A program made the translations under genes and the position numbers. The notes below the pieces were generated by a model. It did not search any database and had not been told where the DNA came from. It was given only the letters and a program-made list of their open reading frames with translations. From Devriesea agamarum (GTDB taxonomy: Bacteria > Actinomycetota > Actinomycetes > Actinomycetales > Dermabacteraceae), in assembly GCF_900070355.1 (NCBI RefSeq), contig NZ_LN849456.1, positions 1,488,001 to 1,552,000 of the forward strand: a stretch of DNA of 64,000 bases. Reading direction: 5' to 3'. How positions within the stretch are numbered: position 1 is the stretch's first letter; each line of letters opens with the position of its first letter. Below are positions 1 through 64,000 of the stretch, in pieces.

Positions 1-47
1 GAACGCAGCTTGATAATGGGCCGAATATCGGTGCTTTTCTTAGCCAT
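1..47 (-). CDS. rpmG: 50S ribosomal protein L33 (5' end only)
   Basis: The first 15 codons on the minus strand, from ATG at 47, read MAKKSTDIRPIIKLRS, matching the N-terminus of ribosomal protein L33; the rest lies outside the window. It starts 8 bases after the stop of rpmB, so the two are co-transcribed as rpmB-rpmG. This pairing next to a COG0523 gene is known in actinobacteria, where such copies can be zinc-independent, Zur-controlled paralogues. Too little of L33 is visible to see whether its zinc-binding CxxC pairs are present. Confidence 0.85.
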   Translation of the reverse strand, partial: MAKKSTDIRPIIKLR

Positions 48-55
48 GATTTACC

Positions 56-292
56 TCATACCTTCTCGCCGCGCGCCTGGATCTCGGCCACCACAGCGTC
101 GATTCCACGCTTGTCGATGGTCTTGATACCGCGAGCGGAGACGGTGAGGCGGACCCGGCGTCCGAGCGACGGAACGTAATAGGTCTTCTTGTGAATATTT
201 GGCTCGAACCGGCGCGAGGTGCGCCGGTTCGAGTGGGAGACGTTCTTGCCGAAACTGGGCTCAGCTCCCGTGACTTGACAACGTGAGGCCAT
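56..292 (-). CDS. rpmB: 50S ribosomal protein L28
   Basis: A 78-residue basic protein of the large ribosomal subunit. It begins [15 protein letters not shown], the characteristic L28 start, and carries the conserved [18 protein letters not shown] segment and a C-terminal [16 protein letters not shown] stretch. An in-frame ATG at 301 would add MLT, but family alignment favours the ATG at 292. Only one cysteine (C5) is seen, so the CxxC zinc-binding pairs of some L28 proteins are missing, which fits a zinc-independent (C-minus) paralogue. It is divergent from the COG0523 gene and shares the Zur-like box at 312-326, so zinc starvation probably induces both directions (inference). Confidence 0.92.
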
Positions 293-311
293 GGTCAGCA
301 ACTATAGGGTT

Positions 312-326
312 TGATAATCATTCTCG
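312..326. promoter_or_regulatory. Zur-like operator in divergent promoter region
   Basis: TGATAATCATTCTCG is a near-perfect 15-bp inverted repeat closely resembling the actinobacterial Zur box (TGAAAATNATTTTCA type). It sits between the divergent rpmB-rpmG and COG0523 genes, the classical place for a zinc-uptake repressor to control zinc-sparing genes. A further half-like element follows at about 327-340. Zur itself is not in the window. Confidence 0.75.
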
Positions 327-369
327 TCAAGAATGATGACCTACCCCTGAGCCACTAGATAGGGATGCC

Positions 370-1656
370 ATGAGCGCAGACATGAGTGCACATCCACCGG
401 GCCAGCCGCCCCACAACAACCCGTTCGGATCAGCAGCTGGACCCCGCCGCGATGGCAGCACGCCGATCAGCGTGATCGCCTCCATTGACCAGGTGCTACG
501 CGATGCCCTCATCTTCAATCTGGTCACCGATCGACCCGACCTCGTCGTCCTGCGTCACGACGTAAACGCCGAAGAGGGGCTAATCCGCCGCCTTGTGATC
601 GATTCCACCGGCATTATCGAGGACACCCCCGTCGAACTCGACCATCCGTGCATTTCCTGTGCCATGCGCGAAGATGCCGTCCCCACCCTCGCACGGCTTG
701 TGGCCGATGGCCGGTGGAACGCGATTGCCTTCGCTCTGCCGCTCAGCGCTGATCCGCAGCTCATCGCCCGCACCCTCTCCCCCGCGTGCAAAAACGAGCT
801 TCGCGGCGCTCACCTCGCGGCTGTCTGCGCGGTCGTCGACGTGAACACCGCGGTCGATGACCTTCTAGGCGAGGCCACCCTGGCAGAGCGCGGAATTTGC
901 TGGGCCGGCGAGGACGAGCGGAGCGTCGGTGAGACTTTGGCTGCCCAGCTCGAATACGCCGACGTGGTGGTCCGCTCACATGAGCTAATGCACAGTTCGT
1001 CGGCAGATCCGGGCCGTGACGCCGCATCCGGCGGTCATACCGCAGCCGGCAACGATGCCTCGCCCAGCCCTCATGGTGCACCCGGTATCCCCGCATCGCC
1101 GTCTCCCGCGGCGTTGGGCAGTGAGCTGCTGGATCATCTGTGCCCGTTTGACACGCTGACGGTTAATGGCCTGCACGATGTCGATGTGGATGTGCTGCTG
1201 AATACGGAGCACTGCCTGAATGTCGCCGCTGAACGGATCGACCCGCGTTCAGCCCAGCCCTGGGGAGGGCCGAGCACGCACGGAGTGTGGACCCTTGACT
1301 TGGTCTCGGAGCGCCCGTTCCATCCAGACCGTTTTCTGGCCAATATCGAACGGCTCGGGGCCGGACGGCTGCGCTCACGCGGACGGTTCTGGGTGCCGTC
1401 GCGTCCGAGCACGGTCTGCCAATGGGATGGCGCAGGCGGACAGGTCTCCATCGGTGCGTTCGCCTCGACCGGCGCTGACCTTCCAACCACCAGGCTCATT
1501 ATCACCGGCATTGACGCTGATCAAGACCGGATTCTGGAAGCGTTTGCACAGTCACTGCTGACCGAGGATGAGTGGGAAGCGGGCCTGTTGCCGTGGCTCG
1601 GTCAAGAGGATGTGCTCGCTCCCTGGCTCGGTGAGCGCAGCATCACTGGGGCGTGA
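370..1656 (+). CDS. COG0523 (CobW-like) family protein, Zur-regulated, degenerate P-loop
   Basis: A 428-residue protein related to COG0523 metallochaperone GTPases. It keeps the CxxC-type motif CISCAMRED (C94, C97), which in the family is the metal-binding CxCC region, and a C-terminal CobW_C-like segment (FLANIERLGAGRLRSRGRFW, about residues 320-340). The N-terminal strand (ISVIASIDQVLRDALIF) lacks a Walker A GxxGxGKT, so GTP hydrolysis in the usual way is doubtful. A low-complexity Ser/Pro/Ala/Gly insert lies near residues 210-250. The start at 370 has AGGG about 5 bases upstream. The Zur-like box and neighbouring rpmB/rpmG indicate a role in zinc limitation; the biochemical function is unproven. 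Confidence 0.75.
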   Translation: MSADMSAHPPGQPPHNNPFGSAAGPRRDGSTPISVIASIDQVLRDALIFNLVTDRPDLVVLRHDVNAEEGLIRRLVIDSTGIIEDTPVELDHPCISCAMREDAVPTLARLVADGRWNAIAFALPLSADPQLIARTLSPACKNELRGAHLAAVCAVVDVNTAVDDLLGEATLAERGICWAGEDERSVGETLAAQLEYADVVVRSHELMHSSSADPGRDAASGGHTAAGNDASPSPHGAPGIPASPSPAALGSELLDHLCPFDTLTVNGLHDVDVDVLLNTEHCLNVAAERIDPRSAQPWGGPSTHGVWTLDLVSERPFHPDRFLANIERLGAGRLRSRGRFWVPSRPSTVCQWDGAGGQVSIGAFASTGADLPTTRLIITGIDADQDRILEAFAQSLLTEDEWEAGLLPWLGQEDVLAPWLGERSITGA

Positions 1657-1712
1657 GATAGCCGGAACTCGCGAGAGATGCCGGTCACTGCTGGTATTCG
1701 GGGTGCCCACGG

Positions 1713-2687
1713 CTACTGCATCGCTGAACGATCCACCGGATGGATGAGCTGCTTCCCCGAGGCTAGAGCGCGCAGGTTGGCCACGATGCGTTCCGGGGCA
1801 CCGACGGGTCGCCCGCCTGCGCCGTGTGGAGTCACAATCAGACCTGGTGCATCCCACAGAGGCGATTCCTCGGGCAGCGGCTCCACCGCGGTGACGTCTA
1901 ACGCGGCGCCGCCGATGCGTTGGGCCCGTAGGGCCTCAAGCAGAGCATTCTCATCAAGAGTCGCTCCCCGGCCCACGTTGATAACGAGGGCATGTTTCGG
2001 TAAACGGGCGAAGGTATCGGCCCCGAGAATTTGCTCGGTGCGCGGTGTTGCCGGGAGGATGCTGATCAACACGTCTGTGCTCGGCAGGTAGTCGGCAAGT
2101 GCATCCTCGCAGATCACGGGGAAGCCTTCGCGCTTTCCTGCGGTGCGGGCAATGCCGGTGACATCGGCGCCGAGCATCTTCAGCATCGGCGCAAGATGCT
2201 GACCGATTTCCCCGAAGCCCCAGATCAGTATCCGCGCTCCGAGCAGGGTCGTCAGGCGCCCCTCGGGGTGAAGCGGCTGCAAACCTCCTAGTTCTCGGGA
2301 CCATTCGTGGCGGGCTTGGGACTGGAGGCTTTCGGGAATTCGGCGCACGAGTGCGAGGAGAAGAGCGAGTGTGTGTTCGGCCACCGTCGGGCAGTGGAGG
2401 CCAGCTCCGGTGCAGATGGGAACCTCTGACGGGAATCCCGCCGCGATAATACCGTCGACTCCGGCGGCGAGTGACTGCACCAGTTGCACTTGTGTGAGCT
2501 GACGAGCTGCTGATTCTAGGTTCTTGCGGGAGTTGCCCCACACCACCAAAGCATCGGCGTCATGGAGAGTTTCGGGGATCACCTCACGCGCGTTATAGGT
2601 GATTGTTTCCCATCCCTGCGGCAGCAGTGAGCTTCCGTCGGGGATTGTGAAATCCAAAGGCATGGTGTCGGGCAGTAGAACCTTCAT
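1713..2687 (-). CDS. D-isomer-specific 2-hydroxyacid dehydrogenase
   Basis: A 324-residue NAD(P)-dependent oxidoreductase of the D-2-hydroxyacid dehydrogenase/phosphoglycerate dehydrogenase-like family. It has the Rossmann glycine motif GFGEIGQ (about residue 156), the INVGRGATLDENAL segment with the substrate-binding/catalytic Arg region, DVTAVEPLPEESPLW with the catalytic Glu, and TPHGAG with the catalytic His. The length is normal for the family and no ACT domain is present, so it is not full-length SerA. The substrate cannot be told from sequence. It is a monocistronic-looking gene, convergent with the COG0523 gene. Confidence 0.85.
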   Translation of the reverse strand: MKVLLPDTMPLDFTIPDGSSLLPQGWETITYNAREVIPETLHDADALVVWGNSRKNLESAARQLTQVQLVQSLAAGVDGIIAAGFPSEVPICTGAGLHCPTVAEHTLALLLALVRRIPESLQSQARHEWSRELGGLQPLHPEGRLTTLLGARILIWGFGEIGQHLAPMLKMLGADVTGIARTAGKREGFPVICEDALADYLPSTDVLISILPATPRTEQILGADTFARLPKHALVINVGRGATLDENALLEALRAQRIGGAALDVTAVEPLPEESPLWDAPGLIVTPHGAGGRPVGAPERIVANLRALASGKQLIHPVDRSAMQ

Positions 2688-2709
2688 GTCCTCAGCCTAT
2701 GCCCGTCGG

Positions 2710-2751
2710 TTCCAACGCTAGGCCTGCCGGTTCCAACGCTAGGCCTGCCGG
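2710..2751. repeat. 21-bp tandem duplication
   Basis: Two identical 21-bp units (2710-2730 and 2731-2751, starting TTCCAACGCTAGG) lie in the gap between the hydroxyacid dehydrogenase start and the MFS gene end. An exact tandem copy implies a recent slippage event. No coding role is seen. Confidence 0.9.
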
Positions 2752-2820
2752 TTTCGAGGGTATGCCGCGGGGACTCGTACTCTCTTTCTCGTGCCTGGGT
2801 AGGTCAGCCTTTTCTTGCTA

Positions 2821-4218
2821 CTAGCATCCTGCCGGTTTGCCTTCGCTTGAGGTTTCGGTGGCTTCGAGCGACTGCGGGCAGACATCAGCCGGGATGGTTC
2901 CCGGCGCCAAAATATCTGGTTCATCGTCATCCTCGTCTGCGCTGCGGGACTTGCGCACGGGGGCCACGTCGAACCGGGGCGGCCAGCGTTGGGCGAGCAC
3001 GGGTTGAACGCCTCGTCCGATGCGCAGCCACAGCAGCACGATCACAACGGTCAGGCCTGTGGCGATGCCTCCGGCAAACAGAGTCCACCGCGGCCCAAGG
3101 TATTCGCCGACCCACCCGATCACGGGTGCACCGATCGGGGTTCCGCCGAGGAAGATCGCCATGTACAGGGCCATCACGCGCCCGCGGACCTGGGGATCAC
3201 AAGCCAGTTGCACCGAGGCGTTAGCGCAGGTCATGACGGTGAGTGCGCATAAACCGACGGGAACCAGGACGATGGCGTAGATGGTGTAGGTGGGCGCGAA
3301 TCCGAGGATGATGATGCCGATGGTGAATCCGGTGAGCGCCCCGAGTAGCAGGCGCAGGCGTGGTTGTGTTCGCCGGGCGGCGATGAGCGCGGCGGCTAGG
3401 GTTCCGATCGCCATAATGGAGCCAAGTAACCCGTATTCGCCTGCACCTTTACCGAAGACTGCGGTGGCCATGAGCGCGTTGGTGATCTGGAAGTTCAGCC
3501 CGAAGGTTCCGAGCATGAACACCATGAACAGGATGACGACAATGTCTGGGCGATGCCGCACATAGGCGATGCCTTCGCGGATTGCTCCTGGTCCGCGGCG
3601 GGCAGGGGCTGGGGTGAGGTCCCCGGGGCGCATGAGCAGGAGGGACCCGATCACGGCAATGAAGCTGAGGGCGTTGATGCCGATGTCGGGGGCGATGCCC
3701 CAGGCTGCGATGATGAGTCCGGCGAGGCCGGGTCCGAGCAGGCGGGCGCCGTTAAACGAGGCGCTGTTGAGGCCGACTGCGTTGGGGACCAGTCGCAGCG
3801 GAACCATTTCGGGTACGAAGGATTGCCGGGTGGGGTTATCTACCGCGGAGATCACGCCTTGCATCAGGGCGAGGAGGTAGACGTGCCACAGCTGAACGGT
3901 TCCGGTGACGATCAGCACCCAGAGGATTCCGGCGTTGAGTGCTAGCAGAAGTTGGGTGGCGATTAGTAGCCGCCGTTTGGGTAGGCGGTCGGCCATGGCA
4001 CCGGCGAAGGGGGCGAGTATTGCGATGGGGATGAACTGGAGGGCGGTGACGTAGCCGAGAGCGCTTGCGGAGTGGTCGGTCAGTTTTGTGAGGACGAGCC
4101 AGTCTTGGCCGATGCGGGCCATCCAGGTGCCCATATTGGAGATGAATGCACCGATGAAGAAGACGCGGTAGTTAAAGATCGAGAAGGAGGCAAAGGTTCG
4201 TCCTGCTCCTTGCGACAC
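2821..4218 (-). CDS. MFS transporter (EntS/DHA3-like exporter)
   Basis: A 465-residue major facilitator with about 12 hydrophobic segments. The N-terminal region (NYRVFFIGAFISNMGTWM, then GAMADRLPKRR between helices 2 and 3) is typical of the DHA3/EntS branch, which includes drug and siderophore exporters. It starts at GTG 4218 with a very good ribosome site (AGGAGGTGG, about 6 bases upstream). The cytoplasmic tail (about residues 410-465) is charged and acidic (SADEDDDEPD). The substrate is unknown. It lies just after the RelA-like gene on the same strand (50-base gap), so the two may share a transcript. Confidence 0.85.
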   Translation of the reverse strand: MSQGAGRTFASFSIFNYRVFFIGAFISNMGTWMARIGQDWLVLTKLTDHSASALGYVTALQFIPIAILAPFAGAMADRLPKRRLLIATQLLLALNAGILWVLIVTGTVQLWHVYLLALMQGVISAVDNPTRQSFVPEMVPLRLVPNAVGLNSASFNGARLLGPGLAGLIIAAWGIAPDIGINALSFIAVIGSLLLMRPGDLTPAPARRGPGAIREGIAYVRHRPDIVVILFMVFMLGTFGLNFQITNALMATAVFGKGAGEYGLLGSIMAIGTLAAALIAARRTQPRLRLLLGALTGFTIGIIILGFAPTYTIYAIVLVPVGLCALTVMTCANASVQLACDPQVRGRVMALYMAIFLGGTPIGAPVIGWVGEYLGPRWTLFAGGIATGLTVVIVLLWLRIGRGVQPVLAQRWPPRFDVAPVRKSRSADEDDDEPDILAPGTIPADVCPQSLEATETSSEGKPAGC

Positions 4219-4268
4219 TATCTACCACCTCCTGGAGCCCATTTTAGACCTGTTTGACGGGGCACCTT

Positions 4269-5468
4269 TTAGCTCACCCGGTTGGGAGCGGGGTCCTTGC
4301 CTGCCGTGAGTGCGGACTGCACTTTGGCTAGGCGTTGGCGCAGTTTGTTTTCGCGGGCGGGGTCCTCTCCCACGTCTTTGGTGCGCTCGACATAGTCCTC
4401 TCCGTAGGTCAGCAGTAATAGGTCATCCAGCAGGCGGATCGGGCCTGGCATGTAGCGGTAACCCATGACCGAGCGCAGTTGGTCGAGGTCGATTTGGGCG
4501 AGGAATGCGTGTAGGTCGTTTAGAGTTTCGATGCCCATGGCGCGCATGAGGCGCAGACCCCACCGGTAATGGGATTTTCGGGATAGTCCTCTGCCTGGCA
4601 GTGCGTCGAGCAGACCGTCGCGAACGTCCTCGGCTTCGATCAGGCGATGAGCCTCGGCTTGTTCGCGCCGTTGTTGTTCGAGCAAGCTCTGTTCAATTTG
4701 CAGCTGTTGAATCTTGGCGAATTCGGCGTCGGCGAGTTCCAGTAGGCCCGAAGCCAGGGTCAGGGACCGATCAATTTCAGGTGTGGCCGCACCGGAGGTC
4801 GGTTTATAACGCACCCCATGCTCGAACTGTGCCCAGGCATCCTGCAGGATGGTCCGGATCTGAATTTCGGCTGTGCCCAGGTCACCGTTGTCCACGATCA
4901 GGTGTAGCCCTGCGTATCCGATCTGCCCGCGTGCCCGCACTTCCCTCGATTTATCGCGAATCTGGACCACGGTCATTTCATCGCCGATCAGGTCCGCGAT
5001 CCGCGCAATATCCGATTCGATGTTGCACACGATGCGTACCCCGACCAGATCGTGAACATCATGCATTCCGCCGATGTCGTCGCGTGCGAGTTTGCCTTCC
5101 AACGAATCGACTTCTTTAGCCCGGGCGATCACATCGCGGAAGTCCACGCCCTCGTCGACAAGAATTTCCTGAACGCGAGTCTGCAGCCGCACCGCTGACC
5201 GTAGGTACTCGTCCCGACGCGCCGCATAGCAGTCGAGATCTTCCGGGCCATGCCCCGATGATGAGTTACCACACGATGCTGTACCCGCTGCCGAAGCACC
5301 CGCCACGGAAGCATCAAGCCTTGGCGCACCCAGTGTCAGGTCACCCGACGACGCTGGACCCGGCCTCAATGCACCTGTGGACGCTAGACCCGGCCTCGAC
5401 GCGCCCGACGGGGGTGCACCCTCAGGAGCCGGAGTCGAGGAAGCGCTGTCCAGGAGTTCGTTGGTCAC
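4269..5468 (-). CDS. GTP pyrophosphokinase (RelA/SpoT-type alarmone synthetase)
   Basis: A 399-residue protein with one RelA/SpoT synthetase domain at about residues 90-250. It shows DSLEGKLAR, DLVGVRIVC, the G-loop-like GYAGLHLIV, and AEIQIRTILQDAWAQFEH, all hallmarks of (p)ppGpp synthetases. No HD hydrolase, TGS or ACT domain is present, so it is a small alarmone synthetase type. A coiled, Glu/Gln-rich segment (about 255-275) and an additional C-terminal domain follow. The first about 75 residues are a low-complexity Ala/Gly/Pro/Ser region with imperfect repeats (ASRPGLAS, ALRPGPAS, APRLDAS), unusual for the family. The start is GTG at 5468; no other in-frame start lies before the catalytic domain. 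Confidence 0.85.
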   Translation of the reverse strand: MTNELLDSASSTPAPEGAPPSGASRPGLASTGALRPGPASSGDLTLGAPRLDASVAGASAAGTASCGNSSSGHGPEDLDCYAARRDEYLRSAVRLQTRVQEILVDEGVDFRDVIARAKEVDSLEGKLARDDIGGMHDVHDLVGVRIVCNIESDIARIADLIGDEMTVVQIRDKSREVRARGQIGYAGLHLIVDNGDLGTAEIQIRTILQDAWAQFEHGVRYKPTSGAATPEIDRSLTLASGLLELADAEFAKIQQLQIEQSLLEQQRREQAEAHRLIEAEDVRDGLLDALPGRGLSRKSHYRWGLRLMRAMGIETLNDLHAFLAQIDLDQLRSVMGYRYMPGPIRLLDDLLLLTYGEDYVERTKDVGEDPARENKLRQRLAKVQSALTAGKDPAPNRVS

Positions 5469-5886
5469 GCATTAAGCCTACTGAAGAGGTACGTCACGCG
5501 AACCAGCAAGCGCCCCATTCACATTCTGTCCACTATTTGGATGTTTCTTTCGCACATAGTGGACGATCACTACCGTAAACCCCTACCAAGCAGGGATTTA
5601 CCCTCCGGATAAGCGCACCACCCCGCGTCAACCGGACCGCACAGCGTTCCGCGCACCGGACTCACCGTCTGGCGCACTGAGCAGTGCATGCGCTATCCGG
5701 CGCACCCACCGCGTTCCGCCGTGGCCATCGCACCACCGGGACACCGAAGCACCAGATCAATCAGTCGAGGCGCTACCCATTGCCGCGGCCGCACCATCCG
5801 GTGCCGCACCTTCGCGCTGCGCGCCGAAACGTCGTCCGTAAACCGCCGTCTCACCCGACCCCTCCCCTCACCCCTGGAAGGATCCC
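5469..5886. other. Divergent intergenic region (418 bp) with inverted repeat
   Basis: This gap separates the RelA-like gene (minus) from the MHS transporter (plus), so it should hold both promoters. The only clear structure is the dyad at 5528-5564. No RNA gene was recognised. The 5700-5880 stretch is GC-rich and reads open in plus frames, but without a plausible ribosome site or recognisable product. Confidence 0.6.
5528..5564. promoter_or_regulatory. 9-bp perfect inverted repeat
   Basis: GTCCACTAT (5528-5536) and ATAGTGGAC (5556-5564) form a perfect 9-bp dyad separated by 19 bases, with a T-rich centre. It lies in the divergent region nearer the RelA-like gene. It could be an operator with two half-sites or an RNA hairpin; there is no T-tract, so a terminator is less likely. 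Confidence 0.4.
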
Positions 5887-7293
5887 GTGACTACCACCCT
5901 CACGCAGACCGAGCCGTCCGCGAGAAACTCCCGGGGCAAGGTCATCATCGCCTCGCTCATCGGCACCTCGATCGAGTTCTACGATTTCTACATCTACGCC
6001 ACCGCTGCGGTCCTGATCTTCCCCGCACTGTTCTTCCCCGACGCTTCCAACAGCACCACGGCACAGTTATCCTCATTTGCCGTTTTCGGAGTCGCCTTCC
6101 TAGCGCGCCCAATCGGTTCCCTGCTGTTCGGACATCTCGGCGACCGCATCGGACGCAAAGGCACGCTGGTCGGATCACTGCTAACCATGGGCATTGCGAC
6201 CGTGGTCATCGGTCTCCTGCCGACGGCTCTCACCCCCGGCTGGGCCATTCTTGCCCCGCTCGCGCTGGTCATCTGCCGGATGGCGCAAGGCATTGGGCTC
6301 GGCGGAGAGTGGTCGGGAGCGGCCCTGCTCGCCACCGAAAACGCCCCCGAAGGCAAACGCGCGGTGTACGGCACCTTCCCTCAGCTCGGCGCCCCCATCG
6401 GATTCATCGTCGCGAACCTCTTCATGCTCGTGCTGTCACAGGCCATGAGCAACGCCGACTTTATGTCCTACGGATGGCGCATTCCGTTTATCGCCTCCGC
6501 TGTGCTGGTCATGGTCGGGTTGTACGTGCGGATCAGCCTGATCGAATCCCCGGCCTTCACCGCCGCCAAACAGAAGCAGCAGATTGTCAAAATGCCGCTG
6601 CTGGAAACGGTGCGCACCCACCCGGTCCAGTTGGTGCTGGCAACCTTCAACATGGTCGGCACGTACTGCATCTTCTACCTCCTCACAACATTCGTGCTGA
6701 CCTTCGGCACGACCCCCTCAACGGTTGAGTCGGCCCGCGCCGCAGCAGCCACGGCGGGTAAACCGTTTAACGCAGCCGCCTTCGTGCCCGGTCTCGGCTA
6801 CACCCGTGAACAGTTCATCTTGATGCTGGTCATTAGCTGCGTGTGCTTCGGCATCTTCACGTTCCTCGCGGGCCCGTTGGCAGAGCGTTTCGGACGGCGC
6901 AGTCACTTGCTCGTCGTCACCATCGGAATCGTGGTGTACGGCCTGGTGTGGAGCCCGCTCTTACAGGGCGGAACCGTCGGGGTCATGATTGCTCTTATGG
7001 TTGGCTTTGCTCTCACCGGCCTCTCATTCGGCCCCATGGGTGCCCTGCTTCCTGAAATGTTCGCGACCAATGTGCGCTACACCGGCTCAGCGGTCGCCTA
7101 CAACATGGCCTCCATTTTGGGTGCGGCCATCGCCCCGTTCATTTCCATCGCTCTGTGGTCCTGGGGCGAAGGCTCACCGTTCTGGGTCGGCGTATACCTT
7201 TCGGGGGTGGCTCTGCTCACCGTCGCATCCCTGGCCCTCACCAGGGAAACCCGCAACGTGGATTACGTCGGCAACGCAAGCCTAAGCCGTTAA
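5887..7293 (+). CDS. MHS-family MFS metabolite:H+ symporter (ShiA/ProP-like)
   Basis: A 468-residue, 12-helix transporter. SLIGTSIEFYDFYIYATAA in helix 1, FGHLGDRIGRKGTL between helices 2 and 3, RMAQGIGLGGEWSGAALLA in helix 4-5 and WRIPFIAS are the signature of the metabolite:H+ symporter (MHS) family, whose members import shikimate, alpha-ketoglutarate, citrate, proline or betaine. The substrate cannot be assigned. The start is GTG 5887 preceded by GGAAGG. It is monocistronic and followed by a 770-bp gap. Confidence 0.88.
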   Translation: MTTTLTQTEPSARNSRGKVIIASLIGTSIEFYDFYIYATAAVLIFPALFFPDASNSTTAQLSSFAVFGVAFLARPIGSLLFGHLGDRIGRKGTLVGSLLTMGIATVVIGLLPTALTPGWAILAPLALVICRMAQGIGLGGEWSGAALLATENAPEGKRAVYGTFPQLGAPIGFIVANLFMLVLSQAMSNADFMSYGWRIPFIASAVLVMVGLYVRISLIESPAFTAAKQKQQIVKMPLLETVRTHPVQLVLATFNMVGTYCIFYLLTTFVLTFGTTPSTVESARAAAATAGKPFNAAAFVPGLGYTREQFILMLVISCVCFGIFTFLAGPLAERFGRRSHLLVVTIGIVVYGLVWSPLLQGGTVGVMIALMVGFALTGLSFGPMGALLPEMFATNVRYTGSAVAYNMASILGAAIAPFISIALWSWGEGSPFWVGVYLSGVALLTVASLALTRETRNVDYVGNASLSR

Positions 7294-8063
7294 AGCCTGA
7301 CGCTGGAGGGCGCTCGAAGGAGTACCTGCGTCACACGCAGGTTGCAGGTCACGGGTCGCTGACAGGGTTCTGTATGGATCGTTCCATGGGTCCACTCAGA
7401 GCCCTGTCGGCATGTCATGGGTCGAGGGTTGTGGAGCTACCTCAATGGGCGCCGAACGCGCAATCTCGGATGCGGCTGACGACGCCCGGGGCAGTGTCCG
7501 GACGACGCTTCGTCAACGTAGCCTTTCGGTTCGCGCAGTGCCCCGGCGGCGGTGCCGTTCGCTCTTCCGACTCTGCCCCGCAAGGATTCGCTTCAGACGC
7601 ATATGCGTGAGCGCATGCTGTATGCATAGCGCCCCACAGGTCAGGCCAATCCTTACCACGAATTCGACCCACAAAACCCATTGTCTATTGATGAGACAGC
7701 CGCACATGCATAAGCGATGCAATTTTGCCGGCCATTAATACCATCAGGCACCTACATGGAGGCTCGTAGGTGTCATTTCAGGCAGCCCAACAAGGACCAC
7801 AAACAATCTCTCATCAGCGATGATATGTACACCAAAGACGGTCACCCAAACCCACAGAATACAAATTAATGACAGTGATAAAACTGTCAGCTCCCTAGTC
7901 TCATCATTCTATTTGACCACACCCCAATATCACCAATGGGTATACTTAAAAGCTCTACGCGGCTAGACCGCAAGAATCACAGAAAAATGAGGCACCGACA
8001 CACACCACTCACCTTCACAAGGCGTTGGTCATACACGGTCGCCGACCCGATAAAGCCCACCAG
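7294..8063. other. Long non-coding stretch, AT-rich in its second half
   Basis: No credible gene was found in these 770 bases. A perfect 8-bp hairpin (ACCTGCGT at 7324-7331, ACGCAGGT at 7335-7342, loop CAC) about 30 bases after the transporter stop may be a terminator, although no T-tract follows. A second stem (CACCTAC 7749-7755, GTAGGTG 7766-7772) lies further on. From about 7690 to 8000 base composition becomes clearly AT-richer than the surroundings, compatible with a decayed or acquired segment. Confidence 0.5.
7324..7342 (+). terminator. Possible hairpin terminator after MHS transporter
   Basis: A perfect 8-bp stem with a 3-base loop begins 31 bases downstream of the transporter stop codon. 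The absence of a T-run makes intrinsic termination uncertain. Confidence 0.35.
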
Positions 8064-8756
8064 CTAATTCTGGCGCCAGAGCACCCCGATAAACGGCAGA
8101 GCCGCTAACCCCGTGGGCTTTTTCGGTTTCTTCTCTTCTTCTTGCATCAGTTTAGCTTTGGCAGTTTTCCAGGCGGGAGTTATTGAGTAATCATATTTCG
8201 CTACGCCTCGGTCGCCCGCCCCACTGGTTCCTGACTGCGAGCCGTCAACAGCATACGACCGTAGAACATGTGCGGAGATCGGAAGCTTCTTCGGGATGGG
8301 GCCACCATTATCGGCAATTGTGTCCTCGTCCCGGATCGGCACGCCGAGAACTTTCATAACCTGCTCTTCATTGGTGCCAAAAAGCTCATAAATATCAACC
8401 TCCTCACCTGCTTCAACACGCTTTGAAATCATCGTAAGCGGGAAGAGCAGAATAGAGGTCTCCGGAACGTTAATAGCGGGGTCGATACCGTACTCATCTT
8501 CGACCTCCACCCATTCAAAATCAATGCGAGCGCCCCGCACCATGGCGTCACCGAGCAGAATCCCTAGCGACTGCAACTCATATGTGTGCTCCGCGGTGAA
8601 CCGACCGGACTCTAACGCCTGCTTAATGAACTGCAGCTTCGTTGTGTACCGCTCGAAGTACTGCTGATGATCCTCAGGGATGAAGCTAAGCCCCCACTCA
8701 CGAGCATGGTCGAGCCTGGCTTTCAGTTCACTCCCAAGAGGTCTAATCGTCGTCAT
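8064..8756 (-). CDS. DUF3806-like protein of unknown function
   Basis: A soluble protein of about 230 residues. The central part (LQSLGILLGDAMVRG, then FEWVEVEDEYGIDPAINVPET and LLFPLTMISKRVEAGEEVD) resembles DUF3806 proteins, where a conserved W/Y...E.G.d segment precedes FPl.mI.kR. The function is unknown. The C-terminal 70 residues are hydrophilic with a Lys-rich stretch (EEEKKPKKP). The ATG at 8756 (MTTIRPLG) is chosen; an ATG at 8789 and a TTG at 8810 are also in frame, the latter abutting the pntB stop. It lies downstream of pntAB on the same strand and could be read through, but a functional link is not evident. Confidence 0.6.
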   Translation of the reverse strand: MTTIRPLGSELKARLDHAREWGLSFIPEDHQQYFERYTTKLQFIKQALESGRFTAEHTYELQSLGILLGDAMVRGARIDFEWVEVEDEYGIDPAINVPETSILLFPLTMISKRVEAGEEVDIYELFGTNEEQVMKVLGVPIRDEDTIADNGGPIPKKLPISAHVLRSYAVDGSQSGTSGAGDRGVAKYDYSITPAWKTAKAKLMQEEEKKPKKPTGLAALPFIGVLWRQN

Positions 8757-8810
8757 AATCTCAGTGTATAGTCCGGACGTGGTCCACATCTCATCCGGAC
8801 TACACCGCAA

Positions 8811-10232
8811 CTACACCCGTTCCGAGGCCGGAACCGCATCCAGCGCAGTCACAATTGCCTGCACACTGGCTTTCGCGTCACCGAACAGCATCGACGTGTT
8901 GTCTTGGAAGAACAACGGATTCTGCACACCCGCGTATCCGGCTGCCATGGACCGTTTGAACACGACCGTGTGAGCCGCTTCCCACACGCACAGCACCGGC
9001 ATACCGGCAATCGGTGAACCAGGGTCGGAAGCCGCCGGATTCACGGTATCGTTCGCCCCGATCACCAGCACCACATCGGTGTCTGCGAAGTCATCGTTAA
9101 TCTCGTCCATTTCCAGCACGATGTCATACGGAACCTTAGCCTCAGCCAGTAAAACATTCATATGGCCAGGCAAACGCCCCGCAACCGGGTGGATACCGAA
9201 ACGAACATTGACGCCGCGTTCGCGAAGCCGGGCGGTGAGATCCGCAACCGGATACTGAGCCTGGGCAACCGCCATACCGTATCCGGGGGCGATCACCACC
9301 GAACGCGCCTCGGCGAGCAGCTGAGCCACACCCGCGGCATCCAATTCGTGGATCTCGCCATCCTGGTCGGCGCTGGCGCCAGCCGAAGTCTCAGCCCCGA
9401 AACCGCCGAGGATCACCGACACGAAGGACCGGTTCATAGCGCGGCACATGATGTAGGACAAAATCGCACCGGACGCGCCCACCAGAGCACCGGTCACAAT
9501 CAGCACATCCAAACCGAGCATGAACCCAGCCGCGGCGGCTGCCCAGCCCGAATACGAATTCAACATAGAGACCACTACCGGCATGTCAGCCCCGCCGATA
9601 GCGGCCACCAAGTGCCATCCGAGAGCGAAGGCGATGACGGTCATCAGCAGCAGCGATGCCACCTGAATCCAGAACACGTCGACGGTGAGGAACACAATCA
9701 GCAGCACCAGACAGACCAGCAGAGCCACCAGGTTTAGAAGATGCCGCGCGGGCAGAGTAAGCGGCTTCGAGGGGATCAGGCCGCGCAGTTTCCCGAAGGC
9801 AACCAGCGAGCCAGTGAAGGTAATCGCGCCAATGAACATGCCCAGGAACACCTCGAGGAGGTGCACGGTGTCCCCGTGACCGTCGAGGAAGGAGTTCAGC
9901 CCCACTAGCACGGCGGCCATGCCAACGAACGAGTGCAGCAGGGCCACAAGTTCGGGCATGCCCGTCATCTCCACGGTGAGCGCACGCCACAGGCCTACCG
10001 CCCCGCCGATCAGCAGAGCAATGGCCAGCAGCACCGCGCTGGTAACCAGGCCGGCTCCCGGCGTAGCTCCGTGGAATGCGGTCACGATGGTGGCAATCAG
10101 CGCAATCAACATGCCAGTAATGCCAAAGGCATTCCCCAGCTTGGCGCTTTCGTGGGTTGACAACCCCGCGAGCGCGAGGACGAACAGCAGCGCAGCGACA
10201 ATATAAGCAGCAGTAACAGCGGGCAGGAGCAT
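8811..10232 (-). CDS. pntB: NAD(P) transhydrogenase beta subunit
   Basis: 473 residues, as usual for PntB (about 460). PntB is an integral inner-membrane protein forming the proton channel with PntA and binding NADP(H) in its C-terminal domain III. The first about 290 residues are a run of hydrophobic helices; the C-terminal part contains [22 protein letters not shown], the NADP-binding P-motif region, followed by [21 protein letters not shown] and [16 protein letters not shown], all diagnostic of domain III. Its ATG (10232) lies one base from the stop of pntA, so the two are translationally linked. It couples hydride transfer from NADH to NADP+ to proton re-entry. Confidence 0.95.
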
Positions 10233-10233
10233 C

Positions 10234-11775
10234 TCAGGCCTTCCGGAACATGCGGAGCATCCGCTGGGTAACGGCGAATCCGCCCACGATGTTGATCGAG
10301 GCGATGAGCACAGCGAAGAAGGCGATGATCTTCACCAGCCAGTTATCGCTTGTGATCTGGTAAATCGCACCGACGACGATAATGCCGCTGATCGCGTTGG
10401 TCACGCTCATCAGCGGGGTGTGCAGCGCATGGCTGACCTTCCACACGACGTAGTATCCGACGATCACCGCGAGGACGAACACGCTCAGGTGGATCAAAAA
10501 CGCCCCGGGAAGAAGCGGCGAAATCCCCAGGAATACCAGGCACGGGATCGTCACTGCCAAGTACGTTACCCACCAGGGCCGAGGCGGTTTAGGCGGAGCT
10601 TCTTCCGTCGGCGCGGCAGCGGGGGCTACGGCCGGTGCGGGCGCAGCAGAGACAGCCACCGGTGGCGGTGGGAACGTCACCTCCCCGTCGCGGGTCACCA
10701 GCATCGTGCGCACGATGACATCCTCGGTGTCGACCACGAGCTGGCCGTCTTTCTCAGGAGTCATCAACGTCAGAAGGTTCACCAGGTTGGTGCCGTACAG
10801 CTGCGAGGACTGCCCGGGAAGACGGGACGGCATGTCGTCATAGCCGATGATGACAACGCCGTTGTCACTCACGTACGCCTCACCGCGCCGAGTCAGCGTG
10901 CAGTTACCTCCGCCTGCGGCGGCGAGGTCCACGATCACGCTTCCGGGGCGCATCGCGGCCACCATCTCATCGGTAATTAAGCGGGGCGATGGGCGTCCCG
11001 GCACCGCAGCGGTGGTGATCACGATATCGGCCCAGGCACACTGTTCGGCATACAGTTCAGCGGCTTTGGCGGCGTCCTCAGCTCCGGGTTCACGTGCGTA
11101 ACCGTCCGAAGATGCCGGACGCATACCCCCGCTGGCGGTGACAAACTCGGCGCCCATCGACGTGACCTGTTCAGCGGTTTCCGGGCGCACATCGCTGGCC
11201 CGTACCACCGCGCCAAGGCTTCCGGCCGCGCCAATCGCCGCCAGTCCGGCCACCCCGGCACCGAGCACAAAGACTCGGGCGGGCGGCACTTTACCGGCAG
11301 CGGTGACCTGGCCGGTGAAGAATCGTCCGAACGCGCCGGCGGCCTCCACGACGGCCCGGTAACCGGAAATGTTCGCCATCGAGGAGAGCGCATCCATCGA
11401 CTGCGCGCGCGAAATACGCGGCACCATATCCATGGCGAGCGCGCACACGCCGCGCTCAGCCAGAGCGTCGACCAGCTCGGGGTTCTGGGCTGGGTACAAG
11501 AATGCGGCGAGCACTGCACCGGAGCGCAGCAGCGGCACATCCTTCACATCCAAGGGCCCGACGGCGAGCACAATGTCCGCGCCCCAAGCTTCTTCACGGG
11601 TGACGATCTGGGCGCCGGCCTCGGCATATGCTGAATCCGGATGGGATGCCAGCACACCGGCTCCGGCCTCAATCAGCACCTCATAGCCGAGACTTGCCAG
11701 CTTCTTCACAGTCGTAGGGGTGGCTGCTACCCGTCGTTCTCCAGGCGCACTTTCGTGGGGGATCCCGATCCTCAT
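10234..11775 (-). CDS. pntA: NAD(P) transhydrogenase alpha subunit (fused alpha1-alpha2)
   Basis: 513 residues, equal to E. coli PntA, with soluble NAD(H)-binding domain I and the membrane part in one chain. [23 protein letters not shown] is the standard N-terminus; [20 protein letters not shown] and the dinucleotide fold [22 protein letters not shown] (broken here by memory of the family consensus GxGxxG) mark domain I. An Ala/Pro-rich linker (about 365-395) leads to four C-terminal hydrophobic helices. It is the first gene of pntAB and divergent from the Abhydrolase_9 gene with about 100 bases between. Many actinobacteria split this subunit in two; here it is fused. Confidence 0.95.
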
Positions 11776-11878
11776 GATTCTGATTTCATCATGCAGGTTG
11801 CAGGACTACATTGATTTCATGCCTATTTGTCGACGCAGATCACGTAAAAACCGTGGGGGATCGGCATCGGGAGCCGGA

Positions 11879-13576
11879 ATGTCCCGAACTGTGCTCGACC
11901 GTGTGGCACAGATGCGCCCCAGCTCAATCACGGCACCGTTGGCCTCAGCCGGGGTGGTGGGTGCGAGCGCCGCCACCTGGGTAGCGACCTCTCCGAGTCT
12001 CATCCCCCGCACCTGGTGGTCCACAGCGGCCAACGTCGGGCTCTCCCAGGTATATGGGTACGTGGCAGGCAAAGCCGGGGCTCAAGCGTTGAAGGTCGCC
12101 GCGCGCGCATTGGGGGTTAAAGCCAGCATTAAGCCTGAGGGCCGGAATGCTCTGCGCTGGATCGGGGCGGCCTCTTTCGTCGGGATGTCGGCCTATTCGT
12201 GGGTGCGTGGAGAGATCCGCCAACGCGAAATCACCCGCCTGGTGTTTGAAGAACCAAAACAGTCGTGGACGCAAGCGGCGGGAGTGGGCACTGGGATTGC
12301 CCTGTCCTGTGCGGTTTTGGCATCGGTGCGCGGCATTCTGATCGCCCATCACGCGCTGCATCGGGCTATCGGTCACCGTCTGCCCGGCCCGGTTGGGCAG
12401 GTGGTCTCGCTCGCAGCCATCGGCGGTCTCGGGGTGGTCGCTGGCGAGCGCCTGGTGCGCGGCGAACTTCTGCAATGGGCTATCCACCAAGCAGAGCGCA
12501 CCAATTCCATGATCGCCCCCGGTTCCACTCCCCCGCGCAGCACGCTGCGTTCGGGATCCGCCGAGTCCTTAGAACGATGGCAGACCCTAGGCGCAGCCGG
12601 TCGGCGCATCGTGACCGGCGGCCCCAGCGCCGAACAGATCGCTCGCGTCACCGGTGCCCCCGCGATGGAACCTATCCGGGTGTATGCGGGGAAAATGCCG
12701 CCTGGCCGGAGTCTGGATGAGGCGGTCGATATTGTGCTGGCCGAACTCGACCGGACCGGGGCATGGGATCGACGTGTGCTCGCAATCTTCACCGGAACAG
12801 GCACCGGCTGGCTTCAAGAATGGTCGCTATCGGCGATTGAATATCTCACGGGCGGAAACTGCGCAACCGCATCCCTGCAATACAGCGTCTACACCAGCGG
12901 ATTGTCCTATATCCTGGATCGCCAAGCCCCTCGCGCCGCTGGTCAAGCACTATTTCAGGCGGTGCGGCAACGCTTGGATCTGATCCCGAAGGACAAGCGT
13001 CCGCGACTGTTCGTCGCAGGGGAATCGCTTGGGTCCTACGGCGGTCAAGCAGCGTTTGCCTCACCGGAAGACCTGCTTAGCAATGTGGATGGCGCCGTGT
13101 GGACCGGCACTCCGCGTTTTACGCCATTGTGGCAGCAGTTCACCGCTCGGCGGCGCGGAGGATCACCGGAAGTTGCCCCGATTGTTGATGACGGTCGGCA
13201 CGTCCGCTTCATTACCCATCCCGACGATCTGGTGCGCAATTTTTGGGGTGGCCCTTACGAACCGTGGGAGGCCCCGCGGATCGTGTACGCGCAGCACGCC
13301 AGCGACCCGGTGGTGTGGTGGTCTCCGCGCCTGCTGTGGGAGGAACCCGATTGGCTGCGCCAGCGTGTCGGCAAGGACGTCTCCCCCGCGGTGCGCTGGT
13401 TCCCCTGGGTCACGTTCTGGCAGATCGCCGCCGACATGCCGCTATCGATCTCCGTACCCGGCGGGCACGGGCATAGCTACCGCGAGGCCATGGTGCCCAT
13501 TTGGGCGGCGGTTCTTGGCGAGGATCCGCGACAGGACCGCTCCGCCATCGTGGACGCCATCCGCGCCAGCATGTAG
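11879..13576 (+). CDS. Abhydrolase_9-family membrane protein (alpha/beta hydrolase)
   Basis: A 565-residue protein. The N-terminal about 200 residues hold several hydrophobic helices (Abhydrolase_9_N type) and the C-terminal half is an alpha/beta-hydrolase-like domain. FVAGESLGSYGGQAAF gives the nucleophile elbow G-E-S-L-G, and FTGTGTGWLQEW, TPRFTPLWQQF, FITHPDDLVRNF and ISVPGGHGHSYREAM (candidate catalytic Asp and His) follow the family pattern. The physiological substrate is unknown. ATG 11879 is chosen because GGGAG lies about 6 bases upstream; an in-frame ATG at 11819 would add 20 basic residues, and anything earlier overlaps divergent pntA. Confidence 0.8.
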   Translation: MSRTVLDRVAQMRPSSITAPLASAGVVGASAATWVATSPSLIPRTWWSTAANVGLSQVYGYVAGKAGAQALKVAARALGVKASIKPEGRNALRWIGAASFVGMSAYSWVRGEIRQREITRLVFEEPKQSWTQAAGVGTGIALSCAVLASVRGILIAHHALHRAIGHRLPGPVGQVVSLAAIGGLGVVAGERLVRGELLQWAIHQAERTNSMIAPGSTPPRSTLRSGSAESLERWQTLGAAGRRIVTGGPSAEQIARVTGAPAMEPIRVYAGKMPPGRSLDEAVDIVLAELDRTGAWDRRVLAIFTGTGTGWLQEWSLSAIEYLTGGNCATASLQYSVYTSGLSYILDRQAPRAAGQALFQAVRQRLDLIPKDKRPRLFVAGESLGSYGGQAAFASPEDLLSNVDGAVWTGTPRFTPLWQQFTARRRGGSPEVAPIVDDGRHVRFITHPDDLVRNFWGGPYEPWEAPRIVYAQHASDPVVWWSPRLLWEEPDWLRQRVGKDVSPAVRWFPWVTFWQIAADMPLSISVPGGHGHSYREAMVPIWAAVLGEDPRQDRSAIVDAIRASM

Positions 13577-13631
13577 GTCAGTATCTGAACCTGCCCCCGT
13601 CTGAGACCGAACCCACCTAGAGCTAATTGCC

Positions 13632-14585
13632 TTAGGGCTGATCCCCGGTCGCCACCGGCAGATCAGGGTTAGCGCTCCACTGCGACCACGACCCCGGAAA
13701 AAGCCGCACCCGCTCATAACCAGCCTGTTCAAGCGCAAGCATCAGATGACAGGCCGTCACGCCCGACCCGCAGTACGCAATGATCTCCCGATCAGGACGC
13801 AAACCACCCAGAGCAAATATCTCCCGCAAGCCCATCGGGGTCAGAAAACAACCGTCCTCATCCAGCGACTGCGCAAAGGGCTGATTCAATGCCCCGGGAA
13901 TATGCCCTGCACGCGGATCCACCGGTTCGGTATCGCCCCGATAGCGCTCCGGGGCGCGAGCATCCAGCACACACGCCGACCCGTCCGCAACCTCCTCCAC
14001 GGTGGCAAGCCGTTCACGCGGCCACGGCTTCGGGGTCAACACCGCGGGCACCGGGGTCACTTCACCGGATTCAACCGGGCCATCCCAGGCGGTAAAGCCA
14101 CCACTTAGCAGCGCAGCGTCGTGTCCGAGTGCACGCAGCATCCACACCAGGCGGGCCGCCGCGCTGCCCTGCCGGTCGTCGTAGGCCACCACAACGGTGT
14201 CATCCCCAATTCCCGCCGCACCGAGCGCCGAAGCAAACGTCTGCGGGTCAGGCAGCGGGTGCCGGCCTTCCGCTTCGGATGCGGGCGCCGCGAGCGCGCC
14301 ATCGAGGTCCAAGTACACAGCCTGAGGAAGATGGCCTGCGAGATAGTTTTCCCGTCCGGTTGAGCCGTCGATGGCGAACCGGATATCGACCAGCGCGAGG
14401 GGTCGGGTGGAACCTTCGCGCTGGAGCCGGTCGAGACCAGCCCGGTCGATAATGGGCGGCAATCCGAGCGAGGTTCCTGACGGCCAAGGCCCCGGCACCG
14501 TATCCGCGGCACCAGAACCATCATTCGCAGTCACTAAACCATCATTCGCAATCACTGAACCATCATCCAACGTGTGTGCGCACAT
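13632..14585 (-). CDS. Sulfurtransferase with two rhodanese domains
   Basis: A 317-residue thiosulfate/3-mercaptopyruvate sulfurtransferase-type protein. The first, non-catalytic rhodanese domain spans about residues 45-165 (LVDIRFAID, YLAGHLPQAVYLDLD); the second, about 190-310, has the persulfide-forming Cys in YCGSGVTACH (C272). Loop residues SGV after Cys suggest the mercaptopyruvate-type loop (CGSGVTA). The first about 30 residues are an extension containing a 7-residue tandem repeat (DGSVIAN, DGLVTAN) caused by the repeat at 14517-14568. It is convergent with the Abhydrolase_9 gene. Confidence 0.88.
   Translation of the reverse strand: MCAHTLDDGSVIANDGLVTANDGSGAADTVPGPWPSGTSLGLPPIIDRAGLDRLQREGSTRPLALVDIRFAIDGSTGRENYLAGHLPQAVYLDLDGALAAPASEAEGRHPLPDPQTFASALGAAGIGDDTVVVAYDDRQGSAAARLVWMLRALGHDAALLSGGFTAWDGPVESGEVTPVPAVLTPKPWPRERLATVEEVADGSACVLDARAPERYRGDTEPVDPRAGHIPGALNQPFAQSLDEDGCFLTPMGLREIFALGGLRPDREIIAYCGSGVTACHLMLALEQAGYERVRLFPGSWSQWSANPDLPVATGDQP
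14517..14568. repeat. 21-bp in-frame tandem repeat in sulfurtransferase N-terminus
   Basis: Two 21-bp units (14517-14537, 14538-14558) differing at two positions, plus a 10-base partial third copy. They add 7-residue units to the dispensable N-terminal extension of the sulfurtransferase. Confidence 0.85.
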
Positions 14586-14646
14586 GACTCAATGCTAGGC
14601 CTAAGGTTCGCAGGCGTCGCAGATCACACGGAGTTACGCTGTTGCC

Positions 14647-15501
14647 ATGAAAATCGCTTTCCTGGGAACCGGCAAGCTGGGCACCGAATTAGCCCGCCAC
14701 CTCCTGCGAGACCACGACCTCACGGTATGGAACCGCACCCTCGAACGAACGAAGCCTCTGCGCGATGAGGGGGCCACCTGCGCTGCGACCCCTGCGGAGG
14801 CGGTTGCTGGTGCCGAGGTGGTGGTCAGCTGCCTGTTCGGCCCGGATGCCGTCCGCGAGACGATTATCGCCCCACAGCTCATTCCCGACGGTATGCCCTG
14901 GTTGGATGCGACGACGGTGTCGCCGGCGGACGGGGAGGAGTTCGCCCGTGCTGTCCCCAGCTATGTGGCAACCCCCGTGGTCGGCTCCCTGGGGCCGGCC
15001 CGGGCTGGCAAGCTCGGCGTCTACGTGGGCGGAACGGATCCCCAGGCTCGAAAGCTCGCCGCCGAGATTGTGACCCCTTGGGCAGACGCCGACCGGCTAA
15101 TCGTGGTCACCGATGCGGCTGAAGCCGCCGTCGCCAAACTGTTGGCGAACCTGGCCCTTGCAGTCAGTGCCCAGGGCTTAACCGAAGCGCTCACGCTCGG
15201 GCGGGCGCGCGGACTGGATGATGCCCGGGTTCTAGATTTGCTCGCCCACACCGGCCTGGCTTTTATCGCGGGGATGAAACGCAACTTCGTGCTCGGCGAG
15301 GCCGACGTGCGCGACGCCCACTTCGCCGTGGATGCCATCGCCAAAGACGCCCGCCTCATGCTCAGCACCTCCGACCGGGATTTGCCGGCCACCCGCGCCG
15401 CTCTGAAGTCCCTTGAGGCAGCTGAAACCCGTGGACAGGGGGCCTTCGACTTCTCGGTGATCACGTTGCCACCAGAGTCCACACCCGACGCTGATATGTG
15501 A
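14647..15501 (+). CDS. NAD(P)-dependent beta-hydroxyacid dehydrogenase-like oxidoreductase
   Basis: 284 residues, of the 6-phosphogluconate/3-hydroxyisobutyrate dehydrogenase superfamily. KIAFLGTGKLGTELARHLL carries the Rossmann GxGxxG, ATTVSPADGEEFA the substrate-binding S/T region, VGSLGPARAGKLGVYVGG the family signature, and AAVAKLLANLALAV the catalytic Lys region. The natural substrate (3-hydroxyisobutyrate, glyoxylate/succinate semialdehyde or another) cannot be chosen. It is divergent from the sulfurtransferase with a 61-base gap. It probably acts alone, since the next gene (Pit) has its own leader. Confidence 0.85.
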   Translation: MKIAFLGTGKLGTELARHLLRDHDLTVWNRTLERTKPLRDEGATCAATPAEAVAGAEVVVSCLFGPDAVRETIIAPQLIPDGMPWLDATTVSPADGEEFARAVPSYVATPVVGSLGPARAGKLGVYVGGTDPQARKLAAEIVTPWADADRLIVVTDAAEAAVAKLLANLALAVSAQGLTEALTLGRARGLDDARVLDLLAHTGLAFIAGMKRNFVLGEADVRDAHFAVDAIAKDARLMLSTSDRDLPATRAALKSLEAAETRGQGAFDFSVITLPPESTPDADM

Positions 15502-15614
15502 CCTGCCGCGATTTACGTCATGCCTGGAACCTCCCGACATGCCGATCCTTGCCTAGAGCGGGTAGCATCCCGTCGTCGCATACATGACTCAACGGTGAAC
15601 GGAGTTTGAATTCC

Positions 15615-16799
15615 GTGGACGTCTCCCTCGTGGTGATCCTGGTGGTCATCCTCGCTCTGTTCTTCGACTTCACGAACGGCTTTCACGACACCGCCAACGC
15701 GATGGCAACCCCCATCGCCACCGGTGCCATCAAGCCGAAACCCGCGGTGGCTCTAGCTGCTGTGCTGAACCTGGTCGGCGCGTTCCTATCTGTCGAAGTG
15801 GCGCAGACCATCTCCGGCGGTTTGATTCGCGAAGGTGCCAATGGCGTTCAGATCACACCCGAATTTGTGTTCGCGGGTTTGGTGGGCGCTGTGCTGTGGA
15901 ACCTGCTGACCTGGCTGCTGGGCCTGCCGTCATCGTCCTCACACGCCCTGTTCGGCGGGTTGATCGGCGCTGCCATCGTGGGGTCGGGCATCGGGGCAAT
16001 TGACGGCGGAGTTGTCGTCCAAAAAATCCTGCTGCCCGCGCTAGTTGCGCCCGCGGTTGCCGGGACGGCGGCATTCTTGTCCACTCGTTTGGCCTACGCC
16101 ATTACAGCCAAGGGCACCCGCGGATCCTTTAGAGCCGGCCAGTTATTTTCCGCGTCACTCGTGGCACTCTCCCACGGAACCAACGACGCCCAAAAAACCA
16201 TGGGCGTGATCACCCTGGTTCTGGTCTCGGCAGGTATGCAGCAGGCGGGCACTCCCCCGCACTTCTGGGTCATTCTTTCCTGCGCGCTCGCCATTGCCAT
16301 CGGTACGTATTCCGGAGGCTGGCGGATCATCCGCACCATGGGCCGCGGCATCACCGAAATCAAACCTGTTCAGGGCTTTTCTGCTGAGGTCTCCACCGCC
16401 TCAGCCATTCTCGCCTCCAGCCACCTCGGATTCGCCCTGTCCACCACGCAGGTCGCCTCCGGCTCCGTGCTCGGTTCGGGACTGGGACGTCGTGGTTCCT
16501 CCGTGCAGTGGGGAACGGCGGGCCGTATCGCGCTGGCCTGGCTGCTCACCCTTCCGTCGGCGGGCATTATCGGCGCTGTGTCGGCTGCTCTCATGCACGT
16601 GAGCGAAGCCGGTTTCATGATCGTCGCGATCGCCGGTATGGCCGGCATCGCAATTATCTTCGTGATCTCCCAACGCAGCGCCGTCACCCATAAGAACGCC
16701 CTGTCAGAGGTTGAGGAAGTAGGCGAGACGGTACACCGTCCCCGTCGGCGCCGCGGCAAGAAATCTGGCGGCTCTAAGGGTAAGGAGACCCGCTCATGA
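15615..16799 (+). CDS. pit: PiT-family inorganic phosphate transporter
   Basis: A 394-residue membrane protein with about 10 helices. The PiT signature occurs twice: FFDFTNGFHDTANAMATPI near the N-terminus and VALSHGTNDAQKTMGVI in the middle, consistent with inverted duplicated PHO4 domains. It imports phosphate (as metal-phosphate) with protons. GTG 15615 is preferred, with GGAG 10 bases upstream; the in-frame TTG at 15606 sits too close to that site. The cytoplasmic tail is basic (HRPRRRRGKKSGG). Its stop overlaps the start of the next small gene (ATGA). Confidence 0.93.
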   Translation: MDVSLVVILVVILALFFDFTNGFHDTANAMATPIATGAIKPKPAVALAAVLNLVGAFLSVEVAQTISGGLIREGANGVQITPEFVFAGLVGAVLWNLLTWLLGLPSSSSHALFGGLIGAAIVGSGIGAIDGGVVVQKILLPALVAPAVAGTAAFLSTRLAYAITAKGTRGSFRAGQLFSASLVALSHGTNDAQKTMGVITLVLVSAGMQQAGTPPHFWVILSCALAIAIGTYSGGWRIIRTMGRGITEIKPVQGFSAEVSTASAILASSHLGFALSTTQVASGSVLGSGLGRRGSSVQWGTAGRIALAWLLTLPSAGIIGAVSAALMHVSEAGFMIVAIAGMAGIAIIFVISQRSAVTHKNALSEVEEVGETVHRPRRRRGKKSGGSKGKETRS

Positions 16800-17011
16800 T
16801 CGAGTTCCTTCAAGTGACCGTCGTGACTATCGGTTCCGCACTCATCTTGGTCGGCCTCTTCGCTGGCGGAGTGCGTTTACGCGGCGAAGCTCAAGAACGC
16901 ACCGGTTCAACTCGGACGGCGCTCATGACAGCATCCGTCGCCTGCACCACCCTGTGTGCTCTGGCTGTGCTGTTCGGGCTCTATCTGCTCATCCCGTACT
17001 TTCACCACTGA
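16796..17011 (+). CDS. Small two-helix membrane protein coupled to pit
   Basis: 71 residues with two hydrophobic segments (about 6-26 and 44-68) separated by a charged loop (RLRGEAQERTGSTR). The ATG overlaps the pit stop by 4 bases (ATGA), so it is translationally coupled and presumably works with the phosphate transporter. Similar small hypothetical proteins follow pit genes in other actinobacteria. The function is unknown. Confidence 0.75.
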   Translation: MIEFLQVTVVTIGSALILVGLFAGGVRLRGEAQERTGSTRTALMTASVACTTLCALAVLFGLYLLIPYFHH

Positions 17012-17132
17012 GCCGGGCTGTGCTGAGGCCCTAGAGCGGCCTTACTTGGCGCAGCCCCGCCTGTCTTAACCCGCTCCTGACCACATCCGCACAGGCTAGA
17101 ACGCACCTGCGCAGGCAGATCGCATCACCCGG

Positions 17133-17774
17133 TTAAAGCCACCCGTTATCCAGGGCTTTGCGCACGGCTTCCGCGCGATTGATCACCCCAAGCTTTCCAA
17201 TCGCCGACGAAATGTGATTGCGCACCGTCCCCTCGGACAGATACAACCGGGCAGCGATAGCTGCGGTCGTTCCTCCCTTAGCTGTTTCCTGCAACACGGT
17301 GGTCTCTCGGTCACTGAGCGGTGAGATACCGACAGACAGTGAGGCTGCGGCAAGTTCCGGATCGAGTACCCGAAGGCCGCAGTGCACACGACGAATCCCA
17401 TCGACCAGGCGCTCCACCGGTGCATCCTTCACCATGAACCCCGCAGCGCCCGCCTCAAGGGTGCGTCGAAGATAGCCCGGTCTGCCGAAGGTCGTCAGCA
17501 CAATCACCCGGGTTTTCAGCCCACTTCCGACCATCCGTTCAGCCACCTCAATACCATCCTGCGGGATACGCACATTTTCGTCACCGCCGTTGACGCCGGG
17601 CGGCATCTGCACATCGAGCAGGAGAATATCGGGCCTCGTGCGCTGCACCACCTGGAGAGTCTGCGCACAGGTGGATGCCTGTCCGACAATATCGAGATCT
17701 GTTTCGAGCCCCAGTAACGCTGCCAGACCTTCCCGTAAAAGGTCCTGATCATCAGCAAGAACTAGACGTATCAC
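17133..17774 (-). CDS. NarL/LuxR-family response regulator
   Basis: 213 residues: receiver domain (residues 1-130) with LADDQDLLREG acidic pocket, phospho-acceptor Asp in ILLLDVQMP, T in VLTTFG and K in FMVKDAP; then a LuxR-type HTH (about 150-205; LSDRETTVLQ, GTVRNHISSAIGKLGV). An insertion of roughly 11 residues (PPGVNGGDENVRIPQDG) follows the phosphorylated Asp where the usual sequence is MPGmdG. It overlaps the kinase gene by 4 bases and acts as its partner. Target genes are likely the adjacent ABC transporter. Confidence 0.92.
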   Translation of the reverse strand: MIRLVLADDQDLLREGLAALLGLETDLDIVGQASTCAQTLQVVQRTRPDILLLDVQMPPGVNGGDENVRIPQDGIEVAERMVGSGLKTRVIVLTTFGRPGYLRRTLEAGAAGFMVKDAPVERLVDGIRRVHCGLRVLDPELAAASLSVGISPLSDRETTVLQETAKGGTTAAIAARLYLSEGTVRNHISSAIGKLGVINRAEAVRKALDNGWL

Positions 17775-19033
17775 GCAACCGGCTCCTCGGATTGAACGGA
17801 TGCGCCATCGACATCAGAACCACGGATGCGAACGTACTCACCGACATCACTTCCGGCATATCCCGCGGCCTCGCCCCGAGCTGACCGTCCACCATCGCAG
17901 CCGCGGGCGCTCGGCTCGTTCAGAACGATGCTGAGCGAGGTGCCCCGAGGGATACCGTCTCCGCTGCGAGTATCCAATTCGAGCCGCGCCCCTACCGCCT
18001 CGGCCCGGGCAACCAGCCCTGCAAGCCCCGAACCGGGTCTATCCTGCTTTGCTTGGGGCGTGGCGCGGCGGGTCCTCTCTATCCCGAGCCCGTCGTCAAC
18101 AATCGTCACCCGATCTGAATGCACCTCGATCCAGCATCGGGTGGCCTCCGAATGACGCACCGTGTTGGTAATCCCCTCCCGGATCGCGTAACCAAATAGT
18201 TCACTGACCTCGTCAGAAAGAATCGGGATCGCGGACGGAAAATATCCCGCAATCCCCGCAGCACTCAGCACCGAACGCGCAGACGCTACCTCCGTTGCGA
18301 CTCGCACCTCGCGCATGCCCGATGCGGTAGCCCGCACATCGGACAGGGCCTGCCGGCTCATGGTCTCAATCTTGTCCAGCTGCTCGGCGCATGCCATGGG
18401 ATCAGCAGTCAACTGACGACGCGCGAGTTGGGCCGTCACCGTAATCACCGTGAGGGAATGCCCGAGCAGGTCGTGCAAATCCCGTCCAATCCGCTCGCGT
18501 TCAGCAGCCACTGCCAGCACCGCGTTGCGCTGTTCAACCGCGCTTAACCTGGCTTCCAGTCTCGCTTTTTCAAAGGTAATGCTGAGCGATAACCCGGTAA
18601 ATAGTGCTGCGACGGCCAGCAGGGCCGAGAGGGTGTTTCCCAGCCATAAAGACAGCGCGAATGCTCCGCCCGCACAGATAACGGTGAGGATACGGGCTGT
18701 TTTGAGATCTGCCAGCATGACAATAGCGCCCGCCCAAAATATTGCCATATACAGCACATCGGATGTGACGAGAAGGGCCAGCGCGACCATGAGTCCGGCC
18801 ATCATTCCCAGATAAACCCAGGCTCCGCGCTGACCGAACGTGGGCCGCACGCCGGGGGCTAAAACAAAGAGCACACCGAAGACAAGACAGAGGATGGTCA
18901 CCGCGACCGCAAGGTGCAACGGGTTGCCCATCCAGGCCGGAATGATCATAAAAAGCAGATAGATGAGGCTTGTGACACAGAATGCAAAGCCGCCAGATTC
19001 TCTAGCAGCCCGATAGAGCTCCCCAATCCGCAT
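17771..19033 (-). CDS. Sensor histidine kinase (HisKA_3 / DesK-like)
   Basis: About 420 residues. Six hydrophobic segments at the N-terminus (residues about 15-165) form the sensor, followed by a HisKA_3 dimerisation domain with the phosphorylated His in RIGRDLHDLLGHSL and an HATPase domain (FGYAIREGITNTVRHS, VDDGLGIERTRR, GSGLAGLVARAEAVG). An Ala/Gly/Arg-rich tail extends past the ATPase domain. ATG 19033 is preferred over GTG 19060. It lies between the ABC-2 genes and its response regulator on one strand, the layout of envelope-stress/antimicrobial-response systems. Confidence 0.9.
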   Translation of the reverse strand: MRIGELYRAARESGGFAFCVTSLIYLLFMIIPAWMGNPLHLAVAVTILCLVFGVLFVLAPGVRPTFGQRGAWVYLGMMAGLMVALALLVTSDVLYMAIFWAGAIVMLADLKTARILTVICAGGAFALSLWLGNTLSALLAVAALFTGLSLSITFEKARLEARLSAVEQRNAVLAVAAERERIGRDLHDLLGHSLTVITVTAQLARRQLTADPMACAEQLDKIETMSRQALSDVRATASGMREVRVATEVASARSVLSAAGIAGYFPSAIPILSDEVSELFGYAIREGITNTVRHSEATRCWIEVHSDRVTIVDDGLGIERTRRATPQAKQDRPGSGLAGLVARAEAVGARLELDTRSGDGIPRGTSLSIVLNEPSARGCDGGRSARGEAAGYAGSDVGEYVRIRGSDVDGASVQSEEPVA

Positions 19034-19124
19034 GGTCACCTCACCATCCTCTCTTTTCACGTCTTAGTATGCCCACGGGGTTTCGTCCATGCACCTGCTC
19101 ACGGGAGCACGGAGGCTCACCGTC

Positions 19125-19964
19125 TCAGCCTCGGGTCCTACCTCCCATGCGACGGAATCCGAGCATCGCGAGAAGACCCAACACCACCGTCCAGATCACC
19201 AGGATCACAAACGCGCTCACGGGAACAGCTCCGCCTTCAAACGTCCACCGACCAAACTCACTGATCGCAAAGGTGGGAAGCGCTTTACCGACGTTTTGAA
19301 GCCATGCCGGCAGCATTTCCATCGGCATCCACAAACCGCCTGCAACGGCAAACAGCATGAGCACAATAGTGGTGGTCGCCTGCACCGCGCTGGCCCGCAA
19401 GAACAGACCGATGACGATGCCGAGCAAAATCATCGGAAGCAGCGTGACCCACAGCATCGGAAGAGCCAGCAACCACGTGCGCACACTAAATGGCGCTGTT
19501 CCAACAACCGCCCCGGCAATAAATACGCCAATCAGGGCGGGTAGCAGCACCAGGCTGGCAGTCACGATTTTCCCGATCAAAAAGTCGCGGTTACTGAGCC
19601 CGGCAATGAGCAGCTGACGAATCCAACCGCTGGCACGTTCGGTCTGGATACGAGCACCCGCATTCAAAGCTGCGCCGAGACCCCCGTAAGCAGCCATATT
19701 GACCATGAACACGGTTCCAGCGGAGACCTTTCCAAGCTCATTGGAACCCCAAATCGCGTTGAACAAAATGAACAGCATGATTGGCAACGCGACCGTGAAG
19801 AAGACGAATGTGCCGTCTCGAAAAACCCCGAGGGTATTGCGGAGACAGTAGCTAAGCAAAGGTGAGGATGCGCGGGCGGTTGCTGATCGTTGCGGATTGG
19901 CGTGGGGAGGACGGGGGTATGCGGTTTGGTTGATGCGCCCGGTGGGCGAGCTGGGATTCGACAT
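19125..19964 (-). CDS. ABC-2 type transporter permease
   Basis: 279 residues with six hydrophobic segments after a hydrophilic, Pro/Ala/Arg-rich N-terminus of about 30 residues. The pattern (long first loop, then paired helices ending in LAMLGFRRMGGR) is that of ABC-2 exporters such as DrrB. It begins 12 bases after the ATPase stop. With the ATPase it should form an efflux pump for a lipid, peptide or drug. The substrate is unknown. Confidence 0.85.
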   Translation of the reverse strand: MSNPSSPTGRINQTAYPRPPHANPQRSATARASSPLLSYCLRNTLGVFRDGTFVFFTVALPIMLFILFNAIWGSNELGKVSAGTVFMVNMAAYGGLGAALNAGARIQTERASGWIRQLLIAGLSNRDFLIGKIVTASLVLLPALIGVFIAGAVVGTAPFSVRTWLLALPMLWVTLLPMILLGIVIGLFLRASAVQATTTIVLMLFAVAGGLWMPMEMLPAWLQNVGKALPTFAISEFGRWTFEGGAVPVSAFVILVIWTVVLGLLAMLGFRRMGGRTRG

Positions 19965-19976
19965 GGCTGTGTCCTT

Positions 19977-20852
19977 TCAGTGGCTGGTGAGTTGAACGAA
20001 AGCGTCTTCGAGCCGCGGCGCCGCAACCTCCACGCCGTGAACGGGCAGATCCGAGGTGAAAATGTCTCGCAACGTAGCGTCGGAATCGTCGGTGTCGATC
20101 CGTACCCGGGATCCGTCCATGCGCACCCCGGTCACGCCAGACAGGTGGGCGAGGGCTTCAGGGGCAACACCTGTCAAGCTGATGCTGCGGCCACCGGCCA
20201 CGTTTTTAATGTCGTGCCCGGTGCCGTCAGCAACCTTGCGTCCACGGTCCATCACCACCACCCGGTCGGCTTCCTGGTCCGCTTCGTCGAGGTAGTGGGT
20301 GGCGAACACGATGGTGCGTCCTTCGCGCGCCACCTGGCGCATGCGCGACCAAAAGCTGCGCCTCGTTTCTACATCCATGGCGGCGGTTGGTTCGTCGAGC
20401 AGCAAGATCTGGGGGTCGCCCAGTAACGCCATTGCGAATCTGACCTTTTGCGCCTGGCCGCCGGATAGTTTGTCGCAGGACGCGGACATCACGTCGGCTA
20501 TTCCCGCTCGTTCCACAGCGTCATCGAGGGGGATCGGATGACGGTGGATTCCCCGCAGCAGCATGAGCATGGCGCGTACGCTCCGGTTCTCCCACAGCGG
20601 AGCGTTTTGCAGCATCGCTCCGATCAGACCGGCTCGGGTTGCCTCCACGGGGCTCATTCCGGCAACTCGGACCTGTCCCTCACTAGGTGGGATGAGGCCG
20701 AGGATCATTTCGGTGGTGGTGGATTTCCCTGCACCGTTGGGTCCGAGCAGGGCGAGGATCTGCCCGCTGGAGATCGTGAGGTCAAGGTGATCGACGGCGG
20801 TGAGGTCGCCGTAGCGTTTAGTGAGACCGACAAGTTCGATGGCATTGCTCAT
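19977..20852 (-). CDS. ABC transporter ATP-binding protein (DrrA-like)
   Basis: 291 residues. Walker A GPNGAGKST, Q-loop region GAMLQNAPLWENRS, signature LSGGQAQKV, Walker B ILLLDEPTAAMD and switch His in FATHYLDEAD are all intact. The C-terminal about 70 residues form the accessory domain common in DrrA/NatA-type ATPases. MSNAIELVG at 20852 is taken as the start; an upstream in-frame ATG at 20882 would add 10 residues. It is the first gene of a four-gene unit (ATPase, permease, kinase, regulator). Confidence 0.92.
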   Translation of the reverse strand: MSNAIELVGLTKRYGDLTAVDHLDLTISSGQILALLGPNGAGKSTTTEMILGLIPPSEGQVRVAGMSPVEATRAGLIGAMLQNAPLWENRSVRAMLMLLRGIHRHPIPLDDAVERAGIADVMSASCDKLSGGQAQKVRFAMALLGDPQILLLDEPTAAMDVETRRSFWSRMRQVAREGRTIVFATHYLDEADQEADRVVVMDRGRKVADGTGHDIKNVAGGRSISLTGVAPEALAHLSGVTGVRMDGSRVRIDTDDSDATLRDIFTSDLPVHGVEVAAPRLEDAFVQLTSH

Positions 20853-21085
20853 GCCTCTACTCTTCTCGGAGGAGGGCTCCACCGCTTGAGGGCGATGTCA
20901 CGATTGGACCATGACAGCTGTCATGATCTATCGCGTGCGGCTGGGCATCGTCTCACCAGCGGCGCCTGGTCCAGGAAAGGCCCAGACTCAGGCACAGGCA
21001 CAGAGCCAATTTCAAGGCCGCCCAGGGGATAAACCAGGGACAGGCTCAGGATCAACCCCGTGGCGCGACAAAGCCAGCAGCGGCG

Positions 21086-22963
21086 CTAGACAGCCAGTTG
21101 AGATGACAGTTCCAGAGTTCTCTCCCGGGGAAGACAGGCCCGGCGGGCAGGAGAGTCAGACAGCATGGTCAGCGCGATAAACAGTCGTCCACGCCAGCCG
21201 GTCAGAGCCGAACCCTGGCGGCGTGGAACGAAACGCATATGGGAAAGCATGAAGGTGGCGTGATCGATATCGTCCTTCGGTAGCGCCCGGCGCAGAATCT
21301 CTGGAAGATTGCGCCCTTCCATGTAGCCAAAACGCACGGTCAGGTGATCCAGGCCGGACAGCCTGGTGCCGAGGTGGTCGCGGGTGACCCGTTCCTCATC
21401 GCTGACGTAAGGCCGATCCACATCGTCCATGCGCACGATGATGATGCGTTCGGGCAGAGCCCGGGTCAGACGGGCAAGACGCCGCAACGCATACGGAGCA
21501 GTGGAGGTACCGGCGTGAGGAAAGACGATGGTGCCAGGGACCCGGCGAATCGAGGGCGATGACAAAAGGCCGAGCAGAGCACCCAAATCACCTTCGATAG
21601 TGGCGCGTTTGCGCGAGATCCGGTGGCTCATGGTGAACCACGTCGTCATCACGATGAAACCGACGACCGCGAGCACCACCGGTAGCCATCCTCCGGACGC
21701 AATTTTGATCGCGTTGGCCGCAAACAGAAGCGACTCCAGCCCGATCAGGGCCACTCCCACAGGGATCAGCACCCACAGTGGCCACTGCCAGGTCCGCCGG
21801 GCATGTTCCAGCAAAAGCACAGTCGTCAAAAGGAAGGTCGCGGTCACGGCCACCCCGTAGGCGGTTGCCAGGGCAGTGGATGATTCAAATATGACCACCA
21901 CGAGGACCACGCAGACAAACAGGATCATGGTCACCACCGGGATCTCAATCTGCCCGGAGTGGGTCGCCGACGTGTGGCGGACACGCATTCCCGGAAGGTA
22001 TCCGAGCCGCATCGCCTGACGGACCACCGAGTAGGTTCCCGAAATCACCGCCTGGGATGCGATAACAGTGGCGCAGGTGGCGAGCACCACCAACGGAAGC
22101 GTGAGGAAGTGCGGGGCCAGATGGAAAAAGGGGTTATCGCGGGTGGATGGGTTCCCGAGAACCAACGCACCTTGTCCGAGATAGTTCACGATGAGCGCCG
22201 GATACGCGACAAAGAGCCACACCCTACGAATAGCTGAGGCCCCGAAATGGCCGAGGTCGGCGTACAGCGCTTCTGCCCCGGTCACCGACAGCACAACCGC
22301 CCCGAGGGCTACGAACGCGAGCATGGGGTGCTCGATCGCAAAGAATATCGCCGACGTCGGTAGTAATGCGTACAGAACCTGCGGATGGGCCAGAAGATGG
22401 GGAAGGCCGAGCGCGAATAAAACACCGAACCAGAGCAGCATGACGGGCCCGAATACGACCCCGATCCCGCCCGTGCCTGCTCGCTGCACCGCGAACAGGA
22501 CCACGATAATGACCAGGGTGATAGGAACGACGTGCAAAGCGTGTCCCGGGGAGACAACCCCTAGTCCCTCTACCGCTGACAGCACGGAAATAGCGGGAGT
22601 GATCACGCCGTCGCCGAGGAACAGGCAGGCTCCGCCGATCCCGATCAGTAGCGCGATACCGGCGAAGCGACCACCCGGCCGCAACTCGCGCAGCCGCTGG
22701 TGTACGAGGGTGGCAAGGGACAGGATGCCGCCTTCACCGTCGTGGTCTGCCCGCAGGACAATCGCAACATAGGTGATGGAGACGATGAGGGTAAGGGTCC
22801 ATACCAGCAGGGAGAGTAGTCCGATCACCTCGTTCTGACCGACTCCGAGGTCGAACGCGGTATGCATGGTGTACAGGGGGCTCGTGCCGATGTCGCCGAA
22901 GACCACACCGAGCGCGCCGAGCATAAGGGATCGCCTGGTCACCGCTGAACGATAGTTCTTCAT
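21086..22963 (-). CDS. kup: KUP-family potassium uptake protein
   Basis: 625 residues, the normal length of Kup. LGALGVVFGDIGTSPLYT in helix 1 is the family signature; DHDGEGGILSLATLV and FLGDGVITPAISVLSAVEGL are also diagnostic. Twelve hydrophobic segments fill residues 10-450 and a soluble C-terminal domain follows (VPGTIVFPHAGTSTAP region). It is a K+:H+ symporter for potassium uptake. GAGGGAA lies about 10 bases before the ATG. It is monocistronic, on the same strand as the ABC/two-component unit but 230 bases away. Confidence 0.95.
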   Translation of the reverse strand: MKNYRSAVTRRSLMLGALGVVFGDIGTSPLYTMHTAFDLGVGQNEVIGLLSLLVWTLTLIVSITYVAIVLRADHDGEGGILSLATLVHQRLRELRPGGRFAGIALLIGIGGACLFLGDGVITPAISVLSAVEGLGVVSPGHALHVVPITLVIIVVLFAVQRAGTGGIGVVFGPVMLLWFGVLFALGLPHLLAHPQVLYALLPTSAIFFAIEHPMLAFVALGAVVLSVTGAEALYADLGHFGASAIRRVWLFVAYPALIVNYLGQGALVLGNPSTRDNPFFHLAPHFLTLPLVVLATCATVIASQAVISGTYSVVRQAMRLGYLPGMRVRHTSATHSGQIEIPVVTMILFVCVVLVVVIFESSTALATAYGVAVTATFLLTTVLLLEHARRTWQWPLWVLIPVGVALIGLESLLFAANAIKIASGGWLPVVLAVVGFIVMTTWFTMSHRISRKRATIEGDLGALLGLLSSPSIRRVPGTIVFPHAGTSTAPYALRRLARLTRALPERIIIVRMDDVDRPYVSDEERVTRDHLGTRLSGLDHLTVRFGYMEGRNLPEILRRALPKDDIDHATFMLSHMRFVPRRQGSALTGWRGRLFIALTMLSDSPARRACLPRERTLELSSQLAV

Positions 22964-23026
22964 CCAGACCGTTCCCTCAAAGTTTCCTGACCACTATCCA
23001 GTCAATCGCACGATAACCCCTGATCC

Positions 23027-23923
23027 CTACCTGTCAAGCCCCTCACGTCCCTCATGTCCCTCACATCTCTCAAGCAGCTCGCCCAGCACCTGAGCCACCC
23101 CATCCTGGTCATGAGATGGAGACACCCGATCAGCCACCGCATGAACCTCAGGGTGGGCGTTATCCACCGCCCACCCTACGGCTGCCCACCTCAGCATCGG
23201 CAGGTCATTGGGCATATCCCCGAACGCCCACACGTCATCAGCGCTAATCCCCTGCCGCCCGCACCAAGCTTCCAGCGCACTGGCTTTGCTCACCCCAACC
23301 GGCCCGATCTCTGCAAGACCCCCCGGCCCCGAATACGACAGCACCGCCCGATCACCCACGACCTCGGCCACCCGAGACAAAAACAGGTTCTCATCCTCCG
23401 CGCAGCGGTGATCCACCCGAGCTAAAAGTTTGCCTGCAGGCTGGGCCAACGTCTCAATCGGGCCGGTCACCACATTGTCGGGTACCCACTGCGGGTACAG
23501 ATCCGGGTACCCCGTCTCCCGATGAAAACCGTCGCCGCATTCCGCAGCAAACCCGATCCCGGGAATTTCACGCCGCAAGTCTGCGGCGATGTCAGCGACC
23601 AAGTCCGGATTAAGCGTGTGCCGGTCGAGAATGGTGCGCTCCACCGTGTCGTAGACGAACGCGCCATTGGCACACAGCGCCACCCCGTGCGCTCCGGCGA
23701 TCCCAGACAGGTGATCAACCCACCGGGGTGGTCGCGCCGTGACCAGCACCGTCATCACATCGTGCTCCCACATGCGGGCCAGAACATCACGCGTGCGCTT
23801 GCTGACGGACCCGTCGGATCGAAGCAAGGTACCGTCGAGATCGGTGGCAATAAGGCGAGGCCGTGGCAGGCCGCCGCTGAATCGGGGGGTGACTGGCGGC
23901 GTGCCCTCAGAGCGCGATGACAT
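23027..23923 (-). CDS. HAD-superfamily phosphatase (Cof type, subclass IIB)
   Basis: 298 residues. LIATDLDGTLLRSDG is HAD motif I with both catalytic Asp; VLVTARPP is motif II; the IIB cap lies at about residues 100-200; WAFGDMPNDLPMLRWA is motif IV with the metal-binding Asp pair. Cof-like enzymes dephosphorylate sugar phosphates or flavin precursors. The divergent neighbour is a sugar kinase, so a sugar-phosphate role is plausible but not shown. Confidence 0.88.
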   Translation of the reverse strand: MSSRSEGTPPVTPRFSGGLPRPRLIATDLDGTLLRSDGSVSKRTRDVLARMWEHDVMTVLVTARPPRWVDHLSGIAGAHGVALCANGAFVYDTVERTILDRHTLNPDLVADIAADLRREIPGIGFAAECGDGFHRETGYPDLYPQWVPDNVVTGPIETLAQPAGKLLARVDHRCAEDENLFLSRVAEVVGDRAVLSYSGPGGLAEIGPVGVSKASALEAWCGRQGISADDVWAFGDMPNDLPMLRWAAVGWAVDNAHPEVHAVADRVSPSHDQDGVAQVLGELLERCEGHEGREGLDR

Positions 23924-24103
23924 CGACCCATTCTAAAGAGTGCGCAATAACCCGCACCCTGACCTCTCGACCCACCTGTCGCGGTGTCTCGCCACCCCCT
24001 AAAACCCGTGCTGTCCTCAAGGTATGCATGGTCTGCCGGGGTCAAAAGTCCCGATATTCTCAGGTCCGTCATCAGGGCCCTCAAAACCCCTAAGATACTT
24101 TTC

Positions 24104-25075
24104 ATGCCCCGTGTGCTTCACACTGCCCAGGCCCTCGTCGACATCGTCGTCGATGTCCCCGGTCTGCCGCCGCACGGAGGCAATGTCAATGCCACCGCGG
24201 TTAATCGGTATGCCGGGGGTGCGAGCACAATTTTGCTGGCCGCCGCACGTACCGGAGCCACAGCGGTCCACGGCGGCGCCCACGGTACCGGACCTCACGG
24301 TGATCTCATCCGGTCTGTCCTCGCCGCTGACGGGGTCGCTTTATCGGATGCGCCGATCCCCGATCAGGACACCGGATCCTGTTTTGTCTTCGTGGAACCG
24401 ACCGCCGAACGCACTTTTGTCACCACCTACGGGGCTGAACGCCGCATTAGCGTGAAGTCTCTGTCCACGCTCGCCCCCGCCCCCGACGATTTCGTGTGTA
24501 TCAGCGGGTACAGCCTGTTTCCACCCACCCGGGATCCTCTGCTCGGCTTCCTGCGCATACTCCCTCGTGATGCACAGATCGTGCTAGACCCCGGAGACGC
24601 CTTCGCGGAATTTCCCCGTGAGCTCCAGCGTGAGGTCCTAACCCGGGCCACCCTGTGGACTTCTAATGCAGATGAGGCCCGGGCGCTGACCGGCATTGAG
24701 GATCTCCTCGGCACCCTGCCAGCTATCGCACGGTTTTTACCACCGGGTGCCATCGTCGTCGTGCGCGATGGCGCTCGCGGCTGCTACCTGCTTCATCACG
24801 GCCATACGCTACATATTCCAGGCTTTCCGCAAATTCCCGTAGACACGAACGGGGCAGGTGATACCCATACCGGCACCCTGGTCGCCGAACGTGCGCTGGG
24901 CGCTGATTGGCCTGAGGCTGCGCGTCGAGCTAATGCCGCTGCCGCTCTCGCCGTGACTCGCCGCGGACCGACCAATGTTCCGCATAGAGCGGAAGTCGAT
25001 GACTTTCTGCGACATTATTCCCCCTCAGACCTGCCCGTCCCACCCCCGACCACCAGCAGGAGTATCCCCTTATGA
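24104..25075 (+). CDS. PfkB-family carbohydrate kinase
   Basis: 323 residues. The ribokinase/PfkB fold is shown by GGNVNATAVNRYAGGAS near residues 26-42 and the C-terminal signature DTNGAGDTHTGTLVAERA with catalytic Asp D253. It phosphorylates a sugar or sugar derivative with ATP. ATG 24104 is chosen; sequence before it is not conserved in the family. Its stop overlaps the GH20 start (ATGA), so it heads a four-gene operon with GH20 and two sulfatases. A substrate released by those enzymes (a GlcNAc/GalNAc or galactose derivative) is likely (inference). Confidence 0.88.
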   Translation: MPRVLHTAQALVDIVVDVPGLPPHGGNVNATAVNRYAGGASTILLAAARTGATAVHGGAHGTGPHGDLIRSVLAADGVALSDAPIPDQDTGSCFVFVEPTAERTFVTTYGAERRISVKSLSTLAPAPDDFVCISGYSLFPPTRDPLLGFLRILPRDAQIVLDPGDAFAEFPRELQREVLTRATLWTSNADEARALTGIEDLLGTLPAIARFLPPGAIVVVRDGARGCYLLHHGHTLHIPGFPQIPVDTNGAGDTHTGTLVAERALGADWPEAARRANAAAALAVTRRGPTNVPHRAEVDDFLRHYSPSDLPVPPPTTSRSIPL

Positions 25076-26235
25076 CCACGCCCCCGGCCCAGGCGGCCGC
25101 TGCCACCGCGCACACCGCAGCGCCGATCAACGAGCGCGGCGTCATGCTCGATATCGGCCGTAAAGACTTTTCTCCGGGGTGGATTTTCTGGCTCCTGGAT
25201 CAAATGGCCGAACGAGATCTGACGACGCTGCAGCTGCACCTGTCCGATGGTCTCGGTTTCCGCATCGCTTCACATGCCTACCCTGATGTCACCTCGCCCC
25301 ATCACCTGCTGCGTCACGATGTGCTGGAGATTTTAGAGGCGGCGGAGGATCGCGGCATCACCGTGATTGGAGATGTCGACACCCCGTCGCATATGGAATA
25401 CCTGCTGCGCAACCGGCCCGAGTTCTCGCTGCGCCTGGCTGATGGCCGGACGCTTCCCGGGCATCTGGATCTGTCGTTGGCGGCAGCGCGGGAATTCGTG
25501 CGGGATGTCGTCAGCGACATGGTGGACCTGTTTCGGTCGCGCCCCGCTGGTGCCCGCGTGTTCCACCTGGGTGGGGATGAGTATTTCCCAGCGCCCTGGC
25601 AGGAGGGCACTGATCATGCGTTCACCGATGAGGATGCGCCTCAGCTCGGGGCGTGGGCGCGGGAGGTGACCGGGGACCAGCGCGCCACCATGTATGACGC
25701 CTACACCCTGTATATGAACTCCCTCGCGGACCTGGTGCGGTCGCGCGGTTTGACCGCACGCATTTGGAATGACCATGTTCGCCCTGGTCAGGGCGTGGTT
25801 CGCTTGGATCCACAGACCCAGGTTGATGTCTGGGTGCGCTGGAATGACACGTTCCCGAGCGCCACCGATATTGCCCGGCAAGGCCACGATCTGATCAACT
25901 CCAATGGTGACTACCTGTACATCATCTTGACCGAAGAAGGTATCGGCACCGGACCGTGGAAGAACCCTCAGGGTGTGAAGTCATATTTCCATCCGCGACG
26001 TTTTATGGGGGCGGCTGGGTCTCACGCCGACCACGATGTCGATGCCAGTATTCCGGTGATCGGCTCCCACCTGTCGATCTGGTGCGACCACCCCGATGCG
26101 GTTTGCGAACAGGAGCTGGCCGCGATCATTCCGGCGTGGCTGGACGCCTACGCGGCTGCGACTCGCTCCGACCGTCCCCTTCCCCCTTCTCCCCATGTGA
26201 CACTGCACCATACCAAAACCCAATTTGGCAGATGA
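25072..26235 (+). CDS. GH20 beta-N-acetylhexosaminidase, catalytic domain only
   Basis: 387 residues forming essentially one GH20 TIM barrel. RGVMLDIGRKDF, LQLHLSDGLGFRI, DVDTPSHM and FHLGGDEYF with the catalytic Asp169-Glu170 pair are present; the Asp polarises the acetamido group in substrate-assisted catalysis. The common N-terminal GH20b domain is absent. No signal peptide is seen, so it should cut beta-linked GlcNAc or GalNAc from imported oligosaccharides in the cytosol. It overlaps the kinase gene by 4 bases and precedes two sulfatase genes. Confidence 0.9.
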   Translation: MTTPPAQAAAATAHTAAPINERGVMLDIGRKDFSPGWIFWLLDQMAERDLTTLQLHLSDGLGFRIASHAYPDVTSPHHLLRHDVLEILEAAEDRGITVIGDVDTPSHMEYLLRNRPEFSLRLADGRTLPGHLDLSLAAAREFVRDVVSDMVDLFRSRPAGARVFHLGGDEYFPAPWQEGTDHAFTDEDAPQLGAWAREVTGDQRATMYDAYTLYMNSLADLVRSRGLTARIWNDHVRPGQGVVRLDPQTQVDVWVRWNDTFPSATDIARQGHDLINSNGDYLYIILTEEGIGTGPWKNPQGVKSYFHPRRFMGAAGSHADHDVDASIPVIGSHLSIWCDHPDAVCEQELAAIIPAWLDAYAAATRSDRPLPPSPHVTLHHTKTQFGR

Positions 26236-26242
26236 TTATGCG

Positions 26243-27673
26243 ATGAACCGCCCCAATGTCGTTCTTTTCCTGACCGACGATCAAGGCCCCTGGGCTCTGG
26301 GCCGATATACCCCGGAGTTTCACACCCCGACCATTGACCGCCTCGCTGATGAGGGCACCAGCCTCGAACGCTTCTTCTGCGCGTCGCCGGTGTGTTCGCC
26401 TGCGCGAGCGTCGCTGCTCACAGGCCGGATGCCGTCGGGCCATGGCATTCACGACTGGATCACCCCCGACGGAGTGGACCATCCCCTGCCCTCCCCCACC
26501 TTTTTAGAGGGCAGGGAGACCATCGCGCAGCTGCTGAGTCGGTCCGGCTATATCTGCGCCATGGTCGGAAAATGGCACGCCGGGTATGCGCATGACCCCG
26601 CTCCCGGATACGATTACTGGTACTCCCATCGGTACGGTGGCGGCCCCTACTACAACGCCCCGATCTGGGCGTTTGACCATTGCACTGGCCGCAGCACGGT
26701 GAGCGCTGAACCTGCGGAAGAACCCCGTTATTTCACCGATGCGGTGGGGGAACAGGCCGTCGATTTCCTCACCCATCATCGGGACGACCAGAAACCGTTC
26801 TTCTTGCATGTCGCCACGACCGCCCCGCACGATCCGTGGACCGGCGGAAACCATCCGCAGGAGCTTCTCGACCTGTTTGCGGACACCGATTTTCCGTCTA
26901 TCCCGCAGGGCGAGGTTCATCCGTGGTCCCTTCCCGGGGTGTTCGATGATGCCCGCGCGAATCGGCACGGGGCACTTTCGGGTTATGCGGCGGCGGTAGC
27001 AGGGGTTGATCGCATGGTTGATCGCGTGCTCACGCAGCTAACCCAGCTCGGTTTACTGGAGAACACCATCGTCATCTTCACGTCGGACAATGGGTTTTCG
27101 TGCGGTCATCACGGTATTTGGGGGAAGGGCAACGGGACTTCACCATTGAACTTCTGGGAACCTAGCGTGCGGGTTCCGTTCATTGTGCGCGGTCCTGGCA
27201 TTGCCGTAGGGCGTAGCTGCGATGCATTGGTGAGTTCCACGAGCGTGTATGAGACGGTGGCTGAGCTAACCGGCTCCGCGCCTGCCGATGATCCTCTGCG
27301 CCACGGTCGCAGCGTCGTCGATGTGCTGAGGTCTGACGGTGACGATAACCCTGGCGGTGAGGAGTTTGTTCGTGTCATCGACGAGTACGGTGGGGGCCGT
27401 ATGGTGCGCACCGATACGCACAAACTTGTTCTTCGCTATGACGGCCCGGGAGAGCTCTACCAGCTCGATGACGATCCCCTCGAACAGAACAATCTTTTCG
27501 GGGTTGCCAGCGCCAAGGGGATTCAAGACGAGTTGACGGGGCTGCTTCACCGCGACTTCGCCGCCTGCATTGATCCGGCTCTGGATGGCTGGCAGCTCCC
27601 GATTACAGGATCCGGTCAACGCCTACCCATTCCTTCTACCACCAGCACCCATCAAGTATTCAGGAGCCGTTAA
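26243..27673 (+). CDS. Cys-type sulfatase 1
   Basis: 476 residues, arylsulfatase/alkaline-phosphatase fold. NVVLFLTDDQG supplies the metal-binding Asp12-Asp13, and PVCSPARASLLTGR contains the CxPxR motif whose Cys51 is converted to formylglycine; VGKWHAGY and FTSDNGFSCGHHG complete the active site. It hydrolyses a sulfate ester. No signal peptide is seen, unlike most secreted glycan sulfatases. ATG 26243 follows the GH20 stop by 7 bases. Co-occurrence with GH20 points to sulfated GlcNAc/GalNAc glycans. No maturase (FGE or AtsB type) is in the window. Confidence 0.9.
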   Translation: MNRPNVVLFLTDDQGPWALGRYTPEFHTPTIDRLADEGTSLERFFCASPVCSPARASLLTGRMPSGHGIHDWITPDGVDHPLPSPTFLEGRETIAQLLSRSGYICAMVGKWHAGYAHDPAPGYDYWYSHRYGGGPYYNAPIWAFDHCTGRSTVSAEPAEEPRYFTDAVGEQAVDFLTHHRDDQKPFFLHVATTAPHDPWTGGNHPQELLDLFADTDFPSIPQGEVHPWSLPGVFDDARANRHGALSGYAAAVAGVDRMVDRVLTQLTQLGLLENTIVIFTSDNGFSCGHHGIWGKGNGTSPLNFWEPSVRVPFIVRGPGIAVGRSCDALVSSTSVYETVAELTGSAPADDPLRHGRSVVDVLRSDGDDNPGGEEFVRVIDEYGGGRMVRTDTHKLVLRYDGPGELYQLDDDPLEQNNLFGVASAKGIQDELTGLLHRDFAACIDPALDGWQLPITGSGQRLPIPSTTSTHQVFRSR

Positions 27674-29260
27674 ATGACCGAGAGTCACACCCCTCACCGC
27701 CCAAACATCCTGCTGATTATTTCCGACGACCACGGATACGGCGATGTCTCGTGGAGAAGCACCGACCAGCAGGTCCATACCCCGAATCTGGATGCACTCG
27801 CTGCATCCGGTGTCATCTTCGACCAGGGATACGTCAGCGCACCGATCTGCTCACCCTCGCGCGCCGGTTTGATTACCGGCGCCCACCAGCAGCGCTGGGG
27901 CGCCCGTTGGTTCGACTCCTCCCACTTCGCCCCGGAGCCCTATCACACCATCCCCGAGGTTCTGCGCACAGCCGGATACCGCACGGGCTATTTCGGGAAG
28001 GTGCATTACGGTCCGGAACGACCGGGGGACCGCGCCTGCCCTGAAAACCACGGTTTCGATACCAGTTTTTACGGTCTGGCGGGCCTGTCCATGGGCCGAC
28101 TGCACTATCTGCACCACAGCCAGTCGGCTGTCGAGGAGTACGGTGAGGCCGCAGCCGTCAACGGCGTCGCCCCGATGCTAGAAGGTGGCCAGGAGGTCGA
28201 CTGCGAACGGCACCTCACCGTCGAGTTCGCGCAGCGGGCCATGGATTTCATGACCGATGACCAGCAAGATTCACCGTTCTTCTGCATGTTGGCGTTTAAT
28301 GCCGTCCACAATTTCGCCTGGCAGCTCCCACAGGAGGAACTGGATGAGCGAGGCCTTCCTGTCCACCCCGATTTCGACTCCGGGGCGGCTGAATACCTCG
28401 ACTGGTACGACGGCGCGATCAGTCCCAATCTCGATCACGGACGTGAGTACTACCTGGCTCAGCTGGAAATTATGGACCGTGAAATTGGCCGAGTTCTGGC
28501 GCGGCTCGAGGAGACAGGGCAGCGCGAGAATACGCTGATCGTGTATCTCACCGATAACGGAGGGTCCCGCTGCAATTACGGTGACAACTCTCCGCTGACC
28601 GGGACGAAGTATTCGCTGTATGAAGGCGGCGTCCGAGTTCCGTTCATCGTCTCGTGGCCGGGCGTCACCCCCGCTGGAGCCACGACCCGTGCTTTAGCCT
28701 CCAGTTTGGACCTCATGCCTACGTTCGCGGCCGCCGCCGGGGCTGCCTTGCCCGACGGTATTCCGGTCGATGGGATCGACCTCGCCCCGGTTTTGAGCGC
28801 GCCAGATAGCGCCAGCGCCCACGAGGAACTGCATTTCGATACCGGACATCAGTGGGCGGTCCGCACCCCCGAATGGAAGTTGCGCTGCACCCAGACCTCT
28901 GAGAAAACGACGCATTTCCGTAACTATCTGCTGTCTGTCGAACATACCGACCTCGGACCCGACCTGGCGCTGCACCGCATCGGTGAGAGCGTGGACGAAT
29001 CCGAGGATCTTTCCGCTGATTTCCCCGAGGTGGTTCGCGATTTGACGGCTCGGCATGAGCGCTGGGCGGCCTCCATAGAAAGCCCGGCCTCACCAGGTGT
29101 GGGCACATCGGCCAAGGATAGCCGCGCTGACAAAACCGGCCAGATTGACCAAGCTGATCAAGCCGACCGGGCTGATCAGCCTGACAAGACTGTCTCGGCT
29201 AGCCAAAGTGACCGCACTGGCCGTGACGCCTATCGGTCGCTGTCTCCTTGGATGTCCTGA
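27674..29260 (+). CDS. Cys-type sulfatase 2
   Basis: 528 residues. NILLIISDDHGYGDVSWR gives the metal-binding Asp pair, APICSPSRAGLITG the CxPxR motif with Cys59, GYFGKVHYG and YLTDNGGSRCNYGDN further active-site elements. Its ATG directly abuts the stop of sulfatase 1, with AGGAG about 7 bases before it, so the two are co-translated. The last about 45 residues are a repetitive Asp/Gln/Ala/Arg tail (DQADQADRADQPDK) with no catalytic role seen. It has no signal peptide. The two sulfatases differ clearly and probably remove sulfate from different positions (inference). Confidence 0.9.
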   Translation: MTESHTPHRPNILLIISDDHGYGDVSWRSTDQQVHTPNLDALAASGVIFDQGYVSAPICSPSRAGLITGAHQQRWGARWFDSSHFAPEPYHTIPEVLRTAGYRTGYFGKVHYGPERPGDRACPENHGFDTSFYGLAGLSMGRLHYLHHSQSAVEEYGEAAAVNGVAPMLEGGQEVDCERHLTVEFAQRAMDFMTDDQQDSPFFCMLAFNAVHNFAWQLPQEELDERGLPVHPDFDSGAAEYLDWYDGAISPNLDHGREYYLAQLEIMDREIGRVLARLEETGQRENTLIVYLTDNGGSRCNYGDNSPLTGTKYSLYEGGVRVPFIVSWPGVTPAGATTRALASSLDLMPTFAAAAGAALPDGIPVDGIDLAPVLSAPDSASAHEELHFDTGHQWAVRTPEWKLRCTQTSEKTTHFRNYLLSVEHTDLGPDLALHRIGESVDESEDLSADFPEVVRDLTARHERWAASIESPASPGVGTSAKDSRADKTGQIDQADQADRADQPDKTVSASQSDRTGRDAYRSLSPWMS

Positions 29261-29268
29261 CTCCCCTG

Positions 29269-29322
29269 GTTCGGGCACGCGTCGCGATTTGGGCGCACAT
29301 TGTAGTTCGGGCACGCGTCGCG
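29269..29322. repeat. 18-bp direct repeat after sulfatase 2
   Basis: GTTCGGGCACGCGTCGCG occurs at 29269-29286 and again at 29305-29322, just after the sulfatase operon, in the convergent gap to the hydrolase gene. No function is evident. Confidence 0.7.
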
Positions 29323-29375
29323 GTTCAGGCACCATTCTCAGTCGGGTGTGAGAGTCAGTCGGGCCTACACCTCGG

Positions 29376-30125
29376 TCAGGGCGCGAGTTTTGATCGACGC
29401 GCTAGTAACCGGTCTCGCACCTCGATAATCCCTCGCGCTACCGACAACGGGTCATCCCGCATCACCAGGTGCCCAGACCCCATCACCGGGCTCACGTGGA
29501 CGTCAGCGCCATCGGCCCGCAGAAGATCAGCGACGGCTTGCTGCGCCTGCGCCCAATGTCCGTGACGATCGCGCTCACGCCGATACGCGGGCAATTGTTC
29601 TACTAGCAGGCCATCGAGCCTGCGGTGCTCTTGCCGCAGTATCCGCACCTGCCGGGTCATATCACCAAAGGCCGCATTTTCGACCAGTGCGGTGGCGCCT
29701 CGGGTGGGAAGCTTGCCGGGCAGAGCTGACAGCACCGCGTAGAGACTCCGTTGCGCCGATCTCGACACCTTGGCCCTTATTCCCGTCGCCGGTGCGGGCT
29801 CACTCGTGGCCGTGCTTCCATCGACGAGCACCAGGGCATCGACTACGCCCGGTTGAGTCCGCACCAATGCCTCAGCCACCAGCGCAGACATCGAATGAGC
29901 GACGAGGATGACACTCTCCCCGGGTCTGCGAGCAGCAGCGCGGGTGAGCCGATGAACCTCGTCGGCCAACGTGACCTTCCGGGGAGGTCCGTTGCGTCCG
30001 CAGGTTCCCGGTCTGCTGATCGCCATCATGCGCACACCGTCGGGGAGAACCCGGCACACGGGAGCAAAAGAGTCTCCGCACATGCCCAGGCCTGGAGCTA
30101 ATATCACGAGCGTCGGTGAGGTCAT
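29376..30125 (-). CDS. Alpha/beta hydrolase
   Basis: 249 residues. LVILAPGLGMCGDSF is an oxyanion-hole strand, LVAHSMSALVAEAL the nucleophile elbow (Ser in H-S-M-S), VDALVLVDGS the following strand and VMGSGHLVMRDDP the catalytic His. The substrate is unknown; the fold suggests an esterase or lipase-like enzyme. ATG 30125 overlaps the stop of the upstream DUF998-like gene by 4 bases, so the two form an operon. It is convergent with sulfatase 2. Confidence 0.8.
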   Translation of the reverse strand: MTSPTLVILAPGLGMCGDSFAPVCRVLPDGVRMMAISRPGTCGRNGPPRKVTLADEVHRLTRAAARRPGESVILVAHSMSALVAEALVRTQPGVVDALVLVDGSTATSEPAPATGIRAKVSRSAQRSLYAVLSALPGKLPTRGATALVENAAFGDMTRQVRILRQEHRRLDGLLVEQLPAYRRERDRHGHWAQAQQAVADLLRADGADVHVSPVMGSGHLVMRDDPLSVARGIIEVRDRLLARRSKLAP

Positions 30126-30910
30126 CGTGTCCCCTGCCGCATGGCACGTGCGACCAACAGCATCCATGCCGCCGAGAAAATCAGTTGGAGTCGCTGCACA
30201 ATCCCAATATAGGGATGCCACCCAAAGTCACCTGCCGCGGTCGCCAGAAGCATGATCACGGTGGCCACCGTCAGCGCTACACGCACCTTCCCTGACCGGA
30301 GCCAGGCATCGGCCACCATCGCCGTCACCATCCCGGCAGAGGCCAGCACGCTGGTCCATGAGTGGACGGTGTGCGCCAGCGGCAATAAGTTTGCGTCTTG
30401 CTGGGCGAGGCACATCGGGTCGATGGAGGCCACGCAGTGCAGCGGGCTGATCACGTCCGCGATTGTGAACACCCCAAAGGCGACGAACCCAAAGTGGAAG
30501 GCAGTGATCACAGCAGCTCGACGGGGCCGCGCCTCAGCAGAGTGGGGACCGCGGTGCTGAGGGGTGCGGTGCTGGAGGGCGCGGGATTGGGGGTTGTGAG
30601 CAGACTGGCTAGGCGAAGCGGAGGGCGCAGCACAGCCCGCCGACAGCGCCAATCCGGCTGACCTGGTCGGCATATAACGGCTCATCACAAACCCGAGCAG
30701 ACCAATTAGAATCAGCATAAAACCGGTCAGTCCGTCGGCGAATCGGAAGAGCTCGGAAAACTCTTGGTCAACTGCCGACAGCTCGGACACATATGACCGC
30801 GTAATCAGGGTCGGAGTCCCAAGCAATGGGGAAATCAGCCATAGCGAATACACGATAGTCGCCGTGACAAGTAGGTACGGACGGATATCGAAGCGGGATG
30901 ATGTGGCCAT
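30122..30910 (-). CDS. DUF998-like membrane protein
   Basis: 262 residues with about six hydrophobic segments (residues 12-30, 60-80, 135-155, 180-200, 210-225, 240-256) and a hydrophilic His/Pro/Ser/Arg-rich insertion at about 95-130. The layout and the GFVAFGVFTIADVISPLHC segment resemble the DUF998 family of integral membrane proteins. The function is unknown. It is translationally coupled to the alpha/beta hydrolase gene, suggesting joint action at the membrane. Confidence 0.6.
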   Translation of the reverse strand: MATSSRFDIRPYLLVTATIVYSLWLISPLLGTPTLITRSYVSELSAVDQEFSELFRFADGLTGFMLILIGLLGFVMSRYMPTRSAGLALSAGCAAPSASPSQSAHNPQSRALQHRTPQHRGPHSAEARPRRAAVITAFHFGFVAFGVFTIADVISPLHCVASIDPMCLAQQDANLLPLAHTVHSWTSVLASAGMVTAMVADAWLRSGKVRVALTVATVIMLLATAAGDFGWHPYIGIVQRLQLIFSAAWMLLVARAMRQGTR

Positions 30911-30955
30911 GTCCCTTTTACGCTACCAAAGTCAACGGCCGCAGCTCGGGTGTGT

Positions 30956-32194
30956 TCACACCGTGGCTTGAATCTTTTTCATACTCCGATTTCCGAACAG
31001 TTTGTCAACGACAACGGCAATGGCGCCATCCCCGGTGACGTTGCACGCGGTTCCGAACGAGTCAATCGCGATATAGGTTGCGATCATCAGGGCTACGGCA
31101 GTTTCGTCAAACCCGAGCATCGACTGCAAAATGCCGACGGCGGCCACGATTGCACCCCCGGGAACGCCCGGCGCAGCAATCATGGTGATACCGAGCATGA
31201 AGATAAACCCTATGTACTGCCACAGGGAGACGTCCATACCGGTGATCACGATGATGGCCAGCGAAAATGCGACGATCTTCATCGTGGATCCGGCCAAGTG
31301 GATGGTTGCGCATAGCGGCACGGTAAACGAGCCGATCTCTTCACGCACACCATTGCGGCGCACACATTGCAGCGTCACCGGAATAGTGGCCGCCGATGAG
31401 CTGGTCCCGAGCGCCGTCGCATAGGCAGGCATCATGCGGCGAAGCAACACCAGGGGATTACGCCGCACAATCGCCCCGGCCACGCTGAACTGTCCAAGCA
31501 GCAACAGAATATGCAGTACAAAAACGATCAGCATGACGGTCGCGAAAGTCGCGATAACTACCCGAATCTGTCCGTTTTTGGTCAGCGACAGGAACATTCC
31601 GAAGATATAAATCGGCAGCAGCGGCACAAGAATACGCTCAATAAGCAACGTAATAAGGGAGCGCAACTCATCGGCCCCGCGGCGCAGGGTATCCCCCTGC
31701 ACCATCGTCAACCCCACGCCCACCACAAATGCAAGCAAGAGAGCTGTCATCACGCCGAACACCGGAGGCATTTCAATACTGAAGAACGGAGTTAAAAAGT
31801 GTTTCTCCGGGTTATCCAAAGTGCGCGCCGCTCCCGAGGAGAGCACGAGCGGGAAAAGGTTCCAGCCGACGGCCAGCGTTAAGAACCCCGATAGCAGGGT
31901 GGACGCATACGCAATCGCCGCGGTCACCGCGAGGTAGGCACCTGCGCCTCGCCCCAGCTCAGCGATGGCTGGGGTCACCATCCCGACGATAATTAGCGGG
32001 ATTGAGAAGCCTAAGAAGGCGCTGAACAGGCTGTTAAAGGTGACAAAAACCTGTGCAAGCAGATCCGGCATCACAAATCCGAGCCCGATCCCCAGCACCA
32101 TGGCCACCACGATGCGCGGCAAGAGCCCAATCCGGTTAAACCACCGGGACGTGCGGGTCGGTTGATCAGATGAGGAGGGGCCGGGGGTGACCAT
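30956..32194 (-). CDS. Dicarboxylate/amino acid:cation symporter (DAACS family)
   Basis: 412 residues. The glutamate-transporter fold is shown by the Ser-rich hairpin TALGTSSSAATIPVTL, the TM7 region VPLCATIHLAGST and the TM8 region AIDSFGTACNVTGDGAIAV. It imports an amino acid or C4-dicarboxylate with Na+ or H+. ATG 32194 is chosen because AGGAG lies 6 bases upstream; an earlier in-frame start would add 22 residues. It is monocistronic and divergent from the slipin gene. Confidence 0.88.
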   Translation of the reverse strand: MVTPGPSSSDQPTRTSRWFNRIGLLPRIVVAMVLGIGLGFVMPDLLAQVFVTFNSLFSAFLGFSIPLIIVGMVTPAIAELGRGAGAYLAVTAAIAYASTLLSGFLTLAVGWNLFPLVLSSGAARTLDNPEKHFLTPFFSIEMPPVFGVMTALLLAFVVGVGLTMVQGDTLRRGADELRSLITLLIERILVPLLPIYIFGMFLSLTKNGQIRVVIATFATVMLIVFVLHILLLLGQFSVAGAIVRRNPLVLLRRMMPAYATALGTSSSAATIPVTLQCVRRNGVREEIGSFTVPLCATIHLAGSTMKIVAFSLAIIVITGMDVSLWQYIGFIFMLGITMIAAPGVPGGAIVAAVGILQSMLGFDETAVALMIATYIAIDSFGTACNVTGDGAIAVVVDKLFGNRSMKKIQATV

Positions 32195-32440
32195 GGGAAC
32201 TCCTTGGACTAACTTCAGGGCGTAACGGGGAGCCGACGGCATATGAAGCGACCGGGACATCAGCTAGCCCCGCACACCTCACCGGGGGGACGCTAGCATG
32301 CGCTCGGGTGCCCGCGCCGCCGCTGCCCATAGACATCGACTTTCGTCGTCTCGCTGCGAGGGCGCCCCCTGGTACTTTGGTCACACGAAATGCCTAACGC
32401 ATCATGCGGTGAGGCGACTGACCTCAGGGAGTTCATTCGG

Positions 32441-33541
32441 ATGGAATTGGGAATAGGTTTAGTAATCATAGTAGTCCTTATCATTGCCGCCATCTTGTTT
32501 TTCGTTTTACTCTTTGGCGGTTTGCGGACGAGTGTGCTGTTCACTGTTCACACGCAAGAGAACATCATCGTCGAGAGGTTCGGAAAGTTCCTACGGGTCG
32601 CATCTCCCGGTTTGAACTTTAAGATGCCGATTATTGACCGGCTCACCAGGCCGATTTCACTGCGTATTCAGCAGCTTGAAGTCAACATCGAATCCAAGAC
32701 GAAGGACAACGTTTTCGTTACGGTGCCGGTCGCGGTCCAGTACGTCATCCGTGAGAGCCAAGTTGTTGACGCTTACTATCGTCTGTCCAACCCCGAAGCC
32801 CAGATCCGCTCGTATGTTTTTGACACCGTGCGTTCAGCATTGTCGGGTCTGAACCTGGACCAGGCGTTCGAGTCCAAGGACGACATCGCGAAGTCGGTCG
32901 AGGAGACCCTGTCGCATCGGATGGTGGAGTTCGGTTTCAACATTGTTAACACCCTGGTCACCGACATCTCCCCCGACCCCCGTGTGCGCGACTCAATGAA
33001 CTCCATCAATGCCGCTCAGCGCGACCGGGTCGCCGCCCAGTCCCTGGCCGAAGCCGACAAGATCAAGCGAGTCACCCAAGCCGAAGCCGAGGCCGAATCA
33101 AAGCGTCTCCAGGGTGAGGGCGTGGCCGCCCAGCGCAAGGCCATTGCCATGGGTATCGCCGAGCAGTACGAGATGCTGCGCAAGGTCGGTATCGAGAACA
33201 CTGCCGAGCAGCTACTGCTCATGACGCAGTATTTCGACACGATGCAGGACATCGCGCGCAATGGCCGCTCGAACGTTCTGTACCTGCCCTCCAACCCCGG
33301 AACCATTGGTTCCATGAGCGATGAAATCCGCAACGCTCTGCTCCAAGCGCAGGCAGCGGGCGATGCCAGCACTCACGCCACGCCGAGCCGGGAAGAAAAA
33401 GCACAGGCAGCTGAAGCCGAAAGTGAGCACCGCCGTCAGGTAGCGGAGAATGCCCGGCGTGCACAGGCGAACGCCCAGGCTAAAGCTCAGGCAAAGGCTC
33501 AGGCCAAAGCCCAGCAGTTTAAGCACCCCAATCAGTCGTAA
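32441..33541 (+). CDS. SPFH/Band 7 protein (slipin/stomatin-like)
   Basis: 366 residues. One N-terminal membrane helix (residues 3-27) is followed by a Band 7/SPFH domain (TVHTQENIIVERFGKFLR to about residue 220) and a long Ala/Glu/Gln/Arg coiled coil (AEADKIKRVTQAEAEAESKR). Such proteins form oligomeric membrane microdomain scaffolds. The C-terminal tail is a 12-base-periodic repeat (AKAQAKAQAKAQ, near 33475-33515). The ATG at 32441 has GGAG 9 bases upstream. No NfeD partner gene is adjacent. Confidence 0.88.
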   Translation: MELGIGLVIIVVLIIAAILFFVLLFGGLRTSVLFTVHTQENIIVERFGKFLRVASPGLNFKMPIIDRLTRPISLRIQQLEVNIESKTKDNVFVTVPVAVQYVIRESQVVDAYYRLSNPEAQIRSYVFDTVRSALSGLNLDQAFESKDDIAKSVEETLSHRMVEFGFNIVNTLVTDISPDPRVRDSMNSINAAQRDRVAAQSLAEADKIKRVTQAEAEAESKRLQGEGVAAQRKAIAMGIAEQYEMLRKVGIENTAEQLLLMTQYFDTMQDIARNGRSNVLYLPSNPGTIGSMSDEIRNALLQAQAAGDASTHATPSREEKAQAAEAESEHRRQVAENARRAQANAQAKAQAKAQAKAQQFKHPNQS

Positions 33542-33628
33542 CCCTTGCCGGTTGCGCTAAAGACGAGCTGCACTCGTTGCTCGCAGCATAAAACTCTCTG
33601 CACGTTCGCATAAAACACGCATAAGAAC

Positions 33629-33670
33629 AGCGGCGGGGTCGGATTCATGTACGCATCCGACCCCGCCGCT
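33629..33670. terminator. Strong hairpin between convergent genes
   Basis: A perfect 16-bp GC-rich stem (AGCGGCGGGGTCGGAT at 33629-33644 with its complement at 33655-33670) and 10-base loop lies between the slipin gene (plus) and the PTS EIIA gene (minus). Its symmetry and position suggest a bidirectional terminator. Confidence 0.8.
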
Positions 33671-33717
33671 GACTTGTATCTACGATATTGTGGCCCTGCG
33701 GCAGCCTGGCACCGCCA

Positions 33718-34170
33718 TTAGGCGCCGCAGATCAGCAGCCCCGTGGTTGTCACCGAATGGCCGATCTCAACCGCCGAGGCCCAATCCGACTGGACCTCAC
33801 CCATGAGAACAACCGGGCAGATCGCGGAGCGTCCGCCCTCCCGGATCGCAGGCGGGTTCCAGGAAATCATCGGATCGCCTTGGGCGACGCGGTCCCCCTC
33901 GGATACCAGCACCTCAAAGCCCTCGCCGTTCAGCTGCACGGTGTCGATACCGAGGTGCACCAGCACCCCGAGACCGTCATCGCCGGTGATCACAAACGCA
34001 TGCGGGTGAACCTTCACAACGGTGCCGTCAATCGGCGCAATCGCTGTCGAGGGAGCATCCTCCGGCTCGATAGCGAGCCCTTCCCCGACGATCCCCGCCG
34101 AAAAGACCGGGTCGGGGACGTCTTGCATGGCGACGACGGTACCCGCAACAGGTGCTAACAGATCGCTCAC
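33718..34170 (-). CDS. crr: PTS glucose-type EIIA protein
   Basis: 150 residues, the stand-alone EIIA-Glc/Crr type. APVAGTVVAMQDVPDPVFS is the standard start and VLVHLGIDTVQLNG contains the phosphorylated His72. The gene overlaps the preceding EIIB by 4 bases. It receives phosphate from HPr and passes it to one of the EIIB proteins encoded upstream. In Streptomyces the equivalent crr product serves the GlcNAc permease and is under DasR, matching the dre-like site upstream here. Confidence 0.92.
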   Translation of the reverse strand: MSDLLAPVAGTVVAMQDVPDPVFSAGIVGEGLAIEPEDAPSTAIAPIDGTVVKVHPHAFVITGDDGLGVLVHLGIDTVQLNGEGFEVLVSEGDRVAQGDPMISWNPPAIREGGRSAICPVVLMGEVQSDWASAVEIGHSVTTTGLLICGA

Positions 34171-34400
34171 GAGTACAGATCCTCGATGTCAGAGGCGATG
34201 TTGTCCGCTTCGGGGCCGACAACAACCTGGATGGAGCTGCCCTGCACGACCACGCCGAACGCACCAGCCGCTTTGAGGGCTGCCTCGTCCACGAGATCAG
34301 GATCGTTCACCTCGACTCTCAGCCGAGTGATGCAGGGTTCCAGATCATCGATGTTGTCTTCGCCTCCCAGCGCGGACAGAATCTGCTCAGCCTTGGTCAT
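34167..34400 (-). CDS. PTS glucose/GlcNAc-family EIIB protein 1
   Basis: 77 residues, a complete stand-alone EIIB domain of the glucose superfamily. AEQILSALGGEDNIDDLEPC reaches the phosphorylated Cys23 in EPCITRLRVEV, and VVQGSSIQVVVGPEADNI is the C-terminal signature. It overlaps the EIIA gene (ATGA) and should transfer phosphate from EIIA to sugar bound in the EIIC at 35866. The dre-like operator at 34476-34491 lies 76 bases upstream, so EIIB1-EIIA probably have their own DasR-type promoter. Confidence 0.92.
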   Translation of the reverse strand: MTKAEQILSALGGEDNIDDLEPCITRLRVEVNDPDLVDEAALKAAGAFGVVVQGSSIQVVVGPEADNIASDIEDLYS

Positions 34401-34475
34401 AGTTGCCCTCCTATGGACATCTGCTCCGTTAGGGAGTCATGGTGTTCAAGCGTCAAAGCCCCGCAGCACGGCGCC

Positions 34476-34491
34476 ACTGGTCCAGACAAGT
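34476..34491. promoter_or_regulatory. dre-like operator (DasR-type) upstream of EIIB1-EIIA
   Basis: ACTGGTCCAGACAAGT matches 13 of 16 positions of the Streptomyces DasR-responsive element ACTGGTCTAGACCACT. It lies in the 192-base gap between EIIB2 and EIIB1, upstream of EIIB1-EIIA. Together with the second site at 35781 it supports control by the adjacent GntR regulator. Confidence 0.75.
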
Positions 34492-34592
34492 TGATTCGAC
34501 CGCAGACTCGTCCCGGTGTCAAGCGGATCTGGAAAACGCGGGGAACAGCCACCAAGAAACCGGTGTGAAGCGGGCAGATCTCTGCATGCAGG

Positions 34593-34856
34593 TCAGTCTT
34601 CCCAAATACTTTCGGCAACATCATCAGCCAGGAACTCCGCCGTCGGGCCGACGATAATCTGCACCGCGGTGCCAATCGCTGAGTACCCATGGAAGGGCAA
34701 GGCAGCCAGCGCTCTACGGTCCAACAGGTCGGGATCAACCACCTGGACACGCAAACGCGTCACGCAGGGTTCCAGCTCAACGATGTTTTGAGCACCCCCC
34801 AGAGCCGACACGATGCGTTCGATAACTCCCTGGGGACCGCCAGATTGGTGGTTCAT
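34593..34856 (-). CDS. PTS glucose/GlcNAc-family EIIB protein 2
   Basis: 87 residues, a second stand-alone EIIB domain with phosphorylated Cys31 in LEPCVTRLRVQV and the closing IGTAVQIIVGPTAEF segment. It is clearly paralogous to EIIB1. It overlaps the stop of the GntR regulator gene (ATGA), so regulator and EIIB2 are coupled. Two EIIBs beside one EIIC suggests either redundancy or that one serves an EIIC elsewhere in the genome. Confidence 0.9.
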   Translation of the reverse strand: MNHQSGGPQGVIERIVSALGGAQNIVELEPCVTRLRVQVVDPDLLDRRALAALPFHGYSAIGTAVQIIVGPTAEFLADDVAESIWED

Positions 34857-35593
34857 GCCGCTCCTCCCGCACGCATACCCGCCCTGCGCGATCCTGTAGG
34901 CCCCGCGATGGGCACCCAGAGCGTGTACTTATCCCCGCGATAGTAAGACACCGAGAACAGGACTGGCACCGATTCGGCGAAGGTTCGCCGGGAGATCTTT
35001 AAAGCCGGTGATCCGCATTCCACGGACAACACCTCCGCTCCGTCGTCATCCAGCACCACTGCTTCGATGACATCCTCACCCCAGGTTGGGGCATAACCGC
35101 GTTCTTCAAGTTCTTCATGCAGGCTAAATGGAACCGCTGTAGCGATTAAACCCGGCAACAGTTCCGCTGGTAGCCAGGTGGTTTCGTCCGCCACCGGAAT
35201 CCCGTCAGCCAAACGAATTCGGCGCACCAGGTACACCGGCGCACCGACCTCCAAACCTAGCGATGCGGCCACTTTGACTGACGCGAGCTCCTGCGTCGCC
35301 GTCAACACTTTGGATGACGGGATCATGCCGCGGCTGCGCATCTCCTGCGAAAAAGACTGGATGCGCGGCTGCAAGTCAATCCGGGGCTGCGCCACGAACG
35401 TCCCCTTGCCTTGGACCCGCACCAAAAGTCCCTCATTGACCATCGCATCGACCGCTTGGCGCACGGTCATTCGAGAGACCTCAAAACGCTCACACAGACT
35501 GCGTTCCGAGGGGATGGCATCCCCCGGCATGAGCCCAGCCTCCAGGAGTCCGCGCAGGTAGGCCTGGACTCTCACGTATTTCATGCCCGCCAT
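34853..35593 (-). CDS. GntR/HutC-family regulator, DasR-like
   Basis: About 246 residues. The N-terminal winged helix (residues 10-75) shows GDAIPSERSLCERFEVSRMTVRQAVDAM in overlapping pieces, with VRVQGKGTFVAQPR at the wing; the C-terminal UTRA effector domain spans about 95-235 (SRGMIPSSKVL, YLVRRIRLADGIPVADETTWLP). HutC-type members such as DasR and NagR sense glucosamine-6-P or GlcNAc-6-P. The surrounding PTS genes and two dre-like sites indicate the same role. ATG 35593 or 35584 may be the start; neither has an obvious ribosome site. It is divergent from the EIIC gene. Confidence 0.85.
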   Translation of the reverse strand: MAGMKYVRVQAYLRGLLEAGLMPGDAIPSERSLCERFEVSRMTVRQAVDAMVNEGLLVRVQGKGTFVAQPRIDLQPRIQSFSQEMRSRGMIPSSKVLTATQELASVKVAASLGLEVGAPVYLVRRIRLADGIPVADETTWLPAELLPGLIATAVPFSLHEELEERGYAPTWGEDVIEAVVLDDDGAEVLSVECGSPALKISRRTFAESVPVLFSVSYYRGDKYTLWVPIAGPTGSRRAGMRAGGAA

Positions 35594-35669
35594 TATCACG
35601 CGAGTTGCCGACGCTTTAAGCCAGATCCGGTGCAGGAACATCTTTTTGCACCCTCTCCCACCCCGCCGC

Positions 35670-35707
35670 ATAGCGATGTGGCCCACAGATAGCGATGTGG
35701 CCCACAG
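35670..35707. repeat. 19-bp tandem duplication in regulator/EIIC promoter region
   Basis: Two identical 19-bp units (ATAGCGATGTGGCCCACAG at 35670-35688 and 35689-35707) lie between the divergent GntR and EIIC genes. They could duplicate a regulatory site or simply change promoter spacing for the minus-strand regulator gene. Confidence 0.9.
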
Positions 35708-35742
35708 GAGGTATCGGTTGGACAACCGCAACCCCGACGGGC

Positions 35743-35748
35743 TTGACA
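35743..35748 (+). promoter_or_regulatory. Possible -35 element of the EIIC gene
   Basis: A consensus TTGACA lies 33 bases before the dre-like site at 35781-35796, which would place that operator near the transcription start. No good -10 hexamer was identified, so the call is tentative. Confidence 0.4.
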
Positions 35749-35780
35749 GACCCGACCTTCGCGGCTTTCACTGATGTGTA

Positions 35781-35796
35781 AGTGGTCCAGACAACT
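35781..35796. promoter_or_regulatory. dre-like operator (DasR-type) upstream of EIIC
   Basis: AGTGGTCCAGACAACT matches 13 of 16 positions of the DasR consensus (ACTGGTCTAGACCACT) and lies 70 bases before the EIIC start codon, downstream of a TTGACA. The position fits repression by the divergent GntR protein. Confidence 0.78.
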
Positions 35797-35865
35797 AGAT
35801 GTTGGTGCGAAGCCTCGCACGGGGACCAAGACGATCACCGTCGCTCGACGCGGAGGACACCTACT

Positions 35866-37242
35866 ATGGCGGGACAAGCGGGCTCGGCAACTGCCGCCCC
35901 GAAGAAGAAACGTTCAATCCCTGGATTCGCTCAGGCCCAGCGCGTTGGCCGTTCGCTGATGATGCCCATTGCATCTCTGCCGGCGGCCGCACTCCTCATG
36001 CGCATCGGCCAGCCAGACATGCTGGGTAAAGAAGGTCTTGCCCAGTACGCACACTGGCTAGAGCCCGTAGCCGAAGTTCTGGCGGCTGCTGGCGGAGCCA
36101 TCTTCGACAATCTGCCCCTGATCTTCGCCCTTGGCGTTGCCATCGGCTATGCCAAAAAGGCTGATGGTTCCACTGGCCTGGCCGCCGTCATCGGCTACCT
36201 GGTCATGAGCAATGTCTTTAAGGCGCTGGCACCGTACTGGGGCTCGGCAGGAAATGATGGCGAGAAAGTCATCAACTACGGGGTCCTCGGCGGCATCGTC
36301 ATCGGTATCGTCGCCGCCCTGCTCTACCAGCGGTTCCACCGCACCAAACTGCCCCCGTACCTGGCGTTCTTCGGCGGGCGCCGTTTCGTGCCGATCATTA
36401 CCTCATTCGCCGCTGTGCTGATCGGCCTCGTACTGGGGATCATCTACCCGCTGTTCAACTGGCTGTTCAACGAAAAAATTGGCAACTTCCTGATGGAACA
36501 CGCCGCGAACCCCGGTACCGGGTTCATTTTCGGTACCCTCAACCGGTTGCTGATCCCCTTCGGTCTGCACCACCTGCTCAACTCCCTGCCCTGGTTCCAG
36601 CTCGGCTCCTGCACCAACGACAAGGGCGCCACCGTTCACGGTGACATCACGTGCTTCTTCGCCGGTGTTGACGGAACCAACGCCTGGACCGGCTCCTTCA
36701 TGACCGGTTTCTTCCCGATCATGATGTTCGCTCTTCCGGCAGCTGCTCTGGCCATTTACCACACGGCAAAGCCCGAGCGGAAGAAGATCACCGGCGGCAT
36801 CATGCTGTCAGTGGGTCTGACCGCGTTCCTCACCGGTATCACCGAGCCTCTTGAGTACGCCTTCGCCTACGTCGCCTTCCCGCTGTACGCGGTCCACGCG
36901 GTGCTGACCGGTACCTCGCTGGCCTTGGTGAATGCTCTCGGCATTAAAGACGGATTCGGCTTCTCCGCAGGTCTGTTCGACTATCTGCTGAACTTCGGAC
37001 GAGCCAGCGACCTGTCGGGAAGCGCATGGAAGGTGCTCGCACTGATCTTGATCGGTTTGTGCTATGCAGTGATTTACTACCTGCTCTTCCGCTTCGCAAT
37101 CACCCGCTTTAAGCTGCACACTCCGGGCCGGGAAGACGGCACCGAAGGCGAAGCAGTGTCGGTATTCGACGAAGCACAGATCGCCGCGGAAAAGCGTTCC
37201 GGAAAGAAAGCCGCAGAACCCGACCGCGGTCAAAAGAAATAG
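35866..37242 (+). CDS. PTS glucose/GlcNAc-family EIIC permease
   Basis: About 458 residues. QRVGRSLMMPIASLPAAALL near the start, GLHHLLNSLPWFQLG in the middle and GITEPLEYAFAY are the signatures of NagE/PtsG EIIC domains, with about 10 hydrophobic segments. It carries no fused EIIB or EIIA, which are the separate proteins encoded on the other strand. ATG 35866 has GGAGG 9 bases upstream. GlcNAc is the most probable substrate, judged from the DasR-like control and neighbouring hexosaminidases; glucose or maltose cannot be excluded. The C-terminal tail is charged. Confidence 0.9.
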   Translation: MAGQAGSATAAPKKKRSIPGFAQAQRVGRSLMMPIASLPAAALLMRIGQPDMLGKEGLAQYAHWLEPVAEVLAAAGGAIFDNLPLIFALGVAIGYAKKADGSTGLAAVIGYLVMSNVFKALAPYWGSAGNDGEKVINYGVLGGIVIGIVAALLYQRFHRTKLPPYLAFFGGRRFVPIITSFAAVLIGLVLGIIYPLFNWLFNEKIGNFLMEHAANPGTGFIFGTLNRLLIPFGLHHLLNSLPWFQLGSCTNDKGATVHGDITCFFAGVDGTNAWTGSFMTGFFPIMMFALPAAALAIYHTAKPERKKITGGIMLSVGLTAFLTGITEPLEYAFAYVAFPLYAVHAVLTGTSLALVNALGIKDGFGFSAGLFDYLLNFGRASDLSGSAWKVLALILIGLCYAVIYYLLFRFAITRFKLHTPGREDGTEGEAVSVFDEAQIAAEKRSGKKAAEPDRGQKK

Positions 37243-37288
37243 CGACCCACCACAGTCGCACCTAACTATAAATAGTCACCCCAGATCA

Positions 37289-37325
37289 TCACCCGGCGAT
37301 CCCTACCCCAGGGACCACCGGGTGA
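37289..37325 (+). terminator. Hairpin terminator after EIIC
   Basis: TCACCCGG (37289-37296) pairs with CCGGGTGA (37318-37325), with an inner TCCCT/AGGGA stem. It begins 46 bases after the EIIC stop and precedes the next PTS operon. The T-tract is weak. Confidence 0.65.
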
Positions 37326-37403
37326 TATCTTGTGATCCTAGGCACACTACCTGGGTGAGAGTCATAAACCGCAGGGTGACCGAACCGTTCGAGGAGGAAC
37401 GCA

Positions 37404-37859
37404 ATGACCACAACCTCTGCTCTGCTAGACCTCCTTCCCGCATGCGCGATCAAAACCAAAGCGCGCGCCGTCTCGTGGCGGGACGCTGTGACCATGGCCG
37501 GCAATCTCCTGGTCGACGCAGGTAACACCACCCCGGTGTACATCAATGCCATGATCGACGCGATATTGCGCTACGGGCCGTACGTCGTGATTGCCCCCGG
37601 GGTAGCCCTAGCCCATTCCCGCCCCGACACATCCGTGCTCAGCACCGGATTCTCATGGCTGAGCCTAGAAAAGCCCGTGGAGTTCGGCTCCACCGTCAAC
37701 GACCCAGTACACCTCGTCATCGGCCTTGCAGCAACGGATGCAAAACAGCATGTGCAAGCGCTGGCTGTTGTCGCCGAGCTGATTTCCGACCGCAAGCGCC
37801 TGGACGCGCTGTTAGCGGCGCCCGATGACGATGCCCTGCGCGCTGCACTCGCCGAGTAA
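37404..37859 (+). CDS. PTS EIIA protein, ascorbate/mannitol-type (UlaC-like)
   Basis: 151 residues of the PTS_EIIA_2 family. GVALAHSRPDTSVLSTGFSW includes the phosphorylated His71 and FGSTVNDPVHLVIGLAATD the conserved follow-up region. The gene starts an EIIA-EIIB-EIIC set. GAGGAGG lies 7 bases before the ATG at 37404, a strong site. The family serves ascorbate-type (AG superfamily) permeases. Confidence 0.9.
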   Translation: MTTTSALLDLLPACAIKTKARAVSWRDAVTMAGNLLVDAGNTTPVYINAMIDAILRYGPYVVIAPGVALAHSRPDTSVLSTGFSWLSLEKPVEFGSTVNDPVHLVIGLAATDAKQHVQALAVVAELISDRKRLDALLAAPDDDALRAALAE

Positions 37860-38006
37860 TACTCGCCGCGCAGCACAATCAGCAGACGCCAACGGACCAT
37901 TCGCACCATCAGCAATCAATCCTCCACATCGACTAGCCTCCGCTAACCCACTAGAGCCAGCAGCGCTATTGGTCAGCCCACGCACCTCATCCGAAAGGAA
38001 AGCCTT

Positions 38007-38279
38007 ATGAAGATCATCGCCGTGTGCGGAATGGGGATTGGAACCTCAATCATCCTCAAAATGACCATCGACCGCGCAATAAACGACCTCGGTGTCGATG
38101 CCGACGTCGAAGCCGCCGATATCTCCTCCGCCCGCGGGGCCGCAGCCATGGCCGATCTAGTGCTGACATCCGCTGAGCTCGCGGACGCACTCGGAGACGT
38201 CGACACCCCCATCGAAGTCATCACCGATTTCACCGATGTTGACGCCGTCAAAGCGGCCATTTCCCGCCACGCCGATTAA
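38007..38279 (+). CDS. PTS EIIB protein, ascorbate-type (UlaB-like)
   Basis: 90 residues, Rossmann-like EIIB with phosphorylated Cys7 in VCGMGIGTSIILKM. It sits between the EIIA and EIIC genes of the same set. A 147-base gap separates it from EIIA, longer than usual, but GAAAGGAAAG precedes the ATG. It passes phosphate from EIIA to the substrate in the EIIC. Confidence 0.9.
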   Translation: MKIIAVCGMGIGTSIILKMTIDRAINDLGVDADVEAADISSARGAAAMADLVLTSAELADALGDVDTPIEVITDFTDVDAVKAAISRHAD

Positions 38280-38290
38280 GCAGGGCTGAG

Positions 38291-39760
38291 ATGGGGATTG
38301 TCCTGGCCATCGCGAGTTTCATCGTTAACCAGATTCTGTCGGTCCCCGCGTTCCTGGTCGGGATCGTGGTGGCCATCGGGTTGATCGCGCTGAGACGCAA
38401 CACCGGCCAGGTCATCGGCGGCGCGCTGAAAGCCGTGCTCGGATTCCTGATTTTGTCCGCCGGTGCATCCGTAGTCACCTCGTCCCTGGAGCCGCTCGGG
38501 GAGATGATTCTCGGCGCCACCGGAGCGCAGGGAGTTGTGCCGACCAACGAAGCCATCGTCTCCATCGCCCAAAATCAATTCGGCACCATCACCGCCTGGG
38601 TGATGATCGCTGGATTCGCGGTGGCGATCATCCTGGCCCGCTTCACCCCGTTGAAGTACGTCTTTCTCACCGGCCATCACGTGTTCTTTATGGCCACCAT
38701 GCTCACCGTGGTTCTGGCAACCGCGAAGGTCAGCTCAGTTATTCAGGTGGTGGTCGGGGCTATCCTCCTGGGCACCATCATGGTGGTCATGCCCGCGTTG
38801 GCACATCCGTGGATGAAAAAAGTTACCGGGAACAACAAGCTCGCCATTGGCCATTTCGGAACCCTTGGATACATTGTGTCGGGCGCTATCGGTCAGGCCG
38901 TGGGACGTCGTTCAAAATCCACCGAAGATATGCGCCTGCCGCAATCTCTGCATTTCCTTCGCGACTCCATGGTTGCTACCGCTCTATCAATGGTGCTGTT
39001 TTACGCGGTGTTCTGCGTGGCCTACCTTCTGCGCGCCGGAACTCCTGCCGCTTTAAAACTGTTTAACTCCCCCGACGTCGGCGCATACGTGGTCACTGCT
39101 CTCACCAAAGGCCTGATGTTCGGGGTTGGGGTTGCCATCATCCTCTACGGGGTGCGCATCATACTCGGCGAGCTAGTACCCGCATTCCAGGGCATCGCCG
39201 AGAAAGTCGTCCCCGGGGCGGTCCCAGCTTTGGACTGCCCGATTGTGTTCCCGTTCGCACCCAATGCAGTACTGATCGGCTTTATTTTCTCCTTCGCAGG
39301 TGGCCTGCTATCCTTGGGCGCCTTAGCGTTAATTTTCGGCCCGCTATTCGGCCTCGCCCTCATTTTGCCCGGGATGGTCCCGCACTTCTTCACCGGCGGA
39401 GCTGCCGGAGTATTCGGCAATGCCACCGGCGGACGCCGCGGCGCGATGTGCGGCGCATTTGCCAACGGCATCATCATCACCGTCCTCCCCGCCCTATTAC
39501 TCAAAGTGCTCGGTTCCCTCGGGTTTGCAAACACCACCTTTGGCGACGCCGACTTCGGCTGGTATGGGACACTCATCGGCCACGCCATACAGGCTGGCCC
39601 CATCATCGGAATTATCCTCACCCTGATCATCGCCGCGATTTTGGTGGTGGGTGCCTCGTGGTGGCAGCGGCGGGTGGTGAACCGCGGATGGCTACCAGCG
39701 GCAGGGCACACCGAGTTTTTAGCCGAGGTGAAGAAAGCCGACAAAGCCAAGCGGGGGTAG
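38291..39760 (+). CDS. PTS EIIC permease, ascorbate-type (UlaA/SgaT-like)
   Basis: 489 residues with about 11 hydrophobic segments. LIALRRNTGQVIGGALKAVLG near the start, TGHHVFFMATML, GTLGYIVSGAIGQAVG and LDCPIVFPFAPNAVLIGFIFS are characteristic of the UlaA family. The ATG lies 11 bases after the EIIB stop. Ascorbate catabolic enzymes (UlaD, E, F, G) are not present nearby, and the next gene is a glycan hydrolase fusion, so the sugar carried may be something other than ascorbate. It is convergent with the GH35-GH20 gene. Confidence 0.88.
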   Translation: MGIVLAIASFIVNQILSVPAFLVGIVVAIGLIALRRNTGQVIGGALKAVLGFLILSAGASVVTSSLEPLGEMILGATGAQGVVPTNEAIVSIAQNQFGTITAWVMIAGFAVAIILARFTPLKYVFLTGHHVFFMATMLTVVLATAKVSSVIQVVVGAILLGTIMVVMPALAHPWMKKVTGNNKLAIGHFGTLGYIVSGAIGQAVGRRSKSTEDMRLPQSLHFLRDSMVATALSMVLFYAVFCVAYLLRAGTPAALKLFNSPDVGAYVVTALTKGLMFGVGVAIILYGVRIILGELVPAFQGIAEKVVPGAVPALDCPIVFPFAPNAVLIGFIFSFAGGLLSLGALALIFGPLFGLALILPGMVPHFFTGGAAGVFGNATGGRRGAMCGAFANGIIITVLPALLLKVLGSLGFANTTFGDADFGWYGTLIGHAIQAGPIIGIILTLIIAAILVVGASWWQRRVVNRGWLPAAGHTEFLAEVKKADKAKRG

Positions 39761-39814
39761 GGCCGAAGCCGGCTTGATAGCTAAAGGTCAAGGCCTGGGC
39801 GACAGCACGGGCAG

Positions 39815-39848
39815 AAGCTGCCCTGACGGTTGACAGCCAGGGCAGCTT
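39815..39848. terminator. Bidirectional hairpin terminator
   Basis: AAGCTGCCCTG (39815-39825) and CAGGGCAGCTT (39838-39848) form a perfect 11-bp stem with a 12-base loop, ending in TTT. It lies in the 130-base gap between the convergent EIIC and GH35-GH20 genes. Confidence 0.8.
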
Positions 39849-39890
39849 TGATGGTCGAGGCGTGACGGTTACACGCGGGAGCAGATCGGC

Positions 39891-42800
39891 TCAGGCATCA
39901 CCGATGACCGTGGCTCGACGGATCCACACCGAAATTTCCTGAGTATCCAGTCCATCAGCCCCGCATCTCTGCACCCCTGAGCCTGCGCAGCGACGGCGCT
40001 CAATCCCTCCCGGATTCCACACCCGTTCAGCCATGGCGCGCAACGGAAGACGCATGCCGTCCTCAATCTGCTCCGGCGTTTCAGCCTCGGGCGCATCGCA
40101 CCACAGAGCGAAATAGGAACCCGTAATCCATGCGGGCGTGGGATCCAGCCAACTCTGCGGAATCTGGCCATGGTCGGGGCACGGCGCGGGCCGAGTGGAG
40201 AAGATACCGGGGGACCAATTCAAAGCTGCGGCTGCCGTCGGATGTACGTCGTAGGCGCGACCCGGCGTGGTCACTACATAGTAGAAGCGGGAGTCATTGG
40301 TGTTGATCACCGTGTGCCCGCGTTCAGCGAAGCGCTCCACCGGCGCAAACGCCCGATGCCAGGCCGTCCAGTACATCACCGTGATGTGTGGATCCAAACC
40401 CAGACAGGTTCCGGGAAGATAGGACGCATCGTTCCAGGCCCTCACCTCCTGCACTCCGAGCACGCGCAAGCGGGTAGCTACCTCGTGGAGGAAATACGTG
40501 TACCCGTCGAGCACACTCGCACCCTCCCCGACCTGATCAATCGCATACGCGGCAAGCTGCGGATAACGAGCAGCCAGCGGTGCCTGCCACGATGCGGGGT
40601 CATCGGCGGACACTTCCTCCATGCTGAAGACTTCATCACCGCCCAAATGCCAGGATCGCGAAGGGAACAGGGGCACGAACTCCTCCAGCAGATCCCACAA
40701 AAGCTGTCGTGCCTCGGGATTGGAGTAGTCCAGGATCTTCCGGCCTTCGTCGCTGTCACCGGCGCGATACTCGGGGTTCTGCGCGAGGATCTGGGCCATA
40801 TGACCGGGCACATCGAGCGCGGGCACAATCCGAACGTGATAGTGCTCAGCCTCTGCTACAAGCTGCTTCACCTCGTCCCGAGTCAAAAACTCACCGGACA
40901 TAATCTCCGGGTGCGACCGACACTCCACCCGAAAACCTTCATTTTCGGAAAAATGAAGCTGGAGTTCATTCAGTTTCACGTAGGCGGCCTGACGCACCTG
41001 CCGAATCAGCCAGTCCAGATCGAAATATTTGCGCGCGGCATCAATATGCAGACCTCGCACTGGCTTATTTGGCTCATCGACCGCAACCGCCGGGGGAATC
41101 TCAGTATTGACCCGTAGCGCCTGGAGCGCGCTGCGGGTTGCCCAGAACAGTCCATCCCGGCCAGCTCCGCGCAGATCGAGATAGTCACCGGCCACAATCC
41201 GATAAGCCTCCGGGCTGGTGGTGCCGACGACCTCTCCGTACCCGAGCACGATGTCTCCCGGTTGCGGTGACGGTTCATCCTGCGAGGTCACCACGGGAAG
41301 ATCCCGCCCGGTAATGCCCCTAAGGTCGCGGCGCAGAAGCTCAGCATCTGCGGTTAAGGATTGGATGTCTCCGCGCGGCGTGGAGTTTTGATTGTGCGGG
41401 GCCGGGGGCACCGGGCGCAGCAGAATCCGCGAGGTGGGGGTGAGACGGAACGGGTTACCGCTGGTAGCCGTCAGATTCTGAATCGTGGGAACTACACAGG
41501 CCAGGCCCGAGTTATCGAGCAACCGGCGCGGCGCAACCACCTCGGGAAGATTGTGCAGCGCCCCGGTCGAGGAATGGACCGGCACGAGCCGGATCGCCTC
41601 TGGGCCCGCACCTGCCGCTTTCGCACTGATCACCGCAACCACCGTGTTGGCACCGCGCTGGTTCAGCAGGCCCAACGGTACGGTGAAGGCATTTTGCGGT
41701 CCGATATCACCGATGAACACCCCGACATTCCAGCCGTTGACGAACAGCACGATCTGGCAGGGATCATGGCGGCCCTCCTCGAACCGGGAGGAGTCAATCA
41801 CCAGTTGCCATGCGGTGTCCTGGTCCGTCGGCACGTCGAGTGTGACCGATGCGCGATACCAGCACACCCCTGGCCGGTCGGCGACCAGACTGCTCGTAGA
41901 GCTCCAGCCAGCGGGGACACCTGCGCTGTCAGCTGCTGCTGCATGGGACGCCGGGTCAGCGGGCAGTTCCGGGAGGTACCAACCGTGGCGCTCTCCGCCC
42001 AGGCCCCCGACGTTGTAGATCGTGCGGGCGGTATCCCAAGGGGTATCGCGGTCGATCGCCCCTTGCAGCCGCCACATCACGGCCTCGGTGGCGGGAAGTT
42101 CCGCATCGAACAGCCCTCGGTTCTGCCTGGATAGTCCATCGTCTGACCAGTCAAGGTTCTGCCCGAGATTGTGCACCAAAACCGCCAGCACCACTTCACG
42201 GCCCGGAGCGAAGTCGTGCTCTGCACCGGGGCCATAGCCCGACGCTAGATTAGGCCCAGCACATTCCTGCGCGCCGGTCTCTACGGGCTCGACCCTATCT
42301 GAAGGCACACCCGTATCCTTGCTGGTCACGGGCGGAATAGGCAGGGTCTGCCAGGTGCCGTCGGCGGTAGCAGCGCCGAGATAGTGGCCGTTGAGCCAAA
42401 CCTGCATGAACGCCGGGGCTTTACCGTGCGGAGGCTGACCAGTGCCGCCGTTGCCGATCAGGCGAAGCTGACCGCCGTCACCTGGCAGATCGGCGAGCGT
42501 AAACCGCGCCCGATACCATACGGCGCCTTCGTAAAACCCGTAGTGATTCGAGTCCAGCACCACGCCTTGGGTACCGGGGCCTTGCCACGGCGTGGAACCC
42601 ACCGTCGAATCCGCGACCTGCCAGGACGAGTCGTCGAAATCAGGGCGGAACTCATCGTCGTCACGGCGGGCGATCCAGGTGAGCTCAGGGGCGCTGACCG
42701 ACACCGGGCCTGGCACCTGGCCGCACGCCTCAGCGCTGCTCAGACCGGCAACCTCCGGGCTATCCGACCCGACATCCCTCGTCTTACCCGAATCGACATC

Positions 42801-45725
42801 CTCCCCGCTGCTCACACCACCAGCGAGCTTTTGCCCGTTCCAGGTGGCCTCGGTGATGCCGTCGGGGCAGTCCAGATATATCGTGCCCGGCTTGCACATT
42901 CCGCCGGTGACATGGGCGCTCTGCCCGTCGATGAGAACGCCGCGCACGAATTCAGCGCCATGAACCACCACGATGGTATTTCCGTCCGCATCAATGGCCT
43001 GCAGATCAATCGCATCCGACGCCTCACCGCGGACGAACCACACGCTCGCGGCCTGTGCCCGCCCCATTGGTCGCAGTACCAGCGTATGGGCAGCTGCGAC
43101 ATCACCCGGGGCCGGATCGATGCGAATGTCGAGACCGCCGTGCCCGCGTTCAAAACCGCCCCGCCCGATCGCGATATCTTCGCCGTTACAGACATCCACG
43201 CCGGCGTGAACACCGGCGCCGTCGCATTCGCCGTTGGTGTTGGGGCTAGCACCGGCGTTGGGTTTGGAGTTGACGGGATGCTCGGCCAGCCTCGCGCCGT
43301 CGCCCTGGGTTTCATTCTCCGGCATTCCATGCCGGTAGTTCAGCCGAAGCTCGCCACGCGTTTCATCCCACGTCGTCTCCACTTCGGCAGCGCCTGTACC
43401 CGACGCAGTCACCACCGGAGGCTGGTCGTAGCGCAGCACAGTTTCGCCGGGGTCGCCGTCATAGCCAACGAGGTACTGCACCGTAGATCGCTGTCGATCG
43501 GCGCCAGCATCAGCATTCCCGCTGTCAGCGCGGCCCCCAATCACCCGGGAAAGCGGCTCACCGAACAGCTGAGAGGTGGTGTACAGCAGCCGATGTTCAC
43601 CTATCCGCAGATCAGCAGCCATTAATAGGGCATCCCGACCGTGCAGGTGCAACTGGTCACCGGCGCGCTGAGGAATGCGCTCCCAGCGCGGGTGATCCCG
43701 ATCAGTGGCTGGTTGCTGAGCCTGAGTAGGTGACGGGCGATGCCCGTCCGATGGGCTCTCCCCCAACCCGGTGTGGGGATGCGCCTGAGCATTCACGCTT
43801 GGCTGTTCAGCAGCACTGGTGTTCGGTTGTGCTGAAGCGCTGGGCTCCACGAGTTCTAAAGCATCCAGTGCGACCACGCTGCCCCGGCTTCCCGTGGCCG
43901 GTGTGCCCAGGACCTCGATGCTCAGAGAATGCTCCCCCGCCGGCAGATCCCGTACCTGGAGAGCAACAAATTGCGTGGGGCGATTTTGATCGGTGGGCAC
44001 CCAACCGGTGATGGTGCCCCGGTCAGTGCCGTCAATGATCACTCTCGCCATTCCGTGATCGGTGCCCGTTCCGAGAATGACATCTACCCCGACGCCTTTA
44101 AACGAACAGGTCACGCGATCCCCCGCAGTGGCGGAGCGGGTGAGAGTGCCGTCATATGCTGACGAATCATTCACCTGTTCCCAGGACCCCTCGAAATGCA
44201 CCTGTGGGTTCCGGTCATCCAGTCGCAGGGTTGAGGCGAGGTCGGGGACCTCAGATGCGGGTGCCAAATCGAGAGAGATGGTGAAGGACACCTCGGATTC
44301 GCTGTTGGAGTCCGCCAACCGGTATCCGAGCATCCTCGGGGCGCCGTGCGCGGTGGCGGCAAGCACGCCCGGGTCGGTCGCGATCCGCTGGTAACCATGG
44401 ATTGCAGCCCTGCCGCCTGTGCTTTCAGTCCCCGCACCCGAGGTCCTGGTATCTTTCACCGGGGCAGGTGCGACCGGGCGCATAGACGCCAGGTCCGGCA
44501 GCGCATCTTGGTACGCGGCAAGTTCCTTTTGTACTGCGAGTTTCGGCGTCACCACGCGGTTCTCGTCAATCGCAGCCCCATAGTCGTAGCTGGTGAAACC
44601 CGACGACGGGGAGCCGGTCCAACCCCAGTTCGTTCCCCCAAACACCATGTAGTAATTGAACGCGGTGACACCATTACCGATATTGCGCACACCCCACTGC
44701 CGGGTAAAGGCACCATCGACGTACCGGGCCGCCTGAGCAATGTCGACATTCGCACCCCACGGAGTGAAAGTGCCACCCTGCGATTCGGTGATGAACTGCG
44801 GAGAGGACGAAGTATGCCGGCGGGCAGTGCTCTCGGATTCCCCGATCAGCCCGCGAGACGCTGTGCTGTCAAAACCGAGGGGATAGTAGTCGTAGGCATA
44901 AAAATCCAATCCATACTGTTTAACATCGCTGAACCGACCGCCGAGCGCGAAATCGTTATGAAAGACGGGCACGGCGATCCCGCCGCTGCGCACATGATCG
45001 GCGAGTATCCGCACGAACTCTGCACGGTCCCCCTGATCAGTGAGCATCTCGTTTTCAACCTGGTACATGAGCACGCTGCCACCGCCGTTGCTCACTTGAT
45101 GGCGCGCAATGATGTCGGTAACCGCGCTCATCCAGGCGAGGCTGTCACGCAGATTGTCCGGGTCCAGGCCGCGCAACGGACCAGGTCGGTTCGTCATATA
45201 CGCGGGCAGGCCCCCCATCGAAATTTCGGCGTTGATGTAGGGGCCGGGACGGGCGATCACATAGAGCCCTTCTTCCCGCGCCATGGTCAGCAGCAGATCG
45301 AGGTCGCGAATACCTGAGAAGTCAAACGGGCCATCCGGTGCGCTCTGGTGGAAGCCCCAGAAGAAATAGAGTGAGACGGCGTTAAAGCCCGCTCCGCGCA
45401 TTTTCTGGAAGATATCTCGCCAGTGCCCGGGCGAGGGCAGTCGCCAGTAGTGCAGTTCGCCGGAGAAGATATGCAGCCGCGTACCGTCGACGAAGAAGGA
45501 ACGCTGGTCCCAGGAGACGCGGTGTGGCCTGCGGTCATTTCCCGGGAACTTCATGGTGCCCCGGACCGTTCCGGTCACCTGGAGGTTTGACAGTATGGAA
45601 CGCGCGTCATCGTGGCTCATAGTGGTTCGATTCCATCCCGCGAAGTATCCCGGTGTCAACCGGACATCAGACATCCCCCGTGACACGAGCGGTCTTTCGA
45701 CCATGCCTGCCAGTTTCTTCACCAT
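39891..45725 (-). CDS. Bifunctional GH35 beta-galactosidase / GH20 beta-N-acetylhexosaminidase
   Basis: A single 1944-residue chain. Residues about 75-400 are a GH35 barrel: LHIFSGELHYWRLP, VIARPGPYINAE, acid/base Glu226 in YQVENEM and nucleophile Glu314 in FITESQGG. Residues about 400-1420 hold beta-rich, galactose-binding-like modules (for example near 530-630, 1080-1180, 1290-1380) with low-complexity linkers at about 635-690 and 830-870. Residues about 1430-1900 are a GH20b plus GH20 domain: VRGLHIDAARKYFDL, LQLHFSENEGFRV, ALDVPGHM and the catalytic Asp1697-Glu1698 in WHLGGDEVF. It should remove beta-galactose and then beta-GlcNAc/GalNAc from one oligosaccharide. No signal peptide is seen. 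The start may be 45725, 45674 or 45620. Confidence 0.9.
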   Translation of the reverse strand: MVKKLAGMVERPLVSRGMSDVRLTPGYFAGWNRTTMSHDDARSILSNLQVTGTVRGTMKFPGNDRRPHRVSWDQRSFFVDGTRLHIFSGELHYWRLPSPGHWRDIFQKMRGAGFNAVSLYFFWGFHQSAPDGPFDFSGIRDLDLLLTMAREEGLYVIARPGPYINAEISMGGLPAYMTNRPGPLRGLDPDNLRDSLAWMSAVTDIIARHQVSNGGGSVLMYQVENEMLTDQGDRAEFVRILADHVRSGGIAVPVFHNDFALGGRFSDVKQYGLDFYAYDYYPLGFDSTASRGLIGESESTARRHTSSSPQFITESQGGTFTPWGANVDIAQAARYVDGAFTRQWGVRNIGNGVTAFNYYMVFGGTNWGWTGSPSSGFTSYDYGAAIDENRVVTPKLAVQKELAAYQDALPDLASMRPVAPAPVKDTRTSGAGTESTGGRAAIHGYQRIATDPGVLAATAHGAPRMLGYRLADSNSESEVSFTISLDLAPASEVPDLASTLRLDDRNPQVHFEGSWEQVNDSSAYDGTLTRSATAGDRVTCSFKGVGVDVILGTGTDHGMARVIIDGTDRGTITGWVPTDQNRPTQFVALQVRDLPAGEHSLSIEVLGTPATGSRGSVVALDALELVEPSASAQPNTSAAEQPSVNAQAHPHTGLGESPSDGHRPSPTQAQQPATDRDHPRWERIPQRAGDQLHLHGRDALLMAADLRIGEHRLLYTTSQLFGEPLSRVIGGRADSGNADAGADRQRSTVQYLVGYDGDPGETVLRYDQPPVVTASGTGAAEVETTWDETRGELRLNYRHGMPENETQGDGARLAEHPVNSKPNAGASPNTNGECDGAGVHAGVDVCNGEDIAIGRGGFERGHGGLDIRIDPAPGDVAAAHTLVLRPMGRAQAASVWFVRGEASDAIDLQAIDADGNTIVVVHGAEFVRGVLIDGQSAHVTGGMCKPGTIYLDCPDGITEATWNGQKLAGGVSSGEDVDSGKTRDVGSDSPEVAGLSSAEACGQVPGPVSVSAPELTWIARRDDDEFRPDFDDSSWQVADSTVGSTPWQGPGTQGVVLDSNHYGFYEGAVWYRARFTLADLPGDGGQLRLIGNGGTGQPPHGKAPAFMQVWLNGHYLGAATADGTWQTLPIPPVTSKDTGVPSDRVEPVETGAQECAGPNLASGYGPGAEHDFAPGREVVLAVLVHNLGQNLDWSDDGLSRQNRGLFDAELPATEAVMWRLQGAIDRDTPWDTARTIYNVGGLGGERHGWYLPELPADPASHAAAADSAGVPAGWSSTSSLVADRPGVCWYRASVTLDVPTDQDTAWQLVIDSSRFEEGRHDPCQIVLFVNGWNVGVFIGDIGPQNAFTVPLGLLNQRGANTVVAVISAKAAGAGPEAIRLVPVHSSTGALHNLPEVVAPRRLLDNSGLACVVPTIQNLTATSGNPFRLTPTSRILLRPVPPAPHNQNSTPRGDIQSLTADAELLRRDLRGITGRDLPVVTSQDEPSPQPGDIVLGYGEVVGTTSPEAYRIVAGDYLDLRGAGRDGLFWATRSALQALRVNTEIPPAVAVDEPNKPVRGLHIDAARKYFDLDWLIRQVRQAAYVKLNELQLHFSENEGFRVECRSHPEIMSGEFLTRDEVKQLVAEAEHYHVRIVPALDVPGHMAQILAQNPEYRAGDSDEGRKILDYSNPEARQLLWDLLEEFVPLFPSRSWHLGGDEVFSMEEVSADDPASWQAPLAARYPQLAAYAIDQVGEGASVLDGYTYFLHEVATRLRVLGVQEVRAWNDASYLPGTCLGLDPHITVMYWTAWHRAFAPVERFAERGHTVINTNDSRFYYVVTTPGRAYDVHPTAAAALNWSPGIFSTRPAPCPDHGQIPQSWLDPTPAWITGSYFALWCDAPEAETPEQIEDGMRLPLRAMAERVWNPGGIERRRCAGSGVQRCGADGLDTQEISVWIRRATVIGDA

Positions 45726-45811
45726 GTCTGCGTCCGTCTGGGGGAAATCCCCCGGAAGAATTCCGGGTTCCCGCCTTCAGCCGGACAGTCGACGTCCATA
45801 CTCTAATCAGT

Positions 45812-46459
45812 ATGAACAACACCCCTGTCGCCAGCGACAACGCCGCAACTCCGCCTTCGCATGACGAATCGTCGTTCGCCACGCCGCCACTTGCGCAACG
45901 CCCTGTCCGTAAGCTCAGCCGGGCAGCGGGACTGACCGCACTGATTTCATTCCTCATCACGACGGTGCTCGTGATCGGTGCCGTCATTGCGTTCGCTGTC
46001 GCCATTTTGAGCCCGGCACGCGCAGCCGTCACCAACGGACTCATCAGCACGCCCGAAACCCCGATATCTCTGCACAAGGGCGATACCATCGCGCTGTTCG
46101 GCGCGGACGAACATTCCGCCCCTCACCCCACTTGCATGGTCTCAGGGCCTGCGGGACAGCTCAATCTGCACACCCTGAACTTTCCGCACAGCCACGAGTG
46201 GGACATGGAGAACCAGGACCACAGCCGACTGCTCGGATGGGTCACGGCTCCGCAAGACGGCACCTACATCGTGCAGTGCACGGGCGCTGAATCGGGTTCT
46301 GTCGGCGTGGTCAACATCGCGAACCTCAGCACGATGTGGCGTACCGCTGTGATCGGGCTCATCGCTCTCGTGTTAGCGACGCTCTCCGGGGTGGTGACGG
46401 TTGCTGCGTCGGTGGTGTGGCTGGTTCGGATCAGTCAGCAGCTCAATTCCGCAAACTGA
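45812..46459 (+). CDS. Two-helix membrane protein of unknown function
   Basis: 215 residues. A hydrophilic N-terminus (about 35 residues) is followed by a membrane helix (about 40-68), an extracytoplasmic domain of about 100 residues with two Cys (in PTCMVSG and YIVQCTG, perhaps a disulfide) and a second helix near 175-200. The family was not recognised. ATG 45812 is chosen; earlier in-frame sequence overlaps the divergent GH35-GH20 gene. Its last 92 bases are duplicated at 47160-47251, beyond a toxin-antitoxin pair. Confidence 0.6.
   Translation: MNNTPVASDNAATPPSHDESSFATPPLAQRPVRKLSRAAGLTALISFLITTVLVIGAVIAFAVAILSPARAAVTNGLISTPETPISLHKGDTIALFGADEHSAPHPTCMVSGPAGQLNLHTLNFPHSHEWDMENQDHSRLLGWVTAPQDGTYIVQCTGAESGSVGVVNIANLSTMWRTAVIGLIALVLATLSGVVTVAASVVWLVRISQQLNSAN
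46361..46452 (+). repeat. Direct repeat copy 1 (3' end of membrane protein gene)
   Basis: A 92-bp segment, from ATCGCTCTCG to CAATTCCGC, identical at 89 of 92 positions to 47160-47251. It forms the C-terminal transmembrane region of the intact gene at 45812. Confidence 0.93.
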
Positions 46460-46494
46460 GGCAAGAGTAGTAGCCAATCCAGTAGACGGATAGG

Positions 46495-46500
46495 TATACT
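46495..46500 (+). promoter_or_regulatory. -10 element of the toxin-antitoxin operon
   Basis: TATACT ends 7 bases before the ATG at 46508, so the transcript would begin at or next to the start codon (leaderless mRNA). No Shine-Dalgarno sequence precedes that ATG, which agrees. Confidence 0.6.
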
Positions 46501-46507
46501 CAATCTC

Positions 46508-46732
46508 ATGGGAATGACGACAATCAAAGTCCCAACTGAGCTCCGGGACCGAGTAAACCGCGACGCCCAGGAACAAGGGGTGACAGCGGCGGGCCTCATT
46601 GAGGCCCTCCTCGATGAGCATGAGCGCGGACAACGCATGAAAGCCTTTGGTCAAGCATTCAGGACTGCTGACGATGATTATTGGGATGAATTTTATGTAT
46701 GGGACGTCTCATCGGCGAAAGATCAAGCCTAA
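46508..46732 (+). CDS. MazE/RHH-like antitoxin
   Basis: 74 residues. The N-terminal half (MTTIKVPTELRDRVNRDAQE, then GVTAAGLIEALLDEHER) has the ribbon-helix-helix pattern of DNA-binding antitoxins; the acidic, aromatic C-terminus (DDDYWDEFYVWD) is suited to binding the toxin. It is the first gene of a pair whose second gene is a MazF-like toxin with a stop/start overlap (TAATG). The protein should autorepress the operon. An in-frame ATG at 46514 is also possible. Confidence 0.85.
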   Translation: MGMTTIKVPTELRDRVNRDAQEQGVTAAGLIEALLDEHERGQRMKAFGQAFRTADDDYWDEFYVWDVSSAKDQA

Positions 46733-47073
46733 TGACCGATCTCGTGCGCGGAACTTTGGTCTGGGCTGATCTCAATCCGGTCCGGGGGCGAGAACAAGCT
46801 GGCAGGCGTCCTGCTCTCGTAATCTCCAGCAATCTCTACCTTGAGCAAGCCGACACCCTCGCGATCATCCTTCCCGCCACATCGAAGAATCGAGGATGGC
46901 CGAATCATGTTCTACTTCGAGGCCCATATCTCAACGTCAAGCAGCCAACCTATGCGATGACAGAGCAGCCTCGAACCGTCACTCGCGACCGCTTCTTAGG
47001 GACGATAGGGGTCGTAGACGACGAGACTATGCGGAACATCGACAGGTGGCTACGAGACTTTATGGGTCTTTAA
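46732..47073 (+). CDS. MazF-like (PemK family) endoribonuclease toxin
   Basis: 113 residues. LVRGTLVWADLNPVRGREQAGRRPALVIS is the PemK/MazF N-terminal signature (seen here in two parts: RGTLVWADLNPVRGREQ and GRRPALVISS), with TKNR-like SKNRGWPNHVLL and TVTRDRFLGTIGVVDDETM following. MazF toxins cleave mRNA at short motifs. The ATG overlaps the antitoxin stop by one base. The pair is complete and likely functional. Confidence 0.9.
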   Translation: MTDLVRGTLVWADLNPVRGREQAGRRPALVISSNLYLEQADTLAIILPATSKNRGWPNHVLLRGPYLNVKQPTYAMTEQPRTVTRDRFLGTIGVVDDETMRNIDRWLRDFMGL

Positions 47074-47138
47074 TCGACCCACAGCCCATTCTGCATGCAA
47101 CATCCACTACATATTTCAGGTTCATGGAATGACGCTTC

Positions 47139-47156
47139 GCAGATCGGTCGATCTGC
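47139..47156. repeat. Perfect palindrome next to the duplicated segment
   Basis: GCAGATCG-GT-CGATCTGC is an 8-bp perfect inverted repeat with a 2-base centre, ending 3 bases before repeat copy 2. It may mark the recombination junction or terminate mazF transcription. Confidence 0.5.
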
Positions 47157-47159
47157 ATC

Positions 47160-47258
47160 ATCGCTCTCGTGTTAGCGACGCTCTCCGGGGTGGTGACGGT
47201 TGCCGGGTCGGTGGTGTGGCTGGTTCGGATCAGCCAGCAGCTCAATTCCGCTGAATAA
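47160..47258 (+). pseudogene. Duplicated 3' remnant of the 45812 membrane protein gene
   Basis: Copy 2 of the 92-bp repeat continues in frame to a TAA (47256-47258) and would encode only the last membrane helix (IALVLATLSGVVTVAGSVVW onward, ending LNSAE). No start or ribosome site is seen, so it is a gene fragment left by a duplication that now flanks mazEF. Confidence 0.85.
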
Positions 47259-47323
47259 AAGGGTCGCCGAGCCTAGGCAGAGCAGCGTCCAGCGACATAG
47301 AATCTACCTGTGCTGGACAAGCC

Positions 47324-47340
47324 TGCATGAACTTCATGCA
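47324..47340. promoter_or_regulatory. 17-bp perfect palindrome upstream of small ORF
   Basis: TGCATGAA-C-TTCATGCA is a perfect dyad 46 bases before the start codon of the 44-residue gene. This is a typical size and place for a repressor or activator site. The cognate regulator is unknown. Confidence 0.5.
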
Positions 47341-47386
47341 TGTCCCGTGAACAGTAGTTTTCTCTCTTAGTGTCAGGAGTACAGGC

Positions 47387-47521
47387 ATGAACCAGGTAAT
47401 GGCCACCGCACCGTCCCTTTTCGTGCCTGAATTTGGCGAGCTGGCTCTTCTCGCCGTCCCGGTTCTCGCGCTCTTCGCGGCCATCGGCGGAACTGTCCTC
47501 TACCTGGTGAAAAAGAAATAG
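47387..47521 (+). CDS. 44-residue single-helix membrane peptide
   Basis: A short gene with a convincing ribosome site (AGGAG, 7 bases before ATG 47387). The product starts MNQVMATAPSLFVPEF, continues with one hydrophobic helix (about residues 19-41) and ends in VKKK, giving a cationic C-terminal anchor facing the cytoplasm. No family was recognised. The shape is shared by small regulatory membrane peptides and by hydrophobic type I toxins; neither role is shown. An upstream palindrome (47324-47340) suggests it is regulated. Confidence 0.6.
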   Translation: MNQVMATAPSLFVPEFGELALLAVPVLALFAAIGGTVLYLVKKK

Positions 47522-47621
47522 AAGCAGGCATCGCGCCCCCTCGAACACCAGGCACACACCGGGCAGCTAAATACCGAAATTTCCCAGCGATTATTCAGCC
47601 GACCTGACCACAATCGCCCCC

Positions 47622-48407
47622 ATGCCATCACCCGCGCTCAGCAAAGCCCATTGCCCGACCCATATGGATCAGCAATCGCTGCGCTGGCCGCTTCCCACCG
47701 CCCTATGGTGGCGCACCTGGGTCCCCGGAATCGGACTGATGATGGTGATCATCGCGGTGGCAGCGGGGGCTATCGTCACCACCCTTGGCGCTGTCTCCAC
47801 CGGGGAAGCCTCCCTAGACGCAGCCCTAGCAGCTCACCGCACTCCTGCTATCACCCTCCTCGCCTGGGCTGTCGATATCGGAGTCGGGCCCAAAGGTGCC
47901 CCGGTCATCCTCGCCGTCATCTGCATCGGTTTATTCACTGCGCACCGTCGCAATGACGCCTTCGCACTCGGAGCCATGACCTCTATCGGATGGACCGGCG
48001 CCGCCCTGCCCAAACTCATCGTCAGACGCCACCGTCCCGGAGCAGAACTCCAACCGTTAAAAGCAGAGCTCGGCCATGACTCATTTCCTAGCGGACACAC
48101 CGCATTTATCGGCGCGCTCGCAATGGCCGCCGTCGTCCTGCTGATCCGCGCCCGTATGCGCCGCGCTGCCACGGTGATGGCGGTGCTGGGCGTGGCAGCA
48201 ATTGCGTTTGTGAGCTCAATGCGCATGTATCTCGGAGTGCATTTTCTGGTCGATGTGACCGCCGCCCCACTCTTTTCCTCCGGGGTGATCCTGATCCTGC
48301 TGCCGCAGTTTATGTGGTTCTCGAACTGGGCAACCGAACGTACCTCTCAGCTGTTTAGAAGCCGATCAACCCATGCACGCCGCGCACACCGATCACGACG
48401 CCGATGA
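47622..48407 (+). CDS. PAP2-superfamily phosphatase
   Basis: 261 residues, five or six membrane helices. The three PAP2 motifs are present: KLIVRRHRPG, DSFPSGHTAF and SSMRMYLGVHFLVDV, with the catalytic His residues in PSGH and GVHF. Enzymes of this family dephosphorylate undecaprenyl pyrophosphate or phosphatidate derivatives at the membrane. The basic tail (THARRAHRSRRR) overlaps the 3' end of the convergent GAP-family gene by 53 bases. An in-frame ATG at 47664 is an alternative start. Confidence 0.88.
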   Translation: MPSPALSKAHCPTHMDQQSLRWPLPTALWWRTWVPGIGLMMVIIAVAAGAIVTTLGAVSTGEASLDAALAAHRTPAITLLAWAVDIGVGPKGAPVILAVICIGLFTAHRRNDAFALGAMTSIGWTGAALPKLIVRRHRPGAELQPLKAELGHDSFPSGHTAFIGALAMAAVVLLIRARMRRAATVMAVLGVAAIAFVSSMRMYLGVHFLVDVTAAPLFSSGVILILLPQFMWFSNWATERTSQLFRSRSTHARRAHRSRRR

Positions 48408-49098
48408 TCCCCACCGCCCAGGAAAACGCACTAGGAGCCTGACGCACCGACCACTCTCGGATCCGGCCAAGCAGCTCGTCACCGCGACTCCCACTCATAA
48501 GCCGCAGCCCCACCAGCACCAGGCCGGGCGCGATCATCACCACGCAGTACACGGCCAACACCACGGCCACGCTCAAAAACGATATTCCCGCGTTTCCCAT
48601 AATTCCGATGGCGGCAATGTACGGCAGCATAGACGCCGCCTCCAGGAGACCGGCGGCAAACGCAAGGGCCATCACCGCCCAGCTAGATGCAGCGGCACGC
48701 CCCGAACGCTCAACCCAGCGCCGTACCCCCGCTTCCGGATCGCCTCCGCGTTTCACTACTTTCTTGGGGTCGAGCCACAAAGACCACAGCAGCAACACAC
48801 CACCGACGGCAATCATGCCTACTCTCCCCGGTACGGAATCCAGCAGCGGCCCTACCGACGACACTGCGGGAAGCAGGCCCAGTGCAAGTAAAAGTCCAAG
48901 CAGATAGTAGAAAACACCGATCGTCACGAGATACAGCACCACGCGGCCAACAAGCCGCCCTCGCGATACCGGCGCCATGAGCAGCAATAGCGGAATCACC
49001 AGGGTGCCGACACTGGTCGAATCGACCAGGGCAAGCGCAAGCAGACCCAGCAGGCTCCCGGTATCCATACCGGTCACGGACATAATGAGCGACGACAT
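48355..49098 (-). CDS. GAP/Sap-family membrane protein
   Basis: About 247 residues with six hydrophobic segments. LLALALVDSTSVGTLVIPLLLL in helix 1, the loop DPKKVVKRGG and FAAGLLEAASMLPYIAAIGIM resemble the GAP/Sap (sulfolipid-addressing protein-like) family of actinobacteria, whose members help move glycolipids. The precise role is unknown. ATG 49098 is preferred to GTG 49119. It is convergent with, and overlaps, the PAP2 gene; both act at the membrane, so envelope lipid handling is a shared theme (inference). Confidence 0.75.
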   Translation of the reverse strand: MSSLIMSVTGMDTGSLLGLLALALVDSTSVGTLVIPLLLLMAPVSRGRLVGRVVLYLVTIGVFYYLLGLLLALGLLPAVSSVGPLLDSVPGRVGMIAVGGVLLLWSLWLDPKKVVKRGGDPEAGVRRWVERSGRAAASSWAVMALAFAAGLLEAASMLPYIAAIGIMGNAGISFLSVAVVLAVYCVVMIAPGLVLVGLRLMSGSRGDELLGRIREWSVRQAPSAFSWAVGIIGVVIGVRGVHGLIGF

Positions 49099-49145
49099 GT
49101 CCCTATGGTCTCCAGGCACACCCCGGTATATCGCCCGCTAAAAGC

Positions 49146-50969
49146 ATGAGATTCCAGCGTCCGGGAACCTGGTCATCTGGGCATCGCCGAATCGGTCTCC
49201 TCCCAAGGGATGAGATACGAGCGCCAGATCATGCACCACGACATGTGGGAGCGCCGGGGCAGAGGAAACTGGCTACTCTCAAGAATGTGACGGAACGCCA
49301 AGACGAGTACGCCGGAGTGCCTCTCAGCGAGGCTGACGGAGGTCGCTGCGAGGCTGACGGAGGTCGCAGCGAGGCTGGTAGGGCTCGCAGCCTCGGGATG
49401 TCTCACTTAGGGGCACCCGGGTCCGAAGCAGCTCCGGGCGCTATAGCGGTCGGCATCGAGACGACCCGGGCTGAACAGCCTGAGGATAACGGGACCGCGC
49501 AGACTGGCAACACAGCAACTCGCATGTCTTGGGGCCGCGATATTGCCGGGGCACTGACCTACGCTGCCATTGTTGCCTTGGTGCTCGCCGGGCCATTCTC
49601 TACATCGGGACTACTCGAGGGAATACCTCACTGGCCGCTGAAAGTCACCGCGATTCTGCTCGGGATTGCCTGCCTAGGGCTGTTGTGGAGACGCCGCTGT
49701 CCCCTCGTCACCGTGCTGACCACGGGTCTGATCAGCGTCGTCGAGATTTTAGTGACCGGCAGCATCGCCGCCATCATCCTGCTTTATGAGGCGCTGTACC
49801 GGGCCATCTTGGAGGGAAGCCTTAGATTCGCGCGGCGCGTCACCGTGGCCGTCTGTGTTCTCGGGTGCGGGCAAACGGTATGGATGTTGATGCACGTCAC
49901 CGACCTGTATCAGGTCCTCGTAATCGTGTTCGTTGCCCTTATCGTCTGGGGGATGCCGCTGGCCTGGCCGTGGGAAGTCCGCCAGCATCGCGATGCCGCC
50001 CGGGTCGCGCATGAGCTCGCGCGAAGCGAACAGAAAGTGGCCGCGCAGCAGCAGCGACTCGCCACCCAAGCAGCGGCGCTCGCGGAGTCCGAACGTCAGC
50101 TCGCGGCCCAAACCGCAGCCTGGGCCGTGGTCGAGGAACGACGTCGAATCGCGCGTGACCTGCACGATGTGGTCGCAGGGCATCTGTCGGCAGTGGCTCT
50201 GCAAACCGGGGCCGCATGTTCAATCGCCGACGATGAGGTCCGGACCAAAGCTCTCGCCACTGCCCGGAGTGCGTCGGTAGCGGCGTTAAAAGACCTCCGT
50301 TCGCTGATCACCGTGCTTCACGACAGTCCTATTGCTCACACCGATGACGAGCTCACTCCCCTGACGGATACCGCTCTGACCTGGGATGATATCGCCTCAC
50401 GGTTTTGTTGTGGGGTACCGGATACTGCGGTGCCCGCGCCGGCGCCTGCACCTGCACCTGCACCTGCACCTGCACCTGCACCTGCACCTGCACCTGCGAC
50501 CACTACCCCAGCGACAACGACAAAGACAACGACAACAGATAAAAGCACGATCTGCGAGATTGATCCCGCGATTGACGACCCCGATCTGGTCGACCCGGCG
50601 ATTCGCACCGCGCTTTTGCGCATTGCCTCCGAGGCTGTGACCAATGCTCTCACTCACGGCGCAGCACCGCGCGGGTTTAGGGTCTGCGTCCATGAGAAAA
50701 CCGTCGAGTTGAGCTGTTGGAATGCCCTACGCGATCAGGGCACAAAGGCTATCCCTGGATCGGGTCGCGGGCTTATTGCGATGCGTCACCGCGCACATGC
50801 GGTCGGTGGCGATCTCACCACCGGAGTGTTTTCACGCGCCGCCGACGTCGTAGCAAAGCCGCAGACCGAGCAGCCCCACAGCCTCCGCCGGTGGGAATTG
50901 CACGCCACTTTCCCCACCCGTTCCCGCGCCGTTGATGTCAACATGACCTATGAGGAGACCGCATCGTGA
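49146..50969 (+). CDS. Sensor histidine kinase (HisKA_3) with repeat-bearing linker
   Basis: Up to 607 residues. A hydrophilic N-terminus of about 125 residues with a 7-residue repeat (EADGGRC, EADGGRS) precedes four to five membrane helices (about 130-285), a coiled coil (290-345), HisKA_3 with phosphorylated His in RRIARDLHDVVAGHL, and an HATPase domain with ASEAVTNALTHG and GSGRGLIAMRHRA. Between these two lies a Pro-Ala repeat encoded by eight CCTGCA units, then a Thr/Lys stretch. The start is uncertain: 49146, GTG 49287, ATG 49395 or ATG 49527. It overlaps the regulator gene by 4 bases. Confidence 0.85.
   Translation: MRFQRPGTWSSGHRRIGLLPRDEIRAPDHAPRHVGAPGQRKLATLKNVTERQDEYAGVPLSEADGGRCEADGGRSEAGRARSLGMSHLGAPGSEAAPGAIAVGIETTRAEQPEDNGTAQTGNTATRMSWGRDIAGALTYAAIVALVLAGPFSTSGLLEGIPHWPLKVTAILLGIACLGLLWRRRCPLVTVLTTGLISVVEILVTGSIAAIILLYEALYRAILEGSLRFARRVTVAVCVLGCGQTVWMLMHVTDLYQVLVIVFVALIVWGMPLAWPWEVRQHRDAARVAHELARSEQKVAAQQQRLATQAAALAESERQLAAQTAAWAVVEERRRIARDLHDVVAGHLSAVALQTGAACSIADDEVRTKALATARSASVAALKDLRSLITVLHDSPIAHTDDELTPLTDTALTWDDIASRFCCGVPDTAVPAPAPAPAPAPAPAPAPAPAPATTTPATTTKTTTTDKSTICEIDPAIDDPDLVDPAIRTALLRIASEAVTNALTHGAAPRGFRVCVHEKTVELSCWNALRDQGTKAIPGSGRGLIAMRHRAHAVGGDLTTGVFSRAADVVAKPQTEQPHSLRRWELHATFPTRSRAVDVNMTYEETAS
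49329..49378 (+). repeat. 21-bp tandem repeat in kinase N-terminus
   Basis: Two 21-bp units (49329-49349, 49350-49370; GAGGCTGACGGAGGTCGC start) and a partial third, in frame with the kinase and encoding EADGGRC-type heptapeptides. Confidence 0.85.
50445..50498 (+). repeat. Hexanucleotide microsatellite (CCTGCA)8 in kinase gene
   Basis: Eight perfect CCTGCA copies (50445-50492) followed by CCTGCG. Each adds a Pro-Ala pair to the linker between the dimerisation and ATPase domains. Copy-number change by slippage would keep the frame but alter linker length. Confidence 0.95.
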
Positions 50970-51788
50970 CCACCCAGCCGACCGGTAAAATCCCTGATCA
51001 CACAGCTGTATCGAGACCATCTCGCTCCGTAGCAGGTTCGGCACGATCGGCACTACGCGTCCTCATCGCGGACGACCACGCCGCCGTCCGCGCGGGTCTG
51101 CGTCTGATCGTCGAGACGGCTGACGGTTTGGAGGTGGTTGGCGAAGTATGCGACGGACCATCCGCGGTTGAACTCGCCAAAACCGTCCCGGCTGATATCG
51201 CGCTCGTGGATGTGCGTATGCCTGGTGCGACCGGGATCGGGATTACCCCGGATTTGCGCGCACTCGGGGTGAAGGTTCTCGTCATCTCGTCCTTTGATCT
51301 CGACGATTATGTGCTTGCCGCACTGCGTGCCGGCGCCGACGGGTACCTCGTGAAAACGGAGGAACCTCACCGCATCGTCGACTCGATCCGTCGAGTGGCC
51401 GAAGGGGACGCCGTGTTGTCTCCGGAGGTGACGCGGGCCGTGGTTTGCCATCTGACGCCTGACTCGTCGGCACCCAATGCTGGCGAGCACAACCCACCAC
51501 CCTGCACCCCAACTAGCGGCGCCGAGGGCCACCCGTTTGACACGGCAGATAAAGATCCGTCTTGCACGGCAGATAACCACGCCGAGCGCATTTCGAGCCT
51601 TACCCCCCCGTGAACGGGATGTGCTGCGTCTGCTCGCGGAAGGGCTTTCCAACCACGACATTGGGCGCGCCTTATTTATCGAGACCACGACGGTGAAGAG
51701 TCATGTCGCACATGTGCTGACCAAACTAGATGTAACCTCGCGTGTGCAGGCAGCTCTATGGTGGCACCGGCACGCCGAACTGCCGTAG
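50966..51788 (+). pseudogene. NarL/LuxR response regulator with frameshift at a C7 tract
   Basis: The receiver domain is intact from GTG 50966 (LIADDHAAVRAG, phospho-acceptor Asp in ALVDVRMPG, Ser in VISSFD, Lys in YLVKTEE). A Pro/Thr/Asp-rich linker follows and the frame closes at TGA 51611-51613 right after SSLTPP. The LuxR HTH continues in the +1 frame (LPPRERDVLRLLAEGLSNHD to the stop at 51788). The shift falls in seven consecutive C (51603-51609). With six C the reading would be SSLTPRERDVL, a standard LuxR domain start. As given, only a receiver without DNA-binding domain is made. This could be phase variation, a true lesion or a sequencing error. Confidence 0.85.
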
Positions 51789-51870
51789 TTTTGCCGGCGT
51801 ACCGGATCGGCAGCAACGCCCCGATCACAGGTCACACCAATCACCGATCACCGATCACGCACAAGTCAAC

Positions 51871-51942
51871 GGTCATACCCAGCTTGCCAGCCATACCTAG
51901 CTTGCCGGTCATCCCCAGATTGCCGGCTATAACCAGCTTGCC
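51871..51942. repeat. Four imperfect 18-bp tandem repeats
   Basis: Units at 51871-51888, 51889-51906, 51907-51924 and 51925-51942 follow GGTCATACCCAGCTTGCC with a few changes each, and a partial fifth follows. They lie in the convergent gap between the frameshifted regulator and the GH123-like gene. No gene product is assigned to them. Confidence 0.85.
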
Positions 51943-51989
51943 GGTCACACTGGTTACCGGCCATGCATGGGCAAGCAATCATTAGAGCA

Positions 51990-53837
51990 CTAATCAACCG
52001 CATCCCACGCAGCAATTAGCCGCGCCCGCAGGTCGTGATAAGCCCTGCCGTCCACCGGGTAGCGGCGCAGATCAATATCGGCAAACGGACCGAGTAGCCG
52101 TGCGAATTCTTCCGGATCGAGCTGAGCTTGCACCGCAGTCAGCAGGCGATGGTCGACGAAGGCGTCGGCTAGCACCCGGTGACGCACTGACCTCCAGATC
52201 TGGCCGCCCTCCCCCGGATAAACCACGAAGGTATCGCCGCCAGGGAAAGCCGCCCCGGCTGTGGTATCGCGGAAAGGATCTGTTGATCGCCTCGACAACT
52301 GGGTGTTGTAGAAGTTGAAACCCCAGTGCAAAAATCCGGCGGCTCCCGTGGACCACAGCTGCACACCGATCGCGCGATGCCGGGGACGGGGCTGGGCGAA
52401 GAACCGGTTCGAGACGTCTTTGGACTGCGCCATGCAGTAGTACAACCAGAAATCATTGCGCTGATCAGCCAACCGAGGGTGGGACAAGAACGCGTCAGCG
52501 TGGTCAGTAGCGATCACCGGAAGATCCAAGACTTCAAGCATGTCTACTTCGCTGACCGCGTCTGCCGTCCTAAATCCTCGCAGAAGGTCTGTGACCACGC
52601 CGCGCGCCGCTTGGTATCCCTGACGAGCCCAGGCGCCGGGTTCATCGGAGACATGGAAAATAATGCGCCGTGGATCCCAGCAATCAGTGAGTTCGTTGAT
52701 CAGCGCAGGGAGCAGTTGCTTAAGCAGGTTGCGGTAAGACGGGTCGGTGGCGGGCACATCCCATCCGAATGCGGGTTCCGGGCCATTGCCGGAGTCGATC
52801 AAGAACGAGGGACATGCGGTCGCGCCCCACTGAGTGAACAGGTGTGGCATTTCCAGCGTTGTGATGCCGAGCCGCCGACACATCTCAACCCACCATCGCA
52901 GCAGCGAGAAATCGAACTCGTACCGCACAGAATCCACGGCGACCTGTGGGGACGTATGTGCGGCTTCCATCGCCCGGGCAGGATCCACCTCGCCCGATGG
53001 AGCGTTCCGCGTGGTCTGCGGGACTTTTGCGTTATCGGCGTGGCATGGCGGGACCTCACGAATCCCGACTAACTGGGTGGGCTGGCGCCGAGCACCGACG
53101 GCGGTATCCAAGGGCGGGGTCCATACAGGGGTGAGCACGGTGTTCACACCCATCTCGACGGCAGCTTCCAGAATCCGTTCGCACACGCGCCGATGCTCCG
53201 GACCGAAAACATCGTGGTCGTAATAGGCAGCGATACCGTCGAGGTGAATCCACTCGGTGTGCGCAATGCTCAGGGGCGGCAGCGCGCGTCGAGCACACCG
53301 AACTGGTTGGATAACTGTCCCGAGTGCCTCTCCCGCCGGGTCATAAAGCGTGACCGTGAGCGCCGCGTCACGCTCAATATCGACACCGTCATCATCGCGA
53401 ACCCGAACATCGAGCCAGAGACTGCGCCATTGCCCGAGGACAGCGGGAATTCCTTCGACGGTGAGGTGTCCCTGCCCATCATCGGTTGTGGGAAGCGGCC
53501 GCAGCACGTCGGGGAACAGACCGGGATCCGGGCGCACATAGCCGTCGTCGTGGTCCTCATAGGCGGGCAGATCGCACGGCACCAGGTCCACGGCATAGGC
53601 GTGCACGTCGAGACCACTAGGAACCTCAATGCGTGCCCGCATCCCATCGCTCAGTAGGAATGAGGGGGTTGTCGGAGGCTGGTACGCCACCTGCGCCGAG
53701 ACGATCTCCCCGGGAATCGCTATCAGCGGAGAAACGTCATGCTTAGGATCGCCGCTACTGCGCTCTAGGCCGTCCGCGAAGACAGCGGTCAGCGAATCGA
53801 CGACATGAAAAGTCCAGGTTGTACGTGATGTCGTCAT
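51990..53837 (-). CDS. GH123-like / DUF4091 glycoside hydrolase
   Basis: 615 residues. N-terminal beta-rich domains (about 1-190) precede a TIM-barrel-like part with LLRWWVEMCRRLGITTLEMP, and the C-terminal part (HRAIGVQLWSTGAAGFLHWGFNFY) has the DUF4091 signature. FHVSDEPGAWARQG contains the adjacent Asp398-Glu399 pair expected for substrate-assisted catalysis in GH123 beta-N-acetylgalactosaminidases. No signal peptide is seen, so it acts on imported sugar. It is the last gene of an operon with an ABC sugar importer (214-base gap). The exact linkage is unknown; GalNAc-containing glycans are likely. Confidence 0.75.
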   Translation of the reverse strand: MTTSRTTWTFHVVDSLTAVFADGLERSSGDPKHDVSPLIAIPGEIVSAQVAYQPPTTPSFLLSDGMRARIEVPSGLDVHAYAVDLVPCDLPAYEDHDDGYVRPDPGLFPDVLRPLPTTDDGQGHLTVEGIPAVLGQWRSLWLDVRVRDDDGVDIERDAALTVTLYDPAGEALGTVIQPVRCARRALPPLSIAHTEWIHLDGIAAYYDHDVFGPEHRRVCERILEAAVEMGVNTVLTPVWTPPLDTAVGARRQPTQLVGIREVPPCHADNAKVPQTTRNAPSGEVDPARAMEAAHTSPQVAVDSVRYEFDFSLLRWWVEMCRRLGITTLEMPHLFTQWGATACPSFLIDSGNGPEPAFGWDVPATDPSYRNLLKQLLPALINELTDCWDPRRIIFHVSDEPGAWARQGYQAARGVVTDLLRGFRTADAVSEVDMLEVLDLPVIATDHADAFLSHPRLADQRNDFWLYYCMAQSKDVSNRFFAQPRPRHRAIGVQLWSTGAAGFLHWGFNFYNTQLSRRSTDPFRDTTAGAAFPGGDTFVVYPGEGGQIWRSVRHRVLADAFVDHRLLTAVQAQLDPEEFARLLGPFADIDLRRYPVDGRAYHDLRARLIAAWDAVD

Positions 53838-53975
53838 GGTCTATGGTTTTCTCCTGCGATCCCATCGGTGAGCCTTTTTATTATCCCTGGCAAGACGCGC
53901 GCGGCCGTACCTGCCGCCACTCGCGCGACCATCGCCGGCAGAGCGCGCGACCATCCTCTGCAGAGTGCACCTAAT

Positions 53976-54005
53976 CCCTGGCACAGCGCTCACGCCTTGC
54001 CAGGG
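53976..54005. repeat. 8-bp inverted repeat between permease and GH123-like gene
   Basis: CCCTGGCA (53976-53983) and TGCCAGGG (53998-54005) form a perfect stem with a 14-base loop in the 214-base gap inside the operon. It could attenuate or stabilise the transcript between the transporter and enzyme genes. Confidence 0.4.
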
Positions 54006-54051
54006 CGAACCCGGCCAGAACAATACTCAGCGCATTGTTCAGGGCGTTCTT

Positions 54052-55047
54052 TTATCCCTTGACGGAGCCTTCGGTGAGGCCACCGCGCCAGAACCGTTGC
54101 AGAATCAGCATGAGGATCACCAGCGGAATCACACTGACCAGCGCACCACCAATAGTCAGTGAGTAGAACTCTGGCGACCGGTTGGTCTGCGCGTTCCACG
54201 TGGTCAGTCCGAGCGTGATTGGGTACAGCGATTCATCGGCCAGCATCACCAGCGGCAGCAAATAGTTATTCCAGATCGCAACAAACTGGAATAGGAAAAT
54301 CGTGACGAGCGCCGGCGCCAACTGTCGCAGTGCGAGTGAATGGAAAATCCTGAGCTCACCCGCCCCATCCAGCCGACCCGATTCAAGCAGGGAGTCGGGG
54401 ATCGCGGCGTCGGCATAAATCCGAGCGAGGAACATGCCGAAGGGCGAGACCATAGAGGGAATGAGAACCGACCAGTACGTATTGGTCAGACCAAGCATGT
54501 TAAAGACAAAAAACAGCGGGAGCGCCACAGCCGTTCCCGGAACCAGCACACCACCGAGCACGAAACCGAAGATGAGATTGCGTCCGCGGAAACGATATTT
54601 AGCTAACGCATAGCCACAGGCGGCCGCAAAATACGTGGCGAGAAGTGCCCCAAGTCCGGCGTACAGCAGGGAGTTGAGGCCCCACCGCACGAATGCACCG
54701 TCATTCGCCGTGAATACGTCCTTGAGGTTTTCCCAGAGCAAAAACTTGTGCCCGAACCAGAAACCGTTGGATCCGAACAGATCTTCGGAGGATTTTGTGG
54801 CGTTAATAATCACCCAGTACAGCGGAACGAGAAAGTACAGGGCGATGACCGATAGAAGCGAGGTAACGATGATCCGCGAGGCGGCACTACGACCAGCTTC
54901 GCGTCGCACTCGGCGCGGACGCGCCGCCGCAGCCTTTGATTCTGCCGCACCAGCCACCCCAGATGCACCGGAGCTAGTACCCACACGTGGGGCTGAGGAG
55001 GGTGCTTCCTGCTGGGGCGAGGATGTCGCATTGGGTCCCGAGCTCAT
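54052..55047 (-). CDS. ABC sugar transporter permease (MalG/UgpE type)
   Basis: 331 residues. After an Ala/Pro/Ser-rich hydrophilic N-terminus (about 55 residues) six membrane helices follow, with the EAA-loop ESGRLDGAGELRIFHSLALRQLAPAL contacting the ATPase (seen as DSLLESGRLDGAGEL). It overlaps the previous permease by 4 bases. The partner ATPase is not in the operon, so a shared MsiK-type ATPase is expected, as is common in actinobacterial sugar importers (family knowledge). Confidence 0.92.
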   Translation of the reverse strand: MSSGPNATSSPQQEAPSSAPRVGTSSGASGVAGAAESKAAAARPRRVRREAGRSAASRIIVTSLLSVIALYFLVPLYWVIINATKSSEDLFGSNGFWFGHKFLLWENLKDVFTANDGAFVRWGLNSLLYAGLGALLATYFAAACGYALAKYRFRGRNLIFGFVLGGVLVPGTAVALPLFFVFNMLGLTNTYWSVLIPSMVSPFGMFLARIYADAAIPDSLLESGRLDGAGELRIFHSLALRQLAPALVTIFLFQFVAIWNNYLLPLVMLADESLYPITLGLTTWNAQTNRSPEFYSLTIGGALVSVIPLVILMLILQRFWRGGLTEGSVKG

Positions 55048-55925
55048 TTCCGTCCTCCTCGATGCGAAATAGCTAGCGCAACTGCCGACAAGATGAAGGC
55101 GGCGAGCGCAATCAACACCGCTTGGGCCGAGGCCACCCCGATGTCATGGAACTGGAACGCATAGGTGTATGCGGACAGGTTCGGCGTGAATTCTTTGTCG
55201 ATGCTTGGAGCCACATCCGCTAGCACTTGCGGTTCAGCGAACAATTGCAAGGTGCCGATGATCGAGAAGATGATGGTCAGCAGTAACGCGGGGCGGATCA
55301 ATGGAACTTGAATACTGCGGGCGATGCGCAGCGGTCCGGCGCCGTCGATCTTCGCGGCTTCGTAAATCTCCGGGGGAATAGATTTCAGCTGCGCCACGAT
55401 AATCAGCATGTTGTACCCGGTATATGTCCAGGTCACAATGTTGGCAATAGACCAGAGAACGGTTTCTGGACTGAGGAAGTCAACCTGGATGCCCGTCCAG
55501 CTGAGCACATCGACCACGGGCGACAGACCGGGCACGTACAGGAACGACCACAAAATCGTCGCGATCACCCCGGGGATGCCGTAGGGAAGGAAATAGGCCG
55601 TGCGGAACAGCCAAGGCCAGGCCGCGGATGCGCTCTCTAGCAGCAGAGCGAGTACCGTTGCCGCAATAATCATGACGCTGACCTGCACGATACCGAATAC
55701 GATCATGCGACCAATCGAATGCACGAAGTTCGGGTTACTCAGCGCCTGAATATAGTTGTCAAACCCAGCGAAGCTGGTGGTGGACCCTTCATTGCCAACT
55801 AGGCCGTGCCGAGAGACCGTGAGGAAGCTTTGCTGAATGGCGATAATGATCGGCACAATGATTGTGAGAACAAACAGCAGCAGAAACGGCGCCATCAGAA
55901 TCCACGGCGCAGCTTTGTTTTTCAT
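55044..55925 (-). CDS. ABC sugar transporter permease (MalF/UgpA type)
   Basis: 293 residues, six membrane helices starting APWILMAPFLLLFVLTII. The EAA loop is IYEAAKIDGAGPLRIARSIQ. ATG 55925 overlaps the binding-protein stop (ATGA) with GAGGAGG just upstream; the open frame extends further back but that part overlaps the binding protein and is not membrane-like. It forms the channel heterodimer with the MalG-type permease. Confidence 0.93.
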   Translation of the reverse strand: MKNKAAPWILMAPFLLLFVLTIIVPIIIAIQQSFLTVSRHGLVGNEGSTTSFAGFDNYIQALSNPNFVHSIGRMIVFGIVQVSVMIIAATVLALLLESASAAWPWLFRTAYFLPYGIPGVIATILWSFLYVPGLSPVVDVLSWTGIQVDFLSPETVLWSIANIVTWTYTGYNMLIIVAQLKSIPPEIYEAAKIDGAGPLRIARSIQVPLIRPALLLTIIFSIIGTLQLFAEPQVLADVAPSIDKEFTPNLSAYTYAFQFHDIGVASAQAVLIALAAFILSAVALAISHRGGRK

Positions 55926-57361
55926 GACGCCTCCTCCGCATCGAGCCCAAGTCCCCGCATGATGCCAAGAACTTCCTTTTGCGCCGTGGGCATGAAATCC
56001 ACTAGAGAGGGGCCACCGGAGATCCGGGCACGCAAACCGTCGCTGAGCAGGCTGTTGACTCGCTGAACAATCGGCGCCCACATCCAGTGAAGGTTTTGCC
56101 CTTCAGCCATCGGCTCAATGACCTCTTTGTTGTAGTTCTGGCCGCTGAAGTATGCGGAGGGTTTTTCTCGGCTGGCCCCGATGTAGTCCTTGGCGGGCGA
56201 CCAGCCGATACCGCAGTGTTCGATCATGGCGTCGATGCCTTCGGGGGTAGAACACATCCAGACCAGGAACTCCAAGGCTTCAGCAGGGTGTTTTGAGTTG
56301 GCGAGCACGGCTGCGGCGGAACCGCCCAGCTGCGAGGATGCGAAACCGTGCGGCCACCTTGGCATCGGGGCCGCGGCCCATTTCCCTTCTCCTTCGGGAA
56401 GGCCTTCGATGAGCGCGTCGCCCCAGGATCCGCCGATGTACGAGAGCACCTCGCCTTTGCCTGCGGCCGACATCCACGGTGTCGAAAACGCTCCGTACGC
56501 GGTGGAGATGAGTTTGTCGCCGAGCATCCGGTCCCAATACTCAGCAACCTCCATGGTGCGTTCATCGGTCATTGCGACTTCCCACGCTGAGCCGTGGGGC
56601 TTAAACCAGGTGGCACCGCTTTGCTGCACGAGGAATGCGAGATACATACCGTCGCCGGGATTTAGAGTCTCCACATAGCGGCCAGAACCTGAGTCTTTCA
56701 CCAGGGCTGCCAGCGTGCGGAACTCATCCCAGGTGGCTGGGGGGCTCGCCCCAATGTCGGACATCACCTCGCGGTTGTAGAACATGGCGCCGGGGCCGGT
56801 GTCCTGCGGGATGCCGTAAATACCGTCGCCGATTACCGTCTGCGACCAGGCGGATGGGGCGAAAAGCTTTTCGTGATCTTTAGCGCCGTATCGCGCAAGG
56901 TCGACCAATGCCCCGGCGAGCGCGAAGTCTGGGATGGCCCGAAGTTCAACCTGGGCGATGTCGGGACCGCCTCCGGCGGCCACGGCGGACAAGATTTTTG
57001 CATATCCGCCGGATTCTCCGCCTTGGATCCAAGTCGCTTTCACATGAATGCGGTCCTGGGTGGCGTTAAAGATATCGGCCACTTTTTGCAGGTTTTTCAC
57101 CCAGGCCCAATAGGTAAGGGTGACCGGGCCGTCGGATTTCGGGATCACGGGCTGGGAGTTGACGTTCGTTCCTGCCGATAGGCTGCCGCATGCTACGAGC
57201 GCGGGTAGCCCTAAGGCGGCGGCGCCCGCGGCGAGCATCGTGCGCCGTCCGTACCGGCGCGCTGTTTCGGCAGAAGATCCAGTTATTGGCGATGCTTTTG
57301 CGGATGGCTGGTCACAGGCGGCGCGGTATCGACGCTGTGACCGGCGCGAATGTGGTGACAC
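55922..57361 (-). CDS. ABC sugar transporter substrate-binding lipoprotein
   Basis: About 479 residues of extracellular solute-binding protein family 1. A long basic N-region with RRYGRRTMLAAGAAALG leads to a lipobox LVAC, so it is a lipoprotein, possibly Tat-exported (twin Arg). The mature part has VTLTYWAWVKNLQKVADIFN, YGIPQDTGPGAMFYN and LEFLVWMCSTPEG, typical of sugar binders. GTG 57361 is chosen since AGGGAG lies 7 bases upstream. It is the first gene of the importer operon and defines substrate specificity, probably an oligosaccharide later cut by the GH123-like enzyme. Confidence 0.9.
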   Translation of the reverse strand: MSPHSRRSQRRYRAACDQPSAKASPITGSSAETARRYGRRTMLAAGAAALGLPALVACGSLSAGTNVNSQPVIPKSDGPVTLTYWAWVKNLQKVADIFNATQDRIHVKATWIQGGESGGYAKILSAVAAGGGPDIAQVELRAIPDFALAGALVDLARYGAKDHEKLFAPSAWSQTVIGDGIYGIPQDTGPGAMFYNREVMSDIGASPPATWDEFRTLAALVKDSGSGRYVETLNPGDGMYLAFLVQQSGATWFKPHGSAWEVAMTDERTMEVAEYWDRMLGDKLISTAYGAFSTPWMSAAGKGEVLSYIGGSWGDALIEGLPEGEGKWAAAPMPRWPHGFASSQLGGSAAAVLANSKHPAEALEFLVWMCSTPEGIDAMIEHCGIGWSPAKDYIGASREKPSAYFSGQNYNKEVIEPMAEGQNLHWMWAPIVQRVNSLLSDGLRARISGGPSLVDFMPTAQKEVLGIMRGLGLDAEEAS

Positions 57362-57910
<549 letters not shown>

Positions 57911-59551
57911 GTGACCGACGAGCGCAACCAGTCAAATAGCACCTATTCACATCCCAGCCCGTCTCCACGCGACACAGCCAGTGATGACCGGTTCAGCAAC
58001 GACCCGGCGGATCACCACGTCACCTCGTCATCCCCATCAACGCCGACCGACCATCTGTGCACCACCGAGCATGTGCTACACCTGCCCGATAGGGACCTTC
58101 GGTACACCGCAATCACAGGCACCCGAGTCCTGTGCGAGGAACTGACCGGATCTGGCGGCGGTGAGACTGGGGGCTCCGGATCGAAGGCCGTCGGATCGAG
58201 TAGTGCCGGCCCCTCATCCGAGACAGGAGGGCGCAGCGGTTACAGCCGGGCAGTGCCGTACGCCGAAGTGTTTTCCGTCAGTTATATCGCTCAGGATCGT
58301 GACCCTCAGCGCCCGGTGGTTTTCGCCTTTAACGGCGGCCCCGGCTCGTCAACCGTGTGGCTACATCTGGGAATGCTTGGTCCTAAGCGGGTGGACAGCG
58401 GCGATGTCGATCATCTCACCCCGCCGCCGTACGGCCTGCACGACAATCTTCACACCGTTCTCAGGGACGCCGACCTCGTCTGTATCGACCCTATGACCAC
58501 CGGTTTCACCCGTCCGACGGTCGGACAGCAGCACGACCGGCACCACGGATTTGAGGCTGACCGCGATCTGGTGGCCTCTTTTATCATCGACTGGCTCACC
58601 CGCCACAATCGCTGGTTGTCTCCGAAATTCATTCTCGGCGAGTCCTACGGCACCACCCGTGCAGCGGCGCTTGCCGGGCACCTATTTTCGCGGTACTACC
58701 TCGCGCTCAACGGGGTGGTGCTTATCTCCCCGGTGCTGGACTTCGCGACGCTTTTGTTCAACCAGGGAAACGACTCCGCATACGTTCACTATCTTCCTAC
58801 CTACGCTGCTATTGCGCACTACCACGGTAAGCACGAAGGACGTTCTCTGGAGGAGGTAGTTGCCGAGGCCACCGCGTTTGCCGACGGGCCCTACCAGGGA
58901 CTTCTCGCCGCCGGTCACCGTTTGACCGCTGTCCAGCGCCGAGAGGCGGTGCAGAGCATCGCGGGGCTGACGGGGCTTCACCCGGACTACGTCGATCGGG
59001 CGAACTTGCGGATCGAACACCAGCACTTTTTCGCTGAGCTGCTGCGCGACCAGCACCGTCTTACCGGCCGTATCGACGGGCGTTTCACCATGCCTGCGGG
59101 TGATGCCAACGCGGCAACCGCCGACGATGACCCGTCCATCAGCGCGCTAGCCCCCGCATATACGGCGGGGATTAACCACTATCTCAGCTCAGACCTTGGC
59201 TTTCACACAGACATTGTCTATGAGGTCATGAGCGCCCGAGTTTACCCGTGGAGCTACAGCAGCTTCGAGAACTGCACGGTCAATGTCAGCGAAGACCTCG
59301 CCTCCGCAATGCGAGCCGTACCAGCCTTGCGCGTACTCGTGATGCACGGTTACCACGACGGGGCAACACCGTTCCATGCCTCTGAACATGCGCTGGCTCA
59401 TCTCGCAATCCCTGAGCAGGATTACCACAGCAGATTGCGAGTGGAGTACTACCCTGCCGGGCACATGATGTACGTGCATGAACCATCTCGGATCGCCATG
59501 TCGCAGCACCTCTCGGAGTTCATCGCAGACGATAGCGCGCAGAATAGGTAA
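57911..59551 (+). CDS. S10-family serine carboxypeptidase-like protein
   Basis: 546 residues with an alpha/beta-hydrolase fold. FAFNGGPGSSTVW (oxyanion region, residues about 139-150), FILGESYGTTRAAALAG with nucleophile Ser245, MHGYHDGATPF with catalytic Asp and PAGHMMYVHEP with catalytic His match peptidase family S10. A low-complexity Ser/Gly/Pro region lies at 1-50 and about 78-110. No signal peptide is seen, so it may act inside the cell on peptides. GTG 57911 has GGAGA 7 bases upstream. Its leader lies next to the heptanucleotide array. Confidence 0.85.
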   Translation: MTDERNQSNSTYSHPSPSPRDTASDDRFSNDPADHHVTSSSPSTPTDHLCTTEHVLHLPDRDLRYTAITGTRVLCEELTGSGGGETGGSGSKAVGSSSAGPSSETGGRSGYSRAVPYAEVFSVSYIAQDRDPQRPVVFAFNGGPGSSTVWLHLGMLGPKRVDSGDVDHLTPPPYGLHDNLHTVLRDADLVCIDPMTTGFTRPTVGQQHDRHHGFEADRDLVASFIIDWLTRHNRWLSPKFILGESYGTTRAAALAGHLFSRYYLALNGVVLISPVLDFATLLFNQGNDSAYVHYLPTYAAIAHYHGKHEGRSLEEVVAEATAFADGPYQGLLAAGHRLTAVQRREAVQSIAGLTGLHPDYVDRANLRIEHQHFFAELLRDQHRLTGRIDGRFTMPAGDANAATADDDPSISALAPAYTAGINHYLSSDLGFHTDIVYEVMSARVYPWSYSSFENCTVNVSEDLASAMRAVPALRVLVMHGYHDGATPFHASEHALAHLAIPEQDYHSRLRVEYYPAGHMMYVHEPSRIAMSQHLSEFIADDSAQNR

Positions 59552-59807
59552 CTCGATATATCCCCTCACCGGATAGTGAGGCTATAACCCACCGAAACAT
59601 CTGGAAACAGGTTTACCCGGCATCGAGCTCGGTGTCGAGTGACCGTCCACACGACATACAGCAGAGATTAGATACGCCTGCGTCGCATCCATTAGCGCTG
59701 GCCAGAACCGGGTGCGATCTCCTGATTTGGTCGAGCTGTGACGTCCTTGCGTTCGCCCTGTATGGTTATCCGCGCTACGTCAGTGCCGACCCGAGGTTTC
59801 CCCCATC

Positions 59808-62117
59808 ATGACCGACTCTCCGCATTCACCCTCCTCGCCCACGGGGTCATCCGCGTCTGACGCGGATATCCGCCCACCGGTGACAGTCGCCGGCCCAGTT
59901 GACCCCAATTCTTTGTCTCCTGAGGCCCCGAAGCACACCCGCTGGACCCCGGCATCTATTGCGCTATGGAGTGGCATCGCCCTCCTCGGAGGCATCGCCT
60001 GGTTTATGCTCGCGATCTATCGCGGGGAAAGCGTCAACGCTATCTGGTTCGTGTTTGCCGCCGTGTGCTCGTACTTCATCGCATACCGCTTTTACGCGAA
60101 GTACATCCAGGACAAACTGATCCGACCCAATGATCGCCGGGCCACCCCCGCCGAATACAGCTACGACGGCAAAGACTTCGTGCCCACCGACCGTCGCATC
60201 CTGTATGGCCACCACTTCGCTGCCATCGCCGGGGCTGGGCCTCTGGTCGGTCCCGTGCTCGCCGCACAGATGGGGTACCTGCCGGGCACGATCTGGATTA
60301 TCGTCGGCGTGATCCTCGCCGGAGCAGTACAGGACTACCTAGTCCTGTTCACATCCATGCGCCGCGGAGGACGCTCGCTTGGCCAGATGGCCCGCGACGA
60401 ACTCGGCCTGGTCGGCGGCATCGCCGCCTTCATCGCGACCCTGTCGATCATGCTGATTATCGTCGCGATCCTCGCCATGGTGGTGGTCAATGCGCTCGGC
60501 GAATCCACCTGGGGCGTCTACAGCGTGGGTCTGACCATCCCGATCGCACTGTTCATGGGTTTTTACCTGCGTTATATCCGGCCAGGCAAGGTCATGGAAG
60601 TGTCCCTGATCGGCTGTGCGCTGCTGCTGTTCGCCATTATCTCCGGCCGCTGGGTCTCTGAGACGGACTGGGGCCAGGCTCTGTTCCACCTCGATCGTCC
60701 TTTGATCGCCTGGATCATCATCATCTACGGTTTCCTCGCCGCGGTGCTCCCGGTGTGGATGCTGCTCGCCCCGCGCGACTACCTATCGACATTCATGAAG
60801 GTCGGAACAATCGTGATGTTGGCGATCGCGATTGTGCTCGTGCGGCCCGAGATCACTGTTCCGGCTGTCACCAAGTACGCCTCCACCGGCGACGGACCCG
60901 TCTTCAGCGGCGCTTTATTCCCGTTCCTCTTCGTAACAATCGCGTGTGGCGCACTGTCGGGCTTCCACGCCATGATCGCGTCCGGCACCACGCCGAAGCT
61001 CGTAGAGAAGGAATCGCAGACTCGCCTGATCGGTTACGGCGGCATGTTGATGGAATCCTTCGTGGCCATCATGGCGCTAGTCGCTGCGGTCTCTGTTGAC
61101 CAGGGCATCTACTACGCGATGAACTCGGCATCCTCGGCCACCGGCGGCACCGTTGAATCGGCCGCCGCGTTCGTCAACTCGCTCGGCCTCACCGGCGTGC
61201 ACGTCACACCCGCAGAACTCTCGGAGACCGCCCGACTCGTCGGCGAAGAATCCGTGGTCTCCCGCACCGGCGGTGCCCCAACCCTGGCGGTCGGGCTCTC
61301 GCACATCATGCATCAGCTGGTCGGCGGCGAAAGCATGATGAGTTTCTGGTACCACTTCGCGATTATGTTTGAGGCCCTGTTCATCCTCACGTCCGTGGAC
61401 GCAGGCACCCGTGTCGCCCGCTTCATGGCTTCCGACGCGCTCGGTAACATCTACCCGCGGTTCCGCGACCTGAATTGGCGACTCGGCGCATGGATTACCA
61501 CCGCGCTGATGGTGGCGGGTTGGGGATCCATCCTGGTCATGGGCGTGAATGACCCCCTGGGCGGCATCAACACCCTCTTCCCACTGTTCGGCATCGCGAA
61601 CCAGCTACTCGCGGCGGTCGCCCTGTCGATTTGTATGGTGATCTTCGCCCGCAAGGGACGACGCTGGCTGCTGCTCATCGTTGCGGTACCGATGTACTTC
61701 ACAGCGGTGATCACCGTGTACGGCTCCTATCTGAAGATCTTCTCTCCCAACCCCTCCATCGGCTATTTCGCCAACCACTTCGCCTACAAGGAGGCACTGG
61801 CCGCGGGAAAGACGTCACTGGGTAGCGCTAAAACCGTTGAGGCAATGCAAACCGTCGTCAGTAATACCCTGATCCAGGGTTCACTCTCGGTGCTGTTCGT
61901 GGTGTGCGGCCTGATCGTCATGATCGTCGCCACCTGGCGCACGCTGCAGGCTCTGCGCGGTGTCAAGCTGATCGATACCGAAGATCCCATCACCCCGTCG
62001 AAGATCTTCGCACCGCATGGCATGATCCCCACGCCCGCCGAACGTGAGCTGGAAAAAAAGTGGCAGGCCTACTATGCGAAGCATCCTGAAGAGGACCTTT
62101 CCGGTGTCTCGCACTGA
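59808..62117 (+). CDS. cstA: Carbon starvation protein A (peptide/pyruvate transporter)
   Basis: 769 residues with about 16-18 membrane helices. FYAKYIQDKLIRPNDRRATPA, DFVPTDRRILYGHHFAAIAGAGPLVGPVLAAQ (seen as GHHFAAIAGAGPLVGPVLA), PVWMLLAPRDYLSTFMK and TSVDAGTRVARFM are hallmarks of CstA. It imports peptides or pyruvate during carbon limitation. The N-terminus is Ser/Pro-rich. The following ybdD-like gene overlaps its end, the usual partner arrangement. Confidence 0.95.
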   Translation: MTDSPHSPSSPTGSSASDADIRPPVTVAGPVDPNSLSPEAPKHTRWTPASIALWSGIALLGGIAWFMLAIYRGESVNAIWFVFAAVCSYFIAYRFYAKYIQDKLIRPNDRRATPAEYSYDGKDFVPTDRRILYGHHFAAIAGAGPLVGPVLAAQMGYLPGTIWIIVGVILAGAVQDYLVLFTSMRRGGRSLGQMARDELGLVGGIAAFIATLSIMLIIVAILAMVVVNALGESTWGVYSVGLTIPIALFMGFYLRYIRPGKVMEVSLIGCALLLFAIISGRWVSETDWGQALFHLDRPLIAWIIIIYGFLAAVLPVWMLLAPRDYLSTFMKVGTIVMLAIAIVLVRPEITVPAVTKYASTGDGPVFSGALFPFLFVTIACGALSGFHAMIASGTTPKLVEKESQTRLIGYGGMLMESFVAIMALVAAVSVDQGIYYAMNSASSATGGTVESAAAFVNSLGLTGVHVTPAELSETARLVGEESVVSRTGGAPTLAVGLSHIMHQLVGGESMMSFWYHFAIMFEALFILTSVDAGTRVARFMASDALGNIYPRFRDLNWRLGAWITTALMVAGWGSILVMGVNDPLGGINTLFPLFGIANQLLAAVALSICMVIFARKGRRWLLLIVAVPMYFTAVITVYGSYLKIFSPNPSIGYFANHFAYKEALAAGKTSLGSAKTVEAMQTVVSNTLIQGSLSVLFVVCGLIVMIVATWRTLQALRGVKLIDTEDPITPSKIFAPHGMIPTPAERELEKKWQAYYAKHPEEDLSGVSH

Positions 62118-62502
62118 GTTCTCGCCGAGCGGATCGGATGCGGGCCGCCGTGGCATCGGCGCGGCAAGTTCGGATCTGAGGTCGGATGGCGCGGCGGGTT
62201 TGGAAGCGGATGCAACGTGCCATGAGGTGAGCGCACACCATTGCGGACCTGATACAGGGCGCCAGGATAAGGGTGCTGTGCACCTGAAGGCGCGGCCGCG
62301 GAGTGAGCTCACCAGTTACATCGGGTCTGCTTGGAAAGCGTTCCGGCGGTTCTCCCGCGGCGTGCTCGGGTCTGACGCCTACGACAAATATCTGACGCAC
62401 CACCGGGTCAGCGGATGCCCCCACCCGCCTCTCAGCGAACGCGAATTTTGGCGGCAGACCTACCGCGATATGGATGAGAACCCTCGCGGACGGTGCTGCT
62501 GA
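62074..62502 (+). CDS. ybdD: YbdD/YjiX-family protein, CstA partner
   Basis: The C-terminal about 65 residues (AWKAFRRFSRGVLGSDAYDKYLTHH, seen in pieces, then FWRQTYRDMDENPRGRCC) match the small YbdD/YjiX (DUF466) family that accompanies CstA. The family is normally about 65 residues; here the open frame gives about 142, with a Ser/Gly/Asp-rich extension of about 75 residues. ATG 62074 overlaps cstA by 44 bases; a later GTG at 62226 would give a shorter protein and is an alternative. Confidence 0.8.
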   Translation: MRSILKRTFPVSRTEFSPSGSDAGRRGIGAASSDLRSDGAAGLEADATCHEVSAHHCGPDTGRQDKGAVHLKARPRSELTSYIGSAWKAFRRFSRGVLGSDAYDKYLTHHRVSGCPHPPLSEREFWRQTYRDMDENPRGRCC

Positions 62503-62653
62503 CGCGAAGCGGTGCTGACAACGGCGAGCCCCATGGGCGCTCATAGCGCTAAGCGCCAAATACTCGTGAGCATGTGAGGCGTAGTGCTTGACTGGGGTTG
62601 TACCCGATAGCGCAGGTGCTCGTCTCTCGGGGAGCACGACGAAAGGACCTCCC

Positions 62654-62965
62654 ATGCTCATCGCGTTTTCTATCGCCCCCTCCGGCACCGGACGTGCCGA
62701 CGGTTCCGTGCACGACGCGGTTGCCGCGGCAGTGAAAGTCGTACGCGACTCCGGCCTTCCGAACCGAACCAGCAGCATGTTCACCGAAATTGAGGGCAGC
62801 TGGGACGAGGTGTTCGACGTCGTCAAACGCGCCACCGAGGCGGTCGAACCCTACGGTTCACGCATCTCGCTGGTGCTGAAGGCAGATATCCGCCCAGGCT
62901 ATGAGGGCGAGATCAACGGCAAGTTGGAACGGTTAGAGCGCGCCATCGACGAGCAGGCTAACTAG
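62654..62965 (+). CDS. Thiamine-binding-type protein (MTH1187/YkoF-like)
   Basis: 103 residues. MLIAFSIAPSGTGRADGSV, SSMFTEIEGSWDEVFDVVKRA (in two parts) and SRISLVLKADIRPG follow the MTH1187/UPF0045 family, which binds thiamine or related pyrimidines and forms a ferredoxin-like fold. ATG 62654 with AAAGGA 7 bases upstream is chosen. No thiamine riboswitch was seen and no transporter is adjacent, so its role is open. Confidence 0.85.
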   Translation: MLIAFSIAPSGTGRADGSVHDAVAAAVKVVRDSGLPNRTSSMFTEIEGSWDEVFDVVKRATEAVEPYGSRISLVLKADIRPGYEGEINGKLERLERAIDEQAN

Positions 62966-63047
62966 CGGCAGCGCACATCGGGTCTGATCGGATCGTCCGC
63001 AACCACGGGCGTTTCACACCCGATTCAGGCCCAAGAAAGGACTGAGG

Positions 63048-63302
63048 CTATACGAACTTTGCCGTGAGCCCGTCGATTAAACGGTCAAACATCCGCGGAG
63101 CAACCTCGTCGAAACCTGGACCGAACTGGCTAAAGAGTTCGGCGCTAATCGCACCAACAATGGCGCACCAGGCTTCCATCGTGTTGGCCATAGCCACCGG
63201 GGTGGAGTCGATACCGAGGTCGGTCATGCTGCTTTCTAAGAAAGCGGTGTATTCGTCACCCAGACTGTCGCGGCGACCGCTCTGACATATTGCCGAGTGC
63301 AC
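63048..63302 (-). pseudogene. TetR-family regulator, C-terminal remnant
   Basis: An 84-codon open frame whose end (MEAWCAIVGAISAELFSQFGP and FDRLIDGLTAKFV) resembles the C-terminal WHG-type domain of TetR regulators. The HTH domain is missing: upstream in frame a stop occurs at 63315-63317 and no helix-turn-helix is found in the AT-rich stretch beyond. It is therefore read as a decayed gene. Confidence 0.55.
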
Positions 63303-63566
63303 GGTCAGCTCACGTCACCCTGACTTCGCAGGACGCCAACATCAATATCAAACTCAGTCGAGTTTTAGTAACGCTTTTAACTACGCCAAAGATGCGAAAT
63401 ATCACAATATTAGCGATAAGATATATCCTGATATAACTTCCATAATCGAATCACAGAATGGTAACGATTTTGGGGCAATTCCCGCCACCTAACCTCTTCG
63501 CCGCTAGATTCCGATTACCAACTCGCCATGAAATTTGGTGAGCAAACCACACACAGGAGTATGGTC
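63303..63566. other. AT-rich intergenic stretch
   Basis: About 260 bases clearly richer in A+T than the rest of the window (for example 63361-63480). No gene was recognised. It separates the TetR remnant from the secreted-protein gene and probably contains the promoter of the latter. Confidence 0.6.
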
Positions 63567-64000
63567 ATGCACCTCAAAAGGTCTTAGCCATTGCCACTTC
63601 AACCGCCGTCCTACTCTCTGGGGCAGGGGCGGCATCGGCCCTAACTGTGCCGTCACAAAAATCTCCAACCTCATATCTTGCTTCGTCACGGACAGGCGAT
63701 TTCGATTTCGGAAGCGCATACCTGATAGATTTTCAAGATGAGGGCGCCACAGCCAGCCCCGTCGAAGGACTCGAGCTCATAGAGTCGATCCCAGACTCGG
63801 CACTGATAAGCCAGGAAGCATTTAATGAATGGGTCGCAACAGTCCCACAATTTAGGGGACTTGTATCGTGCGGAATCGAGATCACAACGGCACTTGTAAC
63901 CAATGCATTCGCCATCGCTAAAATTGCGAAGATTAAGTCTGCGATTAAAGCCGCAGGGGGTGCAAAAAAGTTTGCAGAGAAAGCTATCAGCGCCTTCAAA
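63567..64000 (+). pseudogene. Secreted protein gene with early frameshift, cut by window end
   Basis: ATG 63567 has AGGAGT 6 bases upstream, but the frame reads only MHLKRS and stops at TAG 63585-63587. The frame shifted by one base continues open from there to the end of the window: a signal-peptide core (VLAIATSTAVLLSGAGAASA), then about 120 residues including FNEWVATVPQFRG, a Cys in LVSCGIEITTALV, and a Lys/Ala-rich amphipathic stretch (AKIAKIKSAIKAAGG). One extra base near AAAAGG (63576-63581) would join start and signal peptide. The function is unknown; the codon use is AT-richer than the neighbours. Confidence 0.7.

Follow-up and report, generated by a model that had tools for sequence, protein, structure and literature searches.

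A GH35-GH20 fusion gene in a single reading frame

The window, i.e., the whole stretch of 64,000 nucleotides of Devriesea agamarum DNA that was analysed, carries on its minus strand a stop-free reading frame of 1944 codons, which begins with ATG and lies inside an open frame of 1961 codons (Table 1). Pfam identifies in the encoded protein a GH35 catalytic domain (PF01301, 247.5 bits versus a curated cut-off of 27, E 3e-73) followed by GH20b (PF02838, 40.7 versus 26.1 bits) and GH20 domains (PF00728, 117.3 versus 22.3 bits, E 1e-33), with BetaGal_ABD2 placed best at residues 1245-1366. The source genome is a single contig of 2,958,880 bases and 99.99 % complete. Both halves share one frame across the fusion joint, where homopolymers of five or more bases are absent; elsewhere the gene has a run of five C in GH20b (residue 1429) and one of six G at residue 170. 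In addition, GC3 is steady, each full block of 108 codons lying between 0.60 and 0.78. The fusion is thus unlikely to result from a frame or assembly error, and a frameshift at the joint, by which according to the first-pass annotation two genes might have been merged, was rejected. The product of 1944 residues and about 210 kDa, with one frame across the joint and both catalytic pairs present, can be considered real.

The last ~37 residues (1908-1944; 39891-40004) could not be aligned with GH20 relatives and, except for a final helix, are poorly predicted in the model. Between 39700 and 47700 no sigma-70-type promoter was detected on the strand of the fusion gene, and the two found on the opposite strand correspond to the chance level. 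Searches for RNA families (at gathering thresholds) and for tRNA genes returned none.

Table 1. Features of the fusion gene and of its surroundings (positions in the window)
Feature	Position	Strand	Basis or remark
GH35-GH20 fusion gene	39891..45725	-	1944 codons, ATG, no signal-like N-terminus
GH35 catalytic barrel (residues 76-403)	44517..45500	-	Pfam, alignments
E226 codon	45048-45050	-	
E314 codon	44784-44786	-	
Approximate CBM-type jelly-roll (about residues 498-630)	43836..44234	-	Foldseek 7ehg, 2wz8; place and boundaries inferred
β-Galactosidase domains 2 and 3, lineage-specific inserts included (about residues 684-968)	42822..43676	-	weak sub-cut-off Pfam matches, alignments, Foldseek
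C-terminal β-galactosidase jelly-rolls (about residues 1010-1397)	41535..42698	-	stand-alone relatives stop here
Fusion joint (residues 1387-1411)	41493..41567	-	frame maintained; homopolymers below five bases
GH20b domain (residues 1411-1550)	41076..41495	-	Pfam, AF2 model
GH20 catalytic barrel (residues 1557-1905)	40011..41057	-	Pfam, alignments, AF2 model
R1565 codon	41031-41033	-	
D1697 codon	40635-40637	-	
E1698 codon	40632-40634	-	
ABC importer sugar-binding protein	55922..57376	-	possible substrate supplier; putative link to the fusion
Two ABC sugar permeases	54052..56081	-	relatives beside stand-alone GH35 genes
GH123-family protein	51990..53837	-	no evident signal peptide; downstream of importer genes
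GntR/UTRA regulator (-); GlcNAc/glucose-type PTS IIC, EIIA, EIIB (by eye) and ascorbate-type EIIC-GAT (+)	34853..39760	- and +	

The GH35 half

Judged by alignments and models, the N-terminal half (residues 1 to about 1397) is a five-domain GH35 β-galactosidase of the fungal type. E226, in an ENE motif, and E314, in an ESQGG motif, align with the ENE and EFQGG motifs of fungal β-galactosidases and are invariant across 11 aligned GH35 sequences. The closest solved relatives are the five-domain enzymes of Trichoderma reesei (3og2), Penicillium (1tg7) and Aspergillus (4iug/5ifp), which have the same barrel, the same catalytic glutamates and matching β-domains up to residue ~1390. However, the fungal proteins are listed as β-galactosidases alone, while the window protein adds inserts, an apparent CBM-type module and GH20, and has no signal. 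Linkage preference varies among GH35 members.

The alignment to 3og2 proceeds in four stretches, spanning the barrel and the C-terminal jelly-rolls together with part of domain 2. Pfam matches to β-galactosidase domains 2 and 3 remain below the cut-off; that to BetaGal_ABD2 exceeds it. For the model of residues 420-1397 (pLDDT 73.0), the top five Foldseek chains are all fungal GH35 enzymes, with a TM of only 0.46-0.48. The same search also returns CBM-type jelly-rolls (7ehg, target TM 0.65-0.67; 2wz8, a family 35 CBM, 0.64), and the GH35 half thus appears to include an extra CBM-type module. The low-confidence stretches largely overlap with inserts of 5-39 residues that are missing from at least eight of ten relatives. 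Since residues 420-1397 resemble the fungal GH35 β-domains in sequence and predicted fold and the low-confidence parts are largely inserts, the region between the two active sites is mainly β-galactosidase. The first-pass annotation had described the active sites as separated by about 1000 residues of β-rich modules and had proposed a structure prediction for them; these modules do not form a spacer of their own.

The GH20 half and its specificity

D1697 and E1698 align with Asp320 and Glu321 of LnbB, the lacto-N-biosidase of B. bifidum, and the D-E pair is found in all 75 rows of a GH20 alignment that was derived from 94 matches by dropping four for length as well as duplicates. The -1 pocket residues R1565, W1764, W1786 and W1875 are also present. 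In the pairwise alignment Tyr419 of LnbB is paired with F1814, while the Tyr column of the multiple alignment falls on residue 1815, where all but one of the 75 rows have Y; judging from these alignments, Y1815 is most likely the catalytic tyrosine. With both catalytic pairs aligned to those of known enzymes and conserved in relatives, the claim of two intact active sites is borne out.

The GH20 half is modelled by AF2 with a pLDDT of 88.9. Three lacto-N-biosidases are its best PDB sequence matches, and LnbB (4h04), StrLNBase (8hvb) and TrpyGH20 (9fyn) are the closest solved GH20 enzymes in both sequence and fold. Among Foldseek's top 1000 chains, VIA-align Z scores reach 36.3-38.6 for lacto-N-biosidases and at most 35.0 for the remaining GH20 rows; the Foldseek TM of the model to lacto-N-biosidases is 0.70-0.75. 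A lacto-N-biosidase was suspected from these PDB matches but was downgraded once subsite -2 had been mapped. In LnbB this subsite is composed of Gln190, Glu216, Asn259, His263, Asp467 and Leu574, and twelve LnbB residues discussed in the same source map onto the GH20 half at a single constant offset (PMC8004761). His263 and Asp467 are kept as H1642 and D1877, while R1565, H1591 and D1638 occupy the places of Gln190, Glu216 and Asn259; hence two of the five mapped residues are retained and three replaced, Leu574 falling past the end of the alignment. In LnbB, Q190L leaves 0.6 % of the activity and N259A and N259Q leave 1.6 and 0.07 %, compared to 43 % for Q190H and 18 % for E216A (PMC8004761). 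LnbB furthermore requires a C-terminal lectin-like domain (PMC4449183), whereas the fusion protein ends about 40 residues past GH20, with no such domain following.

D1562, R1565 and H1591 are common to 71 of the 75 GH20 rows, including that of the window; in the four exceptional rows C is paired with V, Q or R, and position 1638 holds N or G. At positions 1565, 1591 and 1638, L173_13356 has Q, E, N and L159_16175 has V, E, N; both are lacto-N-biosidase-like proteins of related loci. With R1565, H1591 and D1638, the pocket of the window GH20 is predicted to be of the exo-hexosaminidase type. The motif W1875-x-D1877 occurs in 59 of the 75 rows; because the six other fusions described below have W-x-E instead, the window enzyme may differ from them in specificity. 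The stretch near the catalytic Tyr, where 6-sulfo-GlcNAcases have a sulfate-binding motif, reads FYYVVTTPGR and matches no such motif listed in the passages of PMC11659886 considered here, whose authors consider this activity not predictable from sequence alone.

The N-terminus and the likely location of the protein

The first-pass annotation had noted the lack of a signal peptide, and a heuristic comparison agrees: read from the first codon of the open frame, the N-terminus reaches a 14-residue mean hydropathy of 0.57 at best, while 62 of 64 relatives reach 1.27 or more, the other two being a downstream fragment and a GH35 of 28 % identity. Inspection by eye of the three frames on the strand of the gene revealed no signal peptide just upstream, and since a reading frame on the opposite strand starts with ATG ~86 bases upstream (by eye), there is little room for a hidden one. 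Pfam detects neither an anchor nor a cell-wall module. The six other fusions and the stand-alone relatives possess an export-type N-terminus, which has probably been lost in the window fusion, and the protein would thus be located in the cytosol. No signal peptide is evident by eye in the small GH20, the two sulfatases and the GH123 protein of the window.

Stand-alone relatives and fusions in other bacteria

The search of the family covered 47 genomes, counting that of the window, and ten of the remaining ones encode close relatives of the GH35 half. These stand-alone proteins (1153-1353 aa) are 50-55 % identical to it and stop within about ten residues of window residue 1397, at the fusion joint; their export-type N-termini look Tat-like by eye. 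Apart from the window genome, none of the 46 genomes covered by this search showed a GH35-GH20 fusion. The Brachybacterium proteins (L122, L123, L126, L127, L129 and L153; rows under Dermabacteraceae) are nearest to the window in the GH35 tree and belong to the same subfamily, with the above identity over the half, but they measure 1158-1353 aa, have an export-type N-terminus, end at the joint and lack GH20.

Named genomes were also scanned with the GH35 half of the window, which led to 66 loci, 62 of them with a GH35 frame of at least 150 aa; L124, L128, L149 and L151 have no callable GH35 frame, and fragments include L139, L157, L171 and L176. The survey for fusions covered loci of the window's GH35 subfamily and detected GH20 with a custom HMM. 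GH20 is found within the GH35 frame in 6 of the 62 named loci and in both domain orders. GH35 precedes GH20 in Cutibacterium namnetense (2100 aa) and Streptosporangium pseudovulgare (2445 aa), and follows it in Varibaculum cambriense (2286 aa), a record of Tissierella sp. Marseille-P2918 (2280 aa) and two Arcanobacterium MAGs (2404 and 2531 aa). Pfam agreed on four of these six fusions, L140 and L156 being called by the custom HMM, and F5/8-type modules are present in all four other fusions run through Pfam. A domain search for both families in one protein, suggested at the outset, is thus positive for the window protein but also for six further ones in other genera: the fusion is notable for its signal-less form, whereas its architecture has precedents.

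The C. namnetense protein (L125) has the same domain order, with GH20b at the equivalent place after the GH35 unit, but differs by an export-type N-terminus, a C-terminal F5/8 module, a GH20 of another clade and W-x-E. The Varibaculum cambriense and Arcanobacterium sp. proteins (L142, L156 and L161) likewise contain both catalytic families in a single chain, but in reverse order and in 2286-2531 aa, with an export-type N-terminus and F5/8 modules (by Pfam in L142 and L161). GH20 genes that are separate from the GH35 gene but adjoin it occur at two Buchananella loci (L151, L154) and in Humibacter (L173). The fused GH20 of the Tissierella record (L140) is 97 % identical to that of Varibaculum (L142), and this record is probably misnamed or mixed. 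A relative of the C. namnetense fusion in Cutibacterium modestum (L139:8830-13868) is split into shorter frames and appears broken. Beside the Varibaculum fusion gene, a second gene (L142:13358-18880) encodes a further glycosidase fusion of 1840 aa. It combines a sialidase-type repeat domain with GH20b-GH20 and with NPCBM and Rib modules, and its GH20 pocket lacks the D and H that are otherwise typical.

Quick trees with SH-aLRT support only were built for GH20 (75 rows cut to 48 by dropping most Streptomyces-like rows) and for GH35 (60 rows, after removal of rows with fewer than 330 aligned residues or less than 38 % identity). Each needs four changes between the fused and the unfused state, and branches with a support of at least 95 force four such changes. 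Long-branch warnings concern L045, L159_1919 and L174 in the GH20 tree and nine rows, including the window, in the GH35 tree; the end branch of the window measures 0.68 in the former and 0.45 (tool-flagged) in the latter. The window GH20 sits in a major clade different from that of the six other fusions' GH20s, and most simply its fusion would have arisen independently of theirs. Four separate gains of the GH35-GH20 joining are the simplest reading of the trees, although losses could be among the four changes.

GH20 scans at E 1e-45 matched 17 of 396 genomes at the level of the order, 42 of 394 in the class and 13 of 396 in the phylum (overlapping samples, with up to three candidates per genome among the matches listed). 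Among the matches listed, the window open frame alone exceeds 1600 aa; a frame in G952 has 1512 aa, its end being unread. In the open full-text literature, which leaves subscription journals mostly outside, no paper describing the joint GH35-GH20 architecture was met, and we do not claim that it is undescribed. The sole related statement was a sentence on C. acnes in PMC6160142, which does not say there whether the two are fused.

Gene neighbourhood and possible N-glycan context

Since none of the neighbouring genes is co-directional with the fusion gene and the importer is 8 kb away, the tie between importer and fusion comes from neighbourhoods in other genomes. Permeases 44-48 % identical to those of the window adjoin stand-alone GH35 genes in Tessaracoccus/Arachnia (L135, L148 and L152), where the binding proteins are only 25-27 % identical to the window's. 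PDB matches of the latter include the galacto-N-biose/lacto-N-biose binder 2z8d (rank 5, E 1.5e-34). The PTS sets possibly take up or recycle released sugars. On the plus strand (23984-29260), genes for a PfkB kinase, a small GH20 of 387 aa and a pair of sulfatases (C-x-P-x-R) have overlapping or abutting frames and look like a cytosolic sulfated-glycan unit; a third sulfatase is encoded at G000:C1:1751208. The importer, GH123, the small GH20, the two sulfatases and the two PTS sets are consistent with an intracellular use of host-type glycans.

No NagR/DasR-type operator was detected at the start of the fusion gene, and loose matches in the whole window (22 versus 17.4 expected) are near chance. 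Identical 12-mers, TGGTCCAGACAA, are present at 34478-34489 and 35783-35794, around the GntR/PTS genes, and resemble a NagR/DasR-type operator.

In the GH20 tree, a group of 11 rows forms the sister of the window's group, with a support of 90 that is not starred. Eight loci of this sister group were examined with their flanks, and in five of them (L079, L083, L084, L085 and L087) GH20 directly follows ABC sugar permeases. At L084, the permeases and GH20 are preceded by a GH38-type gene and by another homologue, which we take to be GH5_18; Pfam gave no match for the latter protein. A cytoplasmic GH38/GH5_18/GH20 locus for N-glycans has been proposed for C. acnes (PMC6160142), and these arrangements resemble it. 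The genome of the window also contains a GH38 gene and a homologue 47 % identical to the putative GH5_18 protein of L084, far apart from each other. They are dispersed, at G000:C1:2466803-2467954 (putatively GH5_18-like) and 1378214-1378990 (GH38), and no ABC or GH20 relative was seen beside them in the stretches fetched. The idea that GH20 moved into the fusion from an N-glycan core locus of the same genome was considered; the dispersed genes neither support nor exclude it. The window's own GH20 group comprises larger proteins (L073, 1336 aa; L075, 975 aa; L077, 916 aa) and a 329-aa frame at L057. Because Pfam detects F5/8 modules in L073 and L075, and cell-wall-binding repeats in L073, the ancestor of the window GH20 domain may have been secreted.

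Proposed function and alternative readings

Computation directly provides the architecture, the catalytic residues, the signal-less N-terminus and the separate origin of the GH20 domain. As to activities, order of action, substrate, importer and localisation, we infer that the protein is, on balance probably, a cytosolic exo-glycosidase with two activities, which removes β-Gal and then β-GlcNAc from imported oligosaccharides ending in Galβ-GlcNAc. Oligosaccharides with LacNAc or lacto-N-biose ends, or complex N-glycan antennae, would enter the cytoplasm via the ABC importer, the five-domain GH35 unit would cut off the terminal β-linked galactose, and GH20b-GH20 would then free the exposed β-linked N-acetylhexosamine, most likely GlcNAc, by substrate-assisted catalysis. 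The gene itself would have originated by in-frame joining of an exported-type GH35 to GH20, and its export signal would have been lost. Removal of Gal and then of HexNAc had already been suggested from the sequence and is plausible for a chain in which both catalytic domains are intact; that trimming should be "processive" is unsupported. More tentatively, and with some doubt on our part, the joining of GH35 and GH20 could be a recurrent solution (four times, in both orders) for Galβ-GlcNAc ends of host glycans that has here been moved indoors, the cytosolic fusion completing antenna removal together with the sulfatases, the small GH20 and GH123 on oligosaccharides that are possibly sulfated.

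A location at the cell surface, reached by non-classical export or lysis, where the fusion would trim outside host glycans as its relatives do, appears improbable. It would be in line with the export-type N-terminus of 62 of the 64 relatives, and the pneumococcal BgaC is cited as a surface GH35 lacking a typical signal (PMC6160142). However, the anchor or cell-wall modules sought with Pfam are absent from the window fusion, whereas the four other fusions submitted to Pfam carry F5/8-type modules, and the window's other glycan hydrolases have no evident signal (by eye) while importer genes lie nearby. There is even less reason to expect that the GH20 half is a lacto-N-biosidase releasing Galβ1-3GlcNAc, in which case the two domains would compete for the glycan or use different forms of it. 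Neither the best sequence and fold matches nor the conserved H1642 and D1877 make up for the replacement of Gln190, Glu216 and Asn259, given that Q190L and N259A/Q nearly abolish LnbB activity, even if Q190H and E216A indicate that not every such change is fatal (PMC8004761). The lectin-like domain needed by LnbB (PMC4449183) is missing as well, and the lacto-N-biosidase-like proteins L173_13356 and L159_16175 carry subsite residues unlike those of the window.

We give equally little credit to a decaying gene that has lost its signal and in which one or both activities are gone or going. The inserts over low-confidence stretches, the unalignable tail, the long end branches in both trees and the apparently broken C. 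modestum relative would fit such a scenario, but the 1944 uninterrupted codons with steady codon bias, the conserved catalytic and -1 pocket residues and the well-modelled GH20 half argue against it. The joining of two genes by an assembly or sequencing error is the most far-fetched of these alternatives: against the absence of the fusion from the other 46 family genomes searched stand the single frame over a joint without homopolymers of five or more, the single contig and the unchanged codon bias, and analogous fusions have been assembled independently in other genera.

If the protein is a cytosolic two-activity enzyme as proposed, the fusion links two activities acting in turn on LacNAc, lacto-N-biose or N-glycan antennae, and the repeated, apparently independent joining of GH35 and GH20 suggests that both serve one pathway. 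The signal-less form offers a single enzyme with which to ask whether fusion speeds intracellular sequential trimming, and it could serve as a one-step tool for taking off Gal-GlcNAc ends. A worked precedent for the logic of such a fusion is SiaBb3 of B. bifidum (GH33-GH123), in which two exo-glycosidases in one polypeptide act sequentially on one host epitope (PMC12856340); the likeness is one of analogy, with other families and another glycan, and activities assayed there but predicted here. Another combination of catalytic units is observed at L080:5822-9553, where a 1243-aa protein consists of two tandem GH20b-GH20 units.
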